From positions 1 to 43,674 of the forward strand of contig JAPLBJ010000043.1 in NCBI GenBank assembly GCA_026392845.1: a stretch of DNA of 43,674 bases, read 5' to 3'. Both the position numbers and the translations under genes were made by a program. The notes below the pieces were generated by a model. That model was given only the letters and a program-made list of their open reading frames with translations, was not told the DNA's origin and searched no databases. Shown one piece after another: positions 1 through 43,674 of the stretch (its first letter is position 1; the number at the start of each line of letters is the position of its first letter). The DNA is from Actinomycetota bacterium. Lineage in GTDB: Bacteria > Actinomycetota > Actinomycetes > Nanopelagicales > Nanopelagicaceae.

Positions 1-150
1 ATTATTGAAGAGGCTGGTGAAGTCTGGTTAGCAGCTGAGCACGAGAGTAATGAGGCGCTAGCTGAAGAGATAAGCCAACTTTTATATCACCTGCAAACTT
101 TGATGATCGCGCGAGGAATTAGCCTCGATGACGTTTACACATATCTTTAG
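1..150 (+). CDS. hisE: Phosphoribosyl-ATP pyrophosphatase HisE, C-terminal part (5' end outside window)
   Basis: Reading frame 1 is open from the first base to a TAG at 148-150 and gives 49 residues beginning [14 protein letters not shown]. The EEAGEV segment and the later [14 protein letters not shown] helix are typical of the all-alpha HisE/MazG-like fold, in which the acidic residues bind Mg2+. HisE hydrolyses phosphoribosyl-ATP to phosphoribosyl-AMP, the second step of histidine synthesis. hisG starts 9 nt downstream, with its Shine-Dalgarno overlapping the hisE stop, so the two are co-transcribed. This hisE-hisG order is common in actinobacteria. The start lies upstream of the window. 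Confidence 0.9.
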
Positions 151-159
151 GAGAATGTC

Positions 160-1005
160 ATGTTGCGTATAGCTATTCCAAATAAGGGTTCTTTAGCGGA
201 TGAATCAATAGCAATTCTCAAAGAAGCGGGTTATCGCCAGCGTACTGATAGTCGCGACCTCGTATTACTTGATAATGAAAATGGCGTTGAGTTTTACTAT
301 CTACGCCCACGCGACATCGCACTCTATGTTGGTAGCGGTGAATTAGAGGCGGGAATCACTGGTCGCGATTTACTTATTGATTCAGGTGCGAAAGCAGACG
401 AAGTTCTCGAACTCAATTTCGGTGGCTCAACATTTCGATTCGCAGGAAGTGCAGACATTGATTGGGATCTGAAAAAGATTTCTGGCAAAAGGGTAGCCAC
501 TGCCTATCCAGGATTGGTTGAAAAGCACCTAAAGTCACTTGGGATTGAGGCAGATGTAGTCCGACTTGATGGAGCAGTTGAGAGCAGTGTGCGTCTAGGC
601 GTCGCCGATCTAATCGCAGATGTCGTGAGTACCGGTAATACATTGCGACAGGCTGGTCTAAAAATATTCGCAGATCCAATTCTTGTCAGTCAAGCGGTGT
701 TGATTACACGCTCTGGCGTAGCAATTCCATTAGAATTGGAAATTCTCATCCGTCGCCTACAAGGTGTAGTAACCGCGCGAAAGTATGTTTTGCTTGATTA
801 CGATGTTAAAAAGGTTGATTCGCAAGCCGCATGCGCCATTACACCAGGTCTAGAATCTCCGACTATTTCACCACTTCAAAATGCTGAATGGGTTGCTGTT
901 CGTGCAATGGTTCTGCGCAAGGATACAAATCGAGTGATGGACGAGCTTTGGGCGATAGGTGCACGCGGAATTTTAGTAACTGATATCCACGCTTGCCGTC
1001 TCTAA
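160..1005 (+). CDS. hisG: ATP phosphoribosyltransferase, long form
   Basis: Joins ATP and PRPP to give phosphoribosyl-ATP, the committed and histidine-inhibited step of histidine synthesis. The 281 residues match the long HisG form. The N-terminal part has IPNKGSL near residue 6 and EAGITGRDLL near 63. A PRPP-binding stretch, ADLIADVVSTGNTLR, lies near residues 152-166. The C-terminal 75 or so residues form the ACT-like regulatory domain that binds histidine, ending GARGILVTDIHACRL. The ATG at 160 is preceded by AGGAG at 149-153. The stop overlaps the convergent serB stop by 4 nt (1002-1005), leaving no room for a separate terminator. Confidence 0.95.
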   Translation: MLRIAIPNKGSLADESIAILKEAGYRQRTDSRDLVLLDNENGVEFYYLRPRDIALYVGSGELEAGITGRDLLIDSGAKADEVLELNFGGSTFRFAGSADIDWDLKKISGKRVATAYPGLVEKHLKSLGIEADVVRLDGAVESSVRLGVADLIADVVSTGNTLRQAGLKIFADPILVSQAVLITRSGVAIPLELEILIRRLQGVVTARKYVLLDYDVKKVDSQAACAITPGLESPTISPLQNAEWVAVRAMVLRKDTNRVMDELWAIGARGILVTDIHACRL

Positions 1006-2207
1006 CTATGTGAGTCGGCTTCTTCTATCTCTTCGCGACCAATACCCAACAAATATAGAACTGAATCTAGGTATGGTGCACTCACAGAACTATCTGCCGC
1101 AGCTTTTACTGCTGGCTTAGCGTTGAATGCGATACCAAGTCCAGCCATCGCAATCATATCAAGATCATTTGCGCCATCTCCGATAGCAATGGTCTGATCG
1201 ATATTTATCTTTTCAATCGCTGCGAAATCCTTGAGGGCTTGAGCTTTTGCGGCGCGATCAATAATGGGACCAATAACTTTGCCCGTAAGTTTGCCACCAG
1301 CAATCTCTAAGGTATTAGCGCGATAGTGAGTGATACTCAGTTCTTTGAGAAGTGGGTCAATAACGTTGTGGAAACCGCCAGATACAACACACACAGTATG
1401 ACCAAGGCGTTGAAGAGTTCTAATCAATGTCCGAGCGCCAGGAGTGAGCACGATTTCGCTTTGAACTTGTGAAATGGCAGATTCTGGTAGACCAGTCAGT
1501 AGTGCAACGCGAGCGATAAGTGACTGTTCGAAATCGAGTTCTCCGCGCATCGCGGCATCCGTGATTTTTACAACCTCGGCGTTCACACCAGCTTTAGAGG
1601 CTAGCAATTCGATAACTTCCTGTTGAATCAGAGTCGAATCCACATCGAGAAGCACTAGTTTTCTAGCGTGCCTCATGAGACCACCTGGTTGCACTGCTAT
1701 ATCAACACCTTGTTCTATCGCAACAGCGGCTAAGGAAGACTTCAATTCTTTTTGATCTGCGTTAGATATGACAAATTCAATTGCAGTTACCGGGTATGAA
1801 GCAGTTCGAGAAATAGATTCAATATTGCCTCCCAGTTCACTTATTGTTTGCGCAACTTTTGCAACGGCAGAAGGAAGCAACTTTGGAGAAAGGAGTACAG
1901 CGTGAACCAGTCCAGTCTTAGCAGCAATTGATGAGATCGCAGCGCTAGAAAAAGATGTAGCAATATCAAAGTCGAGAGTCTTGGCAAGATCTTCAAGATC
2001 GGTATCGATAGCTTCACTATGCGCGGGGTTGCAGGCAATTAGAAGAGTCAAAATGAGTCGCTCACGAATAACAACTTGCTCAATATCTAGCACTATTAGT
2101 GAAAATGGAGCGAGAGTCTCAAAAAGTGTTGCAGTAATTCCGGGTTTATCTATCCCAGTAAGGAGAATGAGTCCCGTAAATTGATCTTTTTCCTCAGTAG
2201 TGCTCAT
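1002..2207 (-). CDS. serB: Phosphoserine phosphatase with N-terminal ACT domains
   Basis: Hydrolyses phosphoserine to serine, the last step of serine synthesis. The 401 residues comprise two ACT-type regulatory segments (about 8-90 and 100-175, the first beginning LILLTGIDKPGITATLF) and a HAD phosphatase domain. In the latter, DVDST (188-192) carries the nucleophilic and acid/base aspartates, CVVSGGF is motif II and GDGANDLDM binds Mg2+. This is the usual actinobacterial SerB2 architecture, in which the ACT domains sense serine. The ATG has no Shine-Dalgarno, but a TAACCT hexamer lies 9 nt upstream, so the mRNA is probably nearly leaderless. It is divergent from the ABC ATPase gene and convergent with hisG. 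Confidence 0.93.
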   Translation of the reverse strand: MSTTEEKDQFTGLILLTGIDKPGITATLFETLAPFSLIVLDIEQVVIRERLILTLLIACNPAHSEAIDTDLEDLAKTLDFDIATSFSSAAISSIAAKTGLVHAVLLSPKLLPSAVAKVAQTISELGGNIESISRTASYPVTAIEFVISNADQKELKSSLAAVAIEQGVDIAVQPGGLMRHARKLVLLDVDSTLIQQEVIELLASKAGVNAEVVKITDAAMRGELDFEQSLIARVALLTGLPESAISQVQSEIVLTPGARTLIRTLQRLGHTVCVVSGGFHNVIDPLLKELSITHYRANTLEIAGGKLTGKVIGPIIDRAAKAQALKDFAAIEKINIDQTIAIGDGANDLDMIAMAGLGIAFNAKPAVKAAADSSVSAPYLDSVLYLLGIGREEIEEADSHS

Positions 2208-2216
2208 AAGGAGTCG

Positions 2217-2222
2217 AGGTTA
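2217..2222 (-). promoter_or_regulatory. Predicted -10 element of serB (leaderless type)
   Basis: TAACCT on the minus strand, inside the string GATAACCTCGAC, ends 9 nt before the serB ATG. The same GATAACCT or GGTAACCT string precedes uppP, the histidine phosphatase gene and metH at 6-7 nt. Confidence 0.5.
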
Positions 2223-2278
2223 TCGCGAATCACTCCCTGAATATGCGCAATTTAGCCACCATACGGCGTGATTGCGAC

Positions 2279-2284
2279 TATCTT
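2279..2284 (+). promoter_or_regulatory. Predicted -10 element of the ABC ATPase gene
   Basis: TATCTT (TAnnnT form) ends 8 nt before the ATG at 2293. There is no Shine-Dalgarno between them. This spacing supports the 2293 start over the upstream TTG at 2272, which would lie before the promoter. Confidence 0.45.
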
Positions 2285-2292
2285 TTTCGCCT

Positions 2293-3081
2293 ATGGGCAA
2301 TGAATCGATATTAGAGCTACGCGACGTCAGTGTTCGTCGCGGTGAGTCAACAATTCTTGGTCCCATAAATTTCTCTATTGCACCAGGGGAGCGGTGGGTA
2401 ATTCTGGGTCCCAATGGCGCAGGTAAATCTACGTTTCTCAATATTTTGGCGACTCGAATCTTTCCTACGCAAGGTAAGGCTTTCTTGTTAGGCGAGGAGA
2501 TGGGCAAGGTGGATCTTTTCGAACTCAGGACGCGCATTGGAACGTGCGCGTCAATAGTCGCCGAAGATATTCCCTACGACGAATTAGTGCGCGATGTGGT
2601 GCTAACCGCTGCATACGCAATTCTTGGAAGATGGAATGAAGATTACGATTTATGGGACGAGTCACGCGCTATTGCTTTACTAACAAATTTTGGAGTCCGA
2701 GAACTTGGTGATCGACTATACGGCTCATTGAGTGATGGAGAGAAGAAGCGCGTTCAAATTTCTCGTGCACTCATGGCCGACCCAGAATTGCTCCTTTTGG
2801 ATGAGCCAACTGCAGGTCTTGACTTAGGTGGCAGGGAAGATTTGTTACATCGATTTTCCGCTTTTGCACAAGATCCAACAGCGCCAGCGACAATATTGGT
2901 TACCCACCATATTGAAGAAATTCCGGCTGGAACGACGCATGCATTACTTTTACATAAAGGAGTTGTAGCGGTGTCCGGTCCCATTGCACAAGTAATTACA
3001 CAGGAGCATTTGAGTAATATCTTTGGAATTTCAATGAGCGTTGTACATGAAAATGGACGATTCTTTGCGCGTGCCATTTAA
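2293..3081 (+). CDS. ABC transporter ATP-binding protein
   Basis: A single 262-residue ATPase domain with every key motif: Walker A GPNGAGKST near residue 42, signature LSDGEKKRVQ, Walker B LLLLDEPTAGLD and the H-loop histidine in VTHHIEEI. The YcbN/ModF-like branch is the closest remembered match. No permease or binding-protein gene lies next to it, so the substrate, or even whether it serves transport, cannot be told. The ATG at 2293 is preferred over TTG 2272 because it has a promoter-like TATCTT at leaderless spacing and begins at the domain edge (MGNESILELRDVSV). Its 3' end overlaps ung by about 29 nt in another frame, suggesting translational coupling. Confidence 0.88.
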   Translation: MGNESILELRDVSVRRGESTILGPINFSIAPGERWVILGPNGAGKSTFLNILATRIFPTQGKAFLLGEEMGKVDLFELRTRIGTCASIVAEDIPYDELVRDVVLTAAYAILGRWNEDYDLWDESRAIALLTNFGVRELGDRLYGSLSDGEKKRVQISRALMADPELLLLDEPTAGLDLGGREDLLHRFSAFAQDPTAPATILVTHHIEEIPAGTTHALLLHKGVVAVSGPIAQVITQEHLSNIFGISMSVVHENGRFFARAI

Positions 3082-3688
3082 TGAGAGCTGGGCAAAGGTA
3101 CTAGCTCCCTTTGAATCTGAACTGAAAAGTATTGAAAGATCTCTTGAAGGAAAAATTACATACCCATCATTCGACGCCGCATTTCGCGCACTAAGTATCC
3201 CGATAAAAAGTGTTCGAGTTGTTATTTTCGGACAAGATCCCTATCCAACACCGGGTAATGCAACAGGTCTTGCTTTTGCTGTCCCAAATGAGAACAAAAC
3301 TCCGGCATCATTGCGAAATATCTTCAAGGAATATCAAGAGGACTTGGGTTATAGCGATACGCCATCATCTGATTTATCGCAGTGGAGTAATGAAGGTGTA
3401 TTACTTCTCAATCGAGCACTTACATATTCACCTGATGGCCAAATTTCAATCAAGCAGTGGGCTCCCATTACTAATGCTATAGCTGAGGAATTAGGCAAAC
3501 GCGATGTAGTGGCAATTCTTTGGGGCAACGATGCCAAGAGTTTGAAGGAATATTTTCGAGATGATTGGGTAATTGAAAGCGCTCATCCGAGTCCGCTATC
3601 TGCCTATCGAGGATTCTTCGGCTCCAAACCATTCTCACGAACAAATCAAATTTTAGAAAGAAACTCTCTACCCACTATTAGTTGGTAA
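3053..3688 (+). CDS. ung: Uracil-DNA glycosylase, family 1
   Basis: Removes uracil from DNA as the first step of base excision repair. The 211 residues carry the catalytic water-activating motif GQDPYP (Asp near residue 61), the actinobacterial variant in which the usual His of GQDPYH is Pro. They also carry GVLLLNRALT and the DNA-intercalation motif HPSPLSAYRGFFG near 177, then SKPFSRTN. The start is uncertain: in-frame ATGs exist at 3047 and 3053 and a TTG at 3041, all inside the end of the ABC gene. Either ATG gives a protein of normal size. A hairpin just after the stop works for the opposing permease gene rather than for ung. Confidence 0.93.
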   Translation: MDDSLRVPFNESWAKVLAPFESELKSIERSLEGKITYPSFDAAFRALSIPIKSVRVVIFGQDPYPTPGNATGLAFAVPNENKTPASLRNIFKEYQEDLGYSDTPSSDLSQWSNEGVLLLNRALTYSPDGQISIKQWAPITNAIAEELGKRDVVAILWGNDAKSLKEYFRDDWVIESAHPSPLSAYRGFFGSKPFSRTNQILERNSLPTISW

Positions 3689-3690
3689 AA

Positions 3691-3721
3691 AGAAAGAGGG
3701 CCCAGGTTTCCCTGAGCCCTC
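3691..3721 (-). terminator. Intrinsic terminator of the NCS2 permease gene
   Basis: GAGGGC (3696-3701) pairs with GCCCTC (3716-3721), and after one C/A mismatch CAGG (3703-3706) pairs with CCTG (3711-3714) around a TTTC loop. Read on the minus strand the stem is followed by TTTCTTTTT, a U-rich tail. On the plus strand the tail is not U-rich, so the site terminates the permease transcript and probably not ung. Confidence 0.75.
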
Positions 3722-3741
3722 CTCTAACAAGATTTCTACAA

Positions 3742-5178
3742 TTAGCCCACCCAAGTATTGATTGGTGAAGACAAGAAGTAGATCATAAATAGACCCGCTA
3801 CTAGGAATAGCAAAGGATGAATCTCTTTGCGACGTCCCTGAATCACGCGAATTACTACGAATGAAACGAATCCTGCGCCGATACCAACAGAGATGTTGTA
3901 AGTAAAAGGCATCAAGATAATTGTGAGGAATGCAGGAATCGCGATTCCGTAATCCTCCCAATCGATGTTCTTTACTTGTGTCATCATCAAGAAACCGACG
4001 ATTATCAAGGCAGGTGTTGCAGCTTCGTAAGGAATAACCGCGACAAGTGGTGCAAAGAATGTCGTCAGAAGGAAGAGCAGCCCTGTTACAACTGAGGCCA
4101 ATCCTGTTCGAGCTCCTTCGCCAACGCCTGAAGCAGATTCGATATAACTTGTGTTAGAAGAGATGCTTCCTGCTCCGCCTGCAACAGCTGCTAACGAGTC
4201 GACAAGAAGAATGCGATCATTATTTGGAACATTTCCATCTTTATCAATCAATCCAGACTCATGACCAATTGCTGTAACGGTTCCGACAGTGTCGAAGAAG
4301 TCAGAGAGCAACAAGGTGAACACTAAAAGGATTGCAGTGATTGCAGATACCTGACTGAATGAACCGAATAGGTTGAATTGCCCAAATAGACCGAAGTCCG
4401 GTGTATCAACAATCTTTGAAGGCACTGCTGGAACATTGAGGTTCCAGCCCTTTGGATTGACGGCACCTGTTGCACCATTGAATAGTGGACCAATTTTGAA
4501 AGCTGACTCAATGGCAATGGCGGCAGCTGTCGCTACTGCTATACCTATGAGAAGAGCACCTTTTACTTTCTTGACCATCAGAGCAATCATCAAGAAGAGA
4601 CCGAGTGCGAATACAACGATTGGCCAGCCAACCAAAGTTCCGCTATCACCCAGTGTTACAGGGACTGGACCTGATCCTGTGCGACGAACAAAGCCTGCAT
4701 CAACTAAACCGATGAGAGCGATGAAGAGACCGATACCAACTGAAATTGCTATCTTTAGTTGCGCTGGGACTGCACGGAAGACAGCAGTTCTAAATCCTGT
4801 CAGAACAAGGATTGTGATGATTAAACCCTCAAGAACAACAAGGCCCATTGCATCGGCCCACGTCATCTGTGAAGCAATACCAACTGCAACAAATGTGTTG
4901 AGACCAAGTCCTGTTGCAAGTGCGAGAGGATAATTTCCAACAACACCCATAAGGATTGTAAGAATTCCTGCAATTAGCGCAGTCATTGCAGCGATTGCCG
5001 CGAGGTTAGGGGCATCTCCGCCACCTAAGAATTTACCCTCAGCATCTTTTGAAAGACCGATGATCAATGGATTGAGCGCGACGATATATGCCATCGTAAA
5101 GAATGTGACGAAACCGCCACGTACTTCACGTCCTAGCGTTGAACCACGTTCCGATATCTTAAAATAACTATCCAGCAT
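3742..5178 (-). CDS. NCS2 family purine permease (AzgA/GhxP type)
   Basis: A 478-residue polytopic membrane protein with about 12 or more hydrophobic segments. It begins MLDSYFKISERGSTLGREVRGG and then FFTMAYIVALNP, the N-terminal signature of the COG2252 (AzgA/PbuG) group of hypoxanthine, guanine or adenine permeases. GLGLNTFVA, SDFFDTVGT and SSNTSYIESASGVGEGARTG also match that group, so nucleobase uptake with H+ is likely. The exact base cannot be told. It is preceded by a 92-nt leader with strong hairpins and a segment complementary to the bases before the ATG (separate entry). A good terminator follows the stop. It lies downstream of the YczE-like gene, but the leader suggests independent control. 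Confidence 0.88.
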   Translation of the reverse strand: MLDSYFKISERGSTLGREVRGGFVTFFTMAYIVALNPLIIGLSKDAEGKFLGGGDAPNLAAIAAMTALIAGILTILMGVVGNYPLALATGLGLNTFVAVGIASQMTWADAMGLVVLEGLIITILVLTGFRTAVFRAVPAQLKIAISVGIGLFIALIGLVDAGFVRRTGSGPVPVTLGDSGTLVGWPIVVFALGLFLMIALMVKKVKGALLIGIAVATAAAIAIESAFKIGPLFNGATGAVNPKGWNLNVPAVPSKIVDTPDFGLFGQFNLFGSFSQVSAITAILLVFTLLLSDFFDTVGTVTAIGHESGLIDKDGNVPNNDRILLVDSLAAVAGGAGSISSNTSYIESASGVGEGARTGLASVVTGLLFLLTTFFAPLVAVIPYEAATPALIIVGFLMMTQVKNIDWEDYGIAIPAFLTIILMPFTYNISVGIGAGFVSFVVIRVIQGRRKEIHPLLFLVAGLFMIYFLSSPINTWVG

Positions 5179-5270
5179 GGTGAGCCTTTCTCATTTTGGT
5201 GTCGGGGGTGGTTGCGACCCCGTGTGACTTCACGGCTCACAAGCCGGGGGAAGAACCTTCAGAGTAATCG
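5179..5270 (-). promoter_or_regulatory. Structured 5' leader of the NCS2 permease gene, possible RNA switch
   Basis: On the minus strand this leader holds three strong pairings: CGGCT-TGTG-AGCCG (plus 5233-5246), CCGTG-AAGTCA-CACGG, and GGGGT-CGCAACC-ACCCC. The first two share bases and exclude each other. The segment GTGAGCC (plus 5234-5240) is a perfect 7-nt complement of GGCTCAC (plus 5180-5186), which ends one base before the ATG. That pairing would cover the start region. I could not match it to a known riboswitch class. Confidence 0.4.
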
Positions 5271-5939
5271 CTACTTCGCGGTAAATCGGGAAACAACACC
5301 AAGAGAAATCGCTATGGATTGGCCAATCAATAGAGCAAAGAGGGCAGTTCCGAGTCCGATACGCCCACCGAGGAGCGCGCCAAGAATCAAAACCGTTGCT
5401 TCAATGGCAAGACGTACGCGGCCCACCCGAATCCCCGATTTATTGTGTATCGCTGTCATCAAGCCATCACGAGGGCCAGGTCCTAAGCCGCAGGTTATAT
5501 AGAAGGTTGAACCTAATCCCACGAGAGCGATTCCAATGAAGCAGTAGATGATGCCGGCGAAATAATTTGGTGCGACTGGAAAATATGTTACTCCGAATTC
5601 GATTGCCGCTGCAATAAAAATAATATTCATGAGTGTTCCAAAACCAGGTCTTTCACCTAATGGAATCCAAAAAAGCAATACGAGGGAACTCAAAATAAAT
5701 GTAGACCAACCAAGAGTGATATTCAGATTTTGCGAAACGCCTTGTGCGAGTACTGACCATGGAGCATTTCCAATATGACTCTGAATGAGAAGCGAGTCTC
5801 CGAGCCCGAAAATAATTAGACCAAAAGTCAGAATAAGTGAGCGCTTAGTTGATAGATCCCAGCGACCTGTACCAGTCCACGGCATTATCGGAATCGTTTT
5901 ATGTGGGCGCAGCCAATGCATGATCGAATTCAATGACAT
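5271..5939 (-). CDS. YczE/YitT-like integral membrane protein
   Basis: A 222-residue protein with about five or six hydrophobic segments after a short basic N-terminus. The segment GLGPGPRDGLMTAI near residue 150 is the hallmark of the YczE/YyaS/YitT membrane family. The family's role is not established. Some members sit beside transporters or peptide-synthesis genes, and no such neighbour is seen here beyond the NCS2 permease 92 nt downstream on the same strand. The ATG at 5939 has TAGCCT 6 nt upstream, fitting leaderless transcription. It is divergent from uppP across only 33 nt. Confidence 0.75.
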   Translation of the reverse strand: MSLNSIMHWLRPHKTIPIMPWTGTGRWDLSTKRSLILTFGLIIFGLGDSLLIQSHIGNAPWSVLAQGVSQNLNITLGWSTFILSSLVLLFWIPLGERPGFGTLMNIIFIAAAIEFGVTYFPVAPNYFAGIIYCFIGIALVGLGSTFYITCGLGPGPRDGLMTAIHNKSGIRVGRVRLAIEATVLILGALLGGRIGLGTALFALLIGQSIAISLGVVSRFTAK

Positions 5940-5945
5940 TAGTGG

Positions 5946-5951
5946 AGGCTA
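5946..5951 (-). promoter_or_regulatory. Predicted -10 element of the YczE-like gene
   Basis: TAGCCT on the minus strand ends 6 nt before the ATG at 5939. The spacing is right for transcription starting at the initiation codon. Confidence 0.4.
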
Positions 5952-5959
5952 CTACACGA

Positions 5960-5965
5960 TAACCT
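5960..5965 (+). promoter_or_regulatory. Predicted -10 element of uppP
   Basis: TAACCT, preceded by CGA, ends 7 nt before the uppP ATG at 5973. It is 8 bp from the opposing -10 of the YczE-like gene, so the two promoters are back to back. Confidence 0.5.
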
Positions 5966-5972
5966 GCTCCAT

Positions 5973-6833
5973 ATGGAATTCACCTATTTTCAGGCCATCC
6001 TCATCGGACTGATTCAAGGAATCACAGAACTATTTCCTATCTCATCTCTTGGTCATGCTGTTTTGATTCCCGGCTGGATTGGTGGATCGTGGTCAAGTTT
6101 TACAACAGATCCGAATTCGCCATATCTCGCTGTGACAGTTGCACTGCACGCCGCTAGCGCCATCGCGCTCTTCTTAGTCTTTCGCAAAAGATGGTTTGCA
6201 CTCATTGGGGGAGCGCTCAACTCATTACGCGGCCAGCATAATGATGCATCTCGCGTTTTTTGGCGCGTATTTCTAGCAACAATTCCTGTAGCGGTTTTAG
6301 GTTTTACTTTCGAGAAGTCATTGCAGGATGTGTTCGCGAGTCCATTTGCTGCCGGTACTTTTCTCACAATAAATGGCTTATTACTCTTTAGTGCCGAAAG
6401 ATTGACCCGCAAAAGCAATCGATCACATCTAAATGAAGATTCAAATGCACAGATTGTTGAACATTTATCTATTCCGGCAGCGATGACAGTCGGATTCGCG
6501 CAGTCATTAGCCCTGCTCTCTGGAATCAGTAGATTCGGTGTGAGTATGAGTGCTGGATTACTGAGAAAACTCTCACACGCCACAGCATCTGATTTTGCTT
6601 TTCTTTTAGCGCTACCTGTAATTGCAGGGGCTGCATTTTTGAAATTACCTGATTTGTTTGCGCCAGAATATAGATCATTGTTAGGCCCTATTGCAGCAGG
6701 TTCATGTGTTTCATTCTTTGCAACCTATGTTTCGGTGACATTTTTAGTCAAATGGTTCAAAACGAAGACCCTTTATCCATTTGCGATTTATTGCTTCGTA
6801 TTCGGTTTAGCCTCAATCATCAGGTTTGCGTAG
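5973..6833 (+). CDS. uppP: Undecaprenyl-diphosphate phosphatase (UppP/BacA type)
   Basis: Dephosphorylates undecaprenyl diphosphate at the membrane to recycle the lipid carrier for peptidoglycan synthesis. The 286 residues are mostly hydrophobic. The first family motif is present as LIQGITELFPISSLGH (about 12-27), including the conserved Glu and Ser-Ser. The second motif, usually PGxSRSG, reads SGISRFG near residue 183, keeping the Ser-Arg pair but changing the Pro and a Ser. The function is likely but the motif is atypical. DUF554 follows 6 nt after the stop with a Shine-Dalgarno AGGA in the gap, so the two form an operon. Confidence 0.82.
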   Translation: MEFTYFQAILIGLIQGITELFPISSLGHAVLIPGWIGGSWSSFTTDPNSPYLAVTVALHAASAIALFLVFRKRWFALIGGALNSLRGQHNDASRVFWRVFLATIPVAVLGFTFEKSLQDVFASPFAAGTFLTINGLLLFSAERLTRKSNRSHLNEDSNAQIVEHLSIPAAMTVGFAQSLALLSGISRFGVSMSAGLLRKLSHATASDFAFLLALPVIAGAAFLKLPDLFAPEYRSLLGPIAAGSCVSFFATYVSVTFLVKWFKTKTLYPFAIYCFVFGLASIIRFA

Positions 6834-6839
6834 GACTAA

Positions 6840-7574
6840 ATGTTTCCTGGAATAGGCACGCTCATCAATGTGGTGACAATTATTGGTGGTGCAGCAATCG
6901 GCGTTCTCATTGGTAATCGTATGAAGATTAAAACTCGTGATTTGCTAACAGATGTTCTGGGCTTAGTAACATTCTTAGGTGCGGGTAGCGCACTTATTCC
7001 ACTGTGGTCCAACCGTTACATAGATGCATTGCCTTCTGGTTGGGCACTGCTCGTTGTACTCGGTTCGTTACTTATCGGTGGTCTCATCGGATCAGCTCTC
7101 AACCTGGAGGATCGACTCGATGGAGTGGGAGAGAAGTTACGTCAACGATTTGGTGCATCACAAGAGAGTCCCTTTATCGAAGGATTCGTATCTGCCTCAC
7201 TTCTATTTGCAATTGGTCCACTGGCAATTTTGGGAAGTATTAGCGATGGTATGTCGACAGGCATCGATCAACTATTACTCAAAAGCACACTCGACTTTTT
7301 CGCAGCAATGGCCTTTGCTACATCTTTGGGTTGGGGCGTTGCAGTATCCGCTCTGCCCGTTGGCCTTTACCAAGGTGCGTGGACAGTTATTGGTCTGGCC
7401 CTAGGGAAAGTTTTAGCGGGATACCAAGTAGATGCAATAACTGTTGTTGGTGGCATTATGCTTTTATGCATTGCATTTAGATTGCTGAAAATAAAGTCTG
7501 TGGCAGTGGGCAACTTGCTACCCGCTCTTGCTATAGCGCCATTGCTCGCTCTTGCTATGCATCAGTTTATTTAG
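6840..7574 (+). CDS. DUF554 (YdfK/YqgA) membrane protein
   Basis: A 244-residue protein beginning MFPGIGTLINVVTIIGGAAIGVLIG. It has about six or seven hydrophobic segments and the recurring small-residue motifs (GSALIPLW, SLLIGGLIGSALNLEDRLD, GPLAILGSISDG) of the DUF554 family. The family has no proven function and transport has been suggested. It is co-directional with uppP, 6 nt away. The stop overlaps that of the convergent dehydrogenase gene by 4 nt. Confidence 0.82.
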   Translation: MFPGIGTLINVVTIIGGAAIGVLIGNRMKIKTRDLLTDVLGLVTFLGAGSALIPLWSNRYIDALPSGWALLVVLGSLLIGGLIGSALNLEDRLDGVGEKLRQRFGASQESPFIEGFVSASLLFAIGPLAILGSISDGMSTGIDQLLLKSTLDFFAAMAFATSLGWGVAVSALPVGLYQGAWTVIGLALGKVLAGYQVDAITVVGGIMLLCIAFRLLKIKSVAVGNLLPALAIAPLLALAMHQFI

Positions 7575-8611
7575 ATAGTTGCCGCATCAATAACGAAGCG
7601 ATACTTCACATCACTAGATACTGTTCTGTTGTATGCAGCATCGACATAGTCGGCTTTGATTACTTCTACATCGCTAACGATGTTGTGCTTACCGCAGAAA
7701 TCAATCATCTCTTGAAGTTCGGGCATTCCACCAATCATCGAACCAGCCATTGAGCGTCGTCCGTTGAGGAGCACTCCTGGCTGCACAGCGTAAGGCTCAC
7801 CAGGTAATCCGATAACGACAAGGGTTCCATCGAGCTTGAGCAGCTCAAGATAGTCGTTGATATCTAGGCGCGCACTTACTGTATTTAGAATCAAATCAAA
7901 CTGCTTGTGATGTGGTTTCAAGTTAGAGATATCTTTTGTTGAAACAAAGTGATCTGCGCCCATTGCTAACGCGTCGGCTTCTTTGCTAGGGGAATGAGAG
8001 AAAACTGTTACATCCGCGCCCATTGCGTGTGCAAATTTCACACCCATGTGGCCAAGCCCTCCAAGACCCATGACGCCAACCTTCATGCCAGGTCCGGCTT
8101 TCCAATTCTTCAAAGGAGAGTAGAGCGTTATGCCTGCACATAGAAGTGGTGCGACTCCACTTTGATCCAAATGGGATGGAACATGCACTGCATAATCGGC
8201 ATCGATGACAAACTTATTGGAGTATCCACCCATGGCGACAGTTTTTCCATCGCGCTCGAGACCGTTATATGTTCCCGTCATTCCTTCAAGGCAATAGTTT
8301 TGTAAACCCTTTTTGCAGCTATCGCACTTACGACAAGAGTCAACAAATACACCTACGCCAACTGTTTCGCCAACAGTGAAGTTCTTTACTGTTGATCCAA
8401 GAGCGGTCACTGTGCCAACAATTTCATGGCCTGGGACCATAGGGAAGATTGCAGGACCCCATTCTTCACGAACTTGATGTATGTCTGAATGGCAAATGCC
8501 TGCATAGGAAATATCGAGGGAGATGTCGTTAGGACGTAACTCGCGACGATCAAACTCGAAGTTTGTAAATTCTGCAGATGCTTTCAAGACAGCGAGACCA
8601 CGAGTTTTCAT
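7571..8611 (-). CDS. Zinc-dependent NAD(P) alcohol dehydrogenase (YahK/CAD group)
   Basis: A 346-residue medium-chain dehydrogenase. Catalytic zinc ligands are visible as Cys40 (GICHSD) and His62-Glu63 (PGHEIVG). Structural zinc Cys are 93, 96, 99 and 107 (CRKCDSCKKGLQNYC). The Rossmann motif GLGGLGHMG lies near 179. The GICHSDIH form and overall layout fit the YahK/cinnamyl-alcohol-like group, which reduces a range of aldehydes with NADPH. The true substrate is unknown. AGGGTG precedes the ATG. It is probably the last gene of an apt, acyltransferase, tdk, adh run and overlaps the convergent DUF554 stop by 4 nt. Confidence 0.88.
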   Translation of the reverse strand: MKTRGLAVLKASAEFTNFEFDRRELRPNDISLDISYAGICHSDIHQVREEWGPAIFPMVPGHEIVGTVTALGSTVKNFTVGETVGVGVFVDSCRKCDSCKKGLQNYCLEGMTGTYNGLERDGKTVAMGGYSNKFVIDADYAVHVPSHLDQSGVAPLLCAGITLYSPLKNWKAGPGMKVGVMGLGGLGHMGVKFAHAMGADVTVFSHSPSKEADALAMGADHFVSTKDISNLKPHHKQFDLILNTVSARLDINDYLELLKLDGTLVVIGLPGEPYAVQPGVLLNGRRSMAGSMIGGMPELQEMIDFCGKHNIVSDVEVIKADYVDAAYNRTVSSDVKYRFVIDAATI

Positions 8612-8624
8612 TTTTTCACCCTAA

Positions 8625-9269
8625 TTAGAGTGTGAATGGTAGCGGTTCGGTTGAAGTATGCGCAGCACGAGAACCGCGTGCAGTAACACGTCTCATGTGG
8701 TGACGACGGCATAGGACTTCGTAGGCAATTTCAGCCCCCGCCGCAACATCACCAACAACGACTTGCTCTCCTTCAACAACCATGACACCACCTGAAGTTC
8801 GAGCATTGTGAGTAGCGCGTGCACCACACCAACACAGAGCCTCAACTTGTAACGTGTTTACTCGGTCAGCTAATTCGACAAGACGGGCTGATCCGGGAAA
8901 AAGTGATGTCCGGAAATCTGTAAGAATTCCGAAAGCAAAAACATCAATACTCAAGCCATCTACGATCTTTGCTAATTGATCGATCTGTGCACTTTCATAA
9001 AATTGCGCTTCATCGCAAATTATGTAATCGATACGCTCGCCGATAGAGAGACGATCTACAACATAGCGGTGAAGATCGATATCTGGATCTACTTCAATTG
9101 CTGGGCTCTGCAACCCTAAGCGAGAGGAAATAACCCCAGATCCAGCTCGATCTTTTGATGTAAAAATCAATCCAGTCCGTCCACGACTTTGATGGTTGTG
9201 GGCAGTTTGTAGAGCGAGAGTGGACTTACCGCTATCCATGGTTCCGCAGTAATAGATGAGTTCAGCCAC
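8625..9269 (-). CDS. tdk: Thymidine kinase, type II
   Basis: Phosphorylates thymidine with ATP in pyrimidine salvage. The 214 residues carry the P-loop GTMDSGKST (about 9-17), DEAQFY near residue 87 and a C-terminal zinc/lasso region with CWCGARATHNAR and CRRHH. These fit the TK1-like family. The start is GTG at 9267-9269, with AGGA about 8 nt upstream in the 21-nt gap after the acyltransferase gene. The alcohol dehydrogenase gene follows 13 nt after the stop. With apt nearby, this group mixes salvage enzymes with a surface-modifying enzyme. Confidence 0.93.
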   Translation of the reverse strand: MAELIYYCGTMDSGKSTLALQTAHNHQSRGRTGLIFTSKDRAGSGVISSRLGLQSPAIEVDPDIDLHRYVVDRLSIGERIDYIICDEAQFYESAQIDQLAKIVDGLSIDVFAFGILTDFRTSLFPGSARLVELADRVNTLQVEALCWCGARATHNARTSGGVMVVEGEQVVVGDVAAGAEIAYEVLCRRHHMRRVTARGSRAAHTSTEPLPFTL

Positions 9270-9290
9270 GGGCGTATCCTGCCACGAAAT

Positions 9291-11141
9291 TTAGAGAATG
9301 CCCCGAGCAGCAAGTTCTGCCTGAAGTTGGGGAATCAATGCCAGCGCCATATCAACAGAGATGTGTGATGCATCTCGATAAGCGACGACCCCATCAACTA
9401 TTGCTGGGCAGTAACTTGAGCAGAGCCAAGGATTTGGATTGATAACGTCGAAACCCCTCGTGACCTCAACTGGTGTCTTTTTTGTTGAATCGCATGACGA
9501 ACTCTTTCGTGAGGCTAAACAGGATGGAATATCTCGCTGAGGGTGTGGAGTATCCGCTATGTAGATGATCTTTGAGGAAGTTTTAGATAAATCCGAGAAT
9601 AGTTTTCGTTGCCCGTCACTCCACCATCGGGAAGGGCTTGGATAATTTGCTGGGGGATTGAAGTATTGAAAACTACTTGTTATCACAGCTATTGGATTGA
9701 GCTTAGCTATTCGTGCGATTGAATTTTCGCGCCACTTCTTGCAGTGCACCATCTTGAAAGCACCTTGATCTGATCTACGCGAATCAACTGCGGGACAAGC
9801 CGATTTTGTAAGTGAAATTAATCTAAAGCCATTTGCAATTGCCAATTCGTTGAGTGCCGGAAACCACTGCGCAGCATGTGAATCACCGTACAAGACGATA
9901 ACTTTTTTACTGCTGACATCGCCATATGTACAATATCCCGACTCAGTCTCCCCATAATTAACGTGGCATCCATCGCCGTACACGGCAGGCTTTTTCAGTA
10001 CTTGCGATAAAGTGAATTTCGTTGTGGTCGCACCGCGAATCGTTATTTCATCCGATGAAGTGAGAGATATTCCTACGGAAAGAAAAGCACAAATAAGAGT
10101 TACTGCAAGCGCGCCTTGGTAAATCTTCTGTGGAGTAAGAGTTTTGTGACGCAATGGTTGTTCAACAAATCGATGAGTTAGGTGAGCAAGAAGAATAGTT
10201 AGTGCGATGCAAGAAAAACGTTCAGCGATGTGAAGGGGGCGGCCAAGAACAGCACTTGGAATAACTAATGCTGGCCAGTGCCAAAGATAAAGCGGATATG
10301 ATATTGCCCCAAGCCATTGTGAAATCCGATTATTGCTCAAGTCGTTAAACATTGGCGGCCACACATTTATAGATGCAATAAAGAGAACTGTTGCCACTAC
10401 CGGAAGGAGGGCCCTCCATCCTGGAAAGGCCGTATTCTCGTCATATCTAATCGATGAGAAAAGTATTCCTGCAAAGGCTAACCAAGGAATTATTCTCGAT
10501 TTGAAAAGTGTTTTAGGAATAAAGAGAAGAAGAGCCCCGAATCCCAATTCCCAAGCGCGTGTAGGTAAGCCATAGAAAGCCCAAATCGGAGAAGTTTGTG
10601 TCTGATAGATAGAGAATAAAAGCGAGAAGACGGTAACCGAACCGATACCTGCAATTAGATATTTTCGTTTGCCCAATTTCGCTAAAGCGAGAATGAATAT
10701 TGGCCAAACCAAATAGAACTGCTCCTCAACAGCAAGTGACCAGTAGTGAATTACTGGTGATGGTGTTGCGTTCAGGTTTTGATAATCATTTTGCCACCAG
10801 GCAAAGAGATAGTTGGAAACGTAGAGGGAAGCCGCGATGAGATCCTTACCAAGATTTACACGAGTTATTGATGGCAGAAGCATCCAAGAAAGAATTGCTG
10901 TTGCAATAAGCACAAAGGCAGAAGTTGGGAGAAGCCTCTTTATGCGGCGCTGATAAAATTGCGCTAAATCAAGATGACCGTCGCCCTCGATTTCTCGCAG
11001 TATGAGTCCAGTAATTAGATATCCAGATATGACATAGAAAATGTCGACGCCAATGAACCCACCTGGCATGAGACGCGCATGGAAGAGCGTTACCAATATG
11101 GCAGCGAGTGCGCGGAGTCCCTGTATCTGCGTTATACGCAT
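9291..11141 (-). CDS. Acyltransferase 3 / SGNH two-domain membrane protein (OafA/YrhL-like)
   Basis: A 616-residue protein. The first 370 or so residues form a polytopic acyltransferase-3 domain, with the N-terminal IQGLRALAAILVTLFH (His is the expected catalytic residue), GFIGVDIFYVISGYLIT, RRIKRLLP and HYWSLAVEEQFYLVWP. The C-terminal part is an extracytoplasmic SGNH hydrolase-like domain with YGDSHAAQW near residue 415 and DASH near 592 as the Asp-His pair. Such proteins O-acetylate cell-surface glycans, with the SGNH domain finishing the transfer. The substrate is unknown. It starts 2 nt after the apt stop. Confidence 0.87.
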   Translation of the reverse strand: MRITQIQGLRALAAILVTLFHARLMPGGFIGVDIFYVISGYLITGLILREIEGDGHLDLAQFYQRRIKRLLPTSAFVLIATAILSWMLLPSITRVNLGKDLIAASLYVSNYLFAWWQNDYQNLNATPSPVIHYWSLAVEEQFYLVWPIFILALAKLGKRKYLIAGIGSVTVFSLLFSIYQTQTSPIWAFYGLPTRAWELGFGALLLFIPKTLFKSRIIPWLAFAGILFSSIRYDENTAFPGWRALLPVVATVLFIASINVWPPMFNDLSNNRISQWLGAISYPLYLWHWPALVIPSAVLGRPLHIAERFSCIALTILLAHLTHRFVEQPLRHKTLTPQKIYQGALAVTLICAFLSVGISLTSSDEITIRGATTTKFTLSQVLKKPAVYGDGCHVNYGETESGYCTYGDVSSKKVIVLYGDSHAAQWFPALNELAIANGFRLISLTKSACPAVDSRRSDQGAFKMVHCKKWRENSIARIAKLNPIAVITSSFQYFNPPANYPSPSRWWSDGQRKLFSDLSKTSSKIIYIADTPHPQRDIPSCLASRKSSSCDSTKKTPVEVTRGFDVINPNPWLCSSYCPAIVDGVVAYRDASHISVDMALALIPQLQAELAARGIL

Positions 11142-11143
11142 TG

Positions 11144-11671
11144 CTAAGAACTCATCAATGAGTGAATTGCTATATCAGGATAAGAAGTGGAAATGCGATT
11201 TCGACCACCAAGAATTGGAATCTCGATTACCGAGGCGATATCGGTAACAATGCCACCGCAAGCAGCAACTAGTTCGATTGCAGCACACATGGTTCCACCT
11301 GTTGCAAGGACGTCATCGATCAAAAGGACTTGTTGGCCACTTTCAATTGCATCAATATGAATTTCAACTGTGGCTTCACCATACTCGAGAGCATAACTCT
11401 GCGAATGTGTTGTGAATGGAAGCTTTCCACTTTTACGGATTGGGATAAATCCACGATGCAAATTGGCTGCAACCGTTGAAGCGAAAATGAAACCGCGAGC
11501 CTCGATACCGGCGATACATGCTGTAGGGGTCGCAAAAGAGGAGAGAGCATCCGTAATAGCGTGAAGGGCGTCGCCATTGGCAAGAAGAGGAGTTATATCT
11601 TTGAAAATCACACCTGGTTTTGGATAGTCAGGAATTGTGCGGATTAACGCGAGCGCCTTCTCAACATTCAC
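11144..11671 (-). CDS. apt: Adenine phosphoribosyltransferase
   Basis: Makes AMP from adenine and PRPP. The 175 residues have the typical start IRTIPDYPKPGVIFKDITPLL, the ARGFIF segment and the PRPP-binding loop VLLIDDVLATGGTM near residue 115. The start is GTG at 11669-11671 (second codon Asn), with a GGCGGTGG purine-rich stretch about 10 nt upstream. It lies 34 nt downstream of tRNA-Leu on the same strand, so the two could share a transcript. Its purine salvage role fits the NCS2 nucleobase permease some 6 kb away. Confidence 0.93.
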   Translation of the reverse strand: MNVEKALALIRTIPDYPKPGVIFKDITPLLANGDALHAITDALSSFATPTACIAGIEARGFIFASTVAANLHRGFIPIRKSGKLPFTTHSQSYALEYGEATVEIHIDAIESGQQVLLIDDVLATGGTMCAAIELVAACGGIVTDIASVIEIPILGGRNRISTSYPDIAIHSLMSS

Positions 11672-11705
11672 GAAGCCACCGCCGTAACTTTCTCAAGAAG
11701 TCTTG

Positions 11706-11789
11706 TGTCCGAACGGGGACTTGAACCCCGAATCCCTTGCGAGAACTAGCACCTCAAGCTAGCGCGTCTGCCAATTCCGCCACCCGGAC
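11706..11789 (-). tRNA. tRNA-Leu (anticodon GAG)
   Basis: On the minus strand a full 84-nt class II tRNA can be folded. The acceptor stem is GTCCGGG with TTCGGAC (two G-T pairs). The D-arm includes TGGCAGACGC. The anticodon arm GCTAGCTTGAGGTGCTAG has the loop CTTGAGG and anticodon GAG. A long variable arm and the T-arm CGGGGTTCAAGTCCCCG follow. The discriminator is A and CCA is not encoded (the next bases are CAA). Confidence 0.95.
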
Positions 11790-11855
11790 GAGTGCGGGCT
11801 AACGATAGCAACGAGAGCGCGTTAGGTGCAAAAGAAGGGACGAAAGCGAGAGAAT

Positions 11856-13178
11856 ATGCAGATGATGAGCCAACAAGAGCGCGAAGAACTTGAAGTAGAA
11901 ACTGTTCGCATTTGCCAAGAATTGATTCGATTTCCTAGCGTCAATTTTGGTGATGGTAAGGGCGATGAGAAAGATATTTCTAACTATGTTGTTGCTTCGT
12001 TAGCTGAAGTTGGTATCGAATCGAAGATTTACGAATCCGCTCCCGGTCGTTGCAATGTCATTGCGAATATAAAGGGGATTGATGAATCCAGACCAGCGTT
12101 AGTTTTACATGGTCACCTCGATGTAGTGCCTGCGAATGCAGAGGATTGGTCTGTCGATCCTTTCGCTGCCGTTATCAAAGATGGAATGATTTGGGGTCGC
12201 GGCGCCGTTGATATGAAAAACATGGATGCAATGATGTTGGCGACAGTGCGTTCATGGGCACGTCGTGGATACGTACCTCCACGAAGAATTGTTTTGGCAT
12301 TCTTTGCTGATGAAGAGGCAGGGAGTCTCTTTGGTTCACGATGGATGGTGGCGAAGCACCCTGAAGTGTTCGCGGGATGCTCAGAAGCAATTTCAGAAGT
12401 AGGTGGCTTTTCGGTAACTGTTGGCGATAACAAACGTCTCTACTTCGTAGAAACTGCTGAAAAGGGAATTCACTGGATGCGACTTACCGCATCAGGACGT
12501 GCAGGACACGGTTCGATGATCAACCCTGAAAATGCACTCACGCGATTAGCAGAGGCTATAGCAAAAATTGGAAACTTTGAGTGGCCACAACGCTATTCAA
12601 AGACCGTTAAAGAACTATTTAGTCGCGTCGCAAAAGTAACTGGAAAGCCATACAACGAATTAGATTTACGTCCGCTACTTACCGAACTTGGAAGCACAGC
12701 TCGAATGATCGGTGCGACGCTTCAGAATACGGCGAATCCTTCAATGCTTCAGGCTGGTTACAAGGCAAATGTAATTCCGCAAACAGCTACTGCGGTCGTC
12801 GATGGTCGATTTATTCCAGGCTATGAAAATGAACTTAATGCAACCATTCGCGAATTAGTTGGTCCAGATATTGAAGTTGAAACAATAACTCGCGATATCG
12901 CTTTGGAAAGTGATTTTTCTGGTCCTCTCGTGGATGCAATGTGTGCAGCACTCGTTAGTGAAGATCCTGAAGGCTTACCAGTGCCGTATTTGATGAGCGG
13001 TGGAACCGATAACAAAGCTCTGTCGGAACTAGGAATTGTTGGTTACGGCTTCTCACCACTCAAACTCTCACCTGATTTAGATTTTATGGCTCTCTTTCAC
13101 GGAGTAGATGAGAGGGTAGAGATTGAAGGCTTGCACTTTGGAGTTCGGGTTCTTTCCCACTTCTTGGAGAATTGCTAA
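11856..13178 (+). CDS. M20 family metallopeptidase/deacylase
   Basis: A two-zinc hydrolase of the M20 (ArgE/DapE/carboxypeptidase) family, 440 residues. Metal and catalytic residues appear in order: HGHLDVVP near residue 86 (His and catalytic Asp), GRGAVDMK (bridging Asp) near 115, DEEAG near 152 (catalytic Glu and metal Glu) and FHGVDERV near 420 (final His). The GHGSM dimerization-domain segment is also clear. The substrate cannot be told: it could be a dipeptide or an N-acyl amino acid. The start is uncertain. ATG 11856, ATG 11862 and GTG 11826 are all in frame, and 11856 was chosen as the first ATG, with GCGAGAG upstream. Its stop overlaps the convergent reductase stop by 4 nt. Confidence 0.85.
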   Translation: MQMMSQQEREELEVETVRICQELIRFPSVNFGDGKGDEKDISNYVVASLAEVGIESKIYESAPGRCNVIANIKGIDESRPALVLHGHLDVVPANAEDWSVDPFAAVIKDGMIWGRGAVDMKNMDAMMLATVRSWARRGYVPPRRIVLAFFADEEAGSLFGSRWMVAKHPEVFAGCSEAISEVGGFSVTVGDNKRLYFVETAEKGIHWMRLTASGRAGHGSMINPENALTRLAEAIAKIGNFEWPQRYSKTVKELFSRVAKVTGKPYNELDLRPLLTELGSTARMIGATLQNTANPSMLQAGYKANVIPQTATAVVDGRFIPGYENELNATIRELVGPDIEVETITRDIALESDFSGPLVDAMCAALVSEDPEGLPVPYLMSGGTDNKALSELGIVGYGFSPLKLSPDLDFMALFHGVDERVEIEGLHFGVRVLSHFLENC

Positions 13179-14122
13179 AGGGCTGAAATATCGTCGAGCG
13201 CATCTCTAACGATATCGGGCAAGGTGATTTGTTCAGTTGTAAGCGCTCCACGTAATTGCGCGCCAGTTCGCGCACCGATGATTGCACTTGTAACGCCTGG
13301 TGTATCTCGCACCCATGAGAGTGCAACTTCTAAAGGAGAATATCCAAGGCCTTGGGCTGCGACGCAAACAGCATCGACAATTCGTGAGCATCGCTCATCC
13401 AAATATGGATCAATGAAATGTGCGAAATGTGGGGAAGCACCACGTGAATCACTAGGGGTTCCATTTCTATATTTACCAGATAAAACACCGCGACCTACAG
13501 GAGACCACGCTAAAAATCCGACACCAAGTTCTGAAGCACTCTCCAATACTTCCTCTTCTACGGTTCTATTGAGGAGTGAATACTCATTCTGCATGGTCGC
13601 GATTGGCGCTTTCATAGAATGCGATTCTTGAAGCGTTATCGCTCTTGCGCTTTGCCATCCGGAATAATTAGATATTCCTACGTAACGTGCCTTACCTGAT
13701 GTGTACGCAAAATCAAGAGCAGACAGAGTGTCTTCTAAAGGAATATTTGAATCCCACGCATGTATTTGCCACAGATCCACATAATCTGTCCCTAAGCGAG
13801 TGAGAGACTTTTCTAGTTGTGATATCAAAGCGTGTCGAGAAGCATCGACTTTTCGTTCGCCATCGATAAATGAAATTCCCGCTTTCGTTGCCAGTACGAC
13901 TTTATCGCGATTGAATAGTGTCCCAATAAGTCCACCAATAACGCGTTCTGAATCTCCGTCCCCATATGTAGCCGCAGTGTCAATGAAATTGCCACCGGCT
14001 TCTATGTAAGCCCTACATTGATCCGCTGCCTCATATTCGTCTGTATCTCGACCCCATGTCATTGTGCCGAGTCCAAGACGTGAAATATCTAGTCCTGTCC
14101 GTCCCGCACGTCGCATTTCCAT
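13175..14122 (-). CDS. Aldo/keto reductase
   Basis: A 315-residue NADPH-dependent reductase of the AKR superfamily (Mgr/YajO-like branch). The beta-barrel catalytic tetrad is visible: Asp in FIDTAATYGDGDSE (with Tyr), Lys in VLATKAG and His in DLWQIHAWD. The C-terminal cofactor site includes SAIIGARTGAQL. The physiological substrate is unknown. The ATG at 14122 has TAAGGT 6 nt upstream, fitting leaderless transcription. It is divergent from the histidine phosphatase gene across 50 nt and overlaps the M20 peptidase stop by 4 nt. Confidence 0.9.
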   Translation of the reverse strand: MEMRRAGRTGLDISRLGLGTMTWGRDTDEYEAADQCRAYIEAGGNFIDTAATYGDGDSERVIGGLIGTLFNRDKVVLATKAGISFIDGERKVDASRHALISQLEKSLTRLGTDYVDLWQIHAWDSNIPLEDTLSALDFAYTSGKARYVGISNYSGWQSARAITLQESHSMKAPIATMQNEYSLLNRTVEEEVLESASELGVGFLAWSPVGRGVLSGKYRNGTPSDSRGASPHFAHFIDPYLDERCSRIVDAVCVAAQGLGYSPLEVALSWVRDTPGVTSAIIGARTGAQLRGALTTEQITLPDIVRDALDDISAL

Positions 14123-14128
14123 GTGGCG

Positions 14129-14134
14129 ACCTTA
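14129..14134 (-). promoter_or_regulatory. Predicted -10 element of the aldo/keto reductase gene
   Basis: TAAGGT on the minus strand ends 6 nt before the ATG at 14122, with no Shine-Dalgarno between. PAC2 has the same TAAGGT hexamer at the same spacing. Confidence 0.5.
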
Positions 14135-14160
14135 GCAATACTGAGTCAGCAACGTTGCGA

Positions 14161-14166
14161 TAACCT
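14161..14166 (+). promoter_or_regulatory. Predicted -10 element of the histidine phosphatase operon
   Basis: TAACCT in the string GCGATAACCTTG ends 6 nt before the GTG at 14173. It supports that GTG as the start, since the mRNA would begin at or next to it. Confidence 0.55.
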
Positions 14167-14172
14167 TGCTCT

Positions 14173-14859
14173 GTGTCCTTAGTTGTTTTAATACGTCATG
14201 CACATTCGGAAGCGAATGCTGCTGGAATACTTTCTGGGCGGCGTCCAAATATTGCACTAAGTGAAAAGGGTCGAAAGCAAGCCCAGGAACTAACGCAACG
14301 TTTGGGGCATATAAAGGTCAAAGAGCTTCGCGTTAGTCCGCTACAGCGCTGTATGGAAACTATCGATCCGTGGAAGTCAACGAGGACGCGAATTCGAACC
14401 GTTGAAGATCATGGAATAACAGAAGTTGATTACGGAATGTGGAGCGGTCGCACATTGCGTTCTCTTTCGCGTGAAAAACTTTGGAAGATTGTTCAAGAGA
14501 ATCCGAGTCGGGTCTTTTTTCCTGATGGCGAAGGTATGTCAAATATGCAAGCCAGAGCAGTTGATTCGATGTACGCAGGACTTTCATCAACAGGTACTGG
14601 TGCAGTTGTAATGGTTAGCCATGGCGATGTTATAAAGGCACTCGTTGCATCCAATCTAGGTATGCGTCTCGACGATTTTCAGAGAATCATTATTGATCCC
14701 GCTTCAATTACAGTATTCGATTTCTCCTCTAAAACGCCACGATTGTTACTACTCAATGATTCGCATACACAGATAGGTGAATTGGGAAACACATCTACGA
14801 AGAAAAGACTTTTAGTCGGTGGTGGAAGCGGTCCATTGACGAAGAAGAAAAGTAGATGA
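14173..14859 (+). CDS. Histidine phosphatase family protein (MSMEG_4193-type, phosphoglycerate mutase-like)
   Basis: A 228-residue protein of the histidine phosphatase superfamily. The catalytic RHAHSEAN motif is at residues 8-15, the SPLQRCMET segment near 55 supplies the second Arg, and VSHGDVIKA near 152 holds the second His. These features predict a phosphatase on a small molecule or protein. The actinobacterial branch found beside DUF3090 and SCO1664-type genes has no proven substrate. The start is GTG at 14173. It overlaps DUF3090 by 4 nt (ATGA), so it heads a tight operon with DUF3090, the SCO1664-like gene and mshC. The C-terminus is basic (TKKKSR). Confidence 0.85.
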   Translation: MSLVVLIRHAHSEANAAGILSGRRPNIALSEKGRKQAQELTQRLGHIKVKELRVSPLQRCMETIDPWKSTRTRIRTVEDHGITEVDYGMWSGRTLRSLSREKLWKIVQENPSRVFFPDGEGMSNMQARAVDSMYAGLSSTGTGAVVMVSHGDVIKALVASNLGMRLDDFQRIIIDPASITVFDFSSKTPRLLLLNDSHTQIGELGNTSTKKRLLVGGGSGPLTKKKSR

Positions 14860-15380
14860 GTCGCGTAACCTATATATACGACCCGGTCGAACGCTTTGTT
14901 GCAGGGACAGTTGGTCAACCTGGGGAGCGGACCTTCTTTCTTCAAGCTCGGACAGGTAATCGCATCACATCAGTCTCACTAGAAAAAGCACAAGTTGCTG
15001 CTTTGGCGCAGCGCGTTGAGATGCTCATTCGAGATTTGCGACGTACTAACCCATCGATTGCACTCATTCCTACAAGTCGCGACGAATCACCACTGGAGCA
15101 GCCAATATTTGAGGAATTCCGTGTCGGAGTAATTTCTCTTTCGTGGGACGAAAGTAAATCCTTGATTTGTATCGAATGTGAAGCAGCAGGTGATGAGTCC
15201 GAACAAGTCGATGAAGAGGGCGATTTACTTCAGGTATACCTAACTCCAGGAGCGGCTTCTGCATTTGCCAATCGCTCCTTGATGGTTGTTGACGCAGGGC
15301 GAACTCAATGTCCGTTCTGCGAAATTCCTATTGATCCACAAGGACATTTGTGTCCGAGGGCAAATGGTTACCGACGCTAA
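14856..15380 (+). CDS. DUF3090 family protein
   Basis: A 174-residue protein beginning MSRVTYIYDPVERFVAGTVGQPGERTFFLQA in the DUF3090 (YcbX-unrelated, actinobacterial) style. Two parts can be seen: a beta-rich N-terminal region and a C-terminal zinc-ribbon-like end, with CPFC near residue 150 and a further Cys in HLCPRANGYRR. The family is conserved in actinobacteria beside the histidine phosphatase and SCO1664-like genes, but its role is unknown. Its ATG overlaps the phosphatase stop and its last 17 nt overlap the next gene, indicating translational coupling. Confidence 0.85.
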   Translation: MSRVTYIYDPVERFVAGTVGQPGERTFFLQARTGNRITSVSLEKAQVAALAQRVEMLIRDLRRTNPSIALIPTSRDESPLEQPIFEEFRVGVISLSWDESKSLICIECEAAGDESEQVDEEGDLLQVYLTPGAASAFANRSLMVVDAGRTQCPFCEIPIDPQGHLCPRANGYRR

Positions 15381-16071
15381 TGTGGAACTCCTGACAACAG
15401 GAGTTATAACAGTTACTGGGCGTTTAGTAGATGCGTCCAATGCAACGTTGTTTGCTTCTATTGAACACGATGGCGTTCAAGGTCAATGCATTTATAAACC
15501 TATTGCGGGGGAGAGACCATTATGGGATTTTCCTGATGGCCAACTCGCTCATAGGGAGTACGCAGCATTTTTGATTAGTGAATTTTTGTCACTCAATATT
15601 GTCCCTCCGACAGTTCTGCGCGATGGGCCATTTGGAATAGGCATGGTTCAACTTTGGATTGATATCGATGAAGAGATTAATCTCGCTCATTACTTCTCGC
15701 AAGATGATCCACAACTGCGCATGATGGCACTCTTTGATGCAATCATTAACAACACAGATCGTAAAATCGGTCACCTGTTACCTGACCAATCAGGTCACTT
15801 ATATGGATGTGATCATGGCGTGACATTCCATAGTGAGTACAAACTACGTACAGTCTTATGGCAATGGGCTGGAGAACCCCTGTCGGAATCAGAAATTGCA
15901 TTATTGCAATCAGCGATTTCCCGATTTTCAGAAATTGTTCTCGCTCTCAAGGATTATCTAACATCCGAAGAAATCGAAGCTTTGAAGATTCGCATCATTG
16001 GCCTTATAGACAGCGCTACTTTTCCTCTACCAAATCCTGATTGGCCAAGTATTCCTTGGCCCGCATTTTAG
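15364..16071 (+). CDS. SCO1664 family kinase-like protein (PI3/PI4-kinase-like fold)
   Basis: A 235-residue protein matching the SCO1664 type. The ATG at 15364 is chosen because GAGGG lies just upstream (within the DUF3090 gene) and the conserved part starts soon after. The region reads like an atypical kinase. IYKPIAGERPLWDFPDG near residue 45 has the ATP-binding Lys. ALFDAIINNTDRKIGHLL near 125 resembles the catalytic loop of HipA/PI3K-like enzymes (Asp-Arg with Asn). CDHGVTF near 150 corresponds to the metal-binding Asp. Kinase activity is inference. It sits between DUF3090 and mshC, opposite in predicted chemistry to the phosphatase at the operon head. Confidence 0.8.
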   Translation: MVTDANVELLTTGVITVTGRLVDASNATLFASIEHDGVQGQCIYKPIAGERPLWDFPDGQLAHREYAAFLISEFLSLNIVPPTVLRDGPFGIGMVQLWIDIDEEINLAHYFSQDDPQLRMMALFDAIINNTDRKIGHLLPDQSGHLYGCDHGVTFHSEYKLRTVLWQWAGEPLSESEIALLQSAISRFSEIVLALKDYLTSEEIEALKIRIIGLIDSATFPLPNPDWPSIPWPAF

Positions 16072-16081
16072 TTTGATGCAA

Positions 16082-16087
16082 TAGTAT
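16082..16087 (+). promoter_or_regulatory. Predicted -10 element of mshC
   Basis: TAGTAT ends 6 nt before the mshC ATG at 16094, in the 22-nt gap after the SCO1664-like gene. It suggests that mshC has its own leaderless promoter besides any read-through. Confidence 0.4.
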
Positions 16088-16093
16088 TTCTAA

Positions 16094-17335
16094 ATGAAGT
16101 CATGGGCCCAGGTCTATATTCCACCAATAGATTCCGACATACCATTTCCGCAGTTGAGCCTTTATAACTCAGCCACAGAATCTAATGAGAGTTTGCCTAA
16201 GAAAAGTTTTTATCAAATGTATGTCTGTGGCATTACTCCATACGACGCAACTCATTTAGGCCATGCAGCTACCTACATCACCTTTGATCTCATCAATAGA
16301 TACTTGCGAGCCACTGGTGCACAAGTTGATTTTGTACAGAACATTACCGATATCGATGATCCATTATTCGAGCGGGCTAAGCGTGACAATGTTGATTGGA
16401 GCGAATTAGCTACAAGCCAAATTGAACTATTCCGCGGTGACATGGTTGATCTACACATAATTCCGCCTAAGGATTACATTGGCGTTGTTGAAGCTATTCC
16501 TATGATTATCGAATCTATTTCGAAAATCAAAACATCTGCACCAACCTATGTAGTTGATTCAGACCTTTATTTCGAGGTACATAGTGATTCCGACTTTGGT
16601 AAGCGATCACACTTGAGTGATCCGGAGATGTTAGAAATATTTGCACAGCGAGGTGGGGATCCTTCCAGAGTTGGAAAACGTGATCCTCTTGACGTGTTGC
16701 TCTGGCTACATCAACGTGAAGGTGAACCAGGATGGGATTCTCCATTTGGAAAGGGACGTCCTGGATGGCATATCGAATGCAGTGCCATTGCTTTGCATTA
16801 CTTAGATGACGGCCTCGACAAGCAATATTCGATTGATATCCAAGGTGGCGGTAGCGATTTGATTTTCCCTCATCACGAGATGAGTGCGGCACAAAGCAAA
16901 GCTATTTCGGGTAAAGAGTTCGCTCGTTCTTATGTTCATACAGGAATGATTGGTCTTGATGGCGAAAAGATGAGTAAGAGTAAAGGCAATCTGCTCTTTG
17001 TTTCAAAGATGGTAAATGAAGGAATAAGTCCAATGGCAATTCGTCTGGCGCTGATTGCACAGCACTATTCAGTAGACCGCATGTGGACACAATCATTGCT
17101 CGATGATGCAGTTGAACTCCTTGAAAAGCTCACGATTGCACTCTCGCGCGAAGAAGTAGCACCCACGAAACCAGTTATTGTAGAGATGATTAACGCGCTT
17201 TCAAACAATTTGGACACATCCACAGCACTTGAAGCGCTCTCATCATGGAGTGATAAAACGTTAGAAGGAAGTATGGGGGGAGAAGCGGGCGAGCTCTCTA
17301 GAGCTATTGATTCACTTCTGGGTATAGCAATTTAG
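16094..17335 (+). CDS. mshC: Cysteine--1-D-myo-inosityl 2-amino-2-deoxy-alpha-D-glucopyranoside ligase (mycothiol synthesis)
   Basis: Joins cysteine to GlcN-Ins with ATP in mycothiol synthesis. The 413 residues resemble CysRS but with the MshC N-terminus (MKSWAQVYIPPIDSD followed by LSLYNSATES) and MYVCGITPYDATHLGHA. Cys45 is a zinc ligand and HLGH is the HIGH motif. GWHIECSAIA and FPHHEMSAAQ supply more zinc ligands, and KMSKSKGN near 291 is the KMSKS loop. The C-terminus is short and lacks the tRNA-binding domains of CysRS, supporting MshC. The stop overlaps the convergent PAC2 stop by 4 nt. It indicates an organism that uses mycothiol as its low-molecular-weight thiol. Confidence 0.93.
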   Translation: MKSWAQVYIPPIDSDIPFPQLSLYNSATESNESLPKKSFYQMYVCGITPYDATHLGHAATYITFDLINRYLRATGAQVDFVQNITDIDDPLFERAKRDNVDWSELATSQIELFRGDMVDLHIIPPKDYIGVVEAIPMIIESISKIKTSAPTYVVDSDLYFEVHSDSDFGKRSHLSDPEMLEIFAQRGGDPSRVGKRDPLDVLLWLHQREGEPGWDSPFGKGRPGWHIECSAIALHYLDDGLDKQYSIDIQGGGSDLIFPHHEMSAAQSKAISGKEFARSYVHTGMIGLDGEKMSKSKGNLLFVSKMVNEGISPMAIRLALIAQHYSVDRMWTQSLLDDAVELLEKLTIALSREEVAPTKPVIVEMINALSNNLDTSTALEALSSWSDKTLEGSMGGEAGELSRAIDSLLGIAI

Positions 17336-18195
17336 TCTTGGGTTCGCCTACGAAGGTATCGCTCAAATTCTTTTGCAATGCTCTCTCCTGAAGCTTCTGG
17401 TATTTCTGAAGCATCTTTGCTTTCTTCTAATGACTTTATGTATTCAGCGATATCGCTATCTTCTTTCGCCATCGAATCAACAGCTGCTTCCCATTGCGTA
17501 GATTCAGTAGGTAATTCACCAAGAGGTAAATCAATCTCCAAGAAATCTTCAAGAGCGTTGATGAGCGCCAAAGATGCTTTAGGTGATGGCGATTGTGATG
17601 CGTAGTGCGGAACTGCAGCCCATAGAGATATTGCATCTATTCCACGCTTGAAACAATTATCTTGGATTATTCCGAGTATTCCTGTTGGACCTTCGTAGCG
17701 CGAAGTCTCTACTCCTAATCTTTGCGCTAAATCAGGATGGCCTCCAGTACCACTTACGCCGATAGAACGTGAATGAGGCGCATCGGCCAAAAGCGAACCC
17801 AGAGTGATAACCAATGAAACATCTAAATCGTCAGCGAGATCAAGAATTTCGCGAGTGAAGTATTTCCATCGCATTGAAGGTTCTGCACCCTGAACGATTA
17901 CAAAATCGTTGGGCAGATGCGGAGTTTGGATGCCAAAGACTCGTGTAGTTGGCCACGTGATAGACCGGATTTGAGATTCATCTAAATCAATTATTGGACG
18001 ATTTACCTGAAAGTCATAAAAATCTTCGGGATCAATTTCTGCAATCAATTCAGGCACTATCGAAGTTGAATCACAACTCCATGCGCCGAGAAGATGAGCT
18101 AATGCTCCTGAGGCTGCTTCTCCGGCATCGTTCCACCCTGTGAATGCGATGACCATCACTGGGGTTCGAAGCGCGGGGATATTTAGAATGTCCAC
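17332..18195 (-). CDS. PAC2 family protein
   Basis: A 287-residue protein. The N-terminus VMVIAFTGWNDAGEAASGALAHLL, the LGSLLADAPHSR and GVSGTGGHPDLAQRLG segments and YEGPTGILGIIQDNC match the actinobacterial PAC2 (proteasome assembly chaperone-like) family. Actinobacterial members have no firm role. A link to the Pup-proteasome is only suggested by the name and by the pafBC genes 6 kb away. The C-terminus is acidic (SLEESKDASEIPEASGE). The start is GTG at 18193-18195, with TAAGGT 6 nt upstream. It is divergent from metH across 28 nt. Confidence 0.83.
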   Translation of the reverse strand: MDILNIPALRTPVMVIAFTGWNDAGEAASGALAHLLGAWSCDSTSIVPELIAEIDPEDFYDFQVNRPIIDLDESQIRSITWPTTRVFGIQTPHLPNDFVIVQGAEPSMRWKYFTREILDLADDLDVSLVITLGSLLADAPHSRSIGVSGTGGHPDLAQRLGVETSRYEGPTGILGIIQDNCFKRGIDAISLWAAVPHYASQSPSPKASLALINALEDFLEIDLPLGELPTESTQWEAAVDSMAKEDSDIAEYIKSLEESKDASEIPEASGESIAKEFERYLRRRTQD

Positions 18196-18201
18196 ATCGA
18201 C

Positions 18202-18207
18202 ACCTTA
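18202..18207 (-). promoter_or_regulatory. Predicted -10 element of the PAC2 gene
   Basis: TAAGGT on the minus strand ends 6 nt before the GTG start. Only 3 bp separate it from the opposing metH -10, so two polymerases could not bind at once. Confidence 0.5.
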
Positions 18208-18210
18208 CGG

Positions 18211-18216
18211 TAACCT
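18211..18216 (+). promoter_or_regulatory. Predicted -10 element of metH
   Basis: TAACCT in GGTAACCTTCGAC ends 7 nt before GTG 18224. This fixes the metH start at 18224 over the upstream in-frame ATG at 18188, which would precede the promoter and overlap the PAC2 gene. Confidence 0.55.
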
Positions 18217-18223
18217 TCGACAA

Positions 18224-21200
18224 GTGAGTAAGTTGAAATTGTCCTCAAAGACCCCTGGTCTCCTGCGCAGAGCCCTCTCAACTCGAGTGATTATCGCAGA
18301 TGGCGCCATGGGAACAATGCTTCAAGAAGAGAATCCAACACTGGAAGATTTTCAGGGTTATGAAGGTTGTAATGAAATTCTCAATGTCAGCCGCCCAGAC
18401 GTTGTTGCTGCTGTTCATAATGAATATTTGAGCGTGGGCGTAGATGCTATTGAGACGAATACTTTTGGAGCTAATTGGGCAAATCTTGCTGAATATTCAA
18501 TCGAAGATCGTATTTATGAATTGGCATTTGAAGGTGCAAAAATTGCACGCACATGTGCTGATTCATTTTCTACACCTGATAAGCCGCGCTTCGTTTTAGG
18601 TTCATTGGGACCGGGTACTAAATTGCCAAGCCTTGGACACACAACGTACGAGAAACTGAGAGATGCATATGAATTAGCGTCACAAGGACTCATTGATGGC
18701 GGCGTAGACGCGCTACTCATTGAAACGACACAGGATTTATTGCAAGCAAAAGCTGCAGTAAATGGTGGTCGCAATGCAATCAACAAAAGCGATCGCGACA
18801 TTGTTTTGATTGCACAAGTAACCGTTGAAACAACAGGAACAATGTTGTTGGGCTCTGAAATCGGAGCAGCACTTAATGCTTTAGAACCACTGGATATTGA
18901 TCTTATTGGTCTCAATTGTGCAACTGGCCCAACTGAGATGTCAGAACACTTGCGCTATCTCTCCAAAAGCGCACATTGTGGAATTTCAGTTATGCCTAAT
19001 GCTGGTCTACCGATTCTTGGAGCCAATGGCGCTCACTATCCGCTCAACCCTGCAGAGTTAGCAATCGCTCTCAAAGGCTTCGTAAAAGATTATGGAGTAT
19101 CACTTATTGGCGGCTGTTGTGGAACAACCCCGTTACACCTCAAGGCTGTAGTTGATGAAATTGGTGGAACGACGAATTTAGAACGAATAACAGATATAGA
19201 ACCCGGTGCATCATCTCTATATCAGTATGTTCCCTTCAGACAGGATAAGACTTATTTGGCTATTGGTGAACGTACAAATGCAAATGGTTCTCGTGCATTT
19301 AGGGATGCGCTACTTGAAGAAGATTGGCAGACATGTGTTGAAATAGCACGTGATCAGATTCGCGATGGTGCGCACATGCTCGATCTTTCAGTTGATTATG
19401 TAGGCCGCAATGGCGTCTCTGACATGTCTGAACTCGCATCACGTTTTGCAACTGCCTCAACACTTCCTATTGTTTTGGATTCAACCGAACCAGCAGTTCT
19501 CAAAGCTGGATTAGAAAAACTGGGTGGCAGAAGCATTATCAACTCTGTGAATTTCGAAGATGGTGATGGGCCAGATTCTCGTTTCGCCAAGATTATGCCA
19601 CTTGTCGTTGAGCACGGTGCAGGAGTTGTGGCTCTGACAATCGATGAGAAAGGCCAAGCACGCGATTGTGAATGGAAACTTCAAGTAGCGCGACGTCTCA
19701 TCAATGATCTAACACAGACGTGGGGTATGCAGACCGGAGATATTTTGATTGACTGTCTTACATTTCCAATTGCTACTGGGCAGGAAGAGACACGTCGGGA
19801 TGGAATTGAAACTATCTCTGCGATAAAGCAATTGAAAATCGAATTCCCACAGGTGCAAACTACTTTGGGCGTTAGTAACGTCTCCTTCGGACTCAATCCC
19901 GCTTCACGCGTTGTTTTGAACTCAGTCTTCTTGAATGAATGCGTCAACGCTGGCTTGGATTCGGCAATAGTTCACCCCTCCAAAATTATGCCTATGGTGC
20001 GAATTCCAGAGCGCCAGAAGGAAGTTGCACTCGATCTTATTTATGATCGTCGAGTTTTCAACGGGGATGAATGTACTTACGATCCACTTACAGAATTTTT
20101 ACAACTTTTTGAAGGTGTAGAACTCGCTGCATCACGAAATACTCGTGCGGCAGAATTAGCTGCCCTCCCACTAGAAAAAAGATTAGAGCGTCGAATAATC
20201 GATGGTGAGAAAGTTGGCCTTGAAGATGATCTTGATGCCGCAATAGCCCAAGGAATAGCTCCCCTAGCAATTATCAATGACTATCTACTTGAAGGCATGA
20301 AAACAGTAGGAGAGTTATTCGGTAAAGGTGAGATGCAATTGCCATTCGTTCTTCAAAGCGCAGAAGTGATGAAAAGTGCTGTTGCACTTCTCGAGCCACA
20401 TATGGAAAAAAGTGATGAGGCTGGCCGTGGAACAATGCTGCTTGCAACGGTCAAGGGCGATGTCCACGATATTGGTAAGAACTTAGTCGATATCATTCTT
20501 ACTAATAATGGTTATCGCGTAGTCAATATTGGAATAAAACAGACCGTAAACCAAATCATTGATGCCGCTCTCGAATCAAATGTAGATGCAATTGGCATGA
20601 GTGGTCTTTTAGTGAAGTCGACAGTTATCATGAGAGAGAATCTAGAAGAGATTACATCTCGAGGACTCGATCAAAAATGGCCAGTTGTTCTTGGGGGAGC
20701 AGCCCTTACACGTGCGTATGTAGAGCAAGATTTGGCTTCAGTTTTCCCGGGTGAAGTGCGTTATGCACGCGATGCATTTGAGGGCTTGCGCCTTATGGAT
20801 GCAATCATGGCTGTAAAACGTGGCGATGAAGGTGCTGCACTTCCCGCGTTGCGCGAACGCAAAGTGGCAAATAGTCGAAAGAGTTCCCAGAATGCCGAAA
20901 TTGATACGCGCCGAAGTGATGTTGTTATCGATATCGATATTCCGAATACACCATTCTTTGGATCGCGAGTTGTAAAGGGTATTCCACTCGCACAATATTC
21001 GGGAATGCTTGACGAACGCGCACTCTTTGTCGGTCAATGGGGGCTCAAAGGAAACCGCGGTGAATACGAAACGATGGTTGAAGATGAAGGAAGGCCACGC
21101 TTACGTGCACTTCTCAATGAAGCACAGTCGCAAGGTTGGCTCAATGCCGCTGTTGTCTATGGCTATTTTCCTTGCGTTAGCGAAGGTAATGATCTGATTA

Positions 21201-21733
21201 TCTTGCATCACGAAGGTCCTGATAAAGGTAAGGAGCGCACTCGCTTCTCATTCCCAAGACAAACACGTGATCGTCGCCTCTGTATTAGTGATTTTTTTGC
21301 AAGCAAAGAGTCAGGCAAAGCCGACGTTGTCGCATTCCATATCGTGACTATGGGCGCTGCAGTAAGTGCTGCCAGTGGAAAATTATTTGAAGCAAATGCT
21401 TACCGAGATTATTTGGAACTCCATGGTTTATCTGTGCAACTAACTGAAGCATTAGCAGAGCATTGGCATGCACGCATACGTGAGGAATTAGCACTGAATA
21501 ATTTGGATTCACCTGACCTGCAAGAAATATTGGATCAGGGTTATCGTGGATCGCGCTATTCATTTGGTTATCCAGCCTGTCCAGACCTTGAGCAGCAAGT
21601 TCAACTCTGTGAATTATTAGAACCTGCTCGCATTGGAGTTGAGTTGTCGGAGGAATTCCAATTGCATCCCGAACAATCAACTTCTGCGATTATCGTGCAT
21701 CACCCAGAAGCAAAGTACTTCAACGCTAACTAA
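18224..21733 (+). CDS. metH: Cobalamin-dependent methionine synthase
   Basis: Transfers a methyl group from methyltetrahydrofolate to homocysteine through cobalamin. All four modules are present in 1169 residues. The homocysteine domain starts IIADGAMGTMLQ and has the zinc Cys pair in GGCCGTT near 298. The pterin domain has IGERTNANGS near 346. The B12 domain has DVHDIG near 746 (His is the lower cobalt ligand). The reactivation domain binds AdoMet, with SRYSFGYPACPDLEQQ near 1110. It therefore needs vitamin B12, made or imported. The GTG start is supported by a leaderless-type -10. No cobalamin or SAH riboswitch can fit in the 28-nt gap. The stop TAA overlaps the next ATG by one base. Confidence 0.95.
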   Translation: MSKLKLSSKTPGLLRRALSTRVIIADGAMGTMLQEENPTLEDFQGYEGCNEILNVSRPDVVAAVHNEYLSVGVDAIETNTFGANWANLAEYSIEDRIYELAFEGAKIARTCADSFSTPDKPRFVLGSLGPGTKLPSLGHTTYEKLRDAYELASQGLIDGGVDALLIETTQDLLQAKAAVNGGRNAINKSDRDIVLIAQVTVETTGTMLLGSEIGAALNALEPLDIDLIGLNCATGPTEMSEHLRYLSKSAHCGISVMPNAGLPILGANGAHYPLNPAELAIALKGFVKDYGVSLIGGCCGTTPLHLKAVVDEIGGTTNLERITDIEPGASSLYQYVPFRQDKTYLAIGERTNANGSRAFRDALLEEDWQTCVEIARDQIRDGAHMLDLSVDYVGRNGVSDMSELASRFATASTLPIVLDSTEPAVLKAGLEKLGGRSIINSVNFEDGDGPDSRFAKIMPLVVEHGAGVVALTIDEKGQARDCEWKLQVARRLINDLTQTWGMQTGDILIDCLTFPIATGQEETRRDGIETISAIKQLKIEFPQVQTTLGVSNVSFGLNPASRVVLNSVFLNECVNAGLDSAIVHPSKIMPMVRIPERQKEVALDLIYDRRVFNGDECTYDPLTEFLQLFEGVELAASRNTRAAELAALPLEKRLERRIIDGEKVGLEDDLDAAIAQGIAPLAIINDYLLEGMKTVGELFGKGEMQLPFVLQSAEVMKSAVALLEPHMEKSDEAGRGTMLLATVKGDVHDIGKNLVDIILTNNGYRVVNIGIKQTVNQIIDAALESNVDAIGMSGLLVKSTVIMRENLEEITSRGLDQKWPVVLGGAALTRAYVEQDLASVFPGEVRYARDAFEGLRLMDAIMAVKRGDEGAALPALRERKVANSRKSSQNAEIDTRRSDVVIDIDIPNTPFFGSRVVKGIPLAQYSGMLDERALFVGQWGLKGNRGEYETMVEDEGRPRLRALLNEAQSQGWLNAAVVYGYFPCVSEGNDLIILHHEGPDKGKERTRFSFPRQTRDRRLCISDFFASKESGKADVVAFHIVTMGAAVSAASGKLFEANAYRDYLELHGLSVQLTEALAEHWHARIREELALNNLDSPDLQEILDQGYRGSRYSFGYPACPDLEQQVQLCELLEPARIGVELSEEFQLHPEQSTSAIIVHHPEAKYFNAN

Positions 21734-22395
21734 TGGAAAATTTTTTCAGCGCAGTCCTTTTTGATATGGATGGACTCTTTGCTAACTCTGAACCTTTGTG
21801 GCTCGAAGGTGAAACTGAGTTGATGGCTAAGTTTGGCCACACGTGGACTCATGCTGATCAGGTTTATTGCCTTGGTGGTCCACTTACTCGTGTTGGTGAA
21901 TATATGTTTTCGTTAGCCAGTGCTGAAAGCCCAGAATTTTTCACTAAAACACTTGTAGAAATAGTCGTGGCTAAACTTTCGGCCGGAACACAACTAATGC
22001 CAGGAGCGCAAAGATTAGCTAGTGCACTGAAAGCAGCGGGAGTTCCAATCGCGATGGTTTCTGCGAGTCCTCGGAATATCGTTAATGCTGTTCTTAGCGG
22101 TGTTGAACACGATTTCGCAACCACAATTTCATCTGACGACGTCAAAAATACAAAGCCAGATCCAGAGGGCTATCTCAAAGCTGCTGATTTCTTCGGCCTA
22201 GATATCACCAACTGTCTCATCTTCGAAGATTCACTGACTGGGGTGGCGGCAGCAACGTCATCAGGAGCATTTCTTATTGCCGTTCCCCATTTTGTAACCG
22301 TGGATGAATCGCCACGAGTGCGAGTTATCAAATCTCTTGAAGAGTTAGATATTGAGGTTTTAGAAAAATACTATGCTGATTTCATGGCATGGTAA
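21733..22395 (+). CDS. HAD superfamily hydrolase (beta-phosphoglucomutase-like)
   Basis: A 220-residue HAD phosphatase with motif I FDMDGLFANSEPLW (nucleophile Asp near 10), a helical cap after it, motif II VSASPRN near 109, motif III Lys in KPDPEGYLKAA and motif IV FEDSLTGVAAA near 160. The group includes sugar-phosphate phosphatases such as YniC/HxpB. The substrate here is unknown. It overlaps metH by one base (TAATG), so the two are translated together. Its stop lies 2 nt from the stop of the convergent nuclease gene. Confidence 0.87.
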   Translation: MENFFSAVLFDMDGLFANSEPLWLEGETELMAKFGHTWTHADQVYCLGGPLTRVGEYMFSLASAESPEFFTKTLVEIVVAKLSAGTQLMPGAQRLASALKAAGVPIAMVSASPRNIVNAVLSGVEHDFATTISSDDVKNTKPDPEGYLKAADFFGLDITNCLIFEDSLTGVAAATSSGAFLIAVPHFVTVDESPRVRVIKSLEELDIEVLEKYYADFMAW

Positions 22396-22397
22396 AT

Positions 22398-23156
22398 CTA
22401 TTTATTGTGGGCAGGGCAGATACTTTTAAAGTGACACCAATCGCATAAGCGACTCGTCTTTGTTGGCCAATAATTTTTTTCATACGATGCTTCTAGGTCG
22501 CGTGCGATCTGCGTGAGCATTTTCTCGGTAGATTCAAGATCGGCAAGAGTTGGTTGACTGCGAACTACTTTGCCATCACCCAAATAAATCAGCTGCAATA
22601 AACGAGTCAAAACTCCGTGGTTCTTCCAATACAGGAGTGCATAGACGCGCAACTGGAAGAGGGCTTTTTCTTCCCAGCCAGGTTTCGGTGACTTGCCGGT
22701 CTTGTAATCAATAATGCGGACTTCACCAGTTGGTGCGACATCTAGTCGATCAACATAGCCGTGAAGATAGAGTTTTTCACTAAGGTCATTTTCTAAATGT
22801 AATTCACGATGTGTGGCTTCGAAGGAAGATGGATCTTCTAAATCAAAATAGACCCGCAATAATGCACTTGCTCTATCCAGCCATTCTTTTTCATTTGTAA
22901 CGAGTGTTGCCAATTCTGGTTTTCCCTCAAGTTGATCCAACCAACGTGAAGGCAATAATTCGATCGCTTTGTCGGGCGTACGTTCTGAAGCGGGTGATTC
23001 AAATAGATCGTGAAGAACAGTATGAACAAGTGTTCCTCGTTCGGCATCGATGCTCGGAGGTTCAGGTAACTTATCTACAACGCGGTACTTGTAGTGCTGA
23101 GGGCAATTGTTGAAATCAGAGATGCGACTCGGCGAAAGTCGAAGAGGTAGTTCCAT
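22398..23156 (-). CDS. RecB-like PD-(D/E)XK nuclease with probable Fe-S cluster
   Basis: A stand-alone 252-residue nuclease domain of the RecB/AddB/Cas4 superfamily. It begins LRLSPSRISDFNNCPQHYKYR (Cys near 18). RGTLVHTVLHDLF near 42 supplies the first catalytic His. The active-site core is VRIIDYKTGKSPKP near 148, with Asp and the Lys of the DxK motif. The C-terminal CDWCHFKSIC gives three Cys with the spacing seen in 4Fe-4S nucleases. No helicase is adjacent and no cas genes are nearby. It probably acts in DNA repair. TATCTT lies 7 nt before the ATG, and the gene is divergent from trmI. Confidence 0.85.
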   Translation of the reverse strand: MELPLRLSPSRISDFNNCPQHYKYRVVDKLPEPPSIDAERGTLVHTVLHDLFESPASERTPDKAIELLPSRWLDQLEGKPELATLVTNEKEWLDRASALLRVYFDLEDPSSFEATHRELHLENDLSEKLYLHGYVDRLDVAPTGEVRIIDYKTGKSPKPGWEEKALFQLRVYALLYWKNHGVLTRLLQLIYLGDGKVVRSQPTLADLESTEKMLTQIARDLEASYEKNYWPTKTSRLCDWCHFKSICPAHNK

Positions 23157-23163
23157 AGAGGCG

Positions 23164-23169
23164 AAGATA
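23164..23169 (-). promoter_or_regulatory. Predicted -10 element of the RecB-like nuclease gene
   Basis: TATCTT on the minus strand ends 7 nt before the ATG at 23156. Confidence 0.45.
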
Positions 23170-23181
23170 CCCTCAAACGCC

Positions 23182-23187
23182 TAGAAT
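23182..23187 (+). promoter_or_regulatory. Predicted -10 element of trmI
   Basis: TAGAAT ends 6 nt before the GTG at 23194. With the opposing -10 at 23164-23169, both promoters fit within the 37-bp divergent gap. Confidence 0.5.
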
Positions 23188-23193
23188 GCTCTG

Positions 23194-24045
23194 GTGTCTA
23201 ACCTCGGGTATTTCGCAGCTGGTGATCGAATTCAACTTACCGATCCGAAAGGCAAGCTCTATAGCTTCACAATCACACCTGGCAAAGAGTGGCACACTCA
23301 TAAAGGTTGGATCGTTCATGATGAACTCATTGGTCTACCTGAGGGAAGCGTCGTCGCAACAACTGCAGGATTGAAATTCACTGCCTTCAAACCACTTTTG
23401 GCAGATTACGTGCTGACAATGCCGCGTGGAGCAACAATCGTTTATCCAAAAGATGCAGCGATGATTGTTGGTTTAGCAGATATATATCCAGGAGCTCGCG
23501 TTCTTGAAGCTGGCGTCGGTAGTGGTGCACTAACTATTTCGCTACTTAGAGCAGTTGGTCCAACTGGAAAGGTAAACTCGATCGAAAGACGCGCAGATTT
23601 CGCTGAAAATGCTCACTCCAATGTTTCAAACTATTTCGGTGAAAAGCCAACGAATTGGTCTCTTAGTGTCGGAGACTTGCAGGACCAAAATTTTGAATCT
23701 GAATATGATCGCGTTGTCCTCGACATGTTAGCTCCTTGGGAGTGCGTTGATCTTGCTGCTAGAGCGTTGCGACCTGGGGGAGTTTTCCTCGCTTACGTTG
23801 CAACGACAACTCAGCTTTCTGTAACTGCCGAAGCACTCAAAGATGATGGTCGTTTCACTGAACCAGAGAGTAGCGAAACGATTGTGCGCGGCTGGCACCA
23901 CGAAGGATTAGCAGTTCGCCCACAACAGCGCATGATTGGTCACACAGGTTTTCTAATTCAATCTCGTCGTATGGCACCTGGTGTCGAAGTACTTGCACGC
24001 CGACGTCGTCCTGCGAAAGGCTCTTACGGTGTCACGGAAGAGTGA
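23194..24045 (+). CDS. trmI: tRNA (adenine-N1-)-methyltransferase TrmI
   Basis: Methylates N1 of adenine in the T-loop of tRNA (position 58). The 283 residues have the small N-terminal beta domain (FAAGDRIQLTDPKGKLYSF) and the conserved MPRGATIVYPKD near 76. A class I SAM-binding fold follows, with VLEAGVGSGALT near 104 and the later VLDMLAPWE. The start is GTG at 23194, supported by TAGAAT at leaderless spacing. The last 17 nt overlap pafB. In actinobacteria trmI often precedes the Pup-proteasome locus, and here the next genes are pafB and pafC. Confidence 0.92.
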   Translation: MSNLGYFAAGDRIQLTDPKGKLYSFTITPGKEWHTHKGWIVHDELIGLPEGSVVATTAGLKFTAFKPLLADYVLTMPRGATIVYPKDAAMIVGLADIYPGARVLEAGVGSGALTISLLRAVGPTGKVNSIERRADFAENAHSNVSNYFGEKPTNWSLSVGDLQDQNFESEYDRVVLDMLAPWECVDLAARALRPGGVFLAYVATTTQLSVTAEALKDDGRFTEPESSETIVRGWHHEGLAVRPQQRMIGHTGFLIQSRRMAPGVEVLARRRRPAKGSYGVTEE

Positions 24046-24970
24046 GCGTTTAGTTAATCTCACAATTGCTCTACTTGCAACGAAGAGATTTATTACCAAG
24101 AGTGAAATCTTTAGGACGGTCGAGGGCTACGAAGGCACGCCTCAAACAAAAGAGAGAATGTTTGAACGCGACAAAGATGATCTGCGTAATTTGGGAATTG
24201 AAATTGAAGTAGGTAGCTTTGATCCATTATTTGACGACGAAGCCGGTTATCGAATCAGACCCGAGAGTTATGCACTCAACCTCGATGATATTTCTGGTGA
24301 AGATCTTGGTTTGCTCTCTCTCGCGGCTGAAGCATGGAGAGGTGCTGCACTCGATGGAGCTGCGCAAAGCGCTCTGCTACGACTCTCCTCAATAGGTGTT
24401 GTCTCCGATATTGATGCTCTGCCAGCAATGACCCCACGATTGAGTTCTTCACATATAAGTTTTGAAACTCTCACGACGGCAATTACGTCCCGCATTCCAG
24501 TTACATTCAATTACATTGCTGCCGATTTGAGCATCGAGGGGAGAATCGTAGATCCATATGGAATTGCCACTCGAAATGGTCATTGGTACCTCGTCGGTTT
24601 TGATCACAAACGAGAAGGAATTCGAATATTCAGATTTGACCGCATAGATGGCGACATTGCTAAAGCGTCTAAAGGCAAGAACTACGAAATTCCAAAAGAT
24701 TTCGATTTAGCTGCTCAACTCAGCGGTGCAGATTCTCTTCTTACTTCACAACTGGATATCCGTAAAGGTAAAGCTCATGTTCTTCGACACATGGCTTCCA
24801 ATGTTGAGGATATGGGGGAGTGGGATCGAATCAGTATTTCCTACCCCGATGTAGAGAGAATGATCAAACTAGTTCTATGGCATGGCGCAGATGCAAAAGT
24901 AATTAGTGACGATGGATTGCGAGCAGGAGTGATTCAAGCACTGCGCGAATTGGTGGTTCTTCATGGCTAA
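24029..24970 (+). CDS. pafB: WYL-domain transcriptional regulator PafB
   Basis: A 313-residue regulator. An N-terminal winged HTH (ERLVNLTIALLATKRFITKSEIFRTVEGY) is followed by a helical linker and a WYL domain with WYLVGFDHKREGIRIFRFDRI near 195-215, then a C-terminal WCX domain. PafB and PafC act together as activators of the RecA-independent DNA damage response in mycobacteria, with WYL thought to sense nucleic acid. The start is GTG at 24029 (VSRKSERLV) inside the trmI end. Longer in-frame starts would run deep into trmI. It overlaps pafC by 8 nt. Confidence 0.87.
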   Translation: MSRKSERLVNLTIALLATKRFITKSEIFRTVEGYEGTPQTKERMFERDKDDLRNLGIEIEVGSFDPLFDDEAGYRIRPESYALNLDDISGEDLGLLSLAAEAWRGAALDGAAQSALLRLSSIGVVSDIDALPAMTPRLSSSHISFETLTTAITSRIPVTFNYIAADLSIEGRIVDPYGIATRNGHWYLVGFDHKREGIRIFRFDRIDGDIAKASKGKNYEIPKDFDLAAQLSGADSLLTSQLDIRKGKAHVLRHMASNVEDMGEWDRISISYPDVERMIKLVLWHGADAKVISDDGLRAGVIQALRELVVLHG

Positions 24971-25898
24971 GAATCCGACATCACCTCTCAATAAAGTGGC
25001 ACGCATGCTCGACCTTGTTCCATATTTGCATGCACATCAAGGAATTGCGTTATCTACTCTTGCCCAAAACTTCGGAGTGAGTGAAAGCGAAATGAATGCC
25101 GACCTAACAACACTATGGATGTGTGGGTTGCCAGGCTATACCCCGCTTGAATTGATTGATCTCTCTTTCGATTCTGGCTTTGTCACAATTCGTAATGCAC
25201 AAACATTGGAAAACCCACGCTCACTCAATAAAGAGGAAGCTATCGCTCTATTGTTAGGACTCGATCTTGTTCGTAGCGCGCTTGCAATAGATCGGGAAGA
25301 TTTGATTGCAAAGATTGATGTTTTATCACAGCGATTGCGTACTCTCATAGGATTGCAAGCGCAGTTGAAGGCAGAGCCAGCAGTTGATGGTTCGATTCGC
25401 TCGACCATTACTAAGGCTATTTCGTTGGGTACATCTTTAGATATTAGATATCACTCGCTCTACGCCGATCGAATTTCCGAACGAACAATATTGCCAATTG
25501 AATGGCACAATGATGCATTCCACGAATATGTATTCGCGTATTGCGATCAGGCTCAATCATTTAGAACCTTTCGTTTAGATCGAATTCAATATGCCAATTC
25601 GGGAGAAAAGAAATTGAAACCTGGGAACGTCTCACAAATATTAGAGAGCCCCGCTCTTGTCTATCGAATTCGTATTCATAGTCATTTACGTGCTGCTCGA
25701 GAGCTCTTTGAGTTCGAAGGAGATGACAAAGAGCTCCATACAGGAATAGAGAAAGAGATTTCTTCCTTCACCGCCGAATGGATGAGAAGGATGATTTTTT
25801 CCGCCGGCGCATCTGTTGAACTTCTCTCCCCAGAGGCTGAAAGAGCCGATATCGTTTCTAGCGCCCGAGCCCTTTTGGCACTTTATGAGGGGAAGTAA
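24963..25898 (+). CDS. pafC: WYL-domain transcriptional regulator PafC
   Basis: The 311-residue partner of PafB, with the same layout. The N-terminal HTH is KVARMLDLVPYLHAHQGIALSTLAQNFGVSESEM. A central WYL-like domain follows, where the WYL triplet itself is replaced (LPIEWHNDAFHEYVFAYCDQAQSFRTFRLDRI near 180-210), then a C-terminal WCX-like region. The changed triplet is common in PafC. The ATG lies within the pafB 3' end, so the two are translated together as a heterodimer pair. The tatA gene follows 70 nt later. Confidence 0.85.
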   Translation: MAKNPTSPLNKVARMLDLVPYLHAHQGIALSTLAQNFGVSESEMNADLTTLWMCGLPGYTPLELIDLSFDSGFVTIRNAQTLENPRSLNKEEAIALLLGLDLVRSALAIDREDLIAKIDVLSQRLRTLIGLQAQLKAEPAVDGSIRSTITKAISLGTSLDIRYHSLYADRISERTILPIEWHNDAFHEYVFAYCDQAQSFRTFRLDRIQYANSGEKKLKPGNVSQILESPALVYRIRIHSHLRAARELFEFEGDDKELHTGIEKEISSFTAEWMRRMIFSAGASVELLSPEAERADIVSSARALLALYEGK

Positions 25899-25929
25899 GG
25901 CCTTCCTTAGATAAGCGCGAGTTTTCGGG

Positions 25930-25935
25930 GTAGTA
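25930..25935 (+). promoter_or_regulatory. Possible -10 element of the tatA operon
   Basis: TAGTAT lies in the 70-nt gap between pafC and tatA, with about 33 nt of leader and an AAAGGGG Shine-Dalgarno before the tatA ATG. Unlike most units here, this would be a leadered mRNA. A -35 is not obvious. Confidence 0.3.
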
Positions 25936-25968
25936 TTTCAGCCAGGTACGAATCACAAAGGGGTATGT

Positions 25969-26154
25969 ATGTTTCTACGCGAGCCAAGCCATATTTTGAT
26001 CCTACTTATTGTCGTTCTTGTGCTCTTTGGAGCTAAGCGTCTTCCAGATTCTGCCCGCTCACTCGGTCGTTCTATGCGTATTTTCAAGAGTGAGATGAAA
26101 GAAATGAATACAGATGAAAAGAAGAACGGCGAAGAGGGCAGCACCGAAAAGTAA
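25969..26154 (+). CDS. tatA: Sec-independent protein translocase subunit TatA
   Basis: A 61-residue protein with a short N-terminus, one transmembrane helix ([12 protein letters not shown]), the hinge [23 protein letters not shown] and an acidic tail. The Phe-Gly hinge and amphipathic helix define TatA, which forms the pore-like assembly for folded proteins. AAAGGGG is 6 nt before the ATG. tatC follows 5 nt after the stop. No tatB-like gene is present here, which fits a minimal TatAC system unless one lies elsewhere. Confidence 0.93.
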
Positions 26155-26159
26155 TCTCT

Positions 26160-26969
26160 ATGGCGGCCACCTCTAGCGGTCGTATGCCGCTGCTCGATCA
26201 TTTGCGTGAATTTAGAAAAAGACTTTTTCGTGCCGTTTTATTCATAACGGCAGGTGCAGTCATTGGTTGGATTTTTTATAATCCAATAATTACACACTTA
26301 GCAAAACCAGTGTGCGATTTAGCCGCCGCGCAAGCTAATGGAGATACTAGCTGTGGCTCTCTTTACATAAACGGCGTTCTCGGCCCTCTGAATTTGCAGA
26401 TCAAGGTTGCACTTCTAACAGGTGTGATTTTGTCGGGACCATTGTGGCTTTATCAACTCTGGGCCTTCATCGCTCCAGGTTTGCACCGCAAGGAAAAACG
26501 AAACTCAATATTTTTTATCCTATCTGCTACACCATTTTTCGCCGCCGGTGCCACATTAGGATATTTAGTTCTCCCGGTTGCGATAAAAGTACTCTTTGGC
26601 TTTACTCCAAATTCATTATCAAACCTTGTAAAATTCGATGATTACCTAGACTTTGTGATGCGAATAATCCTAATTTTTGGTTTGGCATTTGAGTTACCAG
26701 TATTTCTAGTCACTTTTAATCTGATCGGTTTCCTTCGCGGTCAAACAATTCTGAAACCTTGGCGTATATGGATTTTCTCAATCGTTCTTTTTACAGCGGC
26801 ATTCACACCGACAGCTGATCCATTTACCATGCTTCTACTCGCGCTACCGCTGTGTCTCCTCTATTTTATGGCTGGGGGAATAGCGTTATTGGTTGATAAG
26901 CGACGCGATAAGAAATCCTCTAAGGCCATAGATGGGGTCTCACCAATCGATTCCGCGGAGAAGATTTAG
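26160..26969 (+). CDS. tatC: Sec-independent protein translocase subunit TatC
   Basis: A 269-residue membrane protein with six hydrophobic segments. It has the N-terminal MPLLDHLREFRKRLFRAV that reads the twin-arginine signal (Glu of HLREFR is the key recognition residue), LYQLWAFIAPGLHRKEKR and FGLAFELPVFLV. It acts as receptor of the Tat export pathway. It forms an operon with tatA. The diacylglycerol kinase-like gene follows 3 nt after the stop. Confidence 0.95.
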   Translation: MAATSSGRMPLLDHLREFRKRLFRAVLFITAGAVIGWIFYNPIITHLAKPVCDLAAAQANGDTSCGSLYINGVLGPLNLQIKVALLTGVILSGPLWLYQLWAFIAPGLHRKEKRNSIFFILSATPFFAAGATLGYLVLPVAIKVLFGFTPNSLSNLVKFDDYLDFVMRIILIFGLAFELPVFLVTFNLIGFLRGQTILKPWRIWIFSIVLFTAAFTPTADPFTMLLLALPLCLLYFMAGGIALLVDKRRDKKSSKAIDGVSPIDSAEKI

Positions 26970-26972
26970 CCG

Positions 26973-27845
26973 ATGTGGCTCATTGCGATCAACCCGACAT
27001 CGGGACAGGGTCGAGGCGCAACGATGGGTACAAAAGTGGCGGGCTTTTGTTCAAGTAGAGGCATTGATTATGAAATTGTCACAGGTGTGAATGCACATTC
27101 ACTTTCTACCTCTCTCAAAGAGAAAATATCTAGGGATCGAATTCTTATCGACGGAATCATTGCAGTTGGGGGAGATGGTTTAGCGCATCTGATTTTACAA
27201 TCTGCAGTTCCCGCCAATATTCCAATTGCATTTATTCCAGGGGGAACGGGCAACGATTTCGTCAGGACTTTAGGTTGGTCTCTCGATGAGATAACTGCCT
27301 ATCTGCAACGAGTATTTGAAACTAATCCTGTAAATATAGATCTAGGCCTTGTCGATGGTGAATGGTTTGCAGCCGTTCTCTCATCAGGATTCGATGCGAT
27401 TGTTAACGAACGGGCAAATATTCTCAAATGGCCAAAAGGTCCTATGCGATACAACGCTGCTATTGCACTTGAGCTACCGAAATTCAAGCCTGTTCATTAT
27501 GAAATAGAACTAGACAATCAGGTGATTTCAACACAAGCGATGTTGATTGCAATTGGAAATGGCTCATCGTATGGCGGCGGAATGAAAGTGTGCCCCGATG
27601 CAAGTATTCAAGATGGATTATTCGATGTCATGATTTTGCGTCCAGTTTCGATTCCTGAATTCATTCGAGTATTTCCCAAGGTATATAGCGGAAAACACAT
27701 CCACCACCCAGAGGTAGATGTGTATAGAAGCAAAAGAGTTCGTATTGAAGCCGATACTGTTGCCTATGCAGATGGTGAGCGGATAGGACAGTTACCTATT
27801 TCGGCTGAATGCGTAATGGGGGCTCTTTCTACATGGATACCGTAG
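26973..27845 (+). CDS. Diacylglycerol/lipid kinase family protein (DagK/YegS-like)
   Basis: A 290-residue protein of the DAGK catalytic family. The nucleotide motif VGGDGLAHLIL is near residue 68 and PGGTGNDFVRTLG near 90, where GGDG is the catalytic signature. The second domain has GNGSSYGGGMKVCPDASIQDGLFDV, typical of YegS/DgkB. Phosphorylation of diacylglycerol or a related lipid is likely, and the exact lipid is unknown. The ATG is preceded by GGAGAAG. The last 13 nt overlap the helicase gene in another frame. Confidence 0.88.
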   Translation: MWLIAINPTSGQGRGATMGTKVAGFCSSRGIDYEIVTGVNAHSLSTSLKEKISRDRILIDGIIAVGGDGLAHLILQSAVPANIPIAFIPGGTGNDFVRTLGWSLDEITAYLQRVFETNPVNIDLGLVDGEWFAAVLSSGFDAIVNERANILKWPKGPMRYNAAIALELPKFKPVHYEIELDNQVISTQAMLIAIGNGSSYGGGMKVCPDASIQDGLFDVMILRPVSIPEFIRVFPKVYSGKHIHHPEVDVYRSKRVRIEADTVAYADGERIGQLPISAECVMGALSTWIP

Positions 27846-30217
27846 CCTCACCAGCGGAAAAATTTGCCGCAGCTAGTGCGCGTAAGAAATATCAAATCAC
27901 TGCCGAATTTATCGAAACCTTCGAATTTCCTTTTGATCCATTTCAAATTGCTGCATGCAATGCAGTTGAAGATGGCAAAGGGGTCTTAGTAGCAGCGCCG
28001 ACGGGTGCAGGTAAGACAGTTGTAGGAGAATTCGCTGCCTACATCGCCTTGCGTCGTTCTATGAAATGTTTTTATACAACTCCGATCAAGGCACTCTCTA
28101 ATCAAAAGTACCAAGAATTTGTCGCTTGTTTCGGAGAAGATCGAGTTGGGCTTCTTACTGGAGATACGAGTATCAATAGCGAAGCAGATATTCTCGTTAT
28201 GACTACTGAAGTGCTTCGCAACATGCTCTATGCGAATTCTTCAACTCTCAAGAATTTAGGATGCGTCGTAATGGATGAGGTCCATTATCTTGCCGACAAA
28301 TTCAGAGGTGCCGTATGGGAAGAAGTACTCATTCACTTGATGGAAAGTGTCCAAGTAATTTCACTCTCTGCAACAGTTTCAAATGCCGAAGAGTTTGGTG
28401 AATGGTTAGGTGAGATTAGAGGAAGTACTGAAGTCATTGTGAGTGAAATTAGACCTATTCCTCTCTACCAACATGTTCTAATCGGTAATCGCCTTGTCGA
28501 TCTATTCTCGCAACCTGGACAAATCAACGCTGAAATCTTGAAGTTGGAACGCGAGGCGATGCGCAAAATAAGAGTGCCTCGCCAACGCCGCGAACGATTT
28601 AGCGAAGAAGGTGGGCGTCTTACGCGCGCCGACATTATAGAAAAGCTAAATCGAGAGAATCTCTTGCCAGCGATTACATTTATCTTCTCACGCATAGGTT
28701 GTGATGCCGCGGTGAAACAGTGTTTGCAAGCTGGATTACGACTCACGAACACCGACGAGCGTGCAATCATTAGAGAAACCGCTCTGCGATATACACAGAA
28801 CTTAGCTGAAGAGGATTTAGTTGTTCTTGGTTTTGATGATTGGCTCACTGCTTTAGAGCGAGGTATCGCTGCCCACCACGCAGGTTTGTTACCAAGTTTC
28901 AAAGGCGCAGTAGAAGAGTTGTTTCAAAAAGGATTAGTCAAAGCTGTATTTGCAACAGAGACATTAGCACTTGGAATCAATATGCCAGCTCGTACTGTCG
29001 TACTAGAAAAACTTGTGAAATATAACGGTGAAGCTCACGTTCCAATTACACCGGGGGAGTACACGCAACTCACCGGTCGTGCAGGTCGTCGTGGTATTGA
29101 TATTGAAGGTAATGCTGTTATCCAGTGGTCTCCAACAGTTGATTCTGCAACCGCTGCTGGACTCGCATCCACTCGTACGTATCCTCTACGTTCTTCCTTT
29201 GCGCCTACGTACAACATGGCGATAAATCTCATCTCTCGATTTGGTCGCGAACGCGCTCGTGGTTCACTCGAATCTTCATTTGCACAATTTCAAGCTGATA
29301 GAGCGGTAGTTGGTCTGACGCGACAGATCAAAAAGAATAACGTTGCAATGGCTGAACTAATGAAAGATGCAACCTGCCATCTTGGCGATTTTAACGACTA
29401 TGCACGATTGCGTCGAGAAATTCGTGAGATTGAAATCTTGCTTTCTAAGCGTGATGGTAAGAAAACTTTTGATAATAGACAGAGAGCTCACCTTGAAAGC
29501 GAGATGCAAGGGCTGAAAAAGGGAATGCGCGAACATAGTTGCCATGGATGCAGTGACCGCGAAACACATGCTCGTTTAGCAGAGCGAGCAGATCGACTGC
29601 GTCGTGAAAATGATGGTTTGACCAAACGCGTAGAGAATCGCACTCATGTTATCGCTAAAACCTTTGATCAAATCTGTGATGTCCTGACGCATCTCAAATA
29701 TATAGACGGGGAAAAGAGCTCTCCGCAAGGAAAGATACTTGCAAAGATTTACGCAGAATCTGATCTCCTTTTGACTGAAACAATTCGTCTTGGCCTTCTG
29801 GATAATTTGAGCGCTCCGGAGCTTCTATCCGTTGCTTCGTCAATGATCTTTCAATCTCGTTCCCAAGAGAATCTTGCTCCTAAAATTCCGCATATCAATG
29901 TAGCCAATGCTCTCTCTGAAATAGCATCGCTTTGGGTTCAACTTGAAAAGTTAGAAAATGATTTTGGTGTGAAGACGCAGAAAGAACCTGATTTTGGTTT
30001 CTGTTCCATCTCATATCGCTGGGGGAATGGACAATCTCTGTCAAGTGTTCTCAAGGGAAGTGATCTTTCGGTCGGTGATTTCGTGCGTTCGACCAAACAA
30101 CTTATCGATTTACTCACTCAAATTGGTGGAGCGAGTGAAAATCTTCGAGAGAAATGCAAAGAGGGCGTCAAACGCTTGGATCGTGGAGTAGTTGCATATT
30201 TAATGGGGGACTTATGA
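27833..30217 (+). CDS. helY: HelY-like Ski2 family DEAD/DEAH box helicase
   Basis: A 794-residue superfamily 2 helicase of the Ski2/Mtr4 kind, as in actinobacterial HelY. Walker A APTGAGKTVVGEFAAY is near 55, TPIKALSNQKY near 85 (Ia), MDEVHYL near 147 (II), LSATVSN near 178 (III) and TGRAGRRGID near 412 (VI). The C-terminal third has a Cys-containing segment (HSCHGCSDRETH) and a DSHCT-like helical region. The substrate is probably RNA. The ATG at 27833 follows GGGGG and overlaps the lipid kinase end. The next gene overlaps by 4 nt (ATGA). Confidence 0.88.
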   Translation: MDTVASPAEKFAAASARKKYQITAEFIETFEFPFDPFQIAACNAVEDGKGVLVAAPTGAGKTVVGEFAAYIALRRSMKCFYTTPIKALSNQKYQEFVACFGEDRVGLLTGDTSINSEADILVMTTEVLRNMLYANSSTLKNLGCVVMDEVHYLADKFRGAVWEEVLIHLMESVQVISLSATVSNAEEFGEWLGEIRGSTEVIVSEIRPIPLYQHVLIGNRLVDLFSQPGQINAEILKLEREAMRKIRVPRQRRERFSEEGGRLTRADIIEKLNRENLLPAITFIFSRIGCDAAVKQCLQAGLRLTNTDERAIIRETALRYTQNLAEEDLVVLGFDDWLTALERGIAAHHAGLLPSFKGAVEELFQKGLVKAVFATETLALGINMPARTVVLEKLVKYNGEAHVPITPGEYTQLTGRAGRRGIDIEGNAVIQWSPTVDSATAAGLASTRTYPLRSSFAPTYNMAINLISRFGRERARGSLESSFAQFQADRAVVGLTRQIKKNNVAMAELMKDATCHLGDFNDYARLRREIREIEILLSKRDGKKTFDNRQRAHLESEMQGLKKGMREHSCHGCSDRETHARLAERADRLRRENDGLTKRVENRTHVIAKTFDQICDVLTHLKYIDGEKSSPQGKILAKIYAESDLLLTETIRLGLLDNLSAPELLSVASSMIFQSRSQENLAPKIPHINVANALSEIASLWVQLEKLENDFGVKTQKEPDFGFCSISYRWGNGQSLSSVLKGSDLSVGDFVRSTKQLIDLLTQIGGASENLREKCKEGVKRLDRGVVAYLMGDL

Positions 30218-31113
30218 CCTTGATGCTCTTAGATAGCGCCTCACTTTGGTATCGCGCTTACTACGGTATGCCAGACACACTCACAGCCCCTGATGGAATG
30301 CCAGTACATGCAATTCGTGGATATTTAGATATGACATCTCGTTTGATCGGAATGTATAAACCAAATCGAATCGTTGCTTGCATAGAGGGGGATTGGCGAC
30401 CTTCCTGGCGCGTTGATCTTTTTCCTGATTACAAAGCAAACCGTCTCGATGTTGAGGGGGAGGAGGAAGAGCCGGAAACACTCACGGCCCAGATTCCAAT
30501 TCTTTTGGATTTACTCGATCTCTTCGGTATTCCTTTAGTGGGTGTCGATGATTATGAAGCCGATGATGTCATGGCGACATTTTCAGTACGCGAAAAGGGA
30601 CCAATACGTATTGTTACTGGCGATCGTGATCTATTTCAACTAGTTGATGACAAGCAAGATATAAAAGTTGTTTATCTTGCAAAGGGAGTTTCACAACACG
30701 ATTTAGTTGATCATGCATGGGTTGCTAATAAATATCTTATTCCAGGCGATCGGTATGCGCTCTTCGCGATCTTTCGCGGAGATCCCTCTGATGGTTTGCC
30801 TGGGGTCAAAGGTATTGGTGAAAAGGGTGCGGCAATCATTGCAAATAACGCTGCAGATGTTGATGAAGCGATCGCAAAAGCTAAGGCAAGTGATTCACCT
30901 TTTGCTCCGGCTCTCAGTAAAAAAATTCTCGAAGGCCTCGATTATCTAAAAATTGCACCAACACTTGTACATTGCGCTCGAGATGTTTCCATTCCTTCTA
31001 TGGAGATTGCGATGCCAACTAAACCCAAAGATCTTTCGCAAATCTATAAGTTCCAAGAAAAATATGGTCTGGGTGCATCAGTCGACAAAATGATTAGCGC
31101 ATTGGGTTGGTAA
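30214..31113 (+). CDS. 5'-3' exonuclease (PolI N-terminal domain-like)
   Basis: A 299-residue FLAP/5' nuclease alone, without a polymerase domain. Metal-binding acidic residues are seen in MLLDSASLWYRAYYG (start), LFPDYKANR, DDYEADDVMATF near 110-121 and VTGDRDLFQLVDD near 130. GDPSDGLPGVKGIGEKGAA near 187-205 is the helix-hairpin-helix. Such stand-alone proteins in actinobacteria act in DNA repair or Okazaki fragment processing beside PolA. The ATG at 30214 follows AATGGGGGA and overlaps the helY stop as ATGA. The TAA overlaps the lnt ATG by one base. Confidence 0.9.
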   Translation: MTLMLLDSASLWYRAYYGMPDTLTAPDGMPVHAIRGYLDMTSRLIGMYKPNRIVACIEGDWRPSWRVDLFPDYKANRLDVEGEEEEPETLTAQIPILLDLLDLFGIPLVGVDDYEADDVMATFSVREKGPIRIVTGDRDLFQLVDDKQDIKVVYLAKGVSQHDLVDHAWVANKYLIPGDRYALFAIFRGDPSDGLPGVKGIGEKGAAIIANNAADVDEAIAKAKASDSPFAPALSKKILEGLDYLKIAPTLVHCARDVSIPSMEIAMPTKPKDLSQIYKFQEKYGLGASVDKMISALGW

Positions 31114-32507
31114 TGCTTCTTTCTTCAATATTTACTGGATGGCTCTTATCCGCTAGTTATGCACCAATAGATCGATGGTATTTAGCACCTATAGCCATCT
31201 CTCTTTGGATTTGGATCCTCCATAAAGGCAAACGTTCAGTAACCAGTACTTTCGTGATTGCGTTTACATTCAATTCATTTCTCCTACATTGGAGCTCCAC
31301 CTATGTGGGCAATATTCCCTGGCTTATTCTTTGCTTAGGGGAGTCACTGCTTTTCTTACCGTTGGCATGGGCGCGGAAAAAGCGAATAGTTTTTTTCCCA
31401 CTGATATTTTTAGTACTAGAACATCTTCGTTCCATATTCCCATTCGAAGGCTTTGCATGGGGACGATTAGCATTTAGTCAGGCCGATGCACCTTATCGAG
31501 AAATTGTTGCAATCGGGGGAGTATCACTTCTCTCAAGTGTTCTTATCTGCATCGGAATGTTTCTATTCTTCATTTCACGCAATTTCAAGATTAGCGCAAT
31601 TTACGGATTTGTTTTGACACTTTTGTTTATCTCAGTAATCACAATGCCCTCTATGGAATCAATCGGTAACTTCAAGTCCTTACTTGTGCAAGGTGATGTT
31701 CCTCAACTCGGATTGGATTTCAATTCTAGAGCTAAGGCTGTATTCAATATGCATGTGAAGGAAACGCAACGAGCCATTCAGGAAAATAGGGATTTCAGTG
31801 TCGTTATTTGGCCAGAAAATAGTGTCGACGTGGATCCATATAAGAACATCGATGTGCAAACATCATTGACTTCACTCAACAAACTAACATCTAAGCAGAT
31901 CATTATTGGGGCAGTTTTGAGTACAGGTAATAAGGTAGAGAATGCTTCAATCCTCTGGAATCAGGGTGCGGCAACTACATACATCAAGCAACACCTGACA
32001 CCCTTCGGTGAATACATCCCGCTTCGAAGCCTTGCTAGGAATTTCTCACCATTTGTCGACGATGTACAAAACTTCACGCCTGGTACACAAAATGTCATAC
32101 ATAAAGTCGACAGTGCTCTTTTAGGCCCAATTATTTGCTATGAGCTCATCGATGATTCATATATACGACGTGTCAGTCGGGATTCGAACTTACTCGTTGT
32201 TCAAACCAATAATGCAACTTTTGGAACAAGTGCACAAAGTGCGCAGCAATTGTCGATTTCGAGAATCCGAGCAATTGAAAATCATCGAGATCTCGTCAGC
32301 GTATCAACGACAGGAATTTCCGCAGTTATCGATTCACAAGGAAATATTGTGAAATCAACAACGAGTAATCAACCTGATCATTTGTTTGCGAATTCAAAAC
32401 TTTATTCAGGTCAAACAGTTGCTAATAAACTCGGGAATTGGACTTTCATACTGACATGGGCAGGTCTTGGAATCCTTGGATTTATCAGCAGACGGGTATA
32501 CCGCTGA
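31113..32507 (+). CDS. lnt: Apolipoprotein N-acyltransferase
   Basis: Adds the third acyl chain to lipoproteins at the outer face of the membrane. The 464 residues begin with about seven hydrophobic segments, then an extracytoplasmic nitrilase domain with the triad Glu in WPENSVD (near 232), Lys in KQHLTPFGEYIPLR (near 292) and Cys in PIICYELID (near 341). A last transmembrane helix follows and the protein ends with SRRVYR. The ATG is at 31113 (TAATG overlap with the exonuclease). A TTG at 31107 is the alternative. It is the last gene of the plus-strand block before the dif-like site. Confidence 0.9.
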   Translation: MLLSSIFTGWLLSASYAPIDRWYLAPIAISLWIWILHKGKRSVTSTFVIAFTFNSFLLHWSSTYVGNIPWLILCLGESLLFLPLAWARKKRIVFFPLIFLVLEHLRSIFPFEGFAWGRLAFSQADAPYREIVAIGGVSLLSSVLICIGMFLFFISRNFKISAIYGFVLTLLFISVITMPSMESIGNFKSLLVQGDVPQLGLDFNSRAKAVFNMHVKETQRAIQENRDFSVVIWPENSVDVDPYKNIDVQTSLTSLNKLTSKQIIIGAVLSTGNKVENASILWNQGAATTYIKQHLTPFGEYIPLRSLARNFSPFVDDVQNFTPGTQNVIHKVDSALLGPIICYELIDDSYIRRVSRDSNLLVVQTNNATFGTSAQSAQQLSISRIRAIENHRDLVSVSTTGISAVIDSQGNIVKSTTSNQPDHLFANSKLYSGQTVANKLGNWTFILTWAGLGILGFISRRVYR

Positions 32508-32517
32508 GCGTATATCT

Positions 32518-32545
32518 AACGCCGATAAGTTGCATTATGTAAAGT
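32518..32545. other. dif: Candidate chromosomal dif site (XerC/XerD recombination site)
   Basis: A 28-bp sequence of dif layout. An 11-bp left arm AACGCCGATAA (32518-32528), 6-bp centre GTTGCA and 11-bp right arm TTATGTAAAGT (32535-32545) lie in the 76-bp gap between lnt and gcvP. The right arm differs from the Bacillus subtilis XerD arm TTATGTAAACT at one position. The left arm shares nine of eleven bases with the remembered actinobacterial form TTCGCCGATAA. All genes for 9 kb to the left point right, and all genes for 11 kb to the right point left, as expected at the replication terminus. Confidence 0.8.
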
Positions 32546-32566
32546 AAATGGGAATCAGCCATCCCC
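32542..32566 (-). terminator. Weak candidate terminator of gcvP
   Basis: On the minus strand GGGGA pairs with TTCCC around a 7-nt loop (plus 32550-32566), followed by CATTTACTTT, a partly U-rich tail that runs into the dif right arm. The stem has only 5 bp, including one G-T. Confidence 0.3.
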
Positions 32567-32583
32567 GCACAGAACAGGCTCAA

Positions 32584-35439
32584 TTAGGAGCTATATGCCT
32601 CTATTGGCGCGCAGGAACAGACCAAATTGCGGTCTCCAAAGGCGCCATCAATGCGTCCAACGGCTGGCCAATACTTACCGCGAACCCCAATCAATTCACC
32701 CGGAATTAGGCCTGTAATCGTGGCTGGGAATGCCCCTGCCTCCCGTGAATAGCTGCGCTCCCAATTGGTCGCTGCAATAGCCGCAATAGTGTGTGGTGCG
32801 TTTCGAAGCGGTGAACCATCAATATCTTGCTTTCCATCGATGATCTCTTGGATCTCAGAGCGAATGCCAACCATCGCATCTATAAAGCGATTCATCTCGA
32901 GAATATCTTCGGATTCAGTTGGTTCAATCATTAGCGTTCCAGCAACAGGGAAAGACATCGTCGGTGCATGGAAACCAAAGTCCATCAATCGCTTTGCAAT
33001 GTCATCAACGCTTACTCCTGAAATTTTAGTTATCTCACGTAAATCGAGAATACATTCATGTGCAATCAAACCTTTATTGCCGGTGTAGAGAATCGGATAT
33101 GAAGATTTGAGTCGCGCCGCCATGTAATTTGCATTCAATATTGCTACCTCAGTTGCATGTGTTAGCCCTTCTCCCCCCATAAGGCGAATGTAGGCCCAAG
33201 ATATTGGCAAAATACTCGCAGATCCAAAAGGTGCTGCTGAAATTGGTCCAGGACCTGTTGCAGGCCCTGCTGTTGCATCTAATGGATGGTTAGGTAGAAA
33301 CGGTGCTAGATGTGCCTTGCAAATCACTGGACCAACACCTGGTCCCCCACCACCGTGTGGAATGCAGAAAGTTTTATGGAGATTGAGGTGAGAAACATCA
33401 GCACCAAATTTTCCTGGTTGCGCTGTTCCAACTAGTGCGTTGAGATTTGCACCATCTACATAAACTTGTCCACCAGCATCATGAATCATCGCGCAGATTT
33501 CTGAAATTGCAGATTCAAAAACGCCATGAGTCGATGGATATGTGACCATGAGGGCCGCAAGGGCGTCAGCATTGAGAGCAATCTTCAGTTTAAGATCTTC
33601 TAAACTAACGTTTCCTTCATCGTCGCATTCAACGACTACTACCGACATGCCCGCCATAACTGCACTCGCCGCATTTGTACCGTGAGCACTCGATGGAATC
33701 AGACAAATATTTCGCCCAGTATCGCCGCGTGAATCATGGTAATTGCGAATAGCCAATAGGCCAGCGAATTCTCCCTGACTGCCAGCATTGGGTTGAAGAG
33801 AAACTGCGTCATAACCAGTGATCTCTACCAACCATTTCGAAAGTTGTTCAATAAGTAAACGCGAACCCTTTGTCTGATCTGCTGGCGCAAATGGGTGAAG
33901 AGATGAGAACTCTGGCCAGGTCACTGCCTCCATCTCAGTGGCTGCATTGAGTTTCATTGTGCAAGAACCCAACGGAATCATTGTTCGATCAAGTGCGAGA
34001 TCGCGATCCGCCAAAGTACGCAGATAGCGCATCATTGATGTCTCTGATCTATATGTGTTGAAAACTGGGTGGCTCAGATATGTTGAAGTACGTTCGAATG
34101 TCGGAGAAATTCGAGATGCTTTTGCATCGGATAAACCAAGAATCTCTAGAACTTCTTGGAACGTCGCGTCCGTCGTTGTCTCATCAAAAGAAACTCGGAC
34201 TTGGGTATCTGAAATTGCGCCAAAGTTATATTTCTTCAATGCCGCGCGTTGATGTACCGCATGTGCATCAACTACATCGATTGTTACCGTATCAAAAATG
34301 TTCTCGTTGCGAGAATTTGCTGCACTCGCAAGACGTGATGCGTATCCATGAACTCGCTCTGCAATTGCGCGAAGCCCATCTGGTCCATGCCACATTGCAT
34401 AGAAGGCACTGATATTTGCAAGAAGGACTTGAGCAGTACAGATATTGCTCGTTGCCTTATCTCGACGTATATGTTGCTCACGCGTTTGCAGAGCTAAACG
34501 AAATGCTGGGTTGCCATGTGCATCAATACTCTGACCAACTAATCGACCTGGCAAAGATCTTTCTAAACCTTCACGCACTGCCATAAATCCTGCATGCGGC
34601 CCACCAAATCCCATTGGTACTCCAAAGCGTTGAGCGGAACCAATTGCAATATCTGCGCCCCACTCCCCTGGCGCCTTAATCAAAGTTAGTGCCAATAAAT
34701 CTGTGGCTGCGATAACAAGTGCACCTTTGGAGTGCGCATAATCCGCTACTTTTGCGAAGTCACAAATTTCTCCAGTGGTATCCGGATATTGAACTAAGAG
34801 ACCGAAGAACTCTTGATCGAATCCATCACGAGCAACATGGCCAGCGTCGACTTCAATAACCTTGATTCCCAGAGGCTTTGCGCGAGTGTGTACAACTGCT
34901 TTGGTTTGCGGATGAACATGTTCCTCAATCAAAAACACTGCATCGTCACTCGTTTTAGAAGTGCGCCTCGCAACAGTCATAGCCTCTGCTGCCGCAGTAC
35001 CTTCATCGAGCATCGAAGCATTAGATAGAGAGAGCGCAGTCATATCGCAGATCACTGTTTGAAAAGCAAAAATTGCTTCTAGGCGACCTTGTGAAATTTC
35101 TGGTTGATATGGTGTGTAAGCGGTGTACCAGGCAGGATTTTCCAAAACATTTCGCTTGATAACAGCAGGTGTAATTGTTCCGTAGTAACCGCCGCCAATG
35201 AGCGATGTGAAGACTTTATTCTGTGAAGCAATCTCGCGAAGTTCAGCAATAACTTCAACTTCACTCTTTGCAGAATCTAAAGTTTGTGAAAGTTTTTTAG
35301 CAATTTGAATATTTGCTGGAACAACATCACTGATGAAAGTCTGAATATCGCGGTAACCGAGCAGCGTTAACATCTCCAGCTCGTCCGAGCCAGAAGGCCC
35401 GATATGACGCTTTTCAAAGCGCTCACCGTTGTACGACAT
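32584..35439 (-). CDS. gcvP: Glycine dehydrogenase (decarboxylating), P-protein
   Basis: The pyridoxal phosphate protein of the glycine cleavage system. It decarboxylates glycine and passes the aminomethyl group to lipoyl-GcvH, whose gene is 2 kb away. The 951 residues form the single-chain kind. An N-terminal half ([30 protein letters not shown]) is followed by a C-terminal half with [16 protein letters not shown] and the PLP Lys in [18 protein letters not shown] near 688. The ATG at 35439 is chosen because AGGGGAG lies 5 nt upstream. The in-frame ATG at 35463 would be before this Shine-Dalgarno. gcvT is not in the window. Confidence 0.95.
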
Positions 35440-35487
35440 CACCACTCCCCTACTTTGATTCAATGGGAAGGGTGAAGAGTATTGGCT

Positions 35488-35808
35488 TTAGGCGCCTTTC
35501 GCCTTTCGACGTTGCGAAAGTTCGTCGTTACTTTCCCCACCAACACGCTGGCCGTTGATCTCGCCAACAAGTGTTGAAAGTGAACCCTCAACCTCATGCC
35601 AAACTTTACTCACGGCAATACTTACAATTTTGAGAACCAAAATATCGCGGAAGCCATAAAGACGTTGTGTTCCAGAACCACTTGCACTTCTAATACTTGG
35701 TTCAACTAAACCAGTGCGCGCCCAGTAATCGAGTTGTCGATATGTAATACCTGCGGCTGAACATGCAGTTGCGCCACGGTAGCCAATTTCGAGATCTTGG
35801 GCAGTCAC
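35488..35808 (-). CDS. MerR family regulator, apparently lacking its central region
   Basis: A 106-residue protein. The first part (IGYRGATACSAAGITYRQLDYWARTG, then LVEPSIRSASGSGTQRLYGF) is the DNA-binding domain of the actinobacterial MerR protein like Rv1828. After RDILVLKIV it jumps to SIAVSKVWHEVEGSL, which resembles the end of the full family protein (remembered as FGIAVGRVWREVEGSL). The linking helices and middle domain of some 60-80 residues seem missing, with the frame kept. Family members are about 200-250 residues. The start is GTG at 35806-35808. The gene follows DUF151, ftsR and garA, its usual neighbours. It may still bind DNA but dimerize differently. Confidence 0.8.
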   Translation of the reverse strand: MTAQDLEIGYRGATACSAAGITYRQLDYWARTGLVEPSIRSASGSGTQRLYGFRDILVLKIVSIAVSKVWHEVEGSLSTLVGEINGQRVGGESNDELSQRRKAKGA

Positions 35809-35886
35809 GGGAAGTGCTCGATTCTCTTGGGGAGTGAGACAAATGTAGGAGTCGCAAGGCCTCTATTCAATCACCGACACGAACGA

Positions 35887-35903
35887 AACCTCTACTTGAG
35901 GTT
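35887..35903 (-). terminator. Possible weak terminator after the DUF151 gene
   Basis: AACCTC (35887-35892) and GAGGTT (35898-35903) form a perfect 6-bp stem around a 5-nt loop, starting 5 nt past the DUF151 stop on the minus strand. The tail TCGTTCGTG has few U residues, so termination may be partial. Confidence 0.35.
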
Positions 35904-35908
35904 GAGAC

Positions 35909-36415
35909 TTATCCGGCGAAATCCTCTGGGTTTATCTGGTCTAGGAACTCTCTGAATCGCTCGAGCTCTTGGCTCTCCTCGCCCGTACCGCCCTCTGCCC
36001 CACCCTGATCCGGTATCTCGATCCCTACCTGATCTAGGAGTTCACTCGTTGCCAAAATATTGCTCTTGGTGCGAAGTGCCAAGGCAATCGCATCCGAGGG
36101 CCTGGCCGAGAGTGTCAATAATGTTGAGGATGCATCACGCAAGTTCAGGGTCGCATAGAAAATTCCATCGACGAGCTCTGTCAAGTGAATCGCGGTCAGC
36201 GTCGTATCAAGAAGGTCAAGCATATTTCCTATGAGGTCATGAGTCATTGGGCGTGGAGGGCTCATCCCCTGCTGCGCAAATGCAATCGCACTCGCTTCAA
36301 CACTGCCTACCCAAATTGGCAGGAAGCGCGAGCCATCAATTTCTTTGAGTAGAACTATCGGTTGATTGGAGGGCATCTCAATTCGAACCCCGACAACTTC
36401 CATCGGAATAAGCAT
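35909..36415 (-). CDS. DUF151 bifunctional nuclease domain protein
   Basis: A 168-residue protein. MEVVGVRIEMPSNQPIVLLKEIDGSRFLPIWVGSVEASAIA and the later LSARPSDAIALALRTKSNILATSELL define the DUF151 family. Plant and some bacterial members have DNase/RNase activity, but the physiological role in actinobacteria is unknown. The C-terminal 40 residues are acidic and Gly-rich. The ATG overlaps the ftsR stop by one base (TAATG), so it is translated with ftsR. The conserved actinobacterial order garA, ftsR, DUF151, merR is kept. Confidence 0.9.
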   Translation of the reverse strand: MLIPMEVVGVRIEMPSNQPIVLLKEIDGSRFLPIWVGSVEASAIAFAQQGMSPPRPMTHDLIGNMLDLLDTTLTAIHLTELVDGIFYATLNLRDASSTLLTLSARPSDAIALALRTKSNILATSELLDQVGIEIPDQGGAEGGTGEESQELERFREFLDQINPEDFAG

Positions 36416-37140
36416 TAGCGAAGTCGGTGGAGACCACCACGTACTAGAGCGGCATGGAGTCGAATTGAAAGGGATGCAATCTCGCGTTGTACTTCTTCGG
36501 CGCGAGCTTTTGATTCCGCGCTCTTCTGACGAGTCAATGGAGTGATGACTTGTTCGATTAGTCCAATCTCTCGATCTGCAGCTGATCTAAATGAACGCAA
36601 GTGACGTGATTCAATTCCAAAACTTGCCATCTCGGTAACAGCCTTCGCAACAGCTAGTGCATCACTGTCATAGTGACGTCCGCGAATTGAAATCATGGCA
36701 TATGACTCGAGTTCAACTAGTTGATCCTCAGTTAGACCACTTGCTTTGAGTAGCTCTTCGCGAGAAAGACGCATCTCATTTGTTGCGCCAAATGAACTAG
36801 CTGCCATCTCTCCATCAATAGTGGCAAGACCTAGAACTGGACGCGGAGTCGCTACTCCCCCAATTGTTGAGGTTGGCTCAAGGCCGCGATCCATCGCATC
36901 AAGATTTTCCTTGATGACTTTGAGAGGCAGGTATTGGTCGCGCTGAGCAAGGAGGACATAGCGCAATCTCTCTAGATCAATACTTGTGAACTTTCGGTAA
37001 CCAGATGGTGTTCTCTGCGGGTCGATCAAGCCTTCCGATTCAAGAAAACGAATCTTTGAGATTGTTATATCTGGGAAATCCCCACGCAACTTTGTGAGTA
37101 CTTCACCGATGCTCAAATAGGCTCTCGCTGGAACTGCCAT
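36415..37140 (-). CDS. ftsR: MerR family regulator FtsR
   Basis: A 241-residue regulator. The MerR winged helix is in LSIGEVLTKLRGDFPDITISKIRFLESEGL with PQRTPSGYRKFTSIDLERLRYVLLAQRDQYLPLKVIKENLD (residues 9-80), followed by a long C-terminal part. The Corynebacterium homologue activates ftsZ and is called FtsR, and the garA-ftsR order agrees. The ATG at 37140 has GGGGAG about 9 nt upstream. The gap before it holds a 10-nt direct repeat that may be its own operator. Confidence 0.85.
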   Translation of the reverse strand: MAVPARAYLSIGEVLTKLRGDFPDITISKIRFLESEGLIDPQRTPSGYRKFTSIDLERLRYVLLAQRDQYLPLKVIKENLDAMDRGLEPTSTIGGVATPRPVLGLATIDGEMAASSFGATNEMRLSREELLKASGLTEDQLVELESYAMISIRGRHYDSDALAVAKAVTEMASFGIESRHLRSFRSAADREIGLIEQVITPLTRQKSAESKARAEEVQREIASLSIRLHAALVRGGLHRLR

Positions 37141-37171
37141 CTTTAATTCTCCCCTATAGATAATGGATATG

Positions 37172-37195
37172 AATACTTAGTACCTAATACTTAGT
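37172..37195. repeat. 10-nt direct repeat upstream of ftsR
   Basis: AATACTTAGT occurs at 37172-37181 and again at 37186-37195, 4 nt apart (period 14), in the 60-bp gap between garA and ftsR. The position is suited to an operator for the ftsR promoter. Confidence 0.6.
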
Positions 37196-37200
37196 GCGTT

Positions 37201-37659
37201 TTACTTTGTACTACCGATGAAAACAAAGTGGAACTTGCCAATTTGAATTTCATCTCCGCTTTTCAAGACATTCTTTTGAACCGAAATATTGTTGAGGTAA
37301 GTTCCATTCAGACTCGAGTTATCTATTAGAACGAATGGACCACCTTCTTCTCTCTTTATCTGCGCATGTGAACGAGAGACCGTTACATCATCGAGAAAGA
37401 TTGCACTCTCTGTCGATCTTCCGATGCTCACACCTTCAGATGTGATGAGAAAACGTGATCCTTTTTGAGGACCACGAGCAATGACGAGCATTGCCTTTTC
37501 ACCAGATGATTGAGCAATTTCTCGCACGATTACTTGAGATTTTTCATCGAGACTAGATAACAAATCTTCGAGTGTTTTTGCTGGGGAATTCTGCGCAACA
37601 CCTCGAACACCTAAATGGATTGTTGATGTGAGCTCGCTCTGCGATTCTGCTGCATTCAT
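37201..37659 (-). CDS. garA: FHA domain protein GarA/OdhI
   Basis: A 152-residue phosphothreonine-binding protein. The FHA core runs from about 57 to 148, with SIGRSTESAIFLDDVTVSRSHAQI and DNSSLNGTYLNN as the Arg, Ser-x-x-His and Asn-Gly motifs. GarA/OdhI inhibits 2-oxoglutarate dehydrogenase when unphosphorylated and is controlled by Ser/Thr kinases (PknB/PknG) on an N-terminal ETTS motif. Here the equivalent N-terminal stretch reads ELTSTIHLG, so the second Thr is kept and the first is Leu. GGAGG precedes the ATG. It is followed by ftsR, as in other actinobacteria, and preceded by gcvH. Confidence 0.88.
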   Translation of the reverse strand: MNAAESQSELTSTIHLGVRGVAQNSPAKTLEDLLSSLDEKSQVIVREIAQSSGEKAMLVIARGPQKGSRFLITSEGVSIGRSTESAIFLDDVTVSRSHAQIKREEGGPFVLIDNSSLNGTYLNNISVQKNVLKSGDEIQIGKFHFVFIGSTK

Positions 37660-37719
37660 TGCTCTCCACCTCCATCACCTTCAACTTAAGGGTGACACTA
37701 GAGAGTCAATGGCGTTAGG

Positions 37720-38100
37720 TCAAGCGGTAAAAGTCGCGTATTCCGCCGCACTCATAAGCTCTGAAGCTGGTGCGCTCACTGTGATTTCAAGGAGCCAACC
37801 TTTGTTATATGGATCGGAGTTGATAATTTCAGGATTTGCCACTAGAGCCTCATTGACAGCAGTGACAGAACCTGTGACAGGTGAAAAAATTTCTGAAACA
37901 CTTTTTGTTGATTCAATTTCACCGCAAACCTTTCCTTCAGAAACACTCTCGCCAACCTTAGGTATTTGCACATAGACAATGTCACCGAGTGCGCTCTGCG
38001 CAAAATCTGTAATGCCAACTCGAAGAACAGAGTCATTCGATGTTGCCTCAACCCACTCATGCTCTTTTGTGTAATGCAATCCATCAGGAATCTGTGACAT
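37720..38100 (-). CDS. gcvH: Glycine cleavage system H protein
   Basis: A 126-residue lipoyl carrier that shuttles the aminomethyl group between the P, T and L proteins. The N-terminus is PDGLHYTKEHEWVE and the lipoylated Lys lies in CGEIESTKSVSEIFSP near residue 66. The start ATG follows the stop of the upstream phosphatidyltransferase gene directly, with AGG inside that gene's last codons serving as Shine-Dalgarno. It is 2.3 kb from gcvP on the same strand, with garA and the MerR/DUF151 genes between. Confidence 0.95.
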   Translation of the reverse strand: MSQIPDGLHYTKEHEWVEATSNDSVLRVGITDFAQSALGDIVYVQIPKVGESVSEGKVCGEIESTKSVSEIFSPVTGSVTAVNEALVANPEIINSDPYNKGWLLEITVSAPASELMSAAEYATFTA

Positions 38101-38670
38101 TTACCTAACTCGCTTTCCGTAACGATAAAGATCAATACCCTTTGCAAAATATGAAATACCGGTAGAAATGTAGAGGGCGATTCCCCAGATAGCAAAACAC
38201 CATCCCAGAACGAATGCCAATGTTCCGATCCATGACTGCTGCAAGGCTAAAAGAAGAAAGGGAAAGGCATACATAAGGTTGAAGGTTGCAGCCTTGCCTA
38301 AATAGGTAACGCTCATAGGACCGTGGCCACGAGTTTTCAGCGCAATGGTCAAAATTCCCAGAATTACATCTCGTCCCAGAAGCACGATGACAATCCATAA
38401 AGGAATTGCATCGCGCAAAACGAGGGCAACAAGTGTTGCAACGATGTAGAAACGATCAATTGCGGGATCAGCTAATTCTCCAAAGCGTGATTCTTGACCC
38501 CACGCGCGTGCCAATTTTCCATCGAAATAATCTGTAGCTCCCCCAAGGGCCAATACAAATATCGCCCACCCATCAGCCTCTAGCGATAGCGCTAGGTAGA
38601 GAAAGAGTGGAATCCCGAGGGCCCGAAGAAACGTTAGAGCGTTAGGAATCGTGAGCAGAGATCTATTCAT
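38101..38670 (-). CDS. CDP-alcohol phosphatidyltransferase (PgsA-like)
   Basis: A 189-residue membrane enzyme with the CDP-alcohol phosphotransferase signature fully present: DYFDGKLARAWGQESRFGE then LADPAIDRF (D..DG..AR, eight residues, G, three, D, three, D). About six hydrophobic segments are seen. It transfers a phosphatidyl group from CDP-diacylglycerol to an alcohol such as glycerol 3-phosphate. The product (phosphatidylglycerophosphate or cardiolipin) cannot be settled from sequence alone. It starts 1 nt after the cmk-der stop and abuts gcvH. Confidence 0.85.
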   Translation of the reverse strand: MNRSLLTIPNALTFLRALGIPLFLYLALSLEADGWAIFVLALGGATDYFDGKLARAWGQESRFGELADPAIDRFYIVATLVALVLRDAIPLWIVIVLLGRDVILGILTIALKTRGHGPMSVTYLGKAATFNLMYAFPFLLLALQQSWIGTLAFVLGWCFAIWGIALYISTGISYFAKGIDLYRYGKRVR

Positions 38671-38671
38671 A

Positions 38672-40633
38672 CTAATCGCGCTCTTTTACCCGAATCGCAA
38701 CCATGACAGGAGTACCGGGAAAGCCGAATTCTTCACGCAAACGTCGCTCAATAAAGCGACGGTATGAGGCTTCAATCCACCCACTTGAGAAGACTACGAA
38801 TTTCGGCGGGGCGATGCCGGCCTGTGTTGCGTAGTAAATCTTTGGCTGCTTTCCACCCCGTACGGGTGGTGGGGTCGCGCCAATGAGAGCGCCAAGGAAT
38901 GAGTTGAGCTTTGCGGTTGGAACTCTTCGCTCCCAACTATCGAGTGCGGTGCGAAGTGCGGGGGCTAATCGATCTCGGTGCCAACCAGTCTTGGCCGCAA
39001 CATTGACTCGCTGAGCCCATTCAACTTGGTCGAGATGTCTATCGATTTCGCGGTCAAGTTGGTCTCTGCGATCTTCATCGACTAAGTCCCACTTGTTCAT
39101 CACAATAACCATCGCCTTGCCAGCCTCTTCAACCATGGTGATGACGCGAAGGTCCTGTTCCGAAATTGGAATCGAGGCATCTAGAACCACTACTGCAACT
39201 TCGCATCGCTCCAACGCTGCTTGTGTTCGAAGCGTTGCGTAGTAATCAGTTCCCGATGCTTGATTAGCGCGTTTACGTAGGCCAGCTGTGTCGACAAATC
39301 TCCAGATCGACCCACCGAATTCAATAAGTTCATCAACTGGGTCACGAGTTGTTCCGGCAACATCATCAACAATTGCGCGATTCTCACCAGCGAGTGCGTT
39401 GAGCAAACTTGATTTACCAACATTGGGGCGACCGATGAGTGCAACCCGTCGATAACCGTCGTTATATTGTGCGCCACCGACTTCAGGTAAAACTTCGATG
39501 AGACGATCTAGTAAATCTCCGCTACCTCGACCGTGAAGTGCTGAAACGAAATATGGTTCACCGAGTCCCAGATTCCAGAGTGCATGTGCATCAGATTCTT
39601 CGCGTTCGCCATCTACCTTGTTTGCTACAAGAATTGTTGGCTTCTTTGCTTTGCGTAACTCTTGAATCAAAATATCGTCTTCATCTAGTGCGCCAACTTG
39701 TGCATCTACTACAAATGCCAAAACATCGGCTTCTTGCATCGCCAGTTCTGCACCAGCGCTTACTTGAACTGAAATTCCATCCGGTTTGGATTCCCAACCA
39801 CCTGTATCCATAACAATAAAACGTCGACCGCCCCATTCGCATTCGTACTGAACGCGATCTCGAGTCACGCCGGGAGTATCTTCAACAATTGCTTCACGAC
39901 GACCAATAAATCGATTGATAAGAGTTGATTTTCCAACATTTGGTCGCCCCAGTATTGCAATGATTGGTAAACCTAGAAGTGAACGCTCTTTGAGAATCTC
40001 CCAAATACGCTCAACCGTTTCCTCCAGTGATAGCAATGTGGAATCTACTTCTACGGCATCTGGTGCCAGAGCAAGTGGGGATACTAATCGAGTCGAGTCC
40101 GTATGGTCGCGATCGCTCAATGATTGCGCTACTTCTGCGACATCTCTATCAATAGGGAGCTCTTTTTCTCGCCGGTCTGCACGTGCATCTAAATCAGCAG
40201 TCAGGTAGATCTTTAGTGGCGCTTTAGGGAAAACTACAGTTCCAATATCTCGACCTTCAACAACAATTCCACGTTCTGCATCATTGATCATTGATCGCTG
40301 AACATTGAGAAGTTCGGCGCGTATCTCAGGCATTGCGCTGATTCGGCTAACAGCATCCGTAACTTCATCGCTTCGAATCTGTTGCGATACATCTGTGTCG
40401 CCGACAAAGATTGATGGCGATAGTGGATTTGCAACAAAGCCAAGAGGCGCGCGTCCTAACTCTTTGAGAATATCTTTCGCGCTTTCAACTTTTTTCTCCA
40501 GAGCTAACCATGTAACACCGCGATATAGCGCACCAGTATCTAAATAATTCCAGCCCGCTCTTTGCGCTATCGCGCGAGAAGTACTTGATTTGCCAGCTCC
40601 ACTTGGGCCATCTATTGCTACGACTATGGCCAT
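38672..40633 (-). CDS. Bifunctional cytidylate kinase / GTPase Der
   Basis: A single 653-residue chain joining two usually separate enzymes. Residues 1-220 are cytidylate kinase (P-loop GPSGAGKSS at 9-17, [33 protein letters not shown]). From about 225 on it is the tandem GTPase Der: GRPNVGKST near 229, [15 protein letters not shown], then GRPNVGKSS near 400, GTTRDP, MNKWD and a C-terminal KH-like domain. Cmk makes CDP/dCDP and Der helps mature the 50S ribosome. The fusion is known in actinobacteria. The frame is open throughout, with no stop or frameshift at the joint. Confidence 0.93.
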
Positions 40634-40649
40634 AAGGTCAGTCTATTCT

Positions 40650-41717
40650 CTATTTGCGCACTGGATGGACATTCCATCCTTTAGTAATCAAATGCTCTGA
40701 CAATTTCGCTGCACCTTGTTCTGAGAGTCCTAGTGTGATGAGACCAGTGAGTTGTCCTGGTGAATGCTCTATTGATAAATCTTCAACGTTGACATCAATC
40801 TGCGCACAAATATTAAATATTGCAGCGAGATTTCCGGGAGCATCAGGAATTACGATAGGCAGATACGAATAATTGCGTGCTTTGCCTCCATGTTTTCCTG
40901 GAATCTTCGCGCGACCGACGCGTCCCTCTTCAATAAAAGCACCAATCTCTAATGAATAATCGCTAGCGCTATTGAGAAGTTTTTCAAATGATTGGAGATC
41001 ATCAATGAGGGCATGCAAAATAGGTGCAATTTTTTCACGATTCATAGAAATAATTTCTTGCCATAACTTTGGATCGGAGCCCGCAATTCGAACCGTGTCT
41101 CGTAACCCCTGACCCGCCAGCGCCAGCCATTCATCAGGAAAATCCTGGAGCTGTTTTGCAAGCAGTGAGGAGAGGATTTGAGGCAGGTGAGATATCGCAG
41201 CAACTGCCTTGTCGTGTTCCGATGCATCCATCACTACCGGGGTAGCACCTAAAAGTTCGACCAGTTTTCTAGCCCGATCTATCGACTCTGTAGAACTACC
41301 CTGTGGGGTCAAAACCCAACTACGCCCTTCAAAGAGATCTCCTCGAGCCGACTCAGGACCACCTATTTCACGCCCTGCCATGGGGTGTGTGGCTACGAAC
41401 TGAGCCAAAGGTAGCTTTGAAGCCGAAACTACCTGTAAAGGATTGGTCTTAACGCTACCAATATCTATAAATGTCGACCTTGGGTTTAGTGAATATTCAG
41501 CCTCTATGACCAAGGGTAGGTGCTGAGTCGGCAAGGAGAAGATAACGAGTTCTGGATCAATGAGCTTCTCCCCCTTCGCCAGATCATTTGCCAAGTTTTC
41601 ACTTCTAGTATCACTATCGATTAGGTCAACAGGAATAGAGATCTTCGTAAGGGCTAGAGCTATCGATGTTCCGATAAGGCCAGAGCCCACGATTCGAACT
41701 CCCGAAAATATTGACAT
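40650..41717 (-). CDS. tyrA: Prephenate dehydrogenase
   Basis: Converts prephenate to 4-hydroxyphenylpyruvate in tyrosine synthesis. The 355 residues begin with the NAD(P) motif VRIVGSGLIGTSIALAL. They carry FIDIGSVK, ATHPMAGREIGGPESA near 115 (His and Gly of the active site) and the helical dimer domain with AISHLPQILSSLLA. A C-terminal ACT domain (about 285-352) suggests feedback control by tyrosine. It lies 10 nt after aroH on the same strand, so successive steps from chorismate are encoded together. Confidence 0.92.
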   Translation of the reverse strand: MSIFSGVRIVGSGLIGTSIALALTKISIPVDLIDSDTRSENLANDLAKGEKLIDPELVIFSLPTQHLPLVIEAEYSLNPRSTFIDIGSVKTNPLQVVSASKLPLAQFVATHPMAGREIGGPESARGDLFEGRSWVLTPQGSSTESIDRARKLVELLGATPVVMDASEHDKAVAAISHLPQILSSLLAKQLQDFPDEWLALAGQGLRDTVRIAGSDPKLWQEIISMNREKIAPILHALIDDLQSFEKLLNSASDYSLEIGAFIEEGRVGRAKIPGKHGGKARNYSYLPIVIPDAPGNLAAIFNICAQIDVNVEDLSIEHSPGQLTGLITLGLSEQGAAKLSEHLITKGWNVHPVRK

Positions 41718-41727
41718 TGGCGCTCGA

Positions 41728-42090
41728 TTATTGGGCTATATCGCGGCGAAGAGCCTGGGCTCCACCTAGGTAAATATGGGAGATTTCACTCGTTTTGCGC
41801 TCGCTCTCCACATGCAACATCACTCGGATTACACGCTCAAGAGCCCCTTTGACATCAATTTCGGCGGCGCACATCAGTGGAATCTCTGTAAATCCAAGGG
41901 CGCGTGCTCCAGCTGCTGGAAATGCAGAAGTGAGATCTGGGGTAGAAGTGAGCAGCACCGAGATAATCGAGTCGAGCTCGATCTGGTTCGCCTCCATAAT
42001 CGCCTTCAAAAGCTGGGCTACACCCGCGTTGATATCGCTCTCAGTATCGGCTGCGATTTGAATCGCTCCCCTGATGGCACGTGTAGACAT
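41728..42090 (-). CDS. aroH: Chorismate mutase, AroH type
   Basis: Rearranges chorismate to prephenate. The 120 residues match the Bacillus AroH fold: RAIRGAIQIAADT at the start (active-site Arg), LLTSTPDLTSAFPAAGAR near 47, PLMCAAEIDVKGALERVIRVMLHV near 71-94 (Cys, Glu and Arg of the active site) and ISHIYLGGAQALRRD near the end (Tyr). The ATG at 42090 has TACCAT 6 nt upstream. It is the first gene of the aroH-tyrA-cmk/der-phosphatidyltransferase-gcvH run, and a 271-nt non-coding gap precedes it. Confidence 0.92.
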   Translation of the reverse strand: MSTRAIRGAIQIAADTESDINAGVAQLLKAIMEANQIELDSIISVLLTSTPDLTSAFPAAGARALGFTEIPLMCAAEIDVKGALERVIRVMLHVESERKTSEISHIYLGGAQALRRDIAQ

Positions 42091-42096
42091 GGGCTA

Positions 42097-42102
42097 ATGG
42101 TA
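42097..42102 (-). promoter_or_regulatory. Predicted -10 element of the aroH operon
   Basis: TACCAT on the minus strand ends 6 nt before the ATG at 42090, at the leaderless spacing used elsewhere in the window. Confidence 0.45.
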
Positions 42103-42361
42103 CTGGGAATAGCTAAAATACGACGCTGAATAGAATAATGTCTAAGCAATTTAGCCATTTATTGATATAACTGTTTTACTACAAACGTGACCTCCCGGAT
42201 CCGAATCCCGATGGATAACGACACTTTGGGAAATATCGACTTATAGGTATCTGACGCGTGATTTGCGCTGGATGATTATCGATAAATCGTTACTTTTATC
42301 CGGTAATACCTATTTATCGATATAACGCTATTGTACCTATTAACTATAAACCGTTTTAAGG
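42103..42361. other. AT-rich non-coding island with ATCGAT-centred repeats
   Basis: The longest non-coding stretch of the window, between rluB and aroH. It holds a 20-nt imperfect direct repeat (17 of 20 identical) at 42152-42171 and 42307-42326, ending in GATATAAC. A third, inverted copy of the 11-nt core lies at 42277-42287, giving an inverted repeat TATCGATAAAT / ATTTATCGATA (42312-42322) with TTAC and GTAA inside. No start-to-stop frame of useful size, tRNA or known RNA was seen. Confidence 0.6.
42277..42322. repeat. 11-bp perfect inverted repeat
   Basis: TATCGATAAAT (42277-42287) and ATTTATCGATA (42312-42322) are exact complements separated by 24 nt, in which TTAC and GTAA can add four inner pairs. 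Each arm also contains a palindrome centred on ATCGAT. Confidence 0.7.
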
Positions 42362-43087
42362 TTACATATCTAAAGCGTTACGCAAATTTAGCAATTCCCC
42401 ATCATGAAGGTCTCGCCAACGTCCTTCAGTCGTATCCCCCAGGGAGATCGGACCGAACTTGGTTCGCACCAGTCTCAAGACATCGACTCCTACCGCCTCC
42501 ATCAATCGACGGATGATGTGGTAGCGACCTTCGTGAATTGAGACTTCAATCCAACGAGGTGAGAGTTCACGGAAGGATAAGACTCGACCGATTCCATCTT
42601 CTAGCTCTACTCCCTTCAAAAGGGTCTTCTCGACCCCTGAAGGTAAAATTCCATCAAATTCAATGATGTAGGTCTTCTCCAGGCCAAAGGATGGATGGGT
42701 CGCCCTAAAGGTGAGATCTCCATCATTTGTCAGCAGAATAAGCCCCTCAGAATCCTTGTCGAGGCGCCCCACGTGGAATAAGCGTTCGCGGCGAAGGTCA
42801 ATAAAGTCGCTCAAGGAAGGACGCCCTTCGGGGTCGTACATCGTTGACAAAACACCCTTAGGTTTATGAAGTGCAAGATAAGTCTTAGTCGTTGAGCGCG
42901 TAATTGTCTCACCATCAACCATTACTTGAACCTTGTCAGGGTCAACTTTCTTTCCTAGCTCGCGTACGACATATCCATCGACGGTAACTCGACCATCTGA
43001 GATCAGTTCATCTGCTCCGCGACGACTCGTAATTCCAGCGTCAGCGATTATTTTATTGAGGCGCATTTCGGCCATGTGGCTATCCAT
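42362..43087 (-). CDS. rluB: Ribosomal large subunit pseudouridine synthase (RluB/RsuA family)
   Basis: Isomerises a uridine in 23S rRNA. The 241 residues have an N-terminal S4 RNA-binding domain (MRLNKIIADAGITSRRGADELISDGRVTVDG) and a catalytic domain with the invariant Asp in GRLDKDSEGLILLTNDGD near 107. LEKTYIIEF and EGRYHIIRRLMEAVG follow. The start may be ATG 43087, 43075 or 43066; the S4 domain begins at the last of these. It lies 37 nt after scpB on the same strand, as in many Gram-positive scpA-scpB-rluB operons. Confidence 0.92.
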   Translation of the reverse strand: MDSHMAEMRLNKIIADAGITSRRGADELISDGRVTVDGYVVRELGKKVDPDKVQVMVDGETITRSTTKTYLALHKPKGVLSTMYDPEGRPSLSDFIDLRRERLFHVGRLDKDSEGLILLTNDGDLTFRATHPSFGLEKTYIIEFDGILPSGVEKTLLKGVELEDGIGRVLSFRELSPRWIEVSIHEGRYHIIRRLMEAVGVDVLRLVRTKFGPISLGDTTEGRWRDLHDGELLNLRNALDM

Positions 43088-43124
43088 TCCCGACAGTCAA
43101 GTGAAGGGAGAGTCTAGAAGATGC

Positions 43125-43674
43125 CTAGTCAGTAAGCGAATCGAGCACTTCGTCCAGGGCATCCAGGTTTGGCAGGTAAGGAGCCAGGGCTGGAAGATCC
43201 TCGAGTGAATTCAAGCCTAGACGTTCAAGAAAGAAGGTAGATGTCTTGTAGAGGATGGCTCCTGTTTCATGCTCTACTCCGGACTCCTCAACTAGGCCAC
43301 GCGTGACCAAGGTCTTCATTACCGCTTCAACATTGACGCCGCGGATAGCTGAGGTGCGAGCTCGAGAGACTGGCTGGCGGTAAGCAATGACGGCAAGAGT
43401 CTCAAGGGCGGCCTGCGTGAGCCTGGATTGCTGGCCATCAAGCACAAACTTCTCTACGACGGCTGAATATTGGGGATCGCTATAGAAGCGCCATCCCCCG
43501 GATATCTTTTTGAGCGCAAATCCGCGCCCTCCATAACTCGCTTCTAGGGCAAGCAGTGCAGATTCAATCTCTTCTACCGGCTTCTCTAAGACTTGGGCCA
43601 GAATCACTTCGCTCACAGGCTCATCGACGACCATCAGGATCGCTTCGATCGAACGCTCAACCTCAGGATTAGAC
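43125..43674 (-). CDS. scpB: Segregation and condensation protein ScpB (5' end outside window)
   Basis: A subunit of the SMC-ScpAB condensin that organises and separates chromosomes. The frame is open through the window edge: before the internal Met at 43634 it reads SNPEVERSIEAILMVVDEPVSE, which matches the ScpB N-terminal helix. The gene therefore continues beyond 43674 and the Met at 43634 is not the start. About 182 residues are visible, with two winged-helix regions (LTQAALETLAVIAYRQPVSRARTSAIRG is the second, near the middle). The acidic C-terminus is complete. scpA is expected just outside. Confidence 0.92.
   Translation of the reverse strand, partial: SNPEVERSIEAILMVVDEPVSEVILAQVLEKPVEEIESALLALEASYGGRGFALKKISGGWRFYSDPQYSAVVEKFVLDGQQSRLTQAALETLAVIAYRQPVSRARTSAIRGVNVEAVMKTLVTRGLVEESGVEHETGAILYKTSTFFLERLGLNSLEDLPALAPYLPNLDALDEVLDSLTD

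Follow-up and report, generated by a model that had tools for sequence, protein, structure and literature searches.

We report that the 28-bp sequence AACGCCGATAAGTTGCATTATGTAAAGT, located at positions 32518-32545 (plus strand) of the 43,674-bp stretch of DNA analysed here (the window), is almost certainly, judged from its sequence and setting, the chromosome dimer resolution (dif) site of the chromosome that carries it, and of the ordinary actinobacterial type. This upholds an earlier note on the same DNA, in which the 28-mer was a candidate dif, and the arguments for the chromosomal assignment are the single copy, the match of its arms to those of the predicted Frankia alni dif, the mid-chromosome position in relatives and the switch of GC skew. 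The 28-mer thus joins a well-described family, being a chromosomal dif that is ordinary in kind. The polarity of the word GGGGGA marks the site independently and is the most interesting by-product of the analysis; on the distribution of this word in the sequence we propose GGGGGA(G) as the KOPS of this group.

A single predicted dif site between lnt and gcvP

The window corresponds to positions 1-43674 of contig C46 in a draft genome of 73 contigs (1,357,029 bp, 94.52% complete). The 28-mer is composed of a left arm, AACGCCGATAA (32518-32528, +), a 6-bp central region, GTTGCA (32529-32534, +), and a right arm, TTATGTAAAGT (32535-32545, +), where we by convention take the left arm to be the predicted XerC half-site and the right arm the predicted XerD half-site. 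It is positioned within the 76-bp gap that separates two convergent open reading frames (ORFs), 31107-32507 (+) and 32584-35463 (-), and outside both of them, as stated in the earlier note. The left ORF is lnt, encoding apolipoprotein N-acyltransferase (TIGR00546, 218.3 bits, cut-off 132.9), and the right gcvP, encoding glycine dehydrogenase (TIGR00461, 1326.3 bits, cut-off 859.2).

A genome-wide search for another copy, as suggested earlier, returned this site alone: with up to three mismatches allowed the 28-mer has one match in the 1.357-Mb draft and the reversed-pattern control none, while 100 shuffled versions of the window gave on average 0.00 matches at the same threshold. A second, weaker dif-like match in the window, with three arm mismatches, was noted at 26360-26385 (-).

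Copies of dif can be mobile, and the 28-mer might accordingly be a dif-like attachment scar, or the Xer site of a plasmid or phage, instead of the chromosomal dif. Mobile copies do exist, since the looser pattern GCCGATAA-N6-TTATGTNAAGT is present in 70 stretches from viral contigs, one of them with three sites in tandem. We nevertheless consider such an origin exceedingly improbable here, given that the site is the sole one in its genome, that its neighbours lnt and gcvP are housekeeping genes, with the gcvP neighbourhood common to all 31 sites of the genus (see below), and that both tyrosine recombinases found are encoded on other contigs (C10 and C12), outside the window.

Among the viral stretches (L160-L229) the identical form TAAGCCGATAACTAACATTATGTTAAGT was present in 13 of 70, and a match to the genome's own Xer proteins near the dif-like site was found in one of the 70 (L226). 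The tandem sites are located at 1050-1132 of an IMG/VR viral contig of 31,660 bp (L195), with a spacing of 29 bp, the centres GTATTA, GTATTG and GTATTA, and arms that resemble those of the lineage studied here; a gene for a terminase large subunit lies about 0.8 kb away, and L195 could be a phage that uses Xer recombination.

With respect to other genes in the window, 36415-37140 (-), about 4 kb from dif, encodes the transcriptional regulator FtsR (NF050798, 282.8 bits, cut-off 150), which is an actinobacterial regulator. Moreover, 30154-31113 (+) encodes a 319-residue protein related, below curated cut-offs, to DNA polymerase I in its N-terminal 5'-3' exonuclease part; the adjacent gene (27809-30217) encodes a helicase-like protein.

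Conservation of the site and its neighbourhood

Sixty genomes, including the one studied here, were searched with the pattern CGCCGATAA-N6-TTATGTAAAGT, allowing up to two mismatches. The pattern was present in 41 of these (own genome included), with one copy in each, and the reversed-pattern controls gave no match across all 60. Within the genus 31 of 37 genomes (again counting the own) have the site, and the six without a match at this threshold are 56, 57, 76, 76, 80 and 82% complete. Among the 23 genomes from other families of the class, 10 have a match and 13 have none (up to two mismatches).

The place of the site is also conserved. In tblastn alignments the 3' end of gcvP is 2-63 bp to the right of each of the 31 genus sites, and for 24 of the 31 lnt was found to the left, in five of these at a distance of 700-780 bp; in two genomes (G032 and G036) the lnt alignment enters the site by about three bases. 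Over the 31 sites the information per column is 1.23-2.00 bits for columns 3-28. Left-arm columns 4-11 and right-arm columns 18-23, 25, 26 and 28 are invariant (31/31), an invariance that is partly built in because the arm columns lie within the search pattern (up to two mismatches) and the script filter. The central columns 12-17, which were left free in the search, are nearly constant as well (1.59-2.00 bits over the 31 sites); the centre is GTTACA in most relatives and TGCACA in one (G008). Flanks outside the 28-mer are poorly conserved, except for T at column 0 and A at columns 1, 30 and 35-36.

Scanning by pattern across the genomes of named species yielded 114 stretches, partly from the same genomes as the set of relatives, such that the two sets are not independent; the titles among the 80 stretches listed include Candidatus Planktophila, Candidatus Nanopelagicaceae and many uncultured actinobacteria. 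In 109 of the 114 loci gcvP is convergent and within 400 bp of the site. Of the remaining five stretches, three stop 12-88 bp past the site, one has gcvP at 936 bp (L122) and one has none (L089). The 3' flank of gcvP is hence a conserved landmark for locating dif across this freshwater lineage. As to single flanking positions, the A at column 30 (window position 32547, two bases past the 28-mer) is present in 31/31 genus sites and 106/114 named loci, and the T at column 0 in 96/114 named loci; the functional site may extend a little past the 28 bp, or a gcvP stop codon may contribute.

A conserved element between convergent genes might also be a transcription terminator or a regulatory element with an incidental likeness to dif, and both the convergent genes on either side and the weakly palindromic arms (by inspection) would agree with this. 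We give this reading hardly any credence. The same type of arms occurs in the 10 genomes from other families, and at six of the seven of these loci that were compared neither lnt nor gcvP was found within 1.5 kb on each side (the seventh, L006, has an lnt-like match), and thus the site does not simply follow lnt and gcvP. In addition, Rfam at gathering scores gives no match at the site, its only match in the window being a tRNA gene at 11706-11789, and both GC skew and word polarity switch at the site.

Probable position of the replication terminus and GC skew

Two relatives are available as single contigs, G013 (1,328,793 bp) and G014 (1,364,004 bp), and in both dnaA starts near base 470. The site is found at 658,139 in G013 and at 696,036 in G014, i.e. 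at 49.5% and 51.0%, respectively, counted from dnaA. A similar position was seen in two genomes from other families: at 53.8% of the main contig in G039, counted from dnaA at the contig start; in G048, dnaA and the site are 2.63 Mb apart on a 5.50-Mb contig.

GC skew was sampled in 20-kb stretches, 20 per chromosome, in G013 and G014. In G013 it is positive in 10 of 11 stretches left of the site and negative in 9 of 9 to the right; in G014 the corresponding numbers are 10 of 11 and 7 of 9. The first 20 kb of G013 has a slightly negative skew, and beyond this origin piece the sign is wrong in 3 of 40 stretches, all in G014 (at 350, 830 and 1270 kb). Within 40 kb around the site the maximum of the cumulative skew is 0.1 kb away in G013 and 1.6 kb away in G014. 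For the window itself, the cumulative GC-skew plot that had been suggested as a check has its maximum at 30,892, 1.6 kb from the site. The third-position skew of minus-strand genes, expressed for the plus strand, is +0.148 to the left (10 genes) and +0.014 to the right (12 genes), which is the direction expected of a replication switch; given the small sample we do not lean on it.

Together these data support the earlier suggestion that the terminus is in the window, where the position is inferred from the relatives and from local polarity, the own genome being a draft of 73 contigs. In this way the replication terminus region could be placed in a fragmented draft from sequence alone. The dif site marks the terminus region and not necessarily the exact point where the forks meet, as stated in passages of PMC3025954.

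Xer recombinases and FtsK

The own genome has two recombinases of the Phage_integrase family (PF00589), one on each of C10 and C12, and the window has none. The first (P0001) has its best match to XerC (TIGR02224, 320.2 bits, below the cut-off of 335.15), while the second (P0002) scores higher with XerD (TIGR02225, 317.6 bits, below the cut-off of 329.6) than with XerC; both are above the cut-off of the broader model NF001399. One FtsK was identified, a protein of 771 residues encoded on C33, with a gamma domain at residues 700-757 (Pfam FtsK_gamma, 80.0 bits, cut-off 30.6) that can be aligned to the solved FtsK chains 2j5o, 2ve8 and 2j5p. In these alignments GFAKAGRLMD of the own FtsK gamma is matched with GYNRAARMIE or GYNRAARIIE in the solved chains. 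We take the contacts with KOPS to be the N, R and E of this GYNRAAR(M/I)IE segment, and their counterparts in the own FtsK are A, R and D, which would fit a changed recognition word.

Polarity of GGGGGA toward dif

The orientation of short words relative to the site was analysed in G013 and G014, in a first sample of 800 kb and in a full sample of 1,033 kb that contains those 800 kb. GGGGGA pointed toward the site 145 times and away from it 10 times in the first sample, and 212 and 10 times in the full one, where it has the top polar fraction among the 1993 hexamers that occur at least 100 times. Likewise, among the 7480 heptamers that occur at least 40 times, GGGGGAG (96 toward, 1 away) has the top polar fraction. 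By z the leading heptamer of the first sample is GAAGAAG (275/95), but it was set aside since GGGGGAG (96/1) tops the polar fraction.

The same polarity is seen in the window. Left of dif there are 17 GGGGGA words between 5246 and 31520, candidate KOPS that are all on the plus strand and point to dif (starts at 5246, 6207, 9652, 15507, 17276, 20693, 23776, 24814, 26874, 27168, 27240, 29053, 30021, 30205, 30387, 30456 and 31515). To the right, 33172-43499, there are seven, all on the minus strand and again pointing to dif (starts at 33172, 33343, 36856, 38539, 41569, 42435 and 43494). The counts toward/away are thus 17/0 on the left, and on the right there are 0 words on the plus and 7 on the minus strand, which places the reversal of polarity between 31515 and 33172, a 1.7-kb interval that contains the site. 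In G013 the reversal falls in the interval from -2478 to +652 relative to the site, and in G014 in that from -954 to +781, where both intervals contain the site; two of the words in G013, located at +5.1 kb and +5.4 kb, are wrongly oriented. The density of GGGGGA within 50 kb of dif is 0.29 (G013) and 0.35 (G014) per kb, and beyond 550 kb it is 0.00-0.10 and 0.04-0.20 per kb, respectively, with irregular values in between. For the 114 named loci, 517 of 540 GGGGGA words point to dif and 23 in the opposite direction.

The own genome contains 274 GGGGGA words. Among the first 100 of these 274 as listed, eight contigs have at least five words each, and on these contigs 73 of 76 words share the majority strand of their contig. 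On the contig that carries dnaA (C34), 6 of 16 GGGGGA words are oriented away from dnaA as expected, and the skew is irregular there too: the local GC skew changes sign near 70 kb and not at dnaA, beside which, at about 43.3 kb, DnaA-box-like 9-mers cluster. A rearrangement close to the origin, or a misassembly, is possible around dnaA (40000-115000 of C34).

The polarity of GGGGGA might be a by-product of codon use, of GC skew or of a general bias in G-rich words and not a signal for FtsK. In the sampled DNA, frames (stop-to-stop, at least 300 nt, not curated genes) on the leading strand cover 760 kb and those on the lagging strand 224 kb; the leading-strand frames contain 176 GGGGGA words toward and 3 away from dif, and 122 of the 176 are in one reading frame. 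Other G-rich words are also polar in the 114 named loci, e.g. GGGNAGGG (48 of 54 toward dif) and GAGAAGGG (40 of 45). These observations give the by-product explanation some substance, yet we regard it as unlikely. Within lagging-strand frames 27 words still point toward dif and 2 away (between frames the numbers are 9 and 5), and gene direction is therefore no explanation of the polarity. Moreover, AGGGGG, the reversed word, has 76 occurrences in the own genome, 3.6 times fewer than GGGGGA, and is less polar (107 of 137 toward dif in the named loci), GGGGGA has the top polar fraction of all hexamers ranked with a density that drops with distance from dif, and in two other families the top heptamer by z again contains GGGGGA.

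A candidate KOPS in the wider group

For the other families, heptamers were ranked in 20 samples of 20 kb each from G048 and G039 with dif assumed as the point of the switch. The top heptamer by z is GGGGGAG (110 to 7) in G048, which has 5.5 Mb, and CGGGGGA (48 to 6) in G039, a 5.97-Mb contig from a third family, where GGGGGAG is second (37 to 5); among hexamers in G039, GGGGAG (105 to 37) ranks just above GGGGGA (71 to 18). Since a heptamer containing GGGGGA is first by z in both genomes, GGGGGAG is proposed as an actinomycete KOPS. On these sequence data it is probable that GGGGGAG serves as KOPS in a broad set of Actinomycetes, that it is distinct from GGGNAGGG and that FtsK gamma reads it by means of a changed recognition helix. 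At one end of the range of this proposal are freshwater Planktophila-like genomes of 1.3 Mb (about 45% G+C), and at the other relatives of 5.5-6 Mb in other families (about 66% G+C in G039). GGGGGA(G) thereby constitutes a directly testable candidate KOPS for Actinomycetes.

Proposed mechanism of dimer resolution

The elements read from the sequence, i.e. the site in single copy at a conserved place that is terminal in relatives, the XerC-like, XerD-like and FtsK-gamma proteins, and the switch in polarity, would together be consistent with the following pathway. If sister chromosomes cross over an odd number of times, a chromosome dimer would result, and the septal translocase FtsK would pump the DNA toward the 28-mer, guided by polar G-rich words (candidate GGGGGA, best GGGGGAG) that point to the site from both sides. 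At the site the gamma domain of FtsK would activate XerD at the right arm, whereupon strand exchange by XerD and XerC, at the two edges of the 6-bp centre, would give two monomers. By analogy with the established E. coli pathway we infer that the site is bound, the order in which strands are exchanged, that FtsK acts as activator, and that FtsK gamma reads GGGGGA(G).

Comparison with known systems

The dif site of E. coli has another sequence than the site in the window, and the guide words differ as well, with GGGGGA(G) as the candidate here and GGGNAGGG in E. coli. What the E. coli dif/XerCD/FtsK system, as outlined in passages of PMC3025954, and the own genome have in common is a single terminal site, two tyrosine recombinases and an FtsK with a gamma domain.

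The closest published comparison is the predicted dif of Frankia alni, given in passages of PMC3025954. It has the same 11-6-11 plan and is identical to the window site at 20 of 22 arm bases, or 22 of 28 bases overall; based on base composition only, 0.0004 matches with at most two arm mismatches to it would be expected in a random genome of this size. The two arm differences are at positions 1 and 24, with A in the window site and C in F. alni, and the centres differ, GTTGCA in the window and TGCACA in F. alni. Hence the alignment to actinobacterial dif sites that the earlier note had called for agrees with its reading, both in the arms and in the presence of sites in 10 of the 23 other-family genomes. 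The passages that search terms returned from an open library contained none naming dif for this lineage.

With respect to guide words, the passages retrieved from PMC13342612, PMC11898615, PMC13277299, PMC5993296 and PMC3025954 deal with KOPS or AIMS in general or with GGGNAGGG, and none found in this open-library search names an actinobacterial KOPS word, although prior publication of the word is possible. The architecture-imparting sequences (AIMS), as described in passages of PMC5993296, resemble GGGGGA in being short strand-biased words for which selection is inferred to be maximal at the terminus, but they are a general statistical class of 8-bp words, with no actinobacterial word named in those passages. 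Finally, the KOPS GGGNAGGG is described for Enterobacteria and Vibrio cholerae in passages of PMC13342612, and GGGGGA is similar to it in that both are G-rich, oriented to dif and switch at dif. They differ in the core word, and in the 114 loci there are 540 GGGGGA compared to 54 GGGNAGGG.
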